64,000 bases of DNA from the NCBI GenBank assembly GCA_030280995.1, contig JASXTE010000013.1, positions 12,095,501 to 12,159,500 on the forward strand, given 5' to 3'. The notes under the pieces are model-generated. The model did no database searches, was not told where the DNA came from, and saw only the letters and a list, made by a program, of their open reading frames with translations. This document shows positions 1 through 64,000 of this stretch, one piece after another. The translations under genes were made by a program, and so were the position numbers. Numbering within the stretch: position 1 is the first letter of the stretch; every line of letters starts with the position of its first letter. Source of the stretch: Hemileia vastatrix (Eukaryota > Basidiomycota > Pucciniomycetes > Pucciniales > Zaghouaniaceae).

Positions 1-697
1 GAGGTATGGTATCACTTACCAGAATCACATTTCTCCAATAAATTTCTTGATAGAAGAAAAAGGGTTTTGAGATGAATTATCACCTTTTTTTCTTCTAAGA
101 GAGTGGAAATTAAGACTACTTGAAGCCCTTTGCTTTTTGTTAAAGGTCACATTTTCCTACTCATCATTTTTGCTGGCTTCAGACTCAGTTGATTGTGGCT
201 CCTGCAATTGTTCTTAAGCCTTTTTAGAAATAAGAAAATGTAAATAAAAAAAGAATTGGTTATATAAAAGAAAAAAAACATACTTGAGTTAGATTGGGTT
301 GGTTTTAATTGCCATAAGGATCTATAGCAAAGCTATCTAGATTTGTTGAATTTAGAACAGGGGAGGCTTGAGTGGAGGAAGAGGATGGGAAAATATTCAT
401 TTCAACATCATTTTTGGAGATAGCATCTTCACCATCCAACACGTTTTCAGGATTAACATCAGCTTTCTCTAGAAGAATAGCATCCATCTCTTTAAAGTAA
501 GGACATAAAGATTAAACTTTTTCATCTATGGATTTTATGCCCTTACTGATATTGATGTTGGTAATACCAAAACCAGTGAAAGATGATAGAGTCTTTGCCT
601 TCTTGTATTTGGCTCTGTAGTGCTTGAAACTTTCAGACATCTGTTTAGGCAAATGATCTATCCTTACCTTTGTCTTATTCATTAATTCATTAGCCAT
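1..697 (-). pseudogene. Myb/SANT-like DNA-binding domain gene, broken copy 1
   Basis: Minus-strand reading from 697 gives a Lys/Tyr-rich helix region (HYRAKYKKAKTLSSFTGFGI), then SLCPYFKEMDAIL, then a Ser/Thr-rich tail. This order matches the Myb/SANT-like domain family found in many copies in rust fungi and related to domains in transposon-linked proteins; the family call is from memory. Two in-frame TAA codons (512-514 and 305-307) break it. A probable intron lies at 202-283. The frame can be followed upstream of the Met at 697 to about 718 (FKFYPLM, matching copy 2), so the true start was further right, near the E1 insertion at 863. The part left of 201 is weakly readable and runs off the window. 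A second copy lies at 28966-30327 with an intron at the equivalent place. Function in the cell is unknown; DNA binding is inferred. Confidence 0.6.
202..283 (-). other. spliceosomal intron in Myb/SANT-like copy 1
   Basis: On the minus strand the segment starts GTATGT, has a long pyrimidine-rich stretch and ends TTGCAG. It lies just after the Ser/Thr-rich tail, at the same place as the intron in the second copy (29537-29643). The length of 82 bp is usual for basidiomycete introns. Confidence 0.55.
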
Positions 698-728
698 TAG
701 CGGATAAAATTTAAATTATGATGCAGGG

Positions 729-761
729 GGCCTCTGTGTTCTTCCTACATTGGCAGAGGCC
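729..761. repeat. 8-bp inverted repeat
   Basis: GGCCTCTG (729-736) and CAGAGGCC (754-761) are perfect inverted arms around a 17-base loop. They lie between the broken Myb/SANT-like gene and the E1 left LTR. This is the most GC-rich spot in the first kilobase. No function is evident. Confidence 0.5.
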
Positions 762-862
762 TTTGTTTGGTTATTTGGTGTTGTTTGGGTATGTCTTAAT
801 TGACATTGGTTGGAGAATTAGATGTTAATTTGGTTTTATTCAGTGAATTTTTGGACTATGAG

Positions 863-2035
863 TGTCAACCTAGGTACTCCAGGACTGAGTAATTCTTATG
901 TTTAAAATAAGATAAACTCAATCAAATTAAGCTTATTACTTAAAAATAAGGTTAAAAAATTTATATATATGATTATAATACATATATATATAATTATTAC
1001 ACTATTATATGACTTATAGTAGTTTAAATAGCTTATCCATAACCTAATAATACTTATTAAGGTGTTAATTGAGTCATAATATACTTATCTTAAGTGATGT
1101 TAGGTAATTATAGACATAAATAAGCTTATATGTATACGTAAACCTCATATTCAGTGAAATATGTAGTTATATTATGTATATTTAGGTTTATAAGTGGGTT
1201 TTAATCTCTTAATAGCCTATAAACTTTTTTTCTGCTTATTTTAGGTCATATAGACATATCCAGTGGACTCACAACGCCTACACAAGCATATACACTTATA
1301 TCAGGCACATATATCCAGTTTGGACAACTTAATCTGCTTCCTTGGATGGATTTTCATAAATTTATGAGTTGGGATATGATTACTGGGTTAATGTGGATGC
1401 TTTGGGATGTTATTGGGAGCTTGGACAGCTAATTTTGCTCCTTTATATGCTTTGGTTTTTATTTTATCTTCTTTGGATGAGCTATTTTACCTGTTTCTTT
1501 ATGGTATCTGCTTTGATCTGTTTATTCTATTTATGGTATGGGTCTGAGGTATCATTTATTGTGATGGAGGGTCCTTAATGGAGGTCTAAGTGTTGAAACT
1601 GCTTGAAGTGGAAGCCATGGGGAGGTTATGGGCCCTCAAAGTGCTTAAATTTCCGGGGATAGCAGCGACATCATCTGGATTGAAGATCTGTGCACTCCAG
1701 TGGATTTTGGCATAAGTAAGGGAGGATTTTGACCGTTATTAGACATCACTTACTTACTAAAAATCAAATAAAAACTACAAGACAACTATTATCATATATA
1801 AATATATTATTAAACATTTAAAATTGATATTATCCTTATATAAGCTATAACTATATTTTATTATTCTATTTTCCACCACTAGCACACATAAGATCAAAAT
1901 ATTGTGAAATTAAATTGAGAATAACTAGTTTATTAGTCTTCCCCTGAGGTTTAATCACTAAATCATCTATTAATAAGTAGTTGGACCATTAATATTTACT
2001 ATTAAATCATACTTAGATACTAACATAAACTGACA
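863..2035 (+). repeat. 5' LTR of E1
   Basis: Starts TGTCAACCTAGG and ends ACTGACA, so it has TG...CA ends, 1173 bp. It matches 8523-9690 over its full length. It carries the CpG form at 1137, 1275, 1654 and 1666 where the other LTR has TpG or CpA. Confidence 0.9.
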
Positions 2036-2543
2036 ATTGGGGGTCTTTCTTAGTTATTACTTATTGTTTTGTATAAGCCTTAGGACACAATTTTTACTCT
2101 AGTATATCTCAAAAAAACCAAATAATTGGGTCTTAAGGACATTAGTGGGTCGTCATAACTCAGTGATTGTGGAAAAGAACCCTTATAATAATTTTACTAA
2201 TTTTTTATAATAAAAATTAGGTATTTACAGTAGTAACTGTACCCAATATAAACCAAATTTCACTTGGTATTTGGTCACCAATATAACACCCAATTAAGTT
2301 GGTATTTGGTTAAAGATTGGTAAGCAAATTATTTACTCTTACAAAGGTCTTGTTAAACTTATTATTTAATTTTTAAAAGATTTATTCCAATTTTCTTATA
2401 TTTTATTTAAATAAATAAAGATGTAAATTCAGGGTAAGCTCCAGTGCTTTTATTAATAATTGTATTGCTAATAATTTTTGTATACTAATTACCATATAGG
2501 TTTTCCCTTTTGTAGACGTGTAAAATTGTTATTTAAAGACACA
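2036..2543 (+). promoter_or_regulatory. E1 leader: primer site candidate, hairpins, splice-like block
   Basis: Directly after the LTR comes AT then TGGGGGTCTTTC, a candidate primer-binding site; the same TTGGGGG(C) block follows the LTR of element B. At about 2252-2330 there are two hairpin units, CCAA...TTGG followed by TATTTGGT. Just before the gag ATG (2544) the sequence has TACTAAT (near 2482), a pyrimidine run and TTTTGTAG. This looks like a branch site and 3' splice site. The primer tRNA is not identified. Confidence 0.45.
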
Positions 2544-4641
2544 ATGAGTGCTCCACAGGACAATGTAAGTGAAAAACCTGCTTATAACACCAGGTCTAAA
2601 GCTAAAAACATTGCTCCAGGACATCACCATGGAGGGTCAATCCTACCCACAACCAGAGTCAATGAGCATAGAGGAAAAGGACACCCTCTTAAAAAAATAA
2701 CAATCAAAAAGACTTCACCTCCTCTGCAGGATTAACTGTCCCATCTGGAAAAGTATGTTCTGAAACTAGAGTAATCAAAGTCTTTCATGCTATAGGAGGT
2801 AGAGCAGTTGCAAAACAACTGCAAGGTGGGTTTCCAACAGATGAATCAAACCTTGGCAGAGCTAAAGGTAGTGAAGCCAAGCCAAAAACACCCTACCCTA
2901 GGAGGGTCACATAATTCCCAGGAAAAAATCCTGGTAGAGAAATGGAAGTGGGATTGGTTCCATCAGCAGTGTTCAAGCCACAATTGCAACAGGGATCCAC
3001 CCCCTCATCAGACTGCCTGAGCTCACCCCTACAAAGGAAAGCAAAAGCGCCAAAAATCAGGGCTTGCACAAATCCTGTGGTAAGTAGATTACCCTCTCAG
3101 ATTGAACACAATACTGATTATTACAATATAGGTAATATTATTGATGTAAAATCTGTACAGAGAATTGACAAGGACTTGAGAAAATTAGGTTTTGATGTAG
3201 ATACACCTGACTTATCTTTTGTCAATAACAACAGTACTATTTATAACAATAATACAGCTAATACTCAGTTGCCACAACTTATTAGTGAGATGAGAAGTTC
3301 ACAAAACAGTGAAAAAATTGAGAAGGAAGACATGGAGTATTTTAATAATAACCCTACTATCCATAGAATTGTTTCAGAATTATGGAATAGAATGACTGAT
3401 TGTGAGGAATAGACAGTTAAGCTCACAAGTGATACAATTTTGTCCTTGAAATTGAACATTTCTTAACTGGAAAAAATAAATAAAAAATTAGAGAATGAAC
3501 ATTTGGCTCTAACTCTCAAGTATGATCCTTTGAGTAATAAATATAGTGAAATTTCAAACAAATTCTGAAAGTTAGAAAATTTTTATGAAGCACATTTATT
3601 GAAAACGTAATCAAGAAAAAATTTATCTTTTTCCCAGACAAATCAGAGTGTCTCTGATCTGCTACAAAGATTAACTAAATTTAAGACTGAAACTGCTAAT
3701 CTACTAATGAATCAGGATAATCATAAGTATACTCAGTATAATAATAATCCTTTCATTAGAAAAAATGAATCTCAATCATCCCCATACCACCACAAGAAAA
3801 ACCATCAGGTTATAGTGTCAAGTCTGAGAATACAAATTTAAGTCACAAATCGGTGCAAGAGGAAATACAAGACCATTTATCTATAGTGAATGAGTTATTG
3901 AATTTACCTAAGATTGGTGAAATAAAATCCAATCAAAAGTATTGGCCAAATATTGATCAGTACCCAATTTATGATGGGGAAGCCAGCTCTGATTGGCAAC
4001 ACTTTATCCAAAGAATTGAAAACTTGAAATTCTCATACAAGTTACCAGATGAAGAAATAACATCAAAATTGATCTCTTTATTCAAGGATGTTGCTTTATT
4101 ATGGTTTGAAGCTGTTTTGAGTGAGGGTAAAGACTACTCTTGGGCTGAATTGAAACAACTAATTGAAAAAAAACTTGGAGGTTCTAAATTCAGACTCACT
4201 CAGAAAAGATTATATGAGAAGACTAAGTACAATCCATTGAATGGTGACAAACCTATGATATATTTAATGAATTTTAATAAAATATTAAAAGCCATTGAAC
4301 CAAACATAGATTTTAACTTATGGAAAGATAAGATAATATATAAATTACCTATATCTGTCAGAGACATTTTTTTAGCTAGAACAATAATGGTTAATGAATA
4401 CTATGATTTTATTAATATTTGTAATGAAATATTATTAAACCATAATTATGAAACAAGGTACATCACTTATAAACAAAATAATGAACCTGTGAAAAATCAG
4501 AATTTAAAAACACTTCAGGAGAAGCAGAAAAAACTTACTGCACCTGTAGTACCTAAAAAGTATGAAACAATTACTTGTTATAAGTGTAATAAACCTTGGG
4601 TGAAAAGTCAAAAATGTGAGAAGAATATAAATATTGTTTAA
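2544..4641 (+). pseudogene. gag of E1 (coiled coil, capsid, zinc knuckle), broken
   Basis: The ATG at 2544 opens a basic N-terminus (YNTRSKAKN), followed in other frames by a segment with KWKWDW, also present in element B, and by an Asn-rich and coiled-coil region (about 3100-3800). From 3853 a long open frame holds the capsid-like part (WPNIDQYPIYDG, DVALLWFEAVL, GGSKFRLTQ). It ends in a knuckle CYKCNKPWVKSQKC. In this family the knuckle is C-x2-C-x7-H-x-C, and here the His is Gln, so zinc binding is probably lost. At least four frame changes or stops break the gene. Gag coats the element RNA in the cytoplasm. Confidence 0.8.
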
Positions 4642-4803
4642 ATTCAGCATGAACCTGAAAATGAAACAGAAAAAAGTAAAGACTCAAGTGATTATGACAT
4701 TAATATCTCATATAGTGATGAAAATGAAGTCTGTACTTTGGAAAATTATTTTTCCATCTTTGAAACTCCAATATTAAGTATGGACTCAAATTAATTTTAA
4801 TTA

Positions 4804-5327
4804 ATTTTGAGGATGCTGAAATCATTAAGGATATACAAGATAATAACTTAAAAATGACACCTATCATGGTTCCAGCTATCATTTCTGGAGAGCATGTAAA
4901 TATAGTATTGGACACAGGAGCTTCTGGTTCTGTTGTTTCAAAAAATACATTACAGAAAATTGATAGTGAATATAAGTTAAAGCTTGAACCCCTTTAAAGT
5001 ACAAATTGGAGAGGTTTTGGATCAGTACTAAGCCCCATTGGTACATAAAAAGCTGCTGTTTTCTTTAAACATCAACATGGTTATGTTAGGGTAGCTTGTG
5101 ACTCTGTAGTAATGGATAATACTAATTGTAGTAACTGTTTTATCATTGGAAATGAAATTCTGACTAGGTTTGGTGTGAATTTAGACCCTGCTAATAATAA
5201 TTTTACAATTGGCATGAATGGTAAAAGGAAATTTAAAATAAATTCTTTTAACATAGTATTACACATTGAGTCAGTTATAAATATTCCTTTCATAGGAAGA
5301 GAATCCAATGAAATGGAACTTCTGTAA
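4804..5327 (+). pseudogene. aspartic protease of E1, broken
   Basis: Retropepsin signature VLDTGASGSVV is intact near 4905-4935. The downstream frame carries in-frame stops at about 4997 and 5047, then continues through the flap and C-terminal part (IIGNEILTRFG, GMNGKRKFK) to a stop at 5327. Here no stop separates gag-side sequence (EIIKDIQDN) from the protease, unlike in A and B. The role would be cleavage of the polyprotein in the particle. Confidence 0.75.
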
Positions 5328-5335
5328 ACAGAAAT

Positions 5336-6790
5336 TTTAAAAGCATCATTTGGCACTCAGATAAGTGAATCTGAGAAAAAAAATATTTTGGACTTAGTTA
5401 AAGCATTTCCAATGGCTTTTGCACATAAACCAATGAACTTGGCCTTGTAAAGGATCATGAAATGAAAATTAGTTTAACCTGTGATATGGATAATATTACT
5501 GCTAGTCTTAAAAAGAAACCATACCCTTCTTCACCAATGAAGAGGAAAGACATAGAGGATAATATTAAGATGTTATTTAAAATTAACATTATTGAAAAGG
5601 TTGAATCTACACCAAAATATTGTGTAATATCACCAGTGCTAATTTCTTATGAACAAGATAAATCAAGACTTTGCGGTGATTATAGACCATTAAATACATT
5701 CACAGTGGATGATATTTTGTCCTTGCCAAGTATGGCCTCTATACATGCCACCCTTAAAGGTGCTAAATATATAAGTTGCCTGGATGGAAATAAAGTGTAC
5801 CATCAGATTTCTGTAGAAAATAATTCACAGAACTTTTTGTTGATAACAACACATATGGAAATATATAAATATGTCAGGATGCTGTTTGGACCAAAAAAAT
5901 GCTCCTTCAGTATTTCAGAAATTAATGGATATAACATTCCATAATGAAATGATTGAGGGGTGGTTAATAGTATACATTGATGACATCATAGTGTTCTCTA
6001 AGACATATGAGGAGCACTTAATCCATTTGAAGAAGGTATTTCAGAAAATGAATGAAATAAAAATGACCCTTGGATTGACAAAATGTAAATTTGGGTTTGA
6101 GTCTTTAAAAGTGCTTGGTCATATTTTATCTGGCTTACAAATATGTGTAGACCCAAATAAGGTGGCTGCAATCTGGAATATTGGAATTCATCAAAATTTA
6201 AAGGATGTACCATATTTTCTTGGTATGTGTGTTTATTATAGAGAATATATAAAGTACTACAAATTAATTGCTGCACCATTGACCTCACTGATAAAGAAAT
6301 CAGAAGCTTTCATTCGGAATAATAAAATACAACAGGCTTTTAATAAGTTGAAAGAATGTTTGATGACGGCTTCTATCTTGGGATTACCAGATTTCCAATT
6401 GCCTTTTGTATTGTATACAGATGCAAGTCTTATTGGTCTGAGTGTTGCTTTGCATCAAAAACAACTTATTGAAGGAAAAATGTCAGAAGTAGTAATTTGC
6501 TATATTTCATGTACTATAAGTAGTAGTGAATTGAAATATGTTGCTACTCAAGTTGAATTTTTAAAAGTATTATGGGTCTTGAGAAGCTACATTATTACTT
6601 GGAAGACCAAAATTTTGAGTTAATAACTGACTGCAGTGCAGTTAAGTCACTCTTAAACATGAAAACTCACAATAGACATATGTTTAGATGGCAATTAGCT
6701 GTACAAGAGTACATAAGACGGATGACTATTACACATAGAGCAAGAACCTTACACTCTAATGTAGATCTGTTATCTAGAGTACCTCTACCC
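5336..6790 (+). pseudogene. reverse transcriptase and RNase H of E1, broken
   Basis: Palm motif A (ISCLDGNKVYHQ) and the catalytic YIDD box (VYIDDIIVFSK, near 5970) are present but in different frames, with a frameshift close to 5890. RNase H begins near 6400 with LYTDASLIGLSVALHQ and continues after a second frameshift near 6580 into a CSAVKSLLN block. LNM and RWQLAVQEY follow. Order and spacing match the open 651-residue frame of element B at 47114-49069, so the identification is safe. The enzyme copies element RNA into DNA. Confidence 0.8.
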
Positions 6791-8405
6791 AATATTAAGG
6801 ATAATCCTGCTTATGTTCCCAAAACAGAGATTATTAACATTTATGGCATTTATATTGTAGATCTTGAGGATGAATTTATGCAATCAATTCTTGATAAGTA
6901 TGCTTCAGATCCTGACTTGAGTAAGCTTACTAAAATATTAAATGATACATATAATGCTTCAATGAGTGTTTTAATAAAAACATTACCACAAAAGTATAAA
7001 GAAGCATTAGAAAAAGAAAAATTATCCATTGAGGATGGTTTTATATATTACAGGAAGAAATTAAGCAATGTAATTGTAATTCCTCCTTCAATGAAGGAGT
7101 TAATGTTAAGCATATGTCATGATGATATATTAGCAGGTAATTTTGACTTCCATAAAACATTAAACAAAGTAAAAAATACAGCTTTGTGGATTAACATGTC
7201 TTATGATGTTCAAAAATATGTTGAGACATGTAATTCTTGTCTAAAATCTAAAAGATTAAAAGGCAAAAGAGCTGGTTTATTACAACAACTTGACCGACCA
7301 AAATCTCCATGGGAAACAGTTAACATTGACTTTGTAACAGGTTTGCCAATAGCAGGGCATAAGAGTTATAGCTCCTGCTGGGTAATTGTACATAGATTTA
7401 CAAAAATGTGTAAATTTATTTCTTCCCACAAAGAGGTTTCTGAAAAGGACTTAGATTTTTTATGGTGGACACAAATGTAAAATATAGCAGGTTTCCCCAA
7501 AGAACTAGTCTCAGAAAGATATCCTAAATTTACTTCTGAGTCCTGGAAATCACTTATGGATGTTTCAGGGTGTCAATTAAAACTTTCTACAGCACACCAC
7601 CCACAAACTGATAGGCTAGCAGAGAGAATGATACAAACTTTAGAAGATATTATAAGAAGATATTGGGCTTTGGTCTTGACTTTAAAGACAATGAAAAATT
7701 CACACATGATTGGGTAATTCTTATCCCAGGTTTAGAATTTGCATACAATAGTACATTACATTCTGTCACTGGCAAAAAGCCATTTGAGTTATGGTTGGGT
7801 TATGTACCTAATACCCTTGCTAAAACACTTAATAAATTTCCTAGTTTGAATATCCATCCAGGTACAAAATCTTTTCTTCAGATGCAAGAATTATGCATAA
7901 AACATCCTCAAGAATGTATAAATAAGGCATCTGAGTATGAGAAAGAAAGATGGGATAAATCCCATAGAGAACAGATGTTCAAAGAGGGTGATTAAGTCCT
8001 TATTTCAAGACTACATTTCAATTTAAATGGTAATGTTAAATTGAAGGATCCATTCATTGGACCATTTTTAGTAAAAAAGATGGTTGGTAACAATGCTGTT
8101 GAAGTTATTCTATATGCACCATATGATAGAAAACATCAAGTATTTCCTATTTCTCTGATGAAACCAAACTATTCTAATGATACTGCTCTATTTCCAAGAA
8201 GATCAGGAAGGCATAAACAGCAACCTCAAGAAATAGTTGAAAAGGAGGAAATTGAAAAGATACTTAAAAAGAGACACCTTACTAAAGAAAAGGGAGTTGA
8301 GTATCTATTGAGGTTTAAACATAAATCAAGTGAATATGACTAGTGTATTGCAGAAAATGAAATCTCTGATCTTAAAAATCTCTTGAAAAAATTTAAATCC
8401 AAATA
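6791..8405 (+). pseudogene. integrase with C-terminal chromodomain of E1, broken
   Basis: The zinc-binding N-terminus is readable (CHDDILAGNF with Asn in place of the second His, then CNSCLKSK). In the core the first Asp is kept (NIDFVTGLP). The second is Glu in a changed block (SERYPKF instead of SDRDPKF), and the Glu of LAERM is kept. Stops lie at about 7480 and 7993. The C-terminus (EIEKILKKRH, EYLLRFKHKSSEYD) is a chromodomain, which in chromoviruses directs insertion to heterochromatin by reading histone marks. That targeting fits the dense repeat context but is inference. Confidence 0.8.
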
Positions 8406-8510
8406 ATACTTGTTAATTCAGTATATGTATCATAGAAATTTTAAAATTATTTCTCTATTCACTCCTTACTTATTAATTAAAGAGTCTTGAAATTTTATTA
8501 ATGTTTTCTT

Positions 8511-8522
8511 TGGGTGAGAGAG
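8511..8522 (+). promoter_or_regulatory. polypurine tract of E1
   Basis: TGGGTGAGAGAG lies immediately before the 3' LTR (TGTCAGCC at 8523). Position and purine content fit the plus-strand primer. A and B have similar tracts (GTGAGGGAG in B) at the same place. Confidence 0.7.
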
Positions 8523-9690
8523 TGTCAGCCTAGGTATATCCAGGACTGAGTAATTCTTATGTTTAAAATAAGATAACCTTAATAAAATTAGGATTATTAC
8601 TCAAAAATAAGGTTAAAAAACTTATATATATGATTATAATACATATATATATAATTATTACACTATTATGTGACCTATAGTATTTTGAATAGCTTATCCA
8701 TAGCCTAATAATACTTATTAAGGTGTTAATGGAGTTATAATATACTTATCTTAAGTGATATTGAGTAATTATAGACATACATAAGCTTATATGTATACAT
8801 AAACCTCATATTCAGTGAAATATGTAGTTATATTATGTATATTTAGGTCTATAAGTGGGTTTTAACCTCTTAATAGCCTATAAACTTTATTTTTCTGTTT
8901 ATTTTAGGTCATATGGACTTATCCAGTGGACTCACAATGCCTAAACAAGCATATACACTTATTTCAGGCACATATATTCAGTTTGGACAACATAATCTGC
9001 TTCCTTGGATGGATTTTCAAGGATTCATGAGTTGGGATATGATTACTGGGTTAATTTGGATGCTTGAGGATGTTATTAGGAGCTTGGAAAGTTAATTTAG
9101 TTCTTTTAAATGCTTTGTGTTTCATTTTATTATCTTTGGATGAGTTATTTTACCTGTTTATTTATGGTATCCGCCTTGATCTGTTTATTCTATTTATGGT
9201 ATGAGTCTGAGGTATCATTAATTGTGATGGAGGGTCCTTACTGGAGGTCTAAGTGTTGAAACTTCTTGAAGTGGACGCCATGGGGAGGTGATGGGCCCTC
9301 ACAGTGCTGTAATTTCTGGGATAGCAGTGACATTATCTGGTTTGAAGGTCTGTGCACTCCAGTAGATTTTGGTATAATTAAGGGAGGATTTTGACGGTTA
9401 TTAGACATCACTTACTTTCTAAAAATAAAATACAAACTACGAACCAATTATTATCATATATAAATATATTGTAAAGCATTTATAAATTGATATTTTTTCT
9501 ATATAAGCTATAACTATATTTTATTATTCTATTTTCCACCACTAGCACACAAAAATCCAAATATTGTGAATTTAAATAACTATTTTATTAGTCTTCCCCT
9601 GATGTTTAATCACTAAATCATTTATTAATAAGTAGTTGGACCATTAATATTTACTATTAAGTCATACTTAGATACTAGCATAAACTGAAA
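8523..9690 (+). repeat. 3' LTR of E1
   Basis: Starts TGTCAGCCTAGG, 1168 bp, alignable to 863-2035 throughout. The terminal CA has become AA (ACTGAAA). It differs from the 5' LTR at several CpG/TpG positions, for example TG at 8938, 9316 and 9328, and CG at 9172. Confidence 0.9.
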
Positions 9691-9749
9691 ATGGGTGTGT
9701 GCCTACTACTATTGGGTAGCTCTGGTTTTTCTCTATACTTTAGGTCTCG

Positions 9750-10388
9750 TTGATATTTTTTAAGAAGAATTTGACAAGGCAACAGGTTTCCGCTGGAGAG
9801 GTGGAATATATTTGTGAAAATTCTGAGAAGTTTGTGGAGGATGTCGAAACACATTTTTCTGCTCCCCTAAGTTACCTGGTGGTTACTCTTAATGGTAAAG
9901 AGGTAAAAGCCTTGGTCAATTCAGGGTCTCAAATTAATTTGATTTCTTTAGAGCAATCAACAATTATAGGCTTGCTGATTAAAACTGGTACTGGGGGAAA
10001 CCTCAGAGATATTGGAGGGCATGCAACAGAGCTGATGGGTACAGCTGAGCATGTTAAATTAGGTATTTGTAGATCTATTGGTAAGGTTCAATTTTATGTG
10101 GCCAGAGCAGCAGTTAAAACTGTTCTTGGTGGTCCTTTTTTGATGGATTTTGAGGCCTAGATTGGCTATCAGTCTGGCATGGGTATTAGTTTGGAGATTA
10201 CTGGAGAGGATATGAGGAGGCTACATTTGTGGTTGGCACCTCCTGGAGATGAAGGTTGGGAGACACAGACAGGGATCACTACTCTGTTTCAGTGTTGTAC
10301 TTGCACCAGGAAGCGGAGTATTAAATGGATGGCTTCTGGTGAATACTGTTTAGAGGGAAATTTTGGATACCCTCATTTTTTGGGGTAG
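9750..10388 (+). pseudogene. aspartic protease region of E2, active-site Asp lost
   Basis: The frame from 9750 contains VVTLNGKEVKALVNSGSQIN, the retropepsin segment in which the catalytic Asp of DSG is Asn (NSG). A matching second half (VLGGPFLMDFEA) follows and ends at a TAG at 10160. Readable sequence then continues (GISLEITGEDMR). The change GAT to AAT is the kind produced by C-to-T mutation on the other strand. Confidence 0.7.
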
Positions 10389-10781
10389 CAGGGGTTGTTC
10401 ACTCTAATGTTTCAATCTCTCCCCAGGATGAGATCCCGGATTGCAATAGGTCAGATCACTTGTAGATAGTTCAAGTGGATTCTCAATTATTTTCTGTTAA
10501 TAATATGTTTAATTGTTATTATGTCTTCAAATTTCCAGTTTGTCTCACTTCTCTGTCAAGTTTTTCAATCACATTTAAGAATGGATCAAGAGGGAAGATG
10601 GGAATATTATTTTGAATAAAAATTGGAATGGTTTATTTTCTGACCTCCAGCAAGAGGGTAAACTGCAATTATTTCATCAAAATTCAATACAAATTCTTAG
10701 TATAATTAAAACACAAAAAAATTATTTTTGTGATAATTTGATTCTGGTCCTCCAGCAAGAGGATAACCTGCCAACTTTTTT

Positions 10782-12250
10782 ATGGGTTATTTTATGATGG
10801 ATAAGGGAATTAAAGGTGTTGGAATTTTTTTTGATAAATTATACAAAGGAAAAGGGAATAAGGTTAAATTTAAAAATGAAATAAAATATCATTATGCTTA
10901 TTTTGATTCCAATTCTGATAATGAAGAGAGTTCCTTTAATGAAATTTTTAATGGCAACACAAAAATAAATATTTCACCTTAAGTTTATGTAGATGTGGAA
11001 GCAGCAATATATAAAAAGGTAGCAAATAAAATCTTTCCAATTAATGAACTGCTACCAGCTGAATAAATCCACCTTTGAGAAGACCAAAGCTATCAAGAGA
11101 TCCTTATGAATGTCCCTTGGTGAAGAATCCACCTGAATTTTCTGAAACAGAAAGAATGACTGTTGATAGATTAGGTGTTGTATATTTTGGACCTGATGGT
11201 TGGTTGTCTTGAGAAGAGAAGAAGTTGTTTCTGGACGTGATAGTCAAGCGAGAGAAGGCCATTGTTTTTGTAGAAGAGGAGAGAAGTGTGTTGAAGCATT
11301 CCTATGGGGAGCCTTACAAGATTCCTGTGGTATGTCATGAACCATGGCAGAAAAAACCAATCCTATTTCTGGCTGCATTAAAAGAAGCTTATATTGAATT
11401 TTTTAGAGAGCTGATTTGCACTGGACTGTATTAGCAATCATCATCAAGTTATTTTAGTCCGGTATTTTGTATCAAGAACCCAAATGACAAACTTAGATTA
11501 GTTCATTATCTCAGGGAATCAAATAGGGTTACAATAAAGAATGCTGGTATACCACCTAGTGCTATGGAGTCTGTGGAAGCGTTTTCTGGGAGAGTGTGTT
11601 ATGGTTTAAGAGATATTATGGGGGGATATGATGAGAGAGAGTTGCATTCAGACTCTAGGCCTCTCACTACTTTTGATACACTGCTAGGACAATTACAATT
11701 GACAAGATTACCTCAAGGAGCAACAAATTCAGTTGCCTTTTATCAATCTTAGATGGCTTGGATTCTTCAAGATGAAATTCCTCAATATGATGGAATCTTT
11801 ATTGACAATGGAGGAATTAAAGGACCTTCAACAGATTACGATAATGAAGTGTTGGAGGAGAACTCAGGGATACAAAAATTAATCTGGGAGTATTCAATCA
11901 CTTTAGAGAGGATCTTGTTTAGAACTTAAGAAGCTGGTTTAACTATTTCTGCTTCAAAATTTTCATGTTGTGTGCCAGCTTTAGAGATTTTAGGTCATGT
12001 GGTATGTAAAGAGGGTAGGATTATTTCAAAGAAGAAAGTGAATAAAATTCAGTCCTGGCCAAGACTTAAGAATACAACCAAAGTTAGGGGGTTTTTAGTT
12101 GTATGTGTTTATGTTTAGATGTTTATCAAGGACTTTTCTTCATTGGAAGCTACATTGATAAGGTTGAAAAGAAAGGAAGCAGCCCTTGGAGTGGGATAAA
12201 GAGTTTGAAAGGGCGTTTGAGAGATTGAAGAAGGTTTTGGGGAAGGATTT
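10782..12250 (+). pseudogene. reverse transcriptase of E2, catalytic Asp lost
   Basis: An acidic spacer is followed by DPYECPLVKNPPEF, a helix region (11225-11434), then VEAFSGRVCYGLRDIMGG and LTRLPQGATNSVAFYQ. The catalytic box reads GIFIDNGGIKGP, where the second Asp of FIDD is Asn. The connection part (ILGHVVCKEGRI, then the thumb) follows with stops at 11928 and 12116. TAG at 11752, in place of a Gln codon, splits the palm. The copy cannot be an active polymerase. Confidence 0.75.
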
Positions 12251-12788
12251 AGTCCTGCACAAGTAATATTATAGAAAAGATGCTGGTGGGATTTATTTAG
12301 CAGTTGACTCTAGTCAGGTTGCTGCTGGGGAAGTTTTGTCTCAGATGGTTAAACCTGGCTACATTAGGCCAGTTAGGTATGAATCTGTGGTATTCACCAA
12401 AGTCAAATCAAGATATTATCAGACAAAATTGGAACTGTGTGGAGTGGAAATTTTTTTAAAAAAACTTCAAAATGTTTTGTGGGGCCATCACTTCGAATTG
12501 CAAGTGGATGCAAAATCTTTAATTCAAATGATTAATTCCCCAAGTTTACCAAATGCACCTATGACTAGATGGGTAGCATTCATTCAACATTTTTCTTTTG
12601 ACTTAGTTCATAAGCCTGGAAAAACTTTTACTATTCCAGATGGTTTTTCAAGAAGACCACCCACTGAAGATGATTCAGACTCAGAAGAGTTCGATGAAGA
12701 TATACCTACGATTAAAGCCAGCACTAAAGGGGCTGAAGACTTTCAATACCTCCCCATGAAGTTAAACTGGCAGGAATATTGTGTGTAG
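12251..12788 (+). pseudogene. RNase H of E2, broken
   Basis: The segment has IYLAVDSSQVAAGEVLSQM, then RYYQTKLELCGVEIFLKKL, FELQVDAKSLIQMIN and RWVAFIQHFSFDLVHKPGK, ending with an acidic tail (DDSDSEEFDED). These match the RNase H order of Gypsy polyproteins. The open part is 12336-12788, ending in TAG. The upstream part is in a shifted frame. Confidence 0.7.
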
Positions 12789-14505
12789 ATAATTATGGTG
12801 ATGACCTCCCCTAAGAGGATAAACTGGAAAATTATTTTTATGAAGATAAAATTGATAAAATTGGTGTAGATAAATTTATTAAAAATGAGGTAGAAGAAGA
12901 TGTTGTGTATATAGATGAAGATGAATTGGTAGTTTGGGATAGTAGTAAGTTAAGCAAGGGTATATATGTTGGAGAATTAGGGAATTTGGTTAAAAAGAGG
13001 ATGGACAAATATGTGTATAAAGGGTGAAGAAGAGATCGAAGTATTTTCAAATTTGGTTTCTAAGAGGTTGAAAGGTTCAGATGAAGAAAATTGACATAGC
13101 TTGATTAAGAAACAAATTTGTGGCCAATGTTTATTGGCTCATCCATATGCAGGCAGTATTGGTGATAGAGAAGTGCCCATTGATATTATATTAATCAATT
13201 TTCAAAATGAATTCTGGGTTCAGACTGGTTTTTATTTGTTGTTGGTTAAATATTTATTTACTTTAGAAAGGCCAGAAGATTGTGAAGACAATGAATGGGT
13301 GAATATAAAAAGGAAGTCATCTACATTTTAATTTTCTGGTCAACAATTAATGAAAAGGAGGTATCCAAATCCTCAAGTAGCTTTAACTCAAAAGAAAGGG
13401 CAAGAATTAGTTTTAAACTCACTGCATGAAGATCTTGGGCATAGAGGCATTGGAGAAACATTCAGAAAAATTTCTGATTGATTTTGGTGGCCAGGCTTGA
13501 AGATGGCTGTTAAACAGTGGGTTCAGTCATGCAAAGAATGTCAAAGAAGAAGTTATTTAGGTCTGAAAGAACCTGGACACGCTACCAACAAAAATACTCT
13601 CTTTGGAAGGGTTAGCTTGGATGCCGTTCATATTAAGGAGGGAAGGTATAAATATTTAATTGTAGCCAGAGAAGATTTATCTGGTTTGGTAAAGGCAGCG
13701 CCTCTTATAAATTGACTGTCAAAAATTTGGCAGAATTTATTTTGAAAAATTGGGTGTACCGATATGTAGTTATGAAATTTGTAATGGTAGATGGTAGTCC
13801 TGAGTTTGGGACAGAGTTTAGAGAAGATATATAAAAAGTTGGGTCAAAGGTTAGAGTAGAAACCCCTTATTATCCTGAAGCTGAAAGTATGGTTGAAAGA
13901 GGGCATCAAGTTATTAAGGATGCTTTAGTCAAAATTTGTGGGTCAAGTGCTGAAAAGTGGAGGCATTATTTACCTTTAGTTTTATTTGCTGATCAAATTA
14001 CTGCCAAAAGGACAACCAGATTTTCACCCTATGAACTTTTTCCTGGACAGAAAGCAATTTTACTGCTTGATTTGGAAGCTGAATCATATCTTGGAGTTAA
14101 CTGGGACACGGTCAAGACTACTGAAGAGTTATTATGTGAAAGAATGATGCAGCTAGAAAAGAAAAAATAGTACTTAGAAAAGGCATATTCATGGATGATG
14201 AAGATCCAAAATTTGTCAGTAAGATATTGGATGATTGGCTGGTACATTGACTTAGAAAACCTTTGAAAACTGGAGATATGGTTTTGGTGTATAATAGGAG
14301 TTTGGAGAGCCAATGGGGAAAGATGTTTGCAGATAGGTGGAATGGACCGTATAAAGTCAAGGAACAAGTATCTGGTGGTTCATATGTTTTAGAAGAGTTG
14401 TATGGAGTGGTACTAAAAAAGAGGGTAGCTGCCAATCAAGTTAAGAGGTTATATCCTGGAGGTACTACGAGGACAGAAGCTTACTCCACAATGAGGATAA
14501 ACTAA
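12789..14505 (+). pseudogene. integrase of E2, broken
   Basis: Zinc-binding HHCC residues are visible (LHEDLGHRG, then CKECQRRS near 13530). The core shows SLDAVHIKEG with the first Asp, VMVDGSPEFG with the second Asp, and AESMVERGHQ with the catalytic Glu. A C-terminal SH3-like part (GDMVLVYNRSLES, DRWNGPYKVKE) ends at 14505. Stops at 13480, 13713, 13831 and 14168 and several frame changes break it. The catalytic triad itself is unchanged. There is no chromodomain. Confidence 0.75.
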
Positions 14506-15529
14506 AAAAAAATCATTCATTATCAAGTTTAACTCTGGAATGAGGATAAATTAATTTCTTATTAAAAATATTACTATCATTTTAGTATGGTTTGAGAGAT
14601 GAAACCATTAATAAAATTTTATGACATTTAAGAAGACATTTGTTCAAAAATTCTTAATACTCTTTAAAGCGTCAAAAATTATGGAGAAGATATATGTTGG
14701 ATTGATAAATTTTTTATTGGTAGAAGTGTTCACAGGGGAGCCTTCTGAATTTAATATTGCCAAGTTTGGGTGTAATTGATGGGCTGGCTGCTCTATACAC
14801 AATTACCCCACAATGTTACCAATTTTTCCCTGTTTCTAGTTGAATCCTGTCTTTGTTTTTTGAATTATAGGAAGTTCACTAAGAGTATAATCTGGAACAA
14901 ACAAAAAGACACCACTCTTAATTCCAGATTCAAGATTTCTTTTATTTTTTTCAGTTTTATTTTCTCTTTTATGTCTTTGTTTTTTGATTTCAATATATTT
15001 CTTTTATATTTTACATCTTTAAAATTATTGTTAAGGGTAATGCTCACTGGTGGTCTCTAATCATTTTTACAAATTGGAGGGAGCCCACCCAGTGATCATT
15101 ATTTAAAATTTCTATTTTCTAAAAAAAAGAAAAAAACTTTCATTTAATTTATTATATTTCAATTCTCAAAACTGTGTAACCACATCAAGTTGCACTTGGA
15201 TGTGTGTTGATGTCAAGGGTACGCTCATCAATTGGCCAGGGGAATCTATTAAATTTTAAATTTTTATTTTCAGATTTTTCAAAATCTTCTTTTAAATATT
15301 TTTCTGTCTAAAACTTTCATTAGAAATCAATATTCTATTTTATTTATAAATTCACTCTTTTATCATAAAAAAAATAAAATAAAATAAAATAAATATATAA
15401 ATATAAAATTCTTTCTCAATTTTTTTTAATTTTCAAATTTTTCTTTTTGTTTATTTCTTTCATGGTATATTTTATACAGGAAAAGGGTCAAGTGAACTCA
15501 AAAAAAATTGGATCCCATTTCAAGATCTG
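14506..15529. other. non-coding tail after E2
   Basis: AT-rich DNA with homopolymer runs and no convincing gene. A purine-rich block TTGGAGGGAG at about 15074 could be the polypurine tract of E2, but no matching LTR pair was found. An imperfect hairpin CACATC...GATGTG lies at 15181-15204. An (AAAAT)n run lies near 15367-15395. Confidence 0.4.
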
Positions 15530-15799
15530 TAAGTCCTCCAAGACTTTAAACTGGTTAATTTTCAAAACTTTCTTTAAGGTCTTATTTGTATTCAAGATCA
15601 TTAGTCTTCTAAGACTTTAAACTGGATAGTTTTCAAAATTTTCTTAAAGAATTCTGTTCATCTTTGGATGCTGTTAGTCCTTCAAGACTTTAAAATGAAA
15701 ATTTATGAAGATTTCTTAAATATTTATGAATGCCTGGTCCACCATGACCTTAAACTGGAAATCAATTAAAAATTTGGTCCACCAAGACTTTAAGCTGGA
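15530..15799 (-). repeat. hairpin repeat array, five units
   Basis: Five units lie near 15532, 15601, 15674, 15735 and 15775. On the plus strand each is a 4-bp stem around a 6-base loop, then (C)TTTAAACTGG. Stems are AGTC/GACT three times, GGTC/GACC once and GGTC/GACT once, so both sides change together. Read on the minus strand the units start CCAGTTTAA, the form seen in the leaders of A and B and in the 59-kb array. It may be the leader of a lost minus-strand element; no gene follows it. Confidence 0.6.
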
Positions 15800-17150
15800 C
15801 GCTAAAAAATTGTTGGATTTCAGTGATATTTGTAGCGCTTTAAAATGGTTTAAAAGATTAAAATCAAATATTGGAAGCCTGGCTATAAGTATTTTGTAAA
15901 GGTTTCTGAATAGCAAAAGGATTATAATTGTGATAAAGAATCAGAAGTCAGGGTGGTAGTTGGATTTATTATTGTTTTATTTTAAAGCCTCAGTGTTAGG
16001 CTGTTTGGTGGAAGCTTGGAGGACCTCATGGCGAGATTGGAATCAAAGAATTTGGCTCAGTGGGGGGAGCTATGAGAATGGAATCAAGTGTATTCGGCTC
16101 ATTAGGGAGATCCACTCTCTCATGCTGTGACATAGATGAAAGACTGGTGTATGGGAGTCTGAAGGGATTCATACCTTTCTCTCAGTAGTGCAATCATCAC
16201 AAAAATGTATTTTATTATCATTATTATGATTTATATCAAGAGCCGGAGAAGAAGACAAACAGTTTAAATTTGTAGAAGACCAGCTAAAACAACATTCATC
16301 AAAATAAACTAATTAGAAAAGAAAATTTCTTTGAAATTGTTTGACATCATTATCAAAACTTTGCATTAGGAGTCTTCTCTTTAGGATATCTTCATGATTA
16401 TTGGCTGGAGTTTCTTAAAATTATTTCTTACATTTTGAGCCATGAAAAATTGTTTCAGTGAAATTTATAGGAGGAACTGGCATTATAGGATCTGGATCTT
16501 GAGAAGGATGAATTAGGCTGGGATCTATTGAAGAAGATTGGACTTTGGATAAGGAAGCTGTTTTGAACGAATTCTTTTAAAAAATATCAGGATTAGACAT
16601 TAGATAGGGTACTTGGTAGCAAGCACATAATTCACATGGAGCGGCTAGTTCTTTGAAGGACATTTTAAAATGATGAGATTGAAGGTTGATTTAGAAGAAA
16701 CTTGGTTAATGGTGTGATTGGAGATGATTGTGGTTAAAGGGAGAGATGGAAGATTTTGGGCAATCAATTATGCAAAGTTGGGAATGAGGAAATTCCATAT
16801 TGGAGAGAGGATGTGGCATTCAACATCTGGGTATGCCACTTAGGTTTATTTTTGAAGATTATTAGCAATTTTCTGGACTATAAGGCTGGATATTTGGAAT
16901 TTTGGAAGGTGATTATTATCATTTGATACCCCTTATTTTCCTCTATCTTTTATGTCTTGATGGTTTTTTATCATATTTTACTGTTTTCTTAGTTTTTTAC
17001 TTGATTTAGTTACTTATAGTATTATTGGTGGATATGGTGCTGATGGAATGGCCAATGATCTACAGTGCTCTGGTGGGCTCCATTGCACTCCAGTTTTATC
17101 CAATGATTTTCCGGTGCAAACGCGAAGTGTACTGGAAAAGTTCTGTTATT
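15800..17150. other. unassigned DNA
   Basis: About 1.35 kb without a frame or motif I recognise. It is less AT-rich than its surroundings and has several GGA/GAT-rich stretches. It is probably old repeat-derived DNA. Confidence 0.3.
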
Positions 17151-17377
17151 GTGGCCAAGTTTGGTCATGGTGGCAAATTTAACTCACTCTGGCCAAACTA
17201 GCTCACTATGGCAAAAAGAGCTCATTGTGGAAAAATTTTCTCACAATGGGAAAGTCTGGTCACTGGGTTAAAGTTTGGTCACTGTGCCAAAGTTTGGTCA
17301 CTGTACCAAAGTTTGGACACTGTATTAATGTTTGGTGACTGAGGAAAAATTTGGCTATTGTGGCAAAATTTGGTTAT
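17151..17377. repeat. 19-bp minisatellite, about 12 units
   Basis: The unit is close to TGTGCCAAAGTTTGGTCAC, repeated about 12 times with the outer units most diverged. The middle units at about 17275-17330 are nearly identical. This is a tandem array produced by slippage or unequal exchange. Confidence 0.8.
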
Positions 17378-17434
17378 AATTTATTATGCTTATTAGATCA
17401 ATAGTTTATTGTAGATCCTATGCATGTAGGGTAT

Positions 17435-18182
17435 TGTTGGAAAGGTCAGGAGTAAGAGAATCAGATAGAAAGGGGGGAATCTTAGTCTTCTACATGTTTT
17501 TGTCTTTTTATTTTCGATAATAGGTTCTTTTTGAAAATAATTAACAACCACGTTCATATTTTTCAATTCTCAACATTTTTTTAAAATAAAATGATAATAC
17601 CCTTATTACATTTATACTTTTCATACCACATTTAGAATAAAACACAAAAATAATATTTTTATCACATATAGGGTATCTTTGGAAAGTTCTAAACCTCAGG
17701 GACTTGTTTTTATTGTTATCTCATTAAAAATAAAAATCTTATAAAAACATAAAAGTCTTTCTTTACAAATCTTTCATTGGTACACCTTAATTGTTTTAAT
17801 CAGAATTTATTTCTCAACAGCTGTATTTCCAAATCTAAATAAGCCTTTATAAAATCAGAGTTTAATATCTTTAAATTAATTCAAGTAGAATAGCTACCTT
17901 AGTTATTTGTGCAACCCTTATTTATTTAGAAGGACAGGGTTTTCTTTGGTTTATCCAGCTCCTTTGGACTCTGCTTACAGCAAGGAGACTGTAAGAGTCT
18001 TACCTACATAGGTGGAACCTAACGTGGGGTTCAAAATATCTAGCTTTTTCTAGGACTTATTTGGATCCTAACTTAGTTATTTGTGCAACCCTTATTTATT
18101 TAGAAATACAGGGTTTTCTTTGGTTTATCCAACTCCTTCGGATTCTGCTTACAGAAAGGCAACTGTAAGAGTCTTACCTACA
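17435..18182 (+). mobile_element. collapsed LTR remnant L
   Basis: An LTR-like segment runs from TGTTGGAAAGG (17435) to CTTACCTACA (18008). After 63 bases its last 110 bp or so are repeated (18072-18182), ending CTTACCTACA again. This is what a deletion between two LTRs of one element would leave. It has replaced most of the 3' LTR of element A, whose sequence resumes at 18183. A third, diverged copy of the 110-bp part lies at 39217-39335. No coding part and no clear target duplication were found. Confidence 0.5.
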
Positions 18183-18246
18183 GCGTGGCTTCATCCCAGT
18201 AAATAATTAATTATTTTACTGGTTAAGTCTAGCAGCCTGTCTGAAA
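18183..18246 (-). repeat. 3' LTR stub of element A
   Basis: The 64 bases match the right end of the A 5' LTR (26804-26867), and the terminal TGTCAG has become TTTCAG. The purine tract GTAAGGGAG precedes it in element sense. The rest of the LTR is missing. Confidence 0.75.
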
Positions 18247-18282
18247 CTCCCTTACTCTAAAAAAACAAAAACAAAAAATGCT

Positions 18283-19640
18283 ATTATTTTTTCTTTTTAT
18301 ATTTCTTTAGCAGAGTAGGAAGATTAGATATCTCCTTCTCAGGCATCCAAGAATCATATTCAGATGATTTATTCTTGAATCTCAATAAGTATTCTGTACC
18401 ATTTTAAGCATTAACTATTCTTTCATTTAGAATCTTATCAATTTCTTCTGTCTCAGTGATTTGATTAGGGGTCTTTTTTGGTCTTCCCCTCCTTTTTCAA
18501 AATAAATCACTATTGGATGTGTAAGGTTTCAAAAGAGATATTGGAAAAAAAGGATGTTTTCTGTAATATGGAGAATACAATATAACTTCAACTGCATTAT
18601 CACCAACCATTCTTCTGACAAAAATGGATCTACAAATTGGTCTTTCAATTTTTTATTACATTGTAAATTGAAGTGGACTGTATAAAACAGTACTTCATCA
18701 CCCTTTTTAAAAGTGCATTCTTTATGGTATTTGTCCCATCTCTTCTTCTCATATCCAAAGGATTTTTTAATTCATTTTTGAGCATGACTTCTGCAAGTTT
18801 GTTGCATTTGAAGAAAAGATTTTACACCAGGATGGAAATCTAATTTAGGTATTTTATTATTGGGAACTCGGGCAGGAGTATTTGGAGCATATCCCAGCCA
18901 GAGCTCAAAAGGCTTTTTCTGAGTAACAGAATGAACAGTGCTATTATAAGCAAATTCCAACCCAGGAAGTAGGGTAACCCAATCATGGGTAAATCTGTCA
19001 TTGCCTTTGTACTCAAGAACAAAGGCACAATATCTTCTTATCATGTCCTCTAAAGTCTGAATCATTCTTTCAGCTAATCCATCAGTTTAGGGGTGATGGG
19101 AAGTAGAAAGTTTCAGATCACAAAAACATCCATCCATCAGAGACATCCAAAATAAAAAGTAAATTTAGGGTCCCTGTCAGAAATTATGGCCTTTGGAAAA
19201 CCTGCAGTATTAAACATATGAGACCTTGCATAAGAAGGCTAAATCTTTAGTGAAAAAATCCTTGTGGGTGGGGATAAATTTACACATTTTTGTGAATCTA
19301 TCCACAATAACCCAACAAGAGTTATAACTGTCTTTCCCAGCAATGGGTAATCCTGTTACAAAGTCCATGTTTATTATCTGCCATGGTGAGTCAGGAGATT
19401 CAATAAGTTGCATTAATCCAGCTATTTTTTCAGTCAATATTTTTGATTTTTGGCAAGAATCACAGGATTCAACATATAGTTTGGTCTATCAGACATATTA
19501 ACCCACCAAGAAGTGTTCTTAATTCTGATAATTGTTTTTTCAAGATCAAAATTTCCAGCCAATAGGTCATCATGACAAATTTTCAAGATGATATCTTTCA
19601 TAGAAGGAGGAATAACAATAACATTACTCAAATTCTTCTA
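18283..19640 (-). pseudogene. integrase with chromodomain of element A, broken
   Basis: In element sense the N-terminus has CHDDLLAGNF (second His lost), then MDFVTGLPIAG with the first Asp, SDRDPKFTF with the second, and GLAERMIQTLED with the Glu. The catalytic triad is intact. A TAA lies in the conserved HNPQTDGL block in place of CAA. Further stops and frame changes fall near 19210, 19434 and 18772. The C-terminus (EIDKILNER, EYLLRFKNKSSEYDSW) is a chromodomain. Confidence 0.8.
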
Positions 19641-21424
19641 TAATAGAGGTAGCCTTCATCAATTGAAAATTTACCTTTTTCAAAAGCCTTCTGGTACTTT
19701 GGTGGAAGGGTTTAATTAATGCTTGTATTGAATCATTCTTTAGATCATTTAATATTGTAAATAACTTTTTTAAGTCAGTGTCCTTATCATATGAATCCAT
19801 AATAAGCTGTAATAGCTCTTCCTCCATATCAACCACATTTATCCCATGAATATGAATAATTTCATCTTTGGGAACATATGAAGGATTTGAGTCATCATTT
19901 AACAAAGGTAATCTTTATAACATATCCACATTTGAGTGAACAATACCAGCCCTATGAATTATTGTCATTCTCCCTCTATATTCTTGAACAGCCAGTTGCC
20001 ATCTAAACATATGTCTGTTAGGTGACTTCAAGTTTAGTAGTAATTTAACTGCACTGAAGTCAGTGACAAGTTCAAATTTCTATTCATCCAGGTAATAATG
20101 TAGCTTCTCTAGAGCCCATACTACTGCTAAACATTCCTTTTGAGTGGCACCATATTTCAATTCACTTTTTCTCAAGAACCTTGAGATATACCAAATTACT
20201 ACTTCTGACACTTTATCATTCATCACTTGTTTCTGATGGAGGGCAGCACCAAGACTAATAAAACTGGAATCAGTGTATAAAACAAATTGTTGATTAAATT
20301 CAGGTAAAGCAAGAATTGGTGCTGACATCAAACAATGTTTCATAGTATCAAAACTATTTGTCTTTCACTGTTCCAGACAAAAGCAACATCTTTTCTAGTC
20401 AGTTGGGTAAGGGGTAATCCTATGACTTGGTAGCTTTAAATATACTGTCTATAGTATCCACACATTCCCAGAATACTCTGTAGTCCTCTAACTGTGGTAG
20501 GAGCCTTCACCTGTTGTATGGCTGCCACTTTGTTTTGGTCAACACATATCTGTAACCCTGAAACAAAATTACCCAGCACTTTTAAGGAATGAAAACCAAA
20601 TTTACATTTCTTCAAAGCAAGTTTCATATTTATTTCATCCATTTTTTGAACACTTTACACAGGTGGTTGAGATGGTCCTAAAATGTTTTAGAAAATATAA
20701 TGATATCATCAATATAAACCATCAGCCATCCTTCAATTATTTCTTGATGGAATGTTTTATCCATAACTTTTTGAAAAACTGAAGGGGCATTTCTAGGGCA
20801 AAATGGCATCCTAATATACTTATAAATACCCATATGAGTAACAATCATCAGAAAATTCTGAGGATTCTTCTCAAAAGGTACCTGTTGATATCCCTTATTA
20901 CCATCCAAACAGCTGATATATTTAGCACCTTGTAGGGTAGCATGTATAGAGCTAATTCTGGGTAAAGGATAGATATCATCAACAGTATAAGTGTTTAATG
21001 CTCTATAATCACCACATAACTTGGCCTTATCTTTCTCATAAGAAATTAGGACAGGTGAGATAACACAATGTTTAGGTGCCTCAACTACCTTTTCAATTAT
21101 ATTCATTTTTAAAAGGGTAGAGATATTGTCTTCAATATCTTTTCTCTTTGTAGGAGACGCTGGATAAGGCTTCTTCTTTAAAGTAGGTGGTATTTCAGTA
21201 AATGGGTAAGATAATGAAAGCTTCATTTCATCTTTTACAAATCCTAACTCATGTGATCCATGAGCAAAAGCCTTAGGTAAAGATTTGATCAATTTAATGA
21301 TGGAATCTTTATCCTCACCAGAAATTTGTTCTCCAAAAAAAGAATTTTCAATTTTAGACACAAGGGCAAGCATTTCTTTTGTAGATCTTTCTTTATATTG
21401 AACTACAGAATGACATGTGTTCAA
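19624..21424 (-). pseudogene. reverse transcriptase and RNase H of element A, broken
   Basis: RT is mostly open at 20678-21424: KKKPYPASPTKRKDIEDNI, LCGDYRALNTYT, ISCLDGNKGYQQ and the intact YIDD box (VYIDDIIIFSK). The thumb (20436-20642) and RNase H (20080-20343, LYTDSSFISLGAALHQ, KYGATQKECLAVVWALEKL) are in separate frames. The linker to integrase is 19624-19905. At least four breaks occur. The palm residues needed for catalysis are all present, so decay is in the frame rather than the active site. Confidence 0.8.
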
Positions 21425-21845
21425 TCCTGGTGTTAATAATTTCTTGGGGGGGAATTATGAATTTTTTCTTCCCATTCATCCCCATTGTGAAGCATTGGTT
21501 TGAAGGATCTAATTTTATGCCATATTTGGTTAAAATTTCATTTCCCACAATGAGCCAACTACTCAAGTTATCATTTTTCATGACAACAAAATCACATATA
21601 GCTCTTACAAAACTATGGTTATATTTGAAAAATACAGTGGCTTTGTATTTTCCAATGGAAGACAAAACTGAGCAATAACCTCTCCAGTTCTCAGAAATAA
21701 TAGGCATAAGTTTTGATTTATAATCTTGGTCCACTGAAGTGATTGCTTTTTAAGATACAACACTTTCTCCAGATCCAGAATCTAAAACAACCTCAATGTT
21801 GTTTCCATTTATCAAGACTGGTGCCTTGAGAGGGACAATAATAAT
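21393..21845 (-). pseudogene. aspartic protease of element A, broken
   Basis: VVLDSGSGESVVS holds the active Asp, and a stop follows before KAITSVDQDYKSK. The remainder is open (21393-21734) and ends GMNGKKKFI. It is separated from gag by the TAA at 21846-21848, the same place as in element B. Confidence 0.75.
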
Positions 21846-24800
21846 TTAGCTGTCCTCAAGGTTTTTTATGATCTCAGAATCCACTACTGTAGATAAATTA
21901 TTATTCTCAATATCAATATTATTTAAATAATGAATATCCTCTTCCAGAATTAACATTTTCTGGTGAGATTCATATGAGATATTGCTGGCACAATCACTTG
22001 AAGTTTCATCCAGTGCTATTGTGTCATAAGCATGTTCCTCTGCTTGCTTAAAAAGATGGATCTTCTTGTCACAAACATGGCATTTCTTCCGAGGCTTACT
22101 GCATTTGAAGCAAGTATTTATTGCATACTTTTTGGGTGCAACAGGGGCAGAAGGTTTTCCAACTTTCTCCAGAGGTTTTTGTTGGTAATTGGAGGTTTTC
22201 TCCAATGAAGTTCAAGAAATGGATCTTCTAGTATCATACTTGTTGTTTAGAAGGATCTCATTACAAGTATTAATCAAAGAAAAAGGTTCCTTTGAGAGCT
22301 CAGTCCTAGCAACTATTTAGTCTCTCAGAGACATAGGTAATTTATAGAGGATCCTGTCCTTTCATAACTCAAACTCCATATCTGGTTCCATTGCCCTTAA
22401 GATTTCTACAATTTTTATCAAAAGCTCAATTGGTTTTTCAGTTGAAGATCTATATCTGGTTTCTTCATATTGCCTTTGTTGAGCTAATCTAAACTTGGAA
22501 CCACCAAATTGTGCTTTAATTAATTTTTTCCAATCATCCCATGAGTAGTCATTTTTATCCAAGAGAACAGATTAATACCACATTAGGGCTATATTGGTAA
22601 GTAAAAAAATTAATTTTTACCCAATTTCCTCATCTGGAAGTTTGTAAGAACTTTTTAGATTATCAATCCTGCAAATGAACTGTTTCCAATCAGAGGAAGA
22701 GTCACCATCAAATGTTGGATACTGGTCAATTTTTGGCTAATTCTTTTGATTTGAAGTATTATCTTTATTACAAGCTTGTTTCTGAGTGAGAAGAAGCTGT
22801 AACTTCTCCAATGGGGAAATAATCTCATTTTTTAATCCTTCTGTGGATGATCCAGGTACATCATCAATTTTTGATGGAAACTCAGTGATATCAACAGGTA
22901 TTTCTAGAACTAATTTTTCTTTGGATGAACTAGGAACAGTTAAAATGGGGGTATCCTTCTCAACAGGTTCTTTCAAAGAAATGTCAGAAAACTTTTGATT
23001 ATATAACAATGAATTAAATTTCTCCTCAATGGTTGTTAACCTAGTTTTTACTCTTGGAATACTAGATAAATTCTCATTGATGATTGCAAAAGATAACTTA
23101 TTTTTATTTTGTAAAGATATATAATGGTTACTCAATCTTTTTAAGTTCATCTTATATCCCTCTAGCTCCTGGCAACAGATGGACACAGTATCTTTCAATT
23201 TAGACAAGTCATTTTTGATATTTTTCCATAAAGCAACTTTCTTTTCATGAGTTGCTTTGTAATGAAAAAAATCATCAGAAACTCTCTGTAACTCACTCCT
23301 CAATGCTTGATAACCCTTTTCAGTTAAAAAACTATTATATTTATGAGTCAATTGCATGTCTTTAATTATATAATTTTGTTTAGAAATAATATATCTCAAA
23401 TATTCATCATTAATGTTAGCTACATCTGGAGTATTTCCCAATAGTGAAACAGAATAACTTTCCAGATTCTTATAAAATTCAGGATCAAGTGTCTTATCAA
23501 TAATAGCCATATTAGCATTTATCATTGAAGTAGCAATTAAAACCAAAGGATTAGATTTATTATAATATTGAGCAATTTTTCTACTGTTTTCAGCCTCTAC
23601 TGGTCTCACAATCTCATCTCCTCTTCCAGAATTACCTGAAGGAACTGAATAAGTTACAAGAAATGGTACTTGAGATTCAATAGAGGGGTTTACCATGGCT
23701 TGGTCAAGACTTGGATGTGGTGGTATTTTCTCTTTCTTCCTCCTTGGTAGGGGTGAGGAGCTGTGGTGTCACGTACCATGTGACACTCGAGGCAAAAGCA
23801 GTTCATTAAATCAATAATATAGATATCTAAAACCATACTCAAAGCGCAGAAAACAACTCTACATAGCAACTGCGACTTTCCTTTGTGTACTCACTATTCA
23901 GCTGCGCTAGTCTAAACTTTAAATCAAAATTAGTCAATCTCTCAATAATGTGTTTTAGTCTTTTCCTCAATAAGCAACACACAGCGCAATAGTTAATGTA
24001 ATAGTCCGCTAAAAGGTTTATTAAGTATCTGTGGGTTATTAACAGGGGTAGTGAGCATGGGCTGGATGGTTAGTGGAGGATAGAAGGGTTAACAGATGTT
24101 AGTGAGGAGGGTCCAGGTGTAACGGGTGAATTTTTGGTGGTCTGTGGTGTGCAGAATGATGGATGGGTATGAGGTCAATGTGAGGAGGAGTAATGGATAT
24201 AAAAGGGGTTGGATTGTGGTTTGATATTCCTTTAGAATTAAATTATAAAACGTATATATAGTTAATGGTGGTAAAGCTTCAGGTTAAATCACTATTATTG
24301 TACATTTCCTTATTTTTCTCAGTAATCATTTCTAAATCTTAAATCCTTGATCATTGAGTTTTCAACCTTTTGTGAGATCTTAAGAATATTAATATTACCT
24401 TTAAATTATATTAGAATTCTTATCAAACATATCTTGAAGCAGTAGCTCTTCCTTCGAGTCATCTTCAAATCACTTCCTCAAACATTTCCACTGTGCTTCA
24501 AAGAAGTTTCTAAACTCTCTCCAACTCACTTCTAGGAACACCCTCGACCTTTTGCATAGCTTGTCCGGTGACATGTGGGGTTGAACTGATTTGTTCTTGA
24601 AGCACCTGTCTGAGGTACTTGTTGCTGTTGTTGTTGGGACAGATAATCCCACTGCCACTTTGAGACTTCCACATTTTCTTGTTTCTGGGAGGCCAATTGT
24701 GGAAGGGCCTTTGGAGGAGGAGGTTTCCTCTTCTCTTGAAGGAAGGACTCTATTTTTCTTACCTTGTATTATAGAGAGTCTGATTTTGACCTCAGCTTGA

Positions 24801-25120
24801 GGTTTTCTGACCTCAACTCCTTGATGTTAGTGTAGATATTTCTGACTTGCTGATTCAAGGGCATCTTTTTTATTTTGAAGCCTTTGGGAAGCTCTTCTGG
24901 GGGGTTGAATAAAGTCTTTTGATCCTGAAAAGTTGTCTTCACTAATATTTCCATCTTCTGCATTTCCACATCCTGATTGGTCCAGTAATTGATTTATTTG
25001 ATCCAGTTTTGTAGTCAAAGGAGAACTTACAGAAGAAGCTTCATCATAATAAATTAAATCTAGTTCCTCATCACAGTCAGAAGAAGCACCTTGATCAGTA
25101 ATAGTTGTAATTAAACTGAA
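21846..25120 (-). pseudogene. gag of element A, split by solo LTR X
   Basis: In element sense the N-terminal part (24574-25120) has ITDQG where element B has MTDQ, so the start codon is ATT here. A coiled-coil block with KELRSENLKLRSK follows. X interrupts at 23767-24573. The middle part (22737-23696) is a long open, mostly helical frame. The capsid part (22362-22735) contains DYSWDDWKKLIKAQFGGSKF. The knuckle (22050-22110) reads CFKCSKPRKKCHVC. The protein ends EDS before the TAA at 21846. Stops and shifts occur near 22240 and 22575. Confidence 0.8.
23767..24573 (+). mobile_element. solo LTR X, copy 1, inside gag of A
   Basis: It starts TGTCACGTACC and ends CCGGTGACA, so it has 6-bp inverted ends (TGTCAC/GTGACA), 807 bp. 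TGTGG flanks it on both sides (23762-23766 and 24574-24578), a perfect target-site duplication. The gag sequence of element B is continuous at this point. A TATAAAAGG at about 24200 suggests transcription on the plus strand. A second copy lies in opposite orientation at 62739-63547. No coding sequence is present, so a solo LTR is the simplest reading. Confidence 0.75.
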
Positions 25121-25130
25121 CTGAGAGAAA

Positions 25131-26090
25131 GAAATATTTAATCAGTAATTATTTTTACTTTATTTAAAGAAAAATAAGGAAAAAAAATATTATATAAGTA
25201 ATTATCAGGACTTTGTAATCAACTGGAATAATTAAAATATAATTTTTATTAGGACAAAAAATTAACTGAAAAAATAATCAAAGTTTTATTAAATTTATGG
25301 TAATTTTATAACCAGGATTTAAAATAAATCAACTATTATAATAAAATAATTTAATAATTAGTAATATTTTGATAATTATCAGGACTAGAAGTCAACTGTA
25401 GAATTTAATTACCAGGACTTAATTTCAACTGAAAATAATTTTGATTACCAGGACTTATTGTCAACTGAAATAATTTTAATTACTGGGACTTATTGTCAAC
25501 TGAAATATTTTTAATTACCAGGACTTAATGTCAACTGAAATAATTTGATATAATTAATTTAATCAATTTTTAATATTATTAATTTACAGCCAGTACAATT
25601 TGTCAACTGAAACAATAAATAAATTTCTAATTATAAGGACAGAGGTCAACTGTATTAATTAAAAATAATAATATAGTTAATTTAATATTATATATCACTT
25701 CTAGGACTAAGAACAATATAGTTCTATCTTTGTCAACTAGGAAAAAAAAATTTTATTTGCCAGACACCTCCCCCTGTAAAATGAACAAGTTAATGCCACT
25801 TTACAGAGTGCTGAGTAATAAAAGATTTACATGTACAATGAAATGTGTAAAATGACCCACAAATAGTAATCAAACAATTACCATGAATATATATGACTAT
25901 TTTCAATATATGAACTTAAATTTTGGAGCGCGGTTCGATTCCGGTTTGCAGCAAAAAAGTAAGTCACATGGCTGATGACATTCGTCATCTTTATTTTCTA
26001 CTCCTCCTACCGGTACCTCATCTTCAATGGTCCCTTGGTTTCCGGCTTCAAGATATTGATGCGCCCTCAACAATTCGGAAAGGGCCTCAA
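25131..26090 (-). promoter_or_regulatory. leader of element A with about ten hairpin repeats
   Basis: Between the LTR and gag about ten units lie at 25200-25745. On the plus strand the common form is ACCAGGACTTAATGTCAACT followed by GAAA. Inner stems vary (GAC/GTC, GACT/AGTC, GATTT/AAATC and others), while the outer CAG and AACTG are kept. A GGTTCGATTCC motif lies at 25932-25942. Close to gag, in element sense, come CTGAT, a pyrimidine tract and CTCAG, like a 3' splice site. Confidence 0.65.
25932..25942 (+). promoter_or_regulatory. T-arm/B-box-like motif in leader of A
   Basis: GGTTCGATTCC is the consensus of the tRNA T-arm and Pol III B box. It is on the strand opposite to the element genes and is conserved in element B at 52697-52707. 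No A box or foldable tRNA precedes it. In element sense it would be complementary to a tRNA T-arm. Confidence 0.4.
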
Positions 26091-26867
26091 TTATTGGGAG
26101 GTATTTTACATCTAGAATATTTTTGGCAGAGGTCCAACAGTGGTATTGTGGAGATTTTGGGATTTCAAGGTGAGAGTATGTATAGTTATCTTTTTATTTG
26201 TTTTAATCAAATTAAAGAGGTAAAATAGTTTATAATTATTATTTTATAATTAATGGAGTAGTACTACGTTATTTTAAATACTAGAACAATTAAGAGATAG
26301 TAATAAATATTTTAGTAAAGTATTTGGTTTAATAAAATTAAGTAAGTAATGAGTGATCCAAAACAACCAGAAGGGGAAGCCTTATATAGGCAAAGGAGAG
26401 ACAAAGCACAGTGTTAAATTTCTAAATACAGTAGTATGAGAGAGAAAATAATATTCCAGAAAGAATAATTTTAAATAATAAGGTTGTTCAAAAAAGAAGG
26501 TTTCAGAAAAGTGTATTTACTGAATATGACAGGAATAAATTTATTTATTTAAAATTTACGGTAAATGTCAATTCTAAATGAGAAATTTGAATTTTTTGTA
26601 TATGTTTATTTTTATTTTTATTTTAATAGTGATTTTTATTACTTTTAACCTGTCATTGAGCACGGTGTTAGAAAATAAAAATATAAGGGAAATTTTAATA
26701 TTAAATTTAATTATTCACTAATTTTATCCTTTTGAAATAAGTTAATTTATTATAGGTAAATTTAATGTAAATAAATTATAATTAATAAAAATAAAATAAT
26801 AAGTTGTGGCTTCATCCCAGTAAATAATTAATTATTTTACTGGGTAAGTCTAGCAGCCTGGCTGACA
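26091..26867 (-). repeat. 5' LTR of element A
   Basis: 777 bp; in element sense it starts TGTCAGCCAGGCTGC. It aligns with the LTRs of B (45007-45797, 52858-53649), including GAGCACGGTGTTAG and a TATA-like GCCTATATAAGGC on the minus strand (about 26370-26390). The inner end has lost the CA. Confidence 0.8.
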
Positions 26868-27877
26868 TAATCCATCAAAATAAAGAATAAACAAAAAAGA
26901 GAGTATATGCGTGTAATGCATTTGAAATTAAAGACTAAAAGGGAAAATTAATATTAAGAATTACTCCATATCAAGTGGGATGAACAGTAGAAATTATGGG
27001 GCTAATCATGACATTATACTACATGAAATCCACATTAAAAATAACCAAAATTGACTGAGAAACCACTTAAAAACCCAAAAAAGGGCGTGAGATGTGGGGT
27101 AACTACATGCAGTCCTTGGAAGGTGCTTTCACAGGCAAATCCTTGACTAATTTAGGTAAATTTAAGTGTGATAGTGAATCAAAGAGCCAAGCTTGAGGTT
27201 AATAATGAGATTAGTGCATATAATAAGGTCAATGCATTTATAATTAAGCTAGGACGCTAAATAAGTGCCTGTCACCTATTTTAGCATGTTTCCCCACAGT
27301 GGGCGTAGAATGTGGAGTAATTATAGTATGAAAAAGCTAACTTTTCTAAAAATTAAGCTATTCACACAGGAAAAATGCAGGCAGTATGTGGCCAGTACAC
27401 AGAAGCCATTTCTGGCATAAAAAACACCAAATTTGAAAAGTGTTATGTTTATGTATTTGAGTAGAAAAATCAAAATCTCTAATTAAGGCAAATTGATCTG
27501 TGAAAGAAAATTTTTAATATTATTAAATTTATAGCGCATATAGTCAACTTTTAAGTGATTTAAAGTGCATTTCTTGTTTTTCATGTAAAATAATGAAAAC
27601 AATAGCTTCAAGTTTACTTAAAAATTATGTAGCCTTTTATTTAAGGTTCTTAAAAGTACCCTAACATATTCCAACTTAATATTAAGTACATAAGACTTAT
27701 AAAAGGTGGATATATGCACATATATAAGGTGTTATAATGGCATATTTAGTATTTTATCATAAATTCACTTATGCATACCATTTGTGTACTCTAATTTATT
27801 GCTCCCATGTATAGTCCATGTGTTTAACATAACTTATAAGTACTTTTTGCTTAGTCCTGGGGATATCCAGGCTGACA
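26868..27877 (-). repeat. LTR of another family, minus strand
   Basis: The right end reads GGCTGACA, that is TGTCAGCCTGGATATCC in element sense, similar to E1 LTR ends. The left 250 bp match 60849-61099. At 60841 that copy has the extra end TGATAGGGA missing here, consistent with disruption by A. No internal region of the same element is recognised. Confidence 0.6.
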
Positions 27878-28965
27878 CATATAATTAAATTATTTCTCAA
27901 ATATTAGTGTTTAGTATAAAAAAGCTATGAGAATACAGCATTGAGTCAGAGATTAGGAAAACACATTGTTATCTTTTATTTGTTTTTTTCTGTGTGTTTT
28001 TACTGTATTCTAGAAGAATATTTATTTTTAATTTTGATGGTTCAACACGTTTTCTAGATAACTTAATTGAATGGAAAAAACTTTTAATGCATAATCAAAA
28101 AATGGAAAACTACATCAATGAAATAATAAGGACATATGGTTTAAACTTAAAAATTAAAGCTCCAAATTCTCCATTAAATTTATTATTCAAAAAAAAGAGT
28201 CACTGATTTTATTATATATTTTTTCTAAAAAATATGATTAAAATAATCAGACAGGTTAAAAGTAATATTTTTGAAATAAATTATTTTGTAATCACAAATT
28301 CTACTGATAAATTGAAACTCAGAGCTAAAATTAAACTGTGTTTCATAAAAAAATTACTTTGACTTAATCAGATCCTTAAACTTCCTTTTTTTGAGTCTCT
28401 ATTAATTTTTCATTGAGAATCTCAAAATTATTTTAGTTCCAAATCATTTGTCCTTGGTTAAGAGATTAAGGGTAGCTCAATTTAAATCCAGTGCCACCTC
28501 ATTATAAGTTCAATCTGAGTTCCATCTGAATTCAAGTTGAGGACTTGCTAGCAGGTCCCTCAAAAAAATTGTGTGGTGTCCTATTAATTTATTTAATTAT
28601 ATTGAATTTTGGTGACTTGCACCACTTACTGCAATAAAATGAAGTTGAGGTTATTTCCAAATTTTCAAATCAGAGATGCATAATTGATGAATTGGAAAAA
28701 TCTTGGTGATACACACCCCTTACCTCAATTAAATTCAGGAAGGGTATTTTTTAAATTTTAAAACAGATATACATATTTGTTGACTTGGCTCTATTTAGAA
28801 ATGCAAATTGTACAGATGTCAGTATTATTTCATCATCTTAAATTTCAAAAGTTTGATATTTGAGAGTTCATTAAGCACAAAAAGTGTTTAAACAATCTGA
28901 TGTTATAACTATTTTTGATAAGAACAAAAGTAACTAGTAATTTCCTGCCCCAACCATTACCTAAA
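27878..28965. other. unassigned AT-rich DNA
   Basis: It contains one open frame of 70 codons (27994-28206, plus) without recognisable similarity. Otherwise it has no support for genes. Homopolymers are common. Confidence 0.3.
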
Positions 28966-30327
28966 AAATCAATTAATAAATTAAAAGTTTCAAGTAATTT
29001 TTTTAATGTTCTTATAAGATTGGCAGTTTTTCATACATTCTGTAATGTTTCTTTTTAATTTTCTTGCTTTTCCAATTCACAACTTGCCATTTCTCTTTGA
29101 AATCCATGGTTATTATTTCTCTGAGCAAAGATAAACTCTCTACATCTCCTCTGCATCAATTCTTGCCTTTTCAGAGTTTTATTGAAGGTATAAAAATTAC
29201 TCCAAATCAATGCCTGTTTATCTTTCATTAACATATGATCAAACTTTATCTTCTAAAGTTTGAGTACATTTTTTTTCAAAAGAGGATTTTTTCTTGAAAA
29301 TTGAATAAAAATAAACAAATATTTTATTGAATAAGATATATAGTCAACAGTTCTTACTTAGATCTTTTTTTAAAAAATAATCATCAAGGAGTCCCAATGA
29401 GCTAGTTCAAGTATTACCACGTTTTAGAAGATGTTTTAAGCTCATTGAAGTTGAGACTTGATGCTTTAGTTTTTACTTTGAGATACAGGGTTCAGAAATT
29501 TCATCTAAAGCAGATTCATAAGTAGGATTCTCATTGCTGAAATCATTGTTATTTTTTAAAAATTAGCTTTAGTAGTAGACTACTAGAAAGGAGAGAATGA
29601 GAACTTTAGTGAATAATTTATAAAAAAGAAAAATTAAACATACATCAAAATAATGGGGCTCAGAGGACTCAAATCTGCTCCAAAATAATTGTTCTGGTTG
29701 ATAGTTGGGATCATTTTCTAGTGAAATATGATTAGAAGATGTGGTGGATTGATGTCCTTGAGGTGCAGGTGTGTCAGGATGATTAATGGATTGTTGAGAG
29801 CCAGAGGTAATATCCTTGGTAGTATTGTGGAGAAATCAAGGGTTGAAAAACAATCAGGAACCAAAAAGAATATCCTTCTCCTTATAGAAAGGACACATGA
29901 CACTGAGCTTTTCAGAAATAGTCATAATTCTATCCTCCAAATCATTATCATCAATACCAAAGTCAGTGAAAGGGAAAGCAAAATGAGCCTTTTTATATTT
30001 TTATTGATAACTTTTGAACCTCTCCTTCATTTACTTAGGATTGATGTCAATTCTCCTTTTTTTTTCTTTTTTACTTCATTTTCCATCAACAAGAAGCGAT
30101 TGAACTTTGATGAAGTTAGATGTCCAATATAAGTGAACTTCTCACATCCAAAACATGCATTGTAATTTTTTTTAATTTCAAGGAAGTTGATGATAATAAG
30201 ATAATCTTCCTTTTTCAGCTGCCCAGACTTTATTTTTTTCAGGTGATGGGCTTGCTTTATGAGGAGACTTTTACAATGAAGAATTTTTTTGTGTTGCCTT
30301 TTGAGTGTTTGTATTTATGGGAGGCAT
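28966..30327 (-). pseudogene. Myb/SANT-like DNA-binding domain gene, broken copy 2
   Basis: The Met at 30327 starts MPPINTNTQKATQKNSS. After a stop and a frameshift come EDYLIIINFLEIKKNYNACF, KFTYIGHLTSSKFNRFLLM, and KYKKAHFAFPFTDFGIDDND with EKLSVMCPFYKEKDILFG. This is the domain order of a gene family that is multicopy in rust fungi; function unknown, DNA binding inferred. A probable intron is at 29537-29643. After it the frame carries NENPTYESALDEISEP and a Lys/Gln/Arg-rich helical C-terminus (KRQELMQRRCREFIFAQR, near 29130). At least five stops. The copy at 1-697 shares the core and the intron position. Confidence 0.65.
29537..29643 (-). other. spliceosomal intron in Myb/SANT-like copy 2
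   Basis: In gene sense it begins GTATGT and ends ATTTCAG, 107 bp, with CTAAAGCTAAT upstream of the acceptor as a possible branch region. The position corresponds to the intron in copy 1. Confidence 0.55.
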
Positions 30328-30706
30328 TAGAAAACAGGTATCTAACAAGAAAAGAGATTAAGAGGTTAAAGAAATAAGTAAAAAAATAAGGTAAACATGT
30401 TTGGTCAAAATTCTGTAATAAAATGTTGCAAATTTCAGCAAGGGGTGTGTGCTGAGGATTGATGGGTAGGGAGGGAGGTCAGTGTCTCACATGTGACAGA
30501 AATGAGGTGGGCTGGGAATGGATGTTGTGGTCATCATATAGTTGTGAGAAAAAATTGGGAAAAAGGTGCAGATTTGAGGTCATAAATGACACCCATTTTT
30601 AAAATAAGTGAATTTTTTGCAAAATTTAAGTGCTGATTTGGTTTGAAATCTTTTCTTATGTTAAGTGAGGATTTGCATGAACTGAAACCCCCTAATATAT
30701 GAAGAT
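30328..30706. other. unassigned spacer
   Basis: Lies between the Myb/SANT-like copy and the LTR of F. No gene or repeat is recognised. Confidence 0.3.
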
Positions 30707-30831
30707 TGAAGTGGAGTTTTGGTTGATAATCTCACTAAAAAATATTTTTTCCATCTACATAGTATGCTAATATTTATATAAAGTTGTTATGTAGTTTAAT
30801 ATGTCTTTATGTATCTGCTTAAATCATAACA
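30707..30831 (-). repeat. 3' LTR of Copia F, 125 bp
   Basis: In element sense it starts TGTTATGATTTAAGC and ends CTCCACTTCA. The boundary is supported by the purine tract just before it and by a second copy of exactly 125 bp at 42674-42798 with the same ends. This is short for a Copia LTR. Confidence 0.7.
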
Positions 30832-32400
30832 AACCACCTCTTGAATACATTTGGCCATCCAAAATTCGTGTTCCTTTCCTTTTTCATTTTATTAGGTCCT
30901 AGAATCTTTGTTAGTATATCAGCCTTTTGATCTTTAGTACTTACCCAATGAAGTTCAGGCTTTTTATTATATAAATTTAAATTGAAGTAAAATAAATTCC
31001 TTCCCATATGACATATTATTTTGTTGAATGTCTGGTCTTTTGCAAAATTAATTTTAGATTCATTATCACAAAATAATTCTATAATATATGATTTTTTGGT
31101 TACATCCTCTACAATATTTGGTATCCAGGTAGCTGTTTTATTATGGATGCCAAAGCTTCTAGCTCTGATTCAAATGTTGAAAGTGCTATCAACAATTGTA
31201 ATTTATATGACCAATTTACAGGTACCCTATGAAAGATAATTGCCCCTCCAATTGTACATTTAGAAGTACCATTATTCCAGTTTGAGTTTCTAAAAGTTTG
31301 TAAACCTTTATTTTGATCTGGGAAAATATGGAAACAATGATCTTTAGTTGAAATTACATACTGTGTTAAATGTCCAAGCTCCAGCCAGTGACTTTGACCT
31401 GTGTTATTTTTAATTATTTCCAAATAGTTCACCACAAATTATATATCAGGTCAAGTCCCCACTGCTAGGTAGCTAAGTGATCCTATTAAACTGAGGTATT
31501 ACATTTTTTTTAATTTTTCCTCATTATTGTCTTTCAAATCACAGTCTTTCAGTAAAACTTTTGTTTTCTTAACATGTATCTGAGAGAATTTTTCAGCTGT
31601 TTTTTTGATGAGAGTAGGTTGTGATAATATAAATCCACTACCATTCCTTATTAATTTTAACCCCACTATGTTGTATAGTCCTTCCTTCCATTTGACTGGT
31701 ACCTATTTGAAAGATGTTGGTGAAATTTTTTTATTAATGATGACTTTCTTCCAGTGGTTACTCCATTGTCTACATGGATCCACAATATCCCATATTCATC
31801 TTTGCCCTGTAAGATAGAAAGAGGTGTGTCATAGTTTTTAGGTATAAAATTCATTTAACTTAACTTATTTTTGAGATGTTTCAACCAGCAACACACTGCT
31901 TGTTTTTTACCATACAGCACTTTTTTTAACTTGTATACTTTACCTTCTTCTCTACCAAAACCTGGGGGCACCTTAACGCAAATGTCTTCTTCTATTGGTG
32001 AATTAAGATATGCTTCTACCATATCAAAATTGTGCACAGGCCAGTTGTTTGATGCAGCCAATGATAGCAGAATTCTCAGAGATGTAAATGTGGCTGTAGG
32101 AGGAAATGTCTCCACATAATCAGCTCCTTCAACTTGTGAAAAACCTTTAGCTACATACCTAGCTTCTTGTTTAACAAGTTGACCATTATTATTCCTTTCT
32201 TCCAGGAAAACCCATTTGGCATCTTTTATTTTTGTTGGAACATTCTCATTTTCTAATATCTAAAAATCCATATCATACAGATTATTCATTTCATCTTGGC
32301 AGGCCTGATACAAATCATCCTTGTCTTTTGATTTCATTGTTTTCAGGAAGGTACTTGGTAAATTTTTTGCTAATGATTGCACCCTGGCTTATATTTCCTC
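30832..32400 (-). pseudogene. reverse transcriptase and RNase H of Copia F, broken
   Basis: RT shows FDMVEAYLNSPIEEDICVKV with the first catalytic Asp and KLKKVLYGKKQAVCCWLKHL. The YVDD box is HVDNG (WIHVDNGVTTG), so the last Asp is Asn. RNase H (31109-31435) has NWNNGTSKCTIGGAIIFHR and ALSTFESELEALASI. The C-terminus (30819-31007) has TKDQKADILTKILGPNK, typical of Copia RNase H ends. Stops at about 31006, 31436 and 31850. Confidence 0.8.
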
Positions 32401-33553
32401 TATCATTTTTTCCTGTTGTTAAAAGGCTGTTTCTGCTTCAAAATTATTAAATTCAAATTTTTTAGGTATAAAATCAATTGAAATTTTGTTCTCTGTTTCT
32501 AATTTGTCTTTTTTATCAATCTGCACATCTTTTGTGAGTTTTGGTTTGTCATTTTCAAACTTTTCCCATGCCAAAGAAATCAGTTTGTTGTTTTCCACAT
32601 CAATGAAAAGCCAACCTTTAGGTTTTTCAAAATAGCCAATGACTCGGCTTTTCCTTCCTCTTTTATTTAAATTTTTCCTTTTTTTCTTTAGGTGCATGAA
32701 CGTAAGCAGTTGCACCAAAAATTTGTAAGTGATTTAGCCTTGGTTTTAATTTTAGTAACTTTTTGTAGGGTTTCATATCTGAGGCACAAGTGTTTGGTAA
32801 TCTGTTATGTGTGTAAATGGCCCACTGGAAAGCTGGTCTACAAAACAACTTTTGTAAACCACTATCAAGTATAATTGCTCTTCCCATATTGAAAATTTTT
32901 TGGTTTAATCATTCAATATCACCATTTTGTTTGTGATAATATGGTAAAGAGAATTTGTGTTCTATTCCCTTTAAGTATAACCATTCTCTCAATTTTTTGT
33001 TGAAAAACTCACCTCCATTATCACTATTCAATGTTTTAACCTTAATTTCAGCTCTTCTTTCTAACTCTAAAATATAAGATATTATTATACTAAATTCTTT
33101 GTATTTAGATTTTATAATTTCTAAATCACCATAGCTTTAATCTACATCTAGCAAATTCAATAGGTATATACCTTGGTTTGTTGTCATAGCTTGAAAAGGA
33201 CCCATCATGTCTATGGATAAACAGTTGCCTTTTAAGTGGATTCTGTTTGATTTATTGATAGTGTCTGATTGTTTTTATTTTGAAATTTGATATTCTTTAC
33301 AATTTATATTACCAGCTGGTATATACTTAGGTAAGCCTTCCACAAGTTTCCCATTTATTAATTTACATATACTTCTCCAGCTTCTATGACCAAAACATTG
33401 GTGCCAAAATCTTAAAGCTTCTTCTCTATCAATGTCTAATTTTACTTTTTTTCTATGTACAATACTCGAAAAGTTGTTAGCTTGCATGGAATATAAATTA
33501 TTAGATTTAAATTCAGGTGCTAATCTAGATACAATGACGTTGCTATGTAACAC
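32401..33553 (-). pseudogene. integrase of Copia F, broken
   Basis: The pre-integrase part has FWHQCFGHRSWRSICKLI and NCKEYQ, where the expected second Cys is Tyr. The core shows SIDMMGPFQA, LNSDNGGEFFN and QNGDIEWLNQ, so all three catalytic acids are present. The conserved PNTCASDMKPYKKL and IFGATAYVHAPKEK blocks follow (32663-32887). The open segment 32419-32718 is the C-terminal part. Stops and a frame change occur near 32660, 33140 and 33275. Confidence 0.8.
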
Positions 33554-34080
33554 TGCTCCCTTAAAATTTTTTTAGAAAAAGGTTGGGGTAGTTCCCCACT
33601 TCTGTTAGTGAATTTTTCCAGAAAAACATGTGTTGCATCATTCAAATATATTTTCACATTTTCAGAAGTAAAATTGATCTTACATCCCCCAAGAATTAAT
33701 GAAGCTTGTGAAATGAGTGTTCCTGTTGTCTTGTCACAGTAATATATGTTTTTCATTTTGATGTTATTCCCATTCAGCCCGGGTAAAATAATTGAGCCTT
33801 TACCTGTAATGAGATTTTGGTTCCCATTAGTTGCCACTTTTAAAGGAATTGGAGGTTGTAAAAGCACAAATGAGATAAAGTTTTGTCTATCTCCAGACAT
33901 GTGGTGAGTTGCACCACTGTCCAGTATAGGTAGTGGTCCATTATCTGAGATATTAAGTCTGTCTATTTGTACTTCATATGGCTCATGTGTATCATAAATC
34001 TCTATTAATCTAGATTTTATTGGTATTTTATTCTTGTCTTTGTCATAATTAGGATGGTAGTAGTCAGCCTTTCAATCATC
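33520..34080 (-). pseudogene. aspartic protease of Copia F
   Basis: The active site LDSGATHHMSGD is intact at about 33895-33930, followed by an open frame to 33520 (NLITGKGSIILPG, KNIYYCDKTTGTLIS). Copia proteases have this DSGATxHM form. No stop lies inside the catalytic half. Confidence 0.75.
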
Positions 34081-35145
34081 TTTAGAGACTGGCTTTGAGT
34101 TTGGAGAAAAGTTATTCTGGTAGGGTAGTGAGTTAGGAAATGTTTAATGCAGAAGAGGAAGTGGGTAGTTAGGTGTTAACATGGGATAGAAAGGCAGGGG
34201 ATAATGTGCTGAAAAATTTGGAACATTTGACAAATTTTGTCAGTGTCCTTGTCTAGTTTTTTCTCTACGGCCAGCTGCCATATTTCCAGGGGGGTTTCAT
34301 CTGAAACATATTTAATTTCCTCTTCTGAAAGCTTCAGCATTAACTTCATCTGAAAGTTCATTAATAGCTTTTTCCTTGTGGAGTGAGATTGTTGTTTCAT
34401 CCTTAGCGTATTTTTACTTTAAAGATTCTTTCTGTTGAGAGTAAATTATAATTTTTCTAATCTCTTTTGATGGAGGAGTTTCATTTTGTTGATATATTTT
34501 ACTTATTTGATTCATTATGTCCTCTTCTACCTTTGAATTACCCTTTGGGCCACTTTAAATAATGAGTCCAATTAAATTGTCTACATTGAGTTCCAGACCT
34601 GATGCCCTCATCATTTGTAATTTTTTAAAAAAAGCTTGAGAATATTCAACCCCCAATTTAAAGTTGTCTAATCTTCATTCTATCATTTCTTTCCAGATAT
34701 GAAGGTGATGAAGTCTTGAAATTTGGTTGAAATGAATGACAAATTATGCAAATACATTTACAGCCATCAGTAGGTCAGTGTTAGCAATTAATTCTTGCAC
34801 ACCATCTTCCAAGCATTTAATTATCAATTCTTGAACCAAATAGTCTTTGTGCACATTGATTTGTTGGAATCTCTTGTTTGCATATTTTTCATCTCAGATT
34901 AATTTCCCAAACAGTTGAAAAACCTTTTTTATCCAGGACTGAACTTTATCACCATTAGTATTGAGCTTTGGTATACTATCAATCCATGGTGTTGTCTTGG
35001 TAAGTTTGGAAAAAACTAAATCTTTGTCCCATCCTTTTTCAATATCATTTCTCAGCTCTCTTTCTGCAGAGGTTGATCTGGAATCTTGTTTGGTTTTAGT
35101 GGGTGTTGGTATGTTTGATGCTTCACCTAGGTTGTGTCTTGACAA
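34081..35145 (-). pseudogene. gag of Copia F, broken
   Basis: The Met at 35145 opens MSRHNLGEASNIPTPTKTKQ, then a frame with WDKDLVFSKLTKTTPWIDSI. It continues through several stops (34894, 34745, 34670, 34555) to an SKEIRKIIIYSQQKES helix region and a Pro/Tyr/Asn-rich tail. No zinc knuckle is seen. The gag start lies only 10 bases from the G LTR. Confidence 0.65.
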
Positions 35146-35155
35146 TGGTGCTGAA

Positions 35156-36727
35156 TGTTGAAGGAAGAGTATGTTAACTATTGATGCAATTATTGTGGTG
35201 TCTACTCTATGTTCTTAATACATGATTTGTGTGTAGATGTTGATATATTATAGATTTATTTATTTACATATCTATTAGTCAGTATGTACTTGTAGAATAT
35301 TAATATATATAGTGATGACTTATTAGTGGTGTTCTCATCCAATTCTTATATTTTGAAACGAACAATACTGATGGATCATTCTTTTTTCTTTTATCTTTAT
35401 TTCATATCTCATTAAATGATTTTTAGTTAAACACAAAATGAATACAAATTTCTATAATTCACTGGTACAGGTGATTGATAATCTCAGGTATTCAGTGTGT
35501 AACAGTGTAGACGATCCTATAGTTCTAGCTAAAGGCCTTGACCAAGGGAGTTGGAGAAAACCCAGAGAGAAAATCCCCTGTCCCTTTAGTAAAAAAAAGT
35601 CAGATTTACCTGCTACAGTAAATTGGTTCCTGTTTGCTAAATCCCCTTTTCAAACACACTTGACTGCCTGATCAGGCAAGAAAGTAGTCCCCAGACAGAC
35701 TACCAAACCAAAGAACTGAAATGAAGACCAATGTCCACACCAGAGAAAGCAAAGATACTTGATGTAGGCTGCAAATCCACACCAGAGACAGCAATAATAC
35801 TTGATATAGCTTGCAAGACTATACAAGAGAAACCATTTGCCAAGTTAAGTTAAATGAAGAACTCACCTTGCAACAAACACAGCCAATTGTGGCCAAAAAA
35901 CAGTGAAAACTGAGTGAGGAACAAGGATATCACCTCCAGGTGGTTTTATTATAATTAAAGTTGCCCCAAACTGTCTTATTCACTATGTACACACAGACCA
36001 CTATCTAAAAGCCCATGCAGACCAACAAATTTGGCATTCCTGAGCACCAAATTGCATAAAACCCCTCTAGAAATTCCTCCCAGCCTTCTATCACCAAGGT
36101 GGGCGGTCGGCCTGACATTGGAAGGCCTTCCTGAGGCTGCTGGACCACCCTGAATCCAGAAAACCACCAAAAACCCTCAAATATACCTAAAATACTTAAA
36201 AAAATATACTGTGACTACTAAAACCTTTAAAACACAAAATTAGGCTATAAAACCATTGTGACATAAAATGTAGAGAAAAATTAGCTCATTCTAATGATTG
36301 TAAGAGCTTAACCGTAAGACTTAAGTTTAGCCTGTAAAACACAAAAAAAAAATTAACAGCTATCTTTTTAAATGAAAAATGAGAAATAATCCCTTAAATA
36401 CTTAAAATCAGAAAAATGTCATCAAGACATAAAATATAGAGAAGAACTGGGGCTTTCAAATGGTAGTACCCACATCCCCACAGTCCCAATATTTGCTGAA
36501 TAAATGCAGAAAAACACCCAATTTTTAAATAATGCCGTTTAAGGCATATTAAAATAATGCCAAAGAGCCCAAAAAAGTGCTCTGCCAATGTTAGAAGACC
36601 ACAACGGTAAAATTAATAGTTTTACTGGACATTAAATAAAGGCTATTGATAATCTCAGATATTCAGTGTGTAATGGTATAACTAATAAGTTTACTGCACC
36701 TTAAATAATGATATCTCAATTGGGTCA
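35156..36727 (+). repeat. 5' LTR of Copia G, interrupted
   Basis: Starts TGTTGAAGGAAGAG and ends CAATTGGGTCA. It matches the H LTR (43469-44253, inverted). A 1097-bp segment at 35506-36602 is absent from the H LTR. Without it the LTR would be about 475 bp. It contains copies of the unit GATTGATAATCTCAG...ACATTAAATAAA. Confidence 0.75.
35506..36602. mobile_element. 1.1-kb insertion in the G LTR, type unknown
   Basis: The LTR sequence is continuous in H but split here. The flanks are AACAG (35501-35505) and AACGG (36603-36607), an imperfect 5-bp duplication. The insert begins TGTAGACG and ends AGACCAC(A). It holds no supported gene. It is richer in CpG and GC than its surroundings. A solo LTR of an unknown family is the likeliest reading. 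Confidence 0.55.
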
Positions 36728-37770
36728 TTGATAGATCAAAAGTCTGATAGACTAATTCGTTTCCACACCTGCTGAAGAAATTTCCTCATCATTAAGTTCT
36801 TCATCTGCTGATACCAAAAACACTACTACATCATCTAACTCTCAACCTTGACCATCACAAAGAAGTCCATATATTTAATCAGAAATGACCTATCAGTCCT
36901 CAGATAAACTCCTGAAGGTTCCTATACTTACAAGTGGGAATGTCTTGTTATGGAAGTCTATAATTGAATTTTACTTTGAATCACAGGATTTTCTTCATCA
37001 TATAAATTCCGCAATATGACCTAAGGATTCTAATCCAACAGATTGGAGAAGAGGTAAAGCAAAATCTTAATTGATAGTTATGAATTCTGTGAATTTCAGA
37101 GATTGATTACTGGTTTCTAATGCTGAATCTACATATGCTGCTTGTCACAAGATTTTATCCGATTATGGAAAAGGAAATGTGTCAACTGTATTTGACTTGC
37201 TTGATAAACTTGTGTATTTTAAATGGGATGGGTCTTCTTTCTTGCAGGAACATCTATCTAATTTTGAATAGCTTGAAAATTCACTGACTGACAGTGCTTT
37301 GAGTGATCAAAATTTAGTTATCTCCTCAAAAATAAGAGCTATGATTCTTGTTAAAAGTGTTCATCACAAATCAATGATTGGCATTACGAAAAATCTTTTT
37401 CAAAATATCAAGACCCTGAATCTTGAAAACATTTATGAACATTTGAAATCTGAGGCAAGCTGCAGACAGAGGGAAATGGAGCTTATAGATAGAACTATTT
37501 CAATGAAAGCTGAAAAGCAAATAAAGAAATCAAAACCAAGACCAGTCTCTCCAACTAAAAAAGACAAAAAACAATTAAAGTGTCAACTTGTTCATAATAG
37601 ACATATGGAGAAAAATTGCATCATGCAATTAAGAGAACAGCTAAAAAAGTTAAAGGCCTCGTCTAGTGATAGTGCAAAACTTGCTGAGAAAGTAAATGAA
37701 TCAGCATCTCTTGTTGATATTGATGGTCTTGAGGAGTCTGCTTATATGGAAAATTCTAAAAATAACTGTA
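36728..37770 (+). pseudogene. gag of Copia G, broken
   Basis: After a Ser/Thr-rich start with stops, the frame has MTYQSSDKLLKVPIL (from 36885), NVLLWKSIIEFYFESQDF and a helical region (LDKLVYFKWDGSSFLQEHL). From 37299 the frame is open. A degenerate knuckle reads KCQLVHNRHMEKNC, in which the second Cys is Val and the spacing is one short. The same form is in H, so it is a family trait or inherited from one defective source. Stops at 37017, 37069, 37107 and 37269. Confidence 0.75.
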
Positions 37771-39185
37771 CTGGCTTTGTTTTAGACTCTGGGGAAACAT
37801 GCCACATGGTCAATAATAAAGAACTACTTACCAAAGTCACAAATCTTACTAGAACTGCAAAAATTAGCACTGCTGGAAATAAATTTTCAACAGCTTATTT
37901 TAGTGGAAATCTTCCTATCTCTCACTCACTTATTCTTCAGAATGTTCTTTTCATAAAAAATTTATTGACCAATTTAATCTCTGTCAATAAATTAAATAGG
38001 TTGGGTCTCACAGTCAATTTTTTACCTGAAGAAACAAACAATTTTGATTTGAAAAATTCTTTGGTTTCTAAATTCTCACATAAAGGTCAGAAGCAGAATT
38101 CATGGTATGCAAACCAAACTGCCTATATATCCTCTTCACCTATACATACTTTATATAAATTTAATTTGTGTCTATGACATCTTAATACAAAGACCCTTAG
38201 AACTTTTCTCAGATCAAAATTTTTTGATTATATTGATGATTGATTTGACTGTGTCACTTGTGCTAAAAGAAAAATAGTTAAAAGTCCCTTTAACTCTGTT
38301 TTACTTACTACTACAATACCATTATTTTGGATTCACTCTGATGTTATTGGAACCATTGATTCTCTGAAGCTTGGTGGTTGTAGATACATCTTAACCTTCA
38401 TTGAAGATTGCACAAGATACTCTACAATTTTTCTTATGAAATTTAAATCTGAAGTTTATGTTAATTTTATTAAATATCAACATGATATTGAGAATAAGAT
38501 GGAAAAAAAGATTAAATATTAAAAATGTGATAGGGGAGGGGAGTATGGTTTAGGTCATTTTTTCAAAAATTTGGATGAGTGTGGTATAACATGTGAACAG
38601 GCTCCAGCTAGAACACCTCAACATAACTCTGTAGCTGAACAATATAATAAGACCTTCATAGGAAAAATCTGTACCATTTTAATTGACTCTGAATACTTGG
38701 CTGAGCTATGGGGTGAGTGTTCTATGCACTGAAATACTCTCATAAATCCTTTACCTCATTCAAAATTTACTTCTTTCTCACCACAAGAAAAACTTAATTC
38801 CTTTATGCCTGTTGAAGGATCTCATTAAATTGATTATAACTTTTTTAAATGATTTGGTTCTTTGGCTCTCAGAATAATTGATAAGGAGACTTGCTCAAGT
38901 AAATTTCAGTCAAGAGGTAAGGATTGTGCTATTTTTGGTTATGAACCAAACTCCAAGAGCTATAGACTTTATGATAAAGTTACAAAAAAGATAGTTATCT
39001 CTGAAAATGTTAAATTTTTTGAATTAAGAACGTATTTCAGCAAGGATTTCACTGAAATTCATGTCTCCAAATACATTTCTCTACCCCTTTTTCCTAACAA
39101 AACTCTTTCATTTAATCCTACCTCAACTGTTCTTCCATTGTTCCTAACACTTATTGTACATCTTAACACCATTAATATCAAATAG
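37700..39185 (+). pseudogene. protease and integrase of Copia G, broken
   Basis: The protease active site reads FVLDSGETCHMVNN; the family form in H is DSGAT, so Ala is Glu here. The integrase core keeps SDVIGTID with the first Asp, KCDRGGEYG with the second and NSVAEQYNKTF with the Glu. The tail 38862-39185 contains GYEPNSKSYRLYDKVTKKI, usual for Copia integrase ends. Stops at about 38175, 38240, 38520 and 38730. Confidence 0.8.
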
Positions 39186-39216
39186 TTTATTTGTCATTTT
39201 ATATAAAGTAGAGGAT

Positions 39217-39335
39217 TTAGCTTAGTTAATTGTGAACTCTTATTTTACTTAAAGGGACAGGGTTTTCTTATGTTTATCCAATTCCCTTGGATTCTACTTA
39301 CAGCAAGGAAACTGTAAGAATCTTTCCACAGCATG
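39217..39335 (+). repeat. fragment of LTR L
   Basis: Matches the 110-bp repeated end of L (17899-18008 and 18072-18182): TTAGTTAATTGTG, ACAGGGTTTTCTT, GATTCTACTTACAGCAAGG, CTGTAAGAATCTTTCCACA. It lies exactly between the broken end of G and a gag remnant, so it marks a junction. Confidence 0.65.
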
Positions 39336-40570
39336 AGGAGGATGAAGCCGTTTGAGCAACTGAGGAGGTTAGTTTAGAGGAGGTTCTTGCTTCAGGGGTT
39401 GAAAAAACAGACGCCACAGAGTAATCCTTGGTTATGCGGCCATTAGGAAAATAAGGACAAAATATATAGCCAACAGGATGGTCATCTGCCACATAGGAAT
39501 GCCTGAAGCAAAAACAAATATTATCTTTAGCTAGACGGGATTGTTGTTGAGCTGTAAGAGGAGGTCCCTTGATTGTAATGGTTCTTGCAAGGTGTTGTAA
39601 TTGATAAATAGAGAGAGCATCCAGCTGCATAGTTGTGTGCTGAGAAGAAGATCCTGAGTAGGCTTGTGATTGAGCTAGGAGATCAGAACGAAGTGTAGAA
39701 TTATTAGAGGAGGGATTATCCAGAAGTCTTCCCAGTAACAGCTGTTGTCCCATCAATCTGGCCCAGTCAATAATAGTGATAAAAGGAGAGGTAGTGAGGT
39801 ATTCTGGTTGGGAGTAAATGATACATTGGATTCTTGAAGATAAACTTTCCACAATGAGCGCTGCTCTATTGCTTTCCGTTAAGTTGACCTGATAGACAAG
39901 GAATAAGAATTCATTGATTAATTCATCAATGGATTGGTTACCCTGTTTGCATTTCTTCAACGCCATGGAAGAGGTAGTATCAATTGATTTATCTCCAAAG
40001 ATCGTTATAAGTTCGTCCAGAAAAAGGTCCACATTAAGGAGAAAGGGAAGAACCATAGGCATGGTGGAAATATTGAGATAAGCCGAAGTGTCTTGCTGGG
40101 CTGCCACATTTTGACGCACCACTCACTGCCACCACAACCTCACTCTGGATGTCTTGGAGAGGGAAAGAGGATTAAAATGTTGCGAAATCCAGAGTATTTT
40201 GTCCGTTTTGTTTGGGAAGTGTGAGGAGTGAAGTCGAAGGTGTCTCCTGATAGGAGATAGAAAGAATTCGAGATGAAAAGTTTCCCATGTAAAGCAGAGG
40301 TTAGGAATAGCCGCTAGGGCAAGCGCTGATAGGGCAGGAGAAGCAGCGGGAGCTGTAGAATAGACTGGAGGTAAATGAGATTGATGTATTAATAAAGCAA
40401 GTCAACTGATTTCCTGTTGTTGTTGGAGGATAATCGATTGTTGGCCCTGTATGGCTTCTTGGGCAGCTCAAAGGCTGGAGGCGACGTTTTCTTGGGTAGC
40501 CTGAATATCAGAAATAAAGGCGGACTCAATTTGACTATCAATCTTCAGAGGTTGTTTAGATTTACGATTT
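39336..40570 (-). pseudogene. gag of a third Gypsy family, remnant
   Basis: In gene sense the N-terminus has a Gln-rich coiled coil (IILQQQQEIS), then FPNKTDKILWISQHF, a frame change, and an open frame from 40122 with MALKKCKQGNQSIDELINEF, ALIVESLSSRIQ and FITIIDWARLMGQQLLL. These fit the retrotransposon gag capsid fold with a short, altered Cys/His stretch (CFCFRHSYVADDH). No pol follows. It retains more CpG and fewer stops than its neighbours, so it may be younger. Confidence 0.65.
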
Positions 40571-41264
40571 TTTTTAAAAAAAATTTAGAGAGATAAGTAG
40601 AAATAAAATGATTCAATGATAGGTTGGATTTCAAGAACTCAAGATTTTGAATAACTAAGCGAGAGAAGATCAAAACAAAATTGTAAGACTCTAAAATGCT
40701 TATTTCAATATGTTTAGAAGAATATGTATAAATATTTAGTTTAAGATAACTAAAGTTGTTCTGATGGTTTCAACACTACGATACAAAAGGGTTTATATAG
40801 ATAACAATGATTCAGCCATTTAGACATATTCATAAATACTTTCTAAAACGGAACAATCTCTGGCATGTTTCAGCCACGACGGAAGTAGAAATAATTATGC
40901 ACATAACAACAGATATTTAAGAGTAGAACTAATTCTAAGAGAAGAGAAAAACTATTACAGCTAAATTGAAAAAGGTTGGGGCAACTTTTCAAAATTTTGC
41001 TCAACATACCCAGCATTTTTGGTGGGCCACAGGCTAGCGGGATGAAATAATGAGGGAAAATGCTGGGTAAGTGGGGCAAAACTGTGGAAAGCTGCACCAA
41101 CCATTTTCAATGTAGCTGTATACCATGGCGAAACAAAAATGTGTTGTAGTGTATTTTTTATTCATCTTTGATTTTCATATTGAATAAATAATGCAGTCAA
41201 AGATCCATCTCCTTCATTATTTTTGATTTTCCATTTTGGACGGAAAATATAGGGATTCAAATAC
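40571..41264. promoter_or_regulatory. upstream region of the atg10-like gene
   Basis: The left part (to about 41100) may be the leader or LTR of the gag remnant, but no pair was found. The last 160 bases before the ATG at 41265 are AT-rich, with TGAATAAATAATG near 41180 as a possible TATA-like site. A start site cannot be fixed. Confidence 0.35.
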
Positions 41265-42295
41265 ATGCTATCCTCATCTTGCCTATCTCTCACAGAAACG
41301 CAGTTCAGAGCTTGCTGTCAAGCTTTTTTAAAGCATTACAGTTTTTCCTTTTCTATTCCTATTGATCAAACTATTCTTCGTTCTAACCACTGCACTCAGG
41401 ATCCTTTAGATAAACTAAACCAGATTTGCTCCGGGTGGTCATGGATTGAGCCTACTGTAGTGAGTTTAGTTGATCCTTTGAAATACATCTCATACTGCAC
41501 ACATAATTTTTAGTGAAGACTACAATGATGATTTACTCATCTCTATTGTTTTTTTTTTTTTTTTTTTTTTTTTGCTGCGCTGTTGTTGCTGGTGATTAAT
41601 AACCGGTGACGTAGAATAAATATGTTAACAATTTGAGGGGGGCTTTGGTCAAAGATTTTAAGAGGTATATCTGGTATTCATCACTTGAGAATCTCCAACT
41701 GGAAGAGAAAGAGAACGACGGATTGTGGGAGGAGCCAGTGGCTGAACACTCAATAGCAGCAAACCCTTTAATTTCAACCCCAAGAAAAACTTTGATCCCG
41801 ATTTCACTTACGCTTTCAATCGTGTATTCCGTTACCTTCAAAGTTCCAGCGATTCATATATCACCGTTTAATCAGTCAGGAACTATGATAGATGTAAATG
41901 AACTACTTGCTTCTGATGTGTTTCATAATTTTTCATCAAATTCCGAATTTGGTGGACAAAACAATCACTATCCTTTCAGCACTCTCACTCAAAGAACACA
42001 AGTCGCACATGATGAGGAACTATCCGATCACGAACCGGAAGATGGTTCTCAACTCGCGTCACTCCCATTTCTCACTCTTGCTGAACATCCAGTCTCGGGG
42101 ATTCCTGGCTATCTCATTCACCCCTGTAACACTGCTCAGGCAATGGGAGAACTTCTTTCCTCTATGCACTTTCGAGATGATGAAACTTTCGCCATACCAT
42201 TAGATGATGCAAGTTCAGATGGTGAAAAGGAACTAATGCAATTTCTAGTTTCATTTTTGACGCTTGTTAGCTCAATAGTAAAGCTAACTGATTAA
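41265..42295 (+). CDS. ATG10: probable autophagy E2-like enzyme Atg10
   Basis: Two exons, 41265-41459 and 41615-42295, joined in phase 0, give 291 residues. Atg10 transfers Atg12 to Atg5, a conjugation needed to build autophagosomes, in the cytosol. The call rests on SIVYSVTFKVPAIHISPF, like the Atg10 YSxxYQVPVLYF strand, and on the C-terminal block HPVSGIPGYLIHPCNTAQAM. There HPC carries the catalytic Cys (about residue 236) of known Atg10 proteins. LSLTETQFRACCQAFLKHY fits the N-terminal helix. Between the strand and HPC is an acidic insert (DEELSDHEPEDG). It has no stop or frameshift and contains many CpG, unlike all flanking elements. The donor GTGAGT is good; the acceptor GTAG is less certain, so the exon junction may differ. 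Confidence 0.75.
41460..41614 (+). other. intron of the atg10-like gene with a 25-base T run
   Basis: It starts GTGAGTTTAG and ends GACGTAG. The upstream exon closes a codon and the downstream frame opens in phase 0 (NKYVNNLRGAL). The intron includes 25 consecutive T at 41549-41573. A later AG (41636) would not keep the frame. Confidence 0.55.
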
Positions 42296-42673
42296 TAATG
42301 CACACGTGAAAATTTGGACAACCAGTTGGGTTTACTTTGTATTGGTTTTCAAAGGAACTTCAATTTAATTCCCAATCTATACTGAATTGGGTTTCTAAAG
42401 ATGAAAAATCCATTTTTAACGCTACAAAGGTTTGTAATCTATGAATGAAGTTGATCGTTCATTGAAAATGTGTAAAAATATGCAAAAAAAAATTTAGATG
42501 ATCAAGCAGCTTGAATAATTCTTTGCTTTACAAATGATGAGGCAAGGTCAAAAGTATTGACTGTGAACTCAGATATAAAATCACATTCCCGTCACTTTTG
42601 GTAGTGAGCTGTATAATATCTCAAAGATAGCTTAGCTGACACTGAAAAATAGAAAAAAAAATGATGGTATTTT
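42296..42673. other. 3' flank of the atg10-like gene
   Basis: Contains TTGGGTTTACTTTG and CTGAATTGGGTTTC pieces but no further gene. It probably holds the 3' UTR; a poly(A) site cannot be fixed. Confidence 0.35.
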
Positions 42674-42798
42674 TGTTATGACTTAAGCAGATAGATAAAG
42701 ACATACTCGACTACATAACAAATGTATATAAATATTAGCATACTATGTAAATGGAAAACATACTTTTTAGTGAGATTATCAGCCACAACTCCACTTCA
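42674..42798 (+). repeat. LTR of Copia F family, 125 bp
   Basis: Starts TGTTATGACTTAAGC, ends CTCCACTTCA, and aligns over its full length with the inverse of 30707-30831. It is followed by GGTTGTGGGCTCGTC (42799-42813). That resembles the complement of the initiator-tRNA anticodon region used as primer by many Copia elements. This suggests a 5' LTR with a primer site whose internal region is gone. Flanking bases do not form a duplication. Confidence 0.6.
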
Positions 42799-42915
42799 GG
42801 TTGTGGGCTCGTCCCAATAATAATATTTTCATTTTTTTATTTTACGATTTGAAAGGGTGTCCTTACCTCAGCCGAATCTTGCTATCTTATAAGAAAATTT
42901 CTTTATAGTCATATC

Positions 42916-42957
<42 letters not shown>

Positions 42958-43468
42958 AATCAACTCCTTCTTTTTCACTTCAACTATCATAAATCTTATT
43001 TCATTTCTTGTTTTTTTTCTCCTCTTTTTTTTCTCCTCTTTATATTTATTTTTTATCTTAGACTTAAAAGCATTAAAAACGGTGATTAGGTTAGTTCTGG
43101 TGGCTCGGAACTAAAACAATCTGTGGCAAAGAAGGAACATCTTAGTCACTGAAAATCAGAAATTTTGCTTTAAAAAAATAAAAATAATATAAAGATAATT
43201 AAATAAAAATAAAATAAAATAAAAAAATAAAAAAATAAAAATATATATATATATATATATATATAATTACATTTTTTTTCTTTTGTTACCCTTCATTTTA
43301 TTCTTCTCTTACTTTCTTATGCTTACCTTCATAATTTTTTTCTCTTCCTTTTCATCCTTCTTGTTTTCCTTTTTTCCTTTCCTTTATTTCCTTTTCTTTT
43401 CTCTCTCCATAAATATTTTTTCCTCCCTCTTTTTTCATTTACCTCAACCTACACGATGTCAGTATAAT
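42799..43468. repeat. low-complexity tract
   Basis: Holds a (TC)n run at 42917-42951, an (AAAAT)n run near 43195-43240, an (AT)n run at 43240-43266 and a long T/C-rich stretch to about 43440. No gene is supported; the open frame in the T/C-rich stretch (43283-43471) is compositional. Confidence 0.7.
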
Positions 43469-44253
43469 TGATCCAATTGAGAAGTCTTTATTTAATGTCC
43501 AGTATACTTATTAGTTATACCATTACACATTGAATACCTGAGATTATCAATCACCTTTATTTAATGTCCAGTAAACTTATTTGCTATACTGTTACACACT
43601 GAATACCTGAGATTATCAATCACCTGTCCCAGTGAATGATAGAAATGAGTATTCAGTTTGTGTGTAACCAATTATCATTTAATGGGATATGAAATAAAGA
43701 TAAAAGAAACAAGAAAGATTCATCAGTATTGTTTGTTGTAAAATAGAAGAATTTGATTGCTTTTAATAATAATAATAGTAATAATATTTAATGATTTAAT
43801 TATATACCTTTATTTAATGTCCAGTAAACTTATTATTTATACTGTTACACACTGAATACCTGAGATTATAAATCACCTACAGTCATTGCACAAATTAGTT
43901 AGTGACTAGTACATTTCTACTCTAGAGGATATAACTACCTGTCCCAGTGAATGATAGAAATGTGTATTCAGTTTGTGTGTAACCAATAATCATTTAATGG
44001 AATATGAAGTAAAAATAAAAGAAAAAAGAATGATCTGTCAGTATTGTTTGTTATAAAATAGAAGAATTGGATGAGAACACCGCTAATGGGGCATCACTAT
44101 ATATACTAATATTCTACAACTACATACTGACAGATCAATATGGAAATAAATAAATCTATAATCTATCAACATCTACACACAAGTCATGGAGTAAGTACAT
44201 AGAGTAGACACCATAATAATTGTGTCAACTATTAACATACTCTTCCTTCAACA
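43469..44253 (-). repeat. 3' LTR of Copia H with internal duplications
   Basis: 785 bp; in element sense it starts TGTTGAAGGAAGAG and ends CAATTGGATCA. A unit of about 70 bp (TTTATTTAATGTCCAGTAAA ... GATTATCAATCAC on the plus strand) occurs three times, near 43485, 43555 and 43810. A unit beginning CTGTCCCAGTGAATGATAG occurs twice, near 43625 and 43940. Confidence 0.8.
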
Positions 44254-45006
44254 CTCCGCTTACTTCATACATTATTAAATTCAAAGAATTTTTATCCTTA
44301 TCAAAGCAGATACAAGGCTGCTGTTAAGTGAAAATGTCAGCTAACATATCAGCTGTAGGACAATATTTGATGCAAATTTCATTTTGCCAAACATTTTGTC
44401 ACAGCCAATGATACAGACATCAATATGCTTAGAACATTCATTAATTTGTGCTTCTTTGGTCAGGAAGATTGCTCATTCATTATCACAAAATAATTTGGGA
44501 GCATTAATGCTTGAAAGAAGAAGTGGAAGAGAAATATTTTCATTTAAGGATAAAAAATGTTTTGATAACCAAATCAGTGTTTTTTAACAATTGCACATAG
44601 CAATATATTTCACTTCAGGGGTAGATAGGGAGACTCCTTTTTGATGGCAACTTCTCCATGAAATTGGACCATCATTCAGTAGAATGACATAGCCAGTGAT
44701 AGAGCAATGTGTAGCTTTTCAGTTAGCATAATCAGAATTACTGAAAGATTTAAGAGTAACATCAGCAATATTTTTTGGAAACTTGATCCCAACATTCTTG
44801 TTGGTTATAACATATTGCAAAAGCTTGAGAGAAAGACACCAATGAGATGGAGAGTGATTAGAATTTTATTTTGACAAGGCATTCAGAGCTTCACTGATAT
44901 CTTGTTGAGTGTAAATGGAAAAAAAATTAAGTGATCCAATTAGTTCTTGATAAGGATGATCCTTTCCTTCCAATGTTTCATCAGGAGTAGGATCACTGAG
45001 AGAACA
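44254..45006 (-). pseudogene. RT end and RNase H of Copia H
   Basis: In element sense: LSDPTPDETLEGKDHPYQEL, then NSDYAN and KATHCSITGYVILLNDGPIS, SLSTPEVKYIAM and the C-terminal helix. Stops lie in the SDADWA-like block, in the loop after IAM and near 44328. A purine tract GAAGTAAGCGGAG precedes the LTR at 44253. Confidence 0.75.
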
Positions 45007-45797
45007 TGTCAAGGGGTCCTTTTGGGTCTAGAAGTTTATTTGAGTTTTATACGAGAAAAATTGGGGATTTAATGAACTCTCAAAGTAAAGTACATATTTT
45101 CTTAATCAAATTGATTTATTTGCTCAATTATAAGAGGTAGGTTTTAAATATTAGTATAATTTATAGATTAGAATTACGTTGTTGTAAGTACTAAGCTTAT
45201 AAAATATAGAAATAAGTATTGTTTTGTAATTGTAGTAATAAGTAATTGATGAATGAATGTTCTGAAAAGCACAAAGTAAGAGGCCTTTTATAGGCAAAAC
45301 ATGAGGGAATAAAATATACGGAATTTATACCATATACTGTAAGAAATGTGAGAAAAAGAATGACTAAAAGGAGTACATATATGACATAAGAAATAAATAA
45401 ACTGGTACGTCAACAAGGGCATCATATTTATTAGCAATAAAGTTTGAGTTCCTTGGACTGTCACAATTAATTACACAATAATTAATTAATTATATTACTT
45501 TCACAGGATTCCAGATCTTTTACTGAGGTAATATAATTGTTTTAAAGTTTTTTTATTATAATTTTATTATTAAATTCTATTCCCATTGACTTATACTATT
45601 GAGCACGGTGTTAGGGAGTAAAATTGTAGGGGACATATTATTTACACTAATTAATTATACTAATTATTGTACTTAACTAGTTAATTGTAAGTAATACTTA
45701 AGTAGATAATTAATTATTAGTAAGAAGAAGGGGTGTGGTTTCAACTCAGTCAAATAATTAATTATTTTACCAGTTAAGTCTAGTAGCCTGGCTGACA
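45007..45797 (-). repeat. 3' LTR of element B
   Basis: 791 bp with ends TG...CA; in element sense it starts TGTCAGCCAGGCTAC and ends CCCCTTGACA. The promoter-like GCCTATAAAAGGCC lies on the minus strand at about 45280. The purine tract GTGAGGGAG precedes it at 45798-45806. Confidence 0.9.
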
Positions 45798-45830
45798 CTC
45801 CCTCACTATAAAAAAACAATAAAAAAAATG

Positions 45831-47130
45831 CTATGATTTTTTCTTTTTACACTTTTTTAGTGAAGTAGGAAGATTAGATATCTCCTTCCCAGGTATCCAA
45901 GAATCATATTCAGATGATTTATTCTTGAATCTCAATAAGTATTCTGTACCTTTTTCATCAGTGACTATTCTGTCATTTAGAATTTTTTCAATTTCTGCTG
46001 TTTCAGTGATTTCATTTGGGGTTTTCTTTGGTCTTCCCCTCCTTTTTGGAAATAAATCACTATTGGATGTGTAAGGTTTCAGAAGAGATATTGGAAAAAC
46101 AGGATGTTTTCTGTCATATGGAGAATACAAAATAACCTCAAATGCATCATCTCCAATCATTCTTCTGACAACAAATGGACCAACAAATGGATCATTCAAT
46201 TTGTTATTACCTTGTAAGTTGAAGTGGACTGTAGAAATCAACACTTCATCACCCTTTTTAAAAGTGTATTCCTTATGGGATTTGTCCCATCTCTTCTTCT
46301 CATATTCAAATAATTTTTCAATACATTGTTGAGCATGCTTTCTGCATAGTTGTTGCATTTGAAGAAAAGACTTTACACCAGGATGTATATCCAATTTAGG
46401 TATTTTGTTATTAAGAATTTGGGCAGGAGTATTTGGAACATATCCAAGCCAGAGCTCAAAAGGCTTTCTTTGAGTAACAGAATGAACAGTGCTATTATAA
46501 GCAAATTCCAACCCAGGAAGTAAGGTAACCCAATCATGAGTGAATCTGTCATTATCTTTATACTCAAGGCCAAAGGCACAATACCTTCTAATCATTTCAT
46601 CTAAAGTCGGAATCATTCTTTCAGCTAAACCATCAGTCTGTGGATTGTGGGCAGTAGAAAGTTTCAGATCACAACCACAAACATCCATCAGAGACATCCA
46701 AAATTCAGAAGTAAATTTAGGGTCTCTGTCAGAGATTATGGCTTTAGGAAAACCAGCAGTATTAAACATATGAGACCACCATAAGAAAGCTAATTCTTTA
46801 GTGGAAACATCCTTGTGGGTAGGGATAAATTTACACATTTTTGTGAATCTGTCCACAATAACCCAACAAGAGTTATAACTGTATTTACCAGCAATAGGTA
46901 ATCCTATTACAAAATCCATGTTTATAATCTGCCATGGTGCATCAGGAGGTTCAATATGTTACATTAATCCTGCTCTTTTACCAGTTAATCATTTTGATTT
47001 TTGGCAAGAATCACAAGACTCAACATATAATTTTGTGTCTTCAGACATATTAACCCATCAAGCAGTGTTCTTAATTCTGATCATTGTTTTTTCAAGATCA
47101 AAATGTCCAGCTATTATGTCATCATGACAA
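45831..47130 (-). pseudogene. integrase with chromodomain of element B
   Basis: The zinc-binding part is readable upstream of 46919 (CHDDIIAGHFD and CDSCQKSK in the right frame) and carries a TAA near 46960. The core is open: MDFVIGLPIAG, SDRDPKFTSEF and GLAERMIPTLDE give the intact D, D, E triad. After GDEVLISTVHFNLQ comes a basic linker (KRRGRPKKTPNE), then the chromodomain EIEKILNDR to SSEYDSWIPGKEIS. It ends KKCKKKKS at 45831. Integrase inserts the DNA copy; the chromodomain probably guides it to silent chromatin. Confidence 0.85.
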
Positions 47131-49069
47131 ATTTCAAGATGATTTCTCTCATAGAAGGAGGAATAACAATAACATTACTCAACTTACTCCTATAATATAG
47201 ATATCCTTTATCAATTGAAAATTTACCTTTTTTCAAAGCCTTCTGGTACTTTGGTGGAAGGGTTTTAATTAATGCTTGTATTGAAGCATTCTTTGAATCA
47301 TTTAATATGGTGCATAACTTTTTCAAGTCAGTGTCCTTATCATATGAATCCAGAATAAGCTGTAATAGCTCTTCCTCCATATCAACCACATATATCCCAT
47401 GTATATGAATAATTTCATCCTCAGGATCATAAGCAGGATTAGAGTCATTATTTGGTAAAGGTAACCTAGATAACATATCCACATTTGAGTGAACAATACC
47501 AGCCCTATGAATAATTGTCATTCTCCCTCTGTATTCTTGAACAGCCAACTGCCATCTGAACATATGTATGTTTGGTGTTTTCAAGTTTAAAAGGGATTTA
47601 ACTGCACTGCAGTCAGTGACAATTTCAAATTTCTGATCATCTAGGTAATAATGAAGCTTTTCTAGAGCCCACACTACAGCTAAACATTCAAATTGAGTAG
47701 CACCATATTTCAATTCACTATTTCTCAAGGTTCTTGAAATATAACAAATTACTACTTCTGAAACTTTATCATTTATCACTTGTTTTTGATGGAGGGCAGC
47801 ACCAAGACCAATGAAACTGGCATTAGTGTACAAAACAAATGGTTGATTAAAGTCAGGTAAAGCAAGAATTGGTGCTGACATCAAACAGTGTTTCATAGTG
47901 TCAAAAGCTCTTTGTCTTTCACTATTCCAGACAAAAGCAACATCCTTTCTAGTTAATTGGGTAAGGGGTAAAGCTATGACTTGATAATTTTTAATATACT
48001 GTCTATAGTATCCACACATTCCCAAAAAAATTTGGAGCTCTCTAACTGTAGTAGGAGCCTTCACCTGTTGTATGGCTGCCACTTTGTTTTGGTCAACACA
48101 TATCTGTAGGCCTGAAACAACATGACCAAGAAATTCTAAAGAATGGAAACCAAATTTACATTTCTTCAAAGCAAGTGTCATATTTATTTCATCCATTTTT
48201 TGGAATACTTTACACAGGTGGTTAAGATGGTCCTCAAATGTTTTTGAGAATATAATGATATCATCAATATAAACCATCAGCCATCCTTCAAGTATCTCTC
48301 TATGGAATGTGTTATCCATGACTTTTTGGAAAACTGAAGGGGCATTTTTAGGGACAAATGGCATCCTAATATACTTATAAATACCCATATGAGTGGCAAT
48401 CATCAGAAAGTTCTGAGAATTCTTCTCAACAGGTACCTGGTGATATCCTTTGTTACAATCCAAACAGGTGATATATTTAGCACCTTGTAAAGTAGCATGT
48501 ATAGAGCTAATTCTAGGTAAAGGGTAAATATCATCAACAGTATAAGTATTTAGTGCTCTATAATCACCACATAACCTGGCTTTATCTTTCTCATAAGAAA
48601 TTAGGACAGGTGAGATAACACAATATTTAGGTGTTTCAACTACCTTTTCAATAATATTCATTTTTAAAAGGGTAGAGATATTGTCCTCAATATCTTTTCT
48701 CTCTGTGGGAGAAGCAGGATAAGGCTTCTTCTTTAAACTAGGTGGTATATCAGTTAATGGGCAAGACAATAAAAGTTTCATTTCCTCTTTAACTAATCCC
48801 AGTTCATGTGACCCATGAGCAAAGGCCATAGGAAAAGACTTTATCAAGTTAATGATGGAATCTTTATGCTCACCAGAAAGTCTTTCTCCAAAAGGGGCAT
48901 TGTCCATTTCAGAAAAAAGGGCATTCATGTCTTTTGTAGATCTTCCTTTACATTGAACCACAGAATTATGTGTGTTCAATTCTGGTTTCAATAATTTTTT
49001 AGGGGAGGAAATCTTAAATTTTCTCTTCCCATTCATCCCCATTGTGAAACATTGGTTTGAGGGATCCAA
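47114..49069 (-). pseudogene. reverse transcriptase and RNase H of element B
   Basis: A single open frame of 651 codons. RT motifs: KKKPYPASPTERKDIEDNI, LCGDYRALNTYTVDDIYPLP, ITCLDCNKGYHQVPVEK, RMPFVPKNAPSVFQKVM and the catalytic VYIDDIIIFSK. RNase H follows with LYTNASFIGLGAALHQKQ (the first Asp of DAS is Asn), the ATQFECLAVVWALEKLHYYL block and a VTDCSAVKSLLN block. The frame ends in a linker to integrase, where a one-base loss shifts it at about 47120. It has no start codon of its own; it would be made as part of a gag-pol product. Confidence 0.85.
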
Positions 49070-49078
49070 TTTTATGCC

Positions 49079-49402
49079 TTACTTGGTTAAAATATCATTC
49101 CCTACAATAAACCAATTCTTTAAGTTATCATTCTTCATGACAACAAAATCACAAGTAGCTCTTACAAAACCATGGTTATATTTAAAAAACACTGTGGCTT
49201 TGTATTTACCAATGGGGGACAAAACAGAGCCATTACCTCTCCAATTTTCAGAAATGATAGGCATCAGTTTTGATTTATAGTCTTGATCCACTGAAGCAAG
49301 TGCTTTTTCAGATACTACACTTCCTCCAGCTCCAGAATCCAGAACAACTTCCATGTTGGTTCCATTTATCAAGACTGGTGCTTTGAGAGGGGCAATTACA
49401 AT
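49079..49402 (-). pseudogene. aspartic protease of element B
   Basis: VVLDSGAGGSVVSEKAL holds the intact active site. The frame ends at TAA 49079-49081, where the sequence should continue into GIKLDPSNQC and RT. It follows the TAA at 49403-49405 in the same frame as gag (IVIAPLKAPVLINGTNMEV lies between). Confidence 0.8.
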
Positions 49403-51850
49403 TTAGCTATCCTCAATGTTCCTTATGATCTCAGCATCCTCAACTGTAGATAAATCATTATTATCAATATCAATAGTATTTAAATAATGAATATCTTCTT
49501 GCAGCATCAAGATTTCTTGTTGAGATTCATATGAAATATTTCTGGCACAATCACTTGACGTATCATCCAGTGCTACTGTGTCATCAGCATGCTCCTCTGT
49601 TTGTTCTACAAGATTTATCTTGTCACAAACATGGCCTTTCTGCCAAGGCTTGTTGCACTTGAAGCAAGTGTTTGTTGCATACTTTTTTGGTGCAACAGGG
49701 GCAGAAGGTTTACCAACCTTTTCCAGAGGTTTCTGTTGGTAAGTGGAGGGTTTCTCCAAAGGGGTCCTAGGAAGGAATCTTCTGGAATCATACTTGTTGT
49801 TTAGAAGGATCTCATTGCAAGTATTAATGAAAGAAGAGGGTTCTCTGGAGAACTCATACCTAGCCACTATCAAGTCTCTCAGAGATATTGGTAATTTATA
49901 AAGGATCCTCTCCTTCCATAACTCAAACTCCATATTTAGGTCCATTGCCTTTAAGATTTTTACAAGTTTCATTAAAAAAATCAATAGGTTTATCAGTAGA
50001 AGGGCTATATCTAGCTTCCTCATACTGCCTTTTTGAGCCATTCTGAACTTGGAGCCACCAAATTGTGCTTTAATCAATTTCTTCCAATCCTCCCATGAGT
50101 AGTCATTCCCATCCAGGAGAACAGATTCATACCACATCAGGGCAACATTAGTGAACAAAGAAATTAACTTGGACACAATTTCCTCATCTGGGAGTTTGTA
50201 AGAATTTTTTAAGTTATCAATTCTGCAAATAAATTTTTGCCAATCAGAGGAAGAATCACCATCAAATGTTGGGTACTGGTCATGTTTTGGCCAATTATTT
50301 TTGATTTGAAGGAGTCTCCTTAGTACAAGCTTGTTTCTGAGTAAGGAGCAGCTCTAACTTCTCTAGTTGGGCAGTAATCTCATTGTTCAATCCCTCTGTT
50401 AAAGGTCCTGGTGCATCATTAATTTTTAATTGAAACTCAGGGGTATCAACATGTATTTCTGGAACTGATTTACTTTTAGATGAACTAGCCACAGGTAACT
50501 CTGTAGCATCCTGTACTGTTTGTTCCTTCAAAGAAATCTCAGAATACTTCTGATCAATAAACAATGAGTTCAATTTCTCCTCAATGGTTATTAGTCTAGT
50601 TTTAAATCTTGGAAGACTAGATAAATTCTCATTGATTGTTGAAAAGATAACTGATTCTTATTTTGAAAATATGAAAAATGGTCATTAAATCTTTTCAGAT
50701 TCATCTTATCTATCTCCACCTCCTGGCCACAGACAGATATAGTATCTTTTAGTTTAGACAAATCATTTTTTATATTTTGCCATAAAGCAACTTTATTTTC
50801 ATGGGTTGCTTTGTAATGAGACAATTCATCAGAGACTCTCTGTGATTCACTTCTTAATGCTTGATAACCCTGATCAGTTAAAAAACTATTATATCTCTGA
50901 GTCAACTGCATATTGTTCATTATATGGTTTTGTTTGGCAATAATATCTCTCAAGTACTCATCATTAATCTTTGCTACATCTGGAGTGTTTCTCAATAAGG
51001 AAACTGAGTAACTTTCCAGACTATCATAGAGCTCAGGGTCAAGAGTTTCATCAATTACAGCCATATCAGGGTTAATCATTTATGTAGAAATTAAAAGTAA
51101 TTGATTAGATACATGAGTTATTTTTCTACTGCTCCCAGCCTCTACTGGTATTAAGGTTTCTTCTTCCCTCTCAGATTTACCTGAAAGAACAGAATCAGCT
51201 ACAAGAAATGGCACTTGAGAATCAATAGAGGGGCGTACCAGGGTTTGCTGGGTATGACCATTTTGGGCTTTCTTCTTCTTTTTCCTCCTTGATAGGGGTG
51301 AGGAGGTGTGGGGTTGACCTGGTTGGGTCTTGAGGGACCTGCCTGAGGTAACTGATGCTGATTTTGAGACAGGTAGTCCCACTGAGTGTTTAACCAGTCC
51401 CACTTCCACATGGACACTTCCACCTTTTCTTGGGACGTGGGAGCCAATTGTTGTTGATCCCTGGGAGGAAGAGGTTTCTTCTTCTCTTGAAGAAAGTTAT
51501 CTATCCTTCTCACCTTTTCTTCCAGAGAATCTACCCTTGCCTTTAGTCTCAAGTTTTCTGTCCTTAGCTCCTTTATGTGAGTTGACAGATTCTTTACCTG
51601 TTGAGGGAATGGCATCTTTTTTATCCTGAAGCCTTTTGGAAGTTCTTCTGGTGGGTTTATCATAGGCTTCTGATCCAGAGTTGTGTCTACTAGGATTTCT
51701 AATTCTTCCATCTCTACATCCTGTTTGGGGCAAGGATTTATCAATCTGAGAAATTCTTCTTGTTAAAGGAGAACTTACAGAAGTAGGCTCATCATAATCA
51801 GTCAAGTCTAGTTCCTCTTCACGTGCAGCATAACCACTTTGGTCAGTCAT
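49403..51850 (-). pseudogene. gag of element B
   Basis: The start MTDQSGYAAREEELDL at 51850 is followed, in two overlapping frames, by RRTSKRLQDKKD and by a coiled coil (IKELRTENLRLKARVDSLEE) ending with WKWDWLNTQ. Then come a basic Pro-rich part, a second helical part (50591-51079), a Ser/Pro linker and the capsid (WPKHDQYPTFDGDSSSDW, DYSWEDWKKLIKAQFGGSKF). The intact knuckle CFKCNKPWQKGHVC (C-x2-C-x7-H-x-C) and an acidic tail ending EDS before TAA complete it. Frame changes near 51745, 51250, 50640 and 50045. Confidence 0.8.
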
Positions 51851-51859
51851 TTTAAGATT

Positions 51860-52857
51860 TAACTGAAATGAAGAAAAGAGACAATAAGATGAATTAGTCT
51901 TTATTTTTAATTTTTATTTAACAGAAATAAAATAAAAATAATAATAAAAAAATTTTTTTAGGATAAAAATCAACTAAATAAAACTAATTTATTAATTCAA
52001 AAAATAATTTAAAACCAGGATTATAATATAATCAACTGAAGAAATAAATTAAAATTTTTATTAATAATTTTAATTAATTATTTTCAGGATTTAAATTAAC
52101 TAATTTATTACCAGGACTTAATGTCAACTGAAGTAATTAAATATGAATTTTATTAATTAAAAATATTTTTTTATTAAACTGATCACTTAACTACCAGGAC
52201 TTAATGTCAACTGAAGTAATTAAATATGAATTTTTATTAATTAAAAAATTTTTTTATTGAACTGATTACTTAACTACCAGGACTTAATGTCAACTGAAGT
52301 AATTAAATATGAATTTTTTTTAAAAAAAATTTTATTGTCAGGACAATTTGTCAACTGGAACAAATAAAATTTAAATTAATCAGGACAAAAATGTCAACTG
52401 AAAATTGTAATAATTAATATTAAAATATAATTCTTTATTACTTCTGGGACTAAGAACACTATTGCTCTATTATTGTCAACCAGGAAAAATAAAAAAAATA
52501 TAATAATAAAATTAAATTCAAATTACCAGACACCTCCCCCTAAAAAATGAGCAAATTAATGCCACTTACAGAGTGCTGAGTAAAAGGAAAATACGTAGCT
52601 AATGAAAAGTGAAAAGTAACCCACAAATATTAATATAAATAATTACCACAATATATACAACCTTTAGTCAATATATGAACCTAATTTTTGGAGCACGGTT
52701 CGATTCCTGTTCACAGCAAAATTTTTTGTCACGTGACGTATGATGTTTGTCATTTTTGTCGCTCTCTCGTCCTTACAGGTACTCAAATGCCGATGGTCCC
52801 TTCGATTTACGCCCTCAAATCACAATGCGCCGTCAATAATTCACAAAGGCCCCCAAT
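51860..52857 (-). promoter_or_regulatory. leader of element B with about nine hairpin repeats
   Basis: After the LTR, in element sense, comes ATTGGGGGCCTTTGTG, a candidate primer site. About nine units lie at 51958-52490. Three are identical in CCAGGACTTAATGTCAACTG (plus strand, 52112, 52192, 52275) within a tandem of about 80 bp. Others have stems GATTAT/ATAATC, GACAA/TTGTC and GACA/TGTC. In element sense GACTAAT, a pyrimidine tract and TTTCAG precede the gag start at 51850. Confidence 0.65.
52697..52707 (+). promoter_or_regulatory. T-arm/B-box-like motif in leader of B
   Basis: GGTTCGATTCC, the same 11 bases at the matching place as in element A (25932-25942), although the surrounding 150 bases have diverged. 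Opposite to the element's coding strand. Confidence 0.4.
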
Positions 52858-53649
52858 TTTCAAGGGTTCCTTTTGGGTCTAGAAGTTTATTCAAGTTTTA
52901 TACGAGGAAAATTGGGGATTTAATGAACTCTCAAAGTAAAGTACGTATTTTCTTAATCAAATTGATTTATTTGCTCAAGTATAAGAGGTAGGTTTTAAAT
53001 ATTAGTATAATTTATAGATTAGAATTACATTGTTGTAAGTACTAAGCTTATAAAATATAGAAATAAGTATTGTTTTGTAATTTTAGTAATAAGTAATTGA
53101 TGAATGAATGTTCTGAAAGGCACAAAGTAAGAGGCCTTTTATAGGCAAAAAATGAGGGAATAAAATATACAGAATTTACACCATATACTGTAAGAAATGT
53201 GAGAATAAGAATTACTAAAAGGAGTAAATATATGACATAAGAAATAAATAAACTGGTAAGTCAACAAGGGCATCAAACTTATTAGCAATATAGTTTGAGT
53301 TCCTTGGACTGTCACAATTAATTACACAATAATTAATTAATTATATTACTTTCACAGGATTCCAGATCTCTCACCGAGGTAATATAGTTGTTTTAAAGTT
53401 TTTTTTATTATAATTTTATTATTAAATTCTATTTCCATTGACTTATACTATTGAGCACGGTGTTAGGGAGTAAAATTGTAGGGGACATTTTATTTACACT
53501 AATTAATTATACTACTTATTGTACTTAACTAGTTAATTGTAAGTAATACTTAAGTAGATAATTAATTATTAGTAAGAAGAAGGGGCGTGGCTTCAACTCA
53601 GTCAAATAATTAATTATTTTACCAGTTATGTCTAGTAGCCTGGCTGACA
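52858..53649 (-). repeat. 5' LTR of element B
   Basis: 792 bp, closely matching 45007-45797. The outer end TGTCAGCCAGGC is intact. The inner CA has become AA (TTGAAAA). Confidence 0.9.
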
Positions 53650-54600
53650 GAACAGGTAACAAGTAACGGGGTTGAAACTTGAAGACAGCCAGCCACATCA
53701 AAACCCTTAGCTAGATTGTCAATATAAGATTCCTGCGTGGGAGAAATATAACCATTTTGATAAGAAATTTTAATGCCAAGATGATATGTACGATTAAACA
53801 TCCATTTAAATTTAAAATATTCACAAAGATTGATATGAAAAATTTGAATTCAAGAGGTTGAGTTGGAAAAAAACAGACCATCATAAACATGCAGATGAAC
53901 AAAAATGAAATCAATTTTATCACAAAAAATAAACAAAGATTCATCCCCTTCTTCCTCCACAAAATTTAGTTTTGTCATATTCTCAAAAAAGCATTATTTC
54001 CATTGTCTGTGTGCCTGCTGTGTACCATAAAGATATTTACATAGTTTCCAGACTTTTTCTTTCCCAAAAATGTCATGGCCCTTGAGCTGAGTAACATAAA
54101 CATCATACTTCATGACACCATGAAGAAAAGCCGTTAAAACATCAAATTGTGATATGAGCCAGTTTTTGGCTGCTTCAAGAGATACAAGTAGTCAACACAT
54201 TTCATTTCTTCTCACAGATGCATATGTTCACCCATAATCTATACCAGATTTTTGAAGATTACCAAGTGCGACCCACCTAGCTTTATACCTAGTCACACAA
54301 CATAATTCATCTCTTTTCTTAGTAAGATCCCAGGTACCTCCAATGACTCCCATATTTTTTTTTATTAACAAGATCACCAACCTGATGTTTTTTGCCTATA
54401 AGTTGGGTTATCAGGTGTGAAAGAGGCAGAAAAACTATAGTATGAAGGCATTTTTTTGTTGAAAACAGGTCTGCCATTGTGTGTTGGCACATCAGGTATG
54501 TCATTATCACTTTCATCACTAGGCTTATTATCATCAGGTGGCTCAGGAGTTTGATGTTGCAATGTAAGTCTAAGACATTACTGTGGATAAGCATGTGACT
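53650..54600 (-). pseudogene. reverse transcriptase of Copia H, N-terminal part, broken
   Basis: In element sense a linker (PDDNKPSDESDNDIPDV) leads to RT in several frames. The motif with the catalytic box is FIFVHLHVYDGLFF, with Tyr in place of the first Asp. Then come HLGIKISYQNGYISPTQESY and NLAKGFDVAGCLQVSTPL up to the insertion point of B. Many stops (54562-53960) make this the most decayed part of H. Confidence 0.75.
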
Positions 54601-55760
54601 CATCTAAACTTTCTTTTCTGGAATCCAGTTCACAGCCCTGGAAAGTGGGTGCTTCAGGATTGGCTTGCACAGCATTATTTGGTGATGTTATAGACGTAAG
54701 AAACAATGGAAGAACAGTTGAGGTAGGATTAAATGAAAGATTTTGGTTAGGAAAAAGGGGTAGAGAGATGTATTTGGAGACATAAATTTCAGTGAAATCC
54801 TTGCTGAAATACATTCTTAATTCAAATAATTTAACGTTTTCAGAGATAACTATCTTTTTTGTAACTTTATCATAAAGTCTATAGCTCTTTGAGTTTGGTT
54901 CATAACCAAAAATAGCATAATCCTTACCTCTTGACTGAAATTCACTTGAGCAAGTCTCCTTATCAATTATTCTGAAAACCAAAGAGCCAAATCATTTAAA
55001 AAAGTTATAATCAATTTAATGAGATCCTTCAACAGGCATAAAGGAATTAAGTTTTTCTTGTGGTGAGAAAGAAGTAAATTTTGAATGAGGTAAAGGATTT
55101 ATGAGAGTATTTCAGTGCATAGAACACTCACCCCATAGCTCAGCCAAGTATTCAGAGTCAATTAAAATGGTACAGATTTTTCCTATGAAGGTCTTATTAT
55201 ATTGTTCAGCTACAGAGTTATGTTGAGGTGTTCTAGCTGGAGCCTGTTCACATGTTATACCACACTCATCCAAATTTTTGAAAAAATGACCTAAACCATA
55301 CTCCCCTCCCCTATCACATTTTTAATATTTAATCTTTTTTTCCATCTTATTCTCAATATCATGTTGATATTTAATAAAATTAACATAAACTTCAGATTTA
55401 AATTTCATAAGAAAAATTGTAGAGTATCTTGTGCAATCTTCAATGAAGGTTAAGATGTATCTACAACCACCAAGCTTCAGAGAATAAATGGTTCCAATAA
55501 CATCAGAGTGAATCCAAAATAATGGTATTGTAGCAGTATGTAAAACAGAGTTAAAGGGACTTTAACAATTTTTCTTTTAGCACAAGTGACACAGTCAAAT
55601 CAATCATCATTATAATCAAAATTTTTTGATCTGAGAAAAGTTCTAAGGGTCTTTTTATTAAGATGTCATAGACAAAAATTCCATTTATATAAAGTATTTT
55701 TAGGGGAAGAGGATATATAGGCAGTTTGGTTTGCGTACCATGAATTCTGCTTCTGACCAT
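54578..55760 (-). pseudogene. integrase of Copia H, broken
   Basis: Same order as in G: FDCVTCAKRKIVK, HSDVIGTI with the first Asp, KCDRGGEYG with the second and NSVAEQYNKTF with the Glu. The open tail follows (54578-54982, GYEPNSKSYRLYDKVTKKI). Stops at about 55562 and 55322, and near 55020. Confidence 0.8.
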
Positions 55761-56745
55761 TATGTGAGAATTTAGAAACCAAAGAATTTTTTAAATCAAA
55801 ATTTTTTTTTTCTTCAGGTAAAAAATTGACTGTGAGAACCAACCTATTTAATTTATTGACAGAGATTAAATTGGTCAATAAATTTTTAATGAAAAGAACA
55901 TAATGATGAATAAGTGAGTGAGAGATAGGAAGATTTCCACTAAAAGAAGCTGTTGAAACTTTATTTCCAGAAGTGTTAATTTTTGCAGTTTTAGTAAGAT
56001 TTGTGTCTTTGGTATGTAGTTCTTTGTATTGACCATGTGGCATGTTGCCCCAGAGTCTAAAACAAAGCCAGTACAATTATTTTCAGAATTTTTCATATAA
56101 GAAGACTCCTCAAGACCATCAATATCAACAGGAAATTCTGATTCATTTACTTTCTCAGCAATTTTTGCACTATCACTAGATGAGGCCTTTAACTTTTTTA
56201 GCTGTTTTCTTAATTGCATGATGCAATTTTTTTCCATATGTCTATTATGAACAAGTTGACACTTTAATTGTTTTTTGTCTTTTTTAGTTGGAGAGACCGG
56301 TCTTGGTTTTGATTTCTTTATTTGCTTTTAAGCTTTCATTGCAGTAGTTCTATCTATAACGTCCATTTTCCTCTGTCTGCAGTTTGCCTCAGATTTCAAA
56401 TGTTCATAAATGTTTTCAAGATTCAGGGTCTTGAAATTTTGAAAAAGATTTTGCGTAATGCCAATCATTGATTTGTGATGAACACTTTTAACAAGAATCA
56501 TAGCTCTTATTTTTGAGGAGATAACTAAATTTTGATCACTCAAAGCACTGTCAGTCAGTGAATTTTCAATCTATTCAAAATTAGATAGATGTTCCTGCAA
56601 GAAAGAAGACCCATCCCATTTAAAATACACAAGTTGATCAAGCAAGTCAAATACAGTTGACACATTTCCTTTTCCATAATTGGATAAAATCTTGTGAAAA
56701 GCAGCATATGTAGATTCAGCCTTAGAAACCAGTAATCAATCTCAG
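55666..56745 (-). pseudogene. gag and protease of Copia H, 5' truncated
   Basis: Gag starts abruptly at about 56745 with EIDYW, continues with FDLLDQLVYFKWDGSSFLQE and KTLNLENIYEHLKSEANCRQ, then the same degenerate knuckle as G (KCQLVHNRHMEKNC). The protease active site FVLDSGATCHMVN is intact near 56050, followed by a frameshift. A TAG falls at about 56327. Beyond 56745 similarity to G stops, so the copy lost its 5' end. Confidence 0.75.
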
Positions 56746-57813
56746 TGTTCTTAATCATGAAGGAAAGAAATACAACAGTGAAGCTGTATTTAGAAAAGTT
56801 ATTTAAATAATTGAATAATATATTTTTATGATGCTTTTATTTTTATTTGATTTAATTGTTAATTTTATATCCCTGGTGATGAGACCTTTAAAATGATACC
56901 CTATAAGTGTATATTAATAAGTTGTTGAGTGAAATTTATAATATGTTATGTAAAAGTGTTATATTTATAAGGGTATTACAATTTTATAATTTGTTATGTA
57001 AAATAATAAATGTCATTGTATGATGTTAAGATGTCTGTTATTTGCTGTATTCCTCTACTTTCAAGTCTACAGGCTTTATATGCATGTTATGTCATGTGCC
57101 CTATTTTACCTTACCAGAGCATCCCCAAGCTTGTCCTAAGTTTGCCAGAGTTTGCACAGAGCTTGTACAGAGCATTTCTGAGCTTGCACAGATTTAAGGA
57201 CTCAATCAGAACCTTAAATTAATAAAGAAAAATCTAGAAAAACTACATATGATAGTGCAATTTCTCCATTATAATTCCAAATAATTTTTGTAGTCTTCCC
57301 AGCCCTATTCATCTACTAAAAATCATAAAAGTTAAGTAAATTATGAAAAATTAAAAATAATCAAAAATACTTTGTAAAATTATTAAAAAATGAAAAAAAA
57401 TATTAAAGATTCCATGAAAATCTCCAAAGTTTCTTGAGACTCCTAACTTTAATTTTCATACACCTTTAGACATATACTTGCATATTCTATTTGTTAATTA
57501 TTTGTTTAATTTTGACTTGTAAAATTACCATTTTAACCATTTTATATACTCAATCCTTTAAAAATTCACCATTGTAAAATCACATTGGCATTTCCAATCT
57601 CAAAAAAAAAACATAAATCTTATTTTTAATAAACTTAAGTGCCATTCTAAACTTTAGACTTCCACATTCTCCCTCCAATAAGTAATATCCACACTCTTTA
57701 AATTTGAATAATTGATCAAAAGCATTTTCATCCTCTCTTCATCCTCTTCAACCAACTACCTTAACTAGTCCTAAACATTTTCACATCATTTTATAATAGA
57801 TATCATCATCAAT
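56746..57813. other. unassigned spacer with short imperfect repeats
   Basis: At about 57114-57200 the block GAGCTTG(C/T)ACAGAG is repeated in imperfect form three or four times. The open frame across it (57010-57222) has no recognisable similarity. The remainder is AT-rich. Confidence 0.4.
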
Positions 57814-58850
57814 ATGTCATCAAAAGACCTTTGCGTCCCATGTGAAATTTACACCAAATACCAGGTACCTTGTCTAATTTCATACCCTGGTCTTCCTGGA
57901 AGAACTGCCTGTGATCTTTGCAGGCTTAAGAAAGTAAAGTGTAATTAGCCAATTATACCTTCCAGAACTAATGTCTATACTGGGCCAGCTGCTCTTCCTG
58001 ATCCAACTAATCCCAAAAAAAGACTATCAAAAATTCCCACCTTTTTCAAAATATAAAGGCCAATACAGCTTCTTCTTCTAAAAATTCTAACCATAAGATT
58101 CCTCATCCATCTCAAGATACTAATCCTATTATTCCAGTTTCTCCATTCAGTTTTTCTTAAACATTATTTCCTGTCTCAAAAAGTTAGTCTTTTTACTTTA
58201 ATTTATTAATCCTCCTACTAATTACAAATCCAACTACTATCTCTTCCAACTCCTAAGCTATTAAAATCACCAATACAGATGACGTTGACCAGGTGAAGAA
58301 TGATTACATTAAACATTATCCTATGTTTTATAGATATCTCTTTCTTGATTTTTGTGATGATATTAAGCTTAAAGTTTTAACTTATTTTTAGGAAACTCCT
58401 CCTAATAATACTGAAGATTTAATCAAGAGATTAATTTTAATTCAAAGCTTTGATAATGACGTTGAAAGATTCCAAAGAGATTATTTATTTTGATTGTATT
58501 CTCTTCTTTTAAAATTTAACACTATAAATCTTTTTGGTTCTGACAAATATTATTTTCTGGTTAGTTTAATTCTTTTAAATCATCATTTTAATCGTCATTT
58601 TTGAAATAAAGTTTTAATAAAACATATTTGCTTGTTATGATTCTAACACTGAGAGAAAGGTTTGAATCATTTCAGAATCTCCTCTACCAGTCTCTACCCT
58701 TTTTTTCACAGAATGAGAGAGAGTGCCTCACTAATGGGCTGAAGAATTTTGATTCAACTACCATTCGGCTTCCACCTAAGCCAAATACTATGATATATTT
58801 CTCACCATTAGGTCCTCCAAGATTGACCTAAAATTGTCTACCTAAGAGAC
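57814..58850 (+). pseudogene. gag-like gene with six-cysteine cluster, copy 1, broken
   Basis: The Met at 57814 starts MSSKDLCVPCEIYTKYQVPC, then ACDLCRLKKVKC by residue 43. Six Cys in the order C-x2-C-x9-C-x12-C-x2-C-x6-C resemble a Zn2Cys6 cluster with a long first loop. A TAG follows directly, then a Pro/Ser-rich part. From 58268 the frames DVDQVKNDYIKHYPMFYRYL and NTEDLIKRLILIQSFDNDVE look like the helical capsid part of a retroelement gag. Gag identity is inferred from layout and repeats; a host zinc-cluster gene is the alternative. Confidence 0.45.
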
Positions 58851-59089
58851 CTATATAAATCCAAATCATATCCTTCTTCTATGACTCAGAATCACAACAT
58901 TCAAAGAAATTTCTCAACCCTTTGAAATCAATCCTAAATTTATCATTAATCATAATTTTCCAGAATTTCTTCAAACCTTTATTTTCAGATATTAAAAATC
59001 TCAATCCTCCTTTTAATCCTAAAAAAAAATACATTTAATGAAATCTTCATTCCCTAAAGTTAGTTGCACTGTTTTCATCAATGATTGAG
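58851..59089. other. tail of cysteine-cluster gene copy 1
   Basis: Pro/Asn/Phe-rich readable pieces in mixed frames (NPPFNPKKKYI near 59010) suggest continued decay of the same gene. No separate feature is seen. Confidence 0.3.
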
Positions 59090-59410
59090 TTCTCCAAATG
59101 AGTGAGTACCAGTTTGAGTACTGATGAACCAGTGATAAATTAATAATGACTGAATTGAATATCCAACTATATTAAAATTTCCTCCTAATATCCTTGAAAA
59201 ACAAAACTTATAATTTATTTCCAGTTTATAGTCTTGTTGGACTACCCTTCTACAAAAACCACATAAATTTTTCATAAAATGATTCATTTTCGATTTTTAA
59301 GTCTTGGTGGACTAAAGAGAAAGTAATTTTCCAGTTTGAGGTCATAGTGAACCAGTGATTGATATTTTTCTGTTTATTTCTAGTTTAAGGTCATAGAGGA
59401 CCCAAAAATT
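59090..59410 (+). repeat. hairpin repeat array before cysteine-cluster gene copy 2
   Basis: Five units near 59110, 59222, 59299, 59332 and 59382. On the plus strand the form is CCAGTTTAAGGTC...GACC or CCAGTTTATAGTC...GACT. Stems AGTC/GACT, GGTC/GACC and GGTC/GAAC (G-U) with 6-base loops change in a compensating way. The orientation relative to the following gene (59528) is the same as in A and B, so it looks like a leader. Confidence 0.6.
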
Positions 59411-59527
59411 TTATAAATTCCATCTAACCACTGGTGTCCTTAAGCCAATTTTTTCCATTATCCTTTTCCCCCATCATCTATTTTCCTATACAGGTTATCT
59501 TTCCATCCTAATTATCAATTTTTCAAA

Positions 59528-60307
59528 ATGACTCCTTCCAACTTCATTGCCTCCAAAGACAAAGCCTGTTATACTTGTTCCTTCATCCATGAATAGTGCA
59601 CCTACACTTATAACCAGAAAATATACACCTACAACAGGGCCTTTTTCAACTGCTTTGAAAAGAACAGAAAATTTTTTGGCCTTAAATATGGCTCACTCCC
59701 TCTTCCTGCCACCAGCTTTGCCTCTTTTTGTAAGCCTTCTACTCCTTCTCCAAAATCATCTACCTCTAAAATTATTACTCCTTTCATTCCGTCAGCCTAT
59801 TCAAATATTCCTTCTGACTCTGAGTCTCTGGTTCAACCTCCATCTGCTCTTCATTCTTCTCCTTCTCTCCAATTTAGACTCTCTCATGTCATCCCTAGAG
59901 CTACTACTGTTCCAAAAGCAATGATATATCCACCTATATCAGTTCTAGATGTTTCTCCTTCTCCATCTGCTTTCTCTTCACGTCTTATAACAGAGCCTAT
60001 TCCTCCTCAACATAAATTTAGCTGCCCTCATTGTCTTTCTTCATCAAAGAGACCCAGATCTCCCAGTCCTCCAATAACTTTCCATAAGAAAAGAAATCTT
60101 CCAACAGTTAATGGATCTTTAATCCCTACTTCATCCAGAGACATCCTAACTTTGCTAAAACAACCTTCATACCACAAAATCAAAAATCTCTACTCTTCCC
60201 TTCTTGAAGAAAGATTTCTAACAAGCCTGACTTTATATATTGAGATTTACACATTTGAATCTGGTAAGAAATTAAAATTTCATCTTTCTATTAAATCTAT
60301 CTCTTGA
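59528..60307 (+). pseudogene. gag-like gene with cysteine cluster, copy 2, one stop
   Basis: ATG at 59528; 259 codons with a single internal TAG at codon 23. The start has ASKDKACYTCSFIHE, stop, C: C-x2-C-x6-C, then NCFEKN with neighbouring positions Phe where copy 1 has Cys. A long Ser/Pro/Thr-rich region, CPHC near codon 174, a basic stretch (SKRPRSPSPP) and a helical end (KIKNLYSSLLEERFLTSL) follow. The leader hairpin array lies 120 bases upstream. Probably a retroelement gag relative of copies 1 and 3. Confidence 0.45.
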
Positions 60308-60840
60308 CTTTTATTGATGACCTGATATAGATTCTTCTGAATCCCATTATTCTCTGTCTGCTTATTATACTTTTCAGGCTCAGATCAAGTACAGAGATGT
60401 GAACTAGCTTGAACTTTAAGTTTTCTAGAAGATATTAATGGTCCAATATGAATACTTTAGTACAAATCTAATAAGTATAAAAATAAAACCCAATATAAGG
60501 GTCTCAGTTATTTAAATCTCACTAATTATATATGGATTACATTCTTATAGTTGGTAGAAAAATACATGTAATAATTCAAAAAATATTTAAAGAATTTTTA
60601 AGTACTATTTGATATGTATTGTAATTGTATTGGTTATATTTTTGATTGTAATGATAAAGAATGTAGAAAAAAAGACCAAAAACATCCTCCTTTTATACCA
60701 AATAATTCCTCCAATGAACCCCTTAATTTACCAGCCATATACAGGGCTAATGATGCCTCATTCAAGATACTACACCCTTAAAAAGATAAAGAGTGACCAA
60801 TAACATAATTATAATGATATCACCTGCTAAAATCCTGTAG
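60308..60840. other. unassigned spacer
   Basis: AT-rich, with small frames only; nothing recognised. It ends at an LTR-like boundary (TGATAGGG at 60841). Confidence 0.3.
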
Positions 60841-61099
60841 TGATAGGGATAATCCATCAAAAATAAAGAATAAGCAAAAAAGAGAGTATATTTGCATAAT
60901 ACCTTATAATAAAAAATAAAAAATAAAAATAATAAAACTAAATGTTAAATAATATTAAGATGGATTAAAAGTAGAAATGTTGGGGCTAATAATGACATTA
61001 AACTACATGAAATCCTGATTCAAAAATAACCAATTTTGAATGAGAAAGCAGTTAAAAACCCAAAAAAGGACGTGAGATGTGGGGTAACTACATGCAGTC
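60841..61099 (-). repeat. LTR fragment, same family as 26868-27877
   Basis: TGATAGGGATAATCCATC to ACTACATGCAGTC matches 26868-27120 with about 15 percent change by eye. It is cut at 61099 by the next LTR-like unit. Confidence 0.65.
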
Positions 61100-62566
61100 T
61101 GTCAAGGGGTCCTTTTGGGTATAGAAGATTTTATGGTGGCCCAAATGGCAGTTAAGGTGGATAACTCAAGGATTTTAAAACGGGTAAATAAATTTTATCT
61201 TTATGTTTTAATTACTCAAGTAAGAGGTATAAGAATAAGATTATTATTACTTGTAAGGTTTAGATTTTACGCAAATGTAAGTACTAAAACAGTAGTAGTA
61301 TTGGCCGGTCGTCTAGAAGAAGGAGAAGAAGAGAAAAGGGACAGGGAAGAAGAGGAGAAAAATATAGGGTGAAGATTATAAAAGATAAAGCAATAAAAAA
61401 TAATAAAGAATAATTATTCTGAGAGAGAGAGACAATGAGAATCCTTTGGACTTGGTACAGTAGTGATAGGTATTAAATTATAATATATTTATATAAGTAA
61501 GAATTATCTTTAATGCCCGGCAAACACTAATATTATTATTAGACTTATTGAAACCTTTCAAGTAATTTATTTATTTTAACTTAGATTTATAATGATAATA
61601 TAAATAAAATAAATGTATAACCTTTAAAATTGTAATTAAGTAGATTGTATAGTAAGTGATGGGTTAAAGAGGATTAACCAAGGGACCTCTGAAGCGCCAC
61701 AAATCAGTAAATACAAAATAGTAATAAGCTAAAACAAAAATATAAAAGAGTATAAATGAAACATGGATATTAAGAGAAAAATATGAAACAATTAACTAAA
61801 ACCCATGAGTAATTAACCATTTTCCCACCATGACTTCCCAAAACACTTAATTAAAATAATTAGTAACCAAGTAAGTCTGAAACATGAGAACAATGAGTAA
61901 AATAATCCAAAGCAGACATTATAGTGACATGTAAAGGTTTTAAGTAAAACAAATAAAATTATTTTCACACCAAAAATTCATATAATAAATTCAATCCAGT
62001 TTAAAGCAATTTTAATTAGTTGTTTTGACTATGTAATTAACTCAATAATTAGTTTAAATGACACATATAATTAATTTAATGATATTTGTAATTTAAAGTG
62101 GGGATTTTAATACTATGTTATTTAATAAGTGTTATAATTTATTTAATAATTTTTCCTGATACAATTAAGCGTCAAAAGAAGCGCCCAATAATATTTTTTA
62201 ATAATATATGAAGTTTTATTTAATATATGAATTTAATTAATTAATTTAATTACATTATAAGTCAATTTTACATATATAATTATAATATATGTTTGTAATT
62301 AATTAATTATTAATTTATAATTATTAAATACATAAAAATGCGCCATTATTTGTAGAATATAAAATATATTATGCTTAATTTAAATGTATAAAAAATTTAT
62401 ATAACAATAAACTTAATATAAGACTTATATTTGATAAGATACTTATATAATTTTATTATGCAATAAAATATTAATTTATATACATAAAATACAATTCTTA
62501 CGCCCTCTTTCAGTTCCAATAAATTAACATATCATTTACTGGGATCCTGATATAGACTGGCTGACA
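61100..62566 (-). repeat. LTR-like unit with ends of the A/B family
   Basis: The left end TGTCAAGGGGTCCTTTTGGG equals the B LTR end and the right end GGCTGACA equals its other end. The first 200 bp are similar to B. The middle is longer (1467 bp in all) and includes a purine-rich tract (61310-61370), so a different subfamily or an internal insertion is likely. No target duplication is seen. Confidence 0.55.
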
Positions 62567-62738
62567 AGTAGTATTAATAAAGTGGTTATAGGGTTTTCAA
62601 TAATAAAATTGTAAGTAATATAGGATGAAGAAAAACAGCACAAAGTAGAAGGCCTTTTATAGGCAAAAAGGATAGAGAGCACATGGAGTTAAGAAGCCTA
62701 AATACAAGGGTGTGAGAGAAAAGATCCTTCCAAAATAT
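62567..62738 (-). repeat. fragment of an A/B-type LTR
   Basis: AGGCCTTTTATAGGCAAAAA (the inverse of the LTR TATA region) and AATACAAGGGTGTGAGAGA match the A LTR near 26370-26450. It is cut by X at 62739. Confidence 0.6.
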
Positions 62739-63547
62739 TGTCACCGGACGACCTACGCACAAGGTCGAGGGTGTTCCTGGAAGTGAGATGGAGAAAGTAG
62801 TTTAGAAACTTTGTCGAGACACAGAGGAAATGTTTGAGGAAGTGATTCGAAGATGACTCGAAGGAAGAACTACTGCTTTGAGATATGTTCAAGGAGAATT
62901 CTAATATATTTTAAAGGTAATGTTAAAATTCTTAAAATCTCACGAAGGGTTGGAAACTCAATAATCAAAGATTTAGGATTTAGAAATGATTACTGAGAAA
63001 ATAAGGAAAGATATAATAATAATGATTTAACCTAAAGCTTTACCACTATTAACTATTTATATGTTTTATAATTTATTTCTAAATAATGTCAAACCAAAAT
63101 CCCAACCCCTTTTATATCCTTTACTCCTCCTCGCATTGACCTCATACCCACCCACTATTCTGCACACCAAAGACCATTAAAAATACACCCATTACACCTA
63201 GACCCTCCTCACTAACATCCGTTAAGCCTTTAGTCCTCCACTATCCATTTTGTCCATACTCACTACACCTTTTAATAATTCACAAACATTTAATAAACCT
63301 TTTAGTGCATCATTACATTGACTATTGCGCTGTGTGTGGCTTATTGAGGAAAAGACTAAAAGACACTATTGAGAGATTGACTAATTTAGATCTAAAGTTT
63401 AGACTAGCGCGGTTGGATAGTGAGTACACAAAGGAAAGTTGCAGTTGCTATGTAGAATTGCTTTCTGTGCTTCGAGTATGGATTTAGACCTCTGTATTAT
63501 TTATTTAATGAGGTAGTTTTGCCTCGAGTGTCACGTGGGGCGTGAAA
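62739..63547 (-). mobile_element. solo LTR X, copy 2
   Basis: Runs from TGTCACCGG to CGTGAAA, 809 bp, the inverse of 23767-24573 along its length; the last CA has become AA. It lies inside an A-type LTR on the left. The right flank is different and no target duplication is found. Its ends, like those of copy 1, are the most CpG-rich part. Confidence 0.7.
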
Positions 63548-63557
63548 GAAGCCAGGG

Positions 63558-63565
63558 TATAAAAA
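63558..63565 (+). promoter_or_regulatory. TATA-like element
   Basis: TATAAAAA lies 84 bases before the ATG at 63649 and 10 bases after the X end. Spacing fits a core promoter for the following gene. Confidence 0.4.
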
Positions 63566-63648
63566 TGGGAGCTCCGTTGAGCGTGAGACATATACTTCCC
63601 ACACTAGTTTCCCTTTATTTAATTCTTGTTTATTTATTTATTATTATT

Positions 63649-64000
63649 ATGTCAACTTGTCCTACTCCAGCTCCCACGCCTCCTCACCCCAAAGCAGATG
63701 GTGGGCTCATTACTCAACAGTATTCCCAAGCATGCATGGCTTGTGAATCAATGGAATACTTCTGTGTGGAAAGCACAGCTACTTGAGGTCCTTGCCAGAA
63801 ATGCAAGTTTTACCGATGGAGACGGGTGGCGTGGGATGTGTTAGCGAAACATTCGGACATTGAACAAAGGTTTACCAAGACTAAATATTGGGTAATACCA
63901 AAGACAAAAGAAGTGGTTGAAGACATATGGGACATGTCAATTGGGGATGACAAATCAGAAGCAGCTGAGGAGGAAGTTGAGGAAAATATGGCGTCCTGGG
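63649..64000 (+). pseudogene. gene with cysteine cluster, copy 3, partial
   Basis: MSTCPTPAPTPPHPKADGG, then ACMACESMEYFC (C-x2-C-x6-C), a TGA at 63784, and GPCQKCKFYRWRR in the same frame. This is five of the six Cys of a Zn2Cys6-like cluster, with Arg at the sixth place. The frame then stays open to the window end (WDVLAKHSDIEQRF, acidic AAEEEVEEN). TGA could derive from CGA by C-to-T change. It shares its outline with the genes at 57814 and 59528 but is richer in CpG and better preserved. It could be a gag or a host gene. Confidence 0.4.

What the first reader, a model, noticed from the sequence alone, without database searches (positions are those of the whole stretch)
25200..25745. Array of covarying hairpins in the leaders of chromoviruses A and B
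About ten units in A, and about nine in B at 51958-52490. In element sense each is CAGTT, a small stem-loop, then CCTG. Stems differ (GAC/GTC, GACT/AGTC, GACAA/TTGTC, GATTAT/ATAATC, GACA/TGTC), but both arms change together, while the AA next to CTG stays. Intervening AT-rich DNA is not conserved. Compensating change in repeated units points to selection on structure. I know of no described element with this form. Possible roles: RNA packaging, dimerisation, internal translation start, or protein binding. Function is inference.
Basis: partly seen in the sequence, partly recalled or inferred. Interest (0 to 1): 0.8.

Follow-up and report, generated by a model that had tools for sequence, protein, structure and literature searches.

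The report
Repeated bulged RNA hairpins in retrotransposon leaders
In the non-coding leader of a very abundant fungal retrotransposon family, the same small bulged RNA hairpin is repeated several times with both arms changing together, which points to a structured docking array on the element's RNA, possibly for packaging it.

Summary
The leaders of two chromoviruses carry 11 units (A) and 9 (B). A hairpin descriptor without sequence anchors finds 4 and 5 units against 0.05 and 0.02 in shuffles. The host genome (748 Mb, probably a rust fungus) has 8,824 adjacent unit pairs against 49 for the reversed pattern. In 101 sampled arrays the unit is [outer stem] UU [CAG] UU [GA-N..] loop [..N'-UC] [CUG] [outer stem], bulges on the 5' side. 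The third upper pair covaries (71 of 86 standard, 56.3 expected, 0 of 20,000 permutations), as do outer pairs 1, 5 and 6; several other pairs do not. With 12-nt flanks, arm-swapping weakens folding only in the transcript strand (z -3.05 against +0.93). AUG is nearly absent from the arrays in transcript sense (43 against 600 expected; antisense 417 against 582). So this looks like an RNA-level array in an RNA that ribosomes scan. Likeliest role: multivalent Gag/packaging or dimerisation signal (inferred, untested). Donor-like and acceptor-like signals flank the array, so it may lie in an optional leader intron. Nine literature searches returned no matching description.

The parts
45007..45797 (-). 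3' LTR of element B
   Evidence: 96.2% identical to the 5' LTR; gaaca outside both ends
52858..53649 (-). 5' LTR of element B
   Evidence: 5-bp target-site duplication gaaca read at 45002-45006 and 53650-53654
51851..52857 (-). leader of element B; one AUG in about 1 kb against 15.1 expected
51959..52482 (-). hairpin array of B, 9 units: 51959-51976, 52016-52038, 52085-52102, 52112-52130, 52195-52213, 52278-52296, 52339-52357, 52381-52400, 52445-52482
   Evidence: 6 of the 9 found by covariance model R1
52445..52482 (-). large terminal unit of B: CUGG-UU-GAC ... inner hairpin ... GUC-CCAG (the 4-nt lower stem extends one base beyond each end)
25206..25739 (-). hairpin array of A, 11 units: 25206-25225, 25250-25268, 25313-25335, 25380-25398, 25413-25431, 25449-25467, 25484-25502, 25519-25537, 25591-25609, 25635-25652, 25702-25739
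   Evidence: 8 of the 11 found by model R1
25702..25739 (-). large terminal unit of A: CUAG ... CUAG, counterpart of 52445-52482
51863..52526 (-). candidate leader intron of B that would contain the whole array: donor-like CTG|GTAATT at 52526, branch-like CTAAT at 51893-51897, pyrimidine tract and CAG at 51863-51865
   Evidence: sequence; similar signals in other copies; splicing not shown
51497..51850 (-). start of gag of B (ATG at 51850), next gene after the array
   Evidence: ATGACTG[AG] follows the array in 48 of 59 other long loci
45834..49078 (-). pol of B in pieces: reverse transcriptase, RNase H, integrase, SH3_Tf2-1, chromodomain

Best explanation
The array is a series of RNA hairpins in the 5' leader of a chromovirus family. 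Each unit is a helix of roughly 6-16 bp broken on its 5' side by one or two 2-nt bulges: UU between CAG/CUG and GA../..UC, and, where an outer stem forms, mostly UU or UC below CAG. Supported by sequence statistics: the hairpins exist, act at the RNA level in the transcript sense, are selected for pairing, and sit in an RNA whose leader is kept nearly free of AUG. Inferred: the repeated bulged hairpin is a docking site, most likely for the element's own Gag (nucleocapsid) protein, so that several sites give avid, selective packaging or dimerisation of the genomic RNA. Also inferred: the array may sit in an optional leader intron, so that only unspliced RNA carries the sites, as with retroviral psi downstream of the major splice donor (the last comparison is recalled).
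For: Topology: 518 hits with a 5' 2-nt bulge in 101 arrays against 0-5 in three shuffle sets, bulge TT in 509 of 518 with no letters fixed (the loci themselves had been chosen by units). Covariation: U3 71 of 86 (56.3 expected, 0 of 20,000), O6 57 (40.6, P 0.0001), O1 73 (66.9, P 0.0025), O5 65 (56.3, P 0.005); tool count on 49 units, covariation score 0.149 against 0.117, 4 of 500 shuffles as high, slid registers 29-47% paired against 81%. RNA strand: with 12-nt flanks arm-swap z -3.05 in transcript sense, +0.93 in antisense; U.G 34 against C.A 7 at U3, 101 against 18 at O1, 47 against 2 at O4; the large unit's inner stem is AGAGC/GUUCU, with a G.U pair, in 36 of 60 matched. AUG: 43 in 36,992 nt against 600 expected, antisense 417 against 582. 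[quoted passage not shown] gag-like sequence downstream in 58 of 59 long loci by one of two tests. Gag of B has a Cys-His box of the CxxC..GHxC kind (motif recalled).
Against: No binding, packaging, probing or expression data. U4, U5 and outer pairs O3, O4 and O7 show no covariation, L1 and O2 only borderline. In one search two of five measures are not above shuffles (pairs with a change on both sides, 102 of 500; further pair types, 155 of 500). At O2 (4 against 9) and O5 (13 against 16) A.C is commoner than G.U (U1 cannot be judged because my pattern fixed its C). A recurrent unit type (interior GAAATTAAGTC, 19 copies) keeps an A.G mismatch at U3. The A array of the window folds no better than shuffles as a whole (z 0.07), whereas B does (z -3.1). 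Arm-swap on cores alone is equal on both strands. AUG is also scarce in antisense in the A array (2 against 8.0). A related element, C, has none of the units in its leader by the descriptor, so not all relatives need the array.
Confidence: 0.45

Rival explanations
1. Translation control: the hairpins slow or gate scanning ribosomes, or bind a host protein that regulates Gag synthesis, and have no packaging role.
For: AUG is excluded from the array in the transcript sense, so ribosomes probably scan it; the array lies directly upstream of the gag start.
Against: C, whose leader lacks the units, is also poor in AUG (1 against 9.1), so AUG exclusion is a property of the leader, not of the units. 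A conserved upstream reading frame, as in shunting leaders, was not found: of the 23 loci (of 59) where the place could be located, 5 have a frame of 20 or more codons.
Confidence: 0.2
2. Splicing control: the array is the body of a leader intron; the hairpins hide CAG and CUG|GU look-alikes and so keep part of the RNA unspliced.
For: After the conserved GGGAGGTGTC-like motif, GT in 51 and GC in 4 of the 55 loci matched (61 examined); branch, pyrimidine tract and YAG before gag in 32 of 55 against 0.5 in shuffles (the loci are related). Most units begin YYCAG and 147 of 393 distinct units continue CUG with GU.
Against: GU follows CUG in only 147 of 393 distinct units. The B large unit has UGG in place of CAG, with its partner changed to match. 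AUG exclusion is unexpected in an intron that is always removed. Two patterns for copies of spliced RNA gave 3 and 0 matches, none of the 3 looking like the junction.
Confidence: 0.15
3. DNA-level element: dyad sites for a DNA-binding protein, as in the gypsy insulator.
For: The gypsy insulator is an array of 12 protein sites in A+T-rich DNA in the 5' UTR (PMC2374998, passages). The unit core is also an inverted repeat in DNA and scores equally on both strands.
Against: Interior length varies from about 9 to 30 nt; G.U is favoured over A.C at U3, O1 and O4 (not at O2 and O5), and outer stems pair only as transcript-sense RNA.
Confidence: 0.1
4. By-product of tandem duplication: units spread by slippage and only look paired.
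For: B4-B6 and the A5-A8 block are recent tandem copies; related arrays are not independent, and no tree-aware test was run.
Against: Covariation persists among 86 representatives that differ at 7 or more of about 43 sites or in length; A-U to G-C double change in the non-tandem large unit.
Confidence: 0.08

Closest known systems
Retroviral 5' leader packaging and dimerisation hairpins (psi)
   Same: [quoted passage not shown] structure is the main determinant in the avian O3 stem-loop (PMC5035971, passages); possible position downstream of a splice donor (recalled for retroviruses).
   Different: Psi is made of a few different hairpins (partly recalled); here one bulged hairpin type is repeated several times and copy number varies. 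No Gag binding shown.
Drosophila gypsy 5' UTR insulator, 12 Su(Hw) sites
   Same: Array of short units in A+T-rich DNA in the 5' UTR of a Ty3/gypsy element (PMC2374998, passages).
   Different: Those are DNA sites with a linear consensus; here the evidence is for paired RNA in one strand.
Sirevirus repeated motifs (RM) in LTRs
   Same: High-copy palindromic motifs with a fixed core and variable intervening bases (PMC2829016, passages).
   Different: CGG-CCG core, mainly in the LTR, forming CpG islands; symmetry read by the authors as typical of transcriptional activators.
TAR-type bulged hairpins (recalled, not compared by any search)
   Same: Short stem, 2-3-nt pyrimidine bulge on the 5' side, second stem.
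   Different: Single copy at the RNA 5' end in lentiviruses; no trans-activator is known here.

Membership tests
Chromovirus (Ty3/gypsy with chromodomain) | RT, RNase H, integrase and C-terminal chromodomain in one element with LTRs | tested here: met
   (integrase 31.3 bits, just under the Pfam cut-off 32.6; Chromo 28.8 over 25.1)
Retroviral-type packaging signal | Lies in the genomic RNA between PBS and gag start | tested here: met
   by position between 5' LTR and gag; PBS and transcript ends not established
Retroviral-type packaging signal | Conserved RNA secondary structure | tested here: met
   (with the exceptions listed there)
Retroviral-type packaging signal | Binds Gag/NC and is needed for packaging | not testable with these tools
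   needs experiment
Retroviral-type packaging signal | Absent from spliced RNA | tested here: inconclusive
   splice-like signals flank the array; no spliced copies found by two patterns; no RNA data
gypsy-type insulator | Repeated linear DNA consensus independent of strand pairing | tested here: not met
   arms vary together, and with flanks the pairing is transcript-strand specific
Known Rfam family | Match above gathering score | tested here: not met
   0 matches in the window, 4,227 families
Ribosome-shunt leader | Conserved short upstream ORF ending before one large hairpin | tested here: not met
   5 of 23 locatable loci have an ORF of 20 or more codons there; several small hairpins rather than one large one

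The most novel reading that the evidence does not exclude
A multivalent RNA code: a retrotransposon carries a variable-number array of one TAR-like bulged hairpin inside an optional leader intron, each hairpin a Gag docking site, so that splicing sorts element RNA into translated (array removed) and packaged (array kept) pools. The number and quality of units would then tune fitness and trans-mobilisation among thousands of copies.
Probability: 0.25. Interest if true: 0.85.

Novelty: new variant of a known kind. Interest (0 to 1): 0.68.

Why it matters
To my knowledge packaging signals of Ty3/gypsy elements are poorly known, and genomes such as this one are rich in such elements. A short, repeated, modular hairpin present in thousands of unit pairs gives a natural mutational series: unit number, stem identity and decay could be correlated with copy success. 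If the hairpins bind Gag, this would be a simple model of multivalent RNA selection; if not, it is still a conserved RNA element with no match in Rfam.

Tried and rejected
Rejected: a 29-36-codon upstream ORF of A and B is not kept in most of the 23 other loci where its place could be located. Splice sites as the conserved feature of the unit were rejected because GU follows CUG in only 147 of 393 distinct units. G.U against A.C asymmetry inside the window alone was too small to decide (my reading) and was taken up with more copies. A deletion derivative with LTR-leader-LTR order (L224/L241) would have argued for a cis signal, but the place looks rearranged (shared LTR, nested pieces) and the copy search did not complete, so I do not use it. 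The viral-contig scans led nowhere: 120 stretches reported (80 listed) for a loose pattern, not examined further, and no pol relative. Folding of whole arrays was uneven (z -3.1 for B, 0.07 for A).

Caveats: loci L131-L170 were chosen as near copies of A and B, and L171-L240 by an exact pattern that fixes CAG, GA, TC and CTG, within the first 4.9 Mb of one contig, so invariance of those letters is partly by construction; the topology scan fixes no letters but uses the same loci. In that scan two other arrangements also exceed shuffles (5' 3-nt with 3' 1-nt: 366; 3' 2-nt: 72); 352 of 366 and 69 of 72 overlap the main hits, so they are mostly other registers of the same units. The script stopped with an error after the rows I use. 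In one search my gag query was read in the wrong frame for its first part, so I cite no gag identities from it. The large-unit search matched 70 of 101 arrays; the others were not scored. Units that differ only in length count as separate among the 86 representatives.

Full report
What is there. The window is 64 kb of A+T-rich eukaryotic DNA with many LTR retroelement pieces. Element B runs on the minus strand between LTRs at about 45007-45797 and 52858-53649, 96.2% identical over the aligned part, with the same 5 bp, gaaca, outside both ends. Its pol pieces carry RT, RNase H, integrase, SH3_Tf2-1 and chromodomain matches, so it is a chromovirus. Element A is a relative, 86% identical to B over a 5.6-kb stretch, and more decayed. 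In a protein search with B's pol the best hits are unnamed, and among the 120 listed the named ones are largely from Austropuccinia psidii at 37-56% identity. The genome holding the window has 747.6 Mb; of the 19 contigs I fetched from, 18 are 25-72 Mb long. Together this suggests a rust fungus (that rusts have 18 chromosomes is recalled). The species is not established.

The unit. In the transcript sense each unit reads, for example, CAG UU GAC AUUAA GUC CUG. CAG pairs with CUG, GAC with GUC, and UU is a bulge. All 20 units were located and scored: 11 in A (25206-25739) and 9 in B (51959-52482). Minimum-energy folds with 12-nt flanks show that several units extend into an outer stem below a second 2-nt bulge, for instance B5, B6, B7, A1 and A8; others fold differently, and A5, A7, A10, A2 and B3 do not give the expected hairpin. 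In the genome sample the second bulge is UU in 302 and UC in 48 of 393 distinct units.

More than chance. A descriptor with no letters fixed (3 bp, 2-nt 5' bulge, 3 bp, loop 3-8, at least three G-C pairs) finds 4 units in A and 5 in B against shuffle means of 0.05 and 0.02. Eight other bulge arrangements find none, apart from one hit of the 3' 2-nt type in B. The covariance model built later from 49 units finds 14 places in the window at E up to 1, all on the minus strand inside the two arrays.

Covariation. With only the window's 17 distinct cores, column-wise swapping is modest: third upper pair P 0.014, lower stem P 0.037, all seven pairs P 0.029, upper four pairs P 0.18, element A alone P 0.51. 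Folding each unit's 5' half with the 3' halves of other units is more sensitive: 13 units without the two large ones give z -3.65 on cores, and 15 units z -4.33; sixty draws from other A+T-rich stretches give 0.08 +/- 0.91.

The host genome made a better test possible. An exact two-unit pattern has 4,419 + 4,405 matches, against 28 + 21 for the pattern read backwards. From 110 fetched loci and the two window leaders, 112 in all, I kept 101 distinct arrays, giving 688 units and 182 distinct cores. Among 86 representatives, each differing from the others at 7 or more sites or in length, standard pairs exceed permutation at U3 (71 against 56.3, 0 of 20,000), O6 (57 against 40.6, P 0.0001), O1 (73 against 66.9, P 0.0025) and O5 (65 against 56.3, P 0.005). 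L1 and O2 are borderline (P 0.07 and 0.08); U4 (n 56), U5 (n 8), O3, O4 and O7 are not significant. On 49 gapless units the whole structure has 81.2% paired cells, against 78.9% shuffled (7 of 500 as high) and 29-47% in slid registers, and covariation score 0.149 against 0.117 (4 of 500); pairs with a change on both sides (102 of 500) and further pair types (155 of 500) are not above shuffles. At the large terminal unit, of 70 arrays matched out of 101, 33 have CUGG/CCAG, 23 CUAG/CUAG, 2 the mispaired CUAG/CCAG and 12 other departures, one of them still paired by G.U. Without the 40 near copies of A and B the figures are 19, 14, 1 and 9 of 43. This may be a single ancient event, since I made no tree.

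RNA, and which strand. A DNA dyad would pair equally on both strands. Cores do so (arm-swap z -4.81 and -4.93). With 8-nt flanks the transcript strand gives z -2.10 and the antisense +0.22, and with 12-nt flanks -3.05 and +0.93. The same contrast appeared on the window's own 13 units (-2.79 against -0.10). U.G is commoner than C.A at U3 (34 and 7), O1 (101 and 18) and O4 (47 and 2), but not at O2 (4 and 9) or O5 (13 and 16). The inner stem of the large unit has a G.U in 36 of 60 matched cases. Across 101 arrays the anchor-free topology scan gives 518 hits with a 5' 2-nt bulge (0-5 in three shuffle sets), TT in 509 of 518.

The leader is scanned. AUG is missing from both window arrays (0 against 8.9 and 0 against 6.9 expected); B's leader of about 1 kb has one against 15.1, and the more decayed A leader 6 against 17.3. 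In antisense AUG is as expected in B (7 against 8.0) but also scarce in the A array (2 against 8.0). In 101 arrays there are 43 against 600 expected from base composition; antisense 417 against 582; 70 arrays have none. C's leader, without units, also has one against 9.1, so this is a property of the leader and not of the hairpins. The simplest reading is that the array is in an RNA that ribosomes traverse.

A possible intron. Just upstream of the array 55 of 61 loci match a conserved GGGAGGTGTC-like motif followed by GT (51) or GC (4). Just before the gag ATG, 32 of 55 loci have a branch-like CTRAY, a pyrimidine tract and YAG, against 0.5 in shuffles. The loci are related, so these counts are not independent. 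Element C has a compact version by eye, GTAAGC ... TACTAAT ... TTTTGTAG, at 2434-2515, just before its ATG at 2544. Two patterns for copies made from spliced RNA gave 3 and 0 matches, and none of the 3 looks like the junction. Splicing is therefore an inference. It is in some tension with AUG exclusion unless unspliced RNA is also translated.

How it works. The best-supported reading is a multivalent RNA docking array between the LTR and gag, most likely for Gag. Dependence on structure and this place are features of retroviral packaging signals (PMC5035971, passages seen). Repetition would give avidity. None of this has been tested for binding, and I put the packaging step at under even odds. 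Translation control, splicing control and DNA binding are ranked below it.

What is known. Rfam has no match at gathering score. Nine literature searches were answered (one search found no paper). None returned, in the listings or in the passages I opened, a retrotransposon leader with a repeated bulged hairpin. Only open-licence papers are held, and I opened passages of three, so this is not proof of absence. The nearest analogues are the gypsy insulator array (DNA sites), Sirevirus repeated motifs (DNA, LTR) and retroviral psi.

Noticed in passing
window 860-9695 (+): Element C, a third Ty3/gypsy element with 91% identical LTRs and pol about 73% identical to A and B; its leader (2042-2543) has none of the bulged units by the descriptor, is also nearly AUG-free, and by eye ends in an intron-like 82 nt (2434-2515) before gag.
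   Followed up: partly
window 52690-52720 and 25926-25955: Conserved stretch in the leader that reads on the plus strand like the T-arm and 3' end of a tRNA (GGTTCGATTCC core); 23 of 59 other loci match a simple pattern for it. It is about 140 nt from B's 5' LTR, too far for an ordinary primer binding site; ARAGORN finds no tRNA in the window.
   Followed up: partly
window 52836-52857: Sequence next to the 5' LTR (ATTGGGGG on the minus strand) is shared with element C (2036-2043) and is the likelier primer binding site; no tRNA was matched to it.
   Followed up: no
L171-L240 and window 25413-25431: A recurrent unit (interior GAAATTAAGTC, 19 copies) keeps an A.G mismatch at the third upper pair, an exception to the pairing rule that may be functional.
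   Followed up: no
L241 2478-4803: LTR, leader with 3 strict units (about ten by eye), then another LTR-like start without gag between; possibly a deletion derivative or a nested insertion.
   Followed up: partly
window 41615-42292 (+): Host-gene-like reading frame matching Autophagy_act_C (Pfam PF03987) among the retroelements.
   Followed up: no
window 37099-39148 and 54696-56743: Two copies, in opposite orientation, of a 2-kb piece 96.3% identical; the first carries a copia-type Pol_BBD domain.
   Followed up: no
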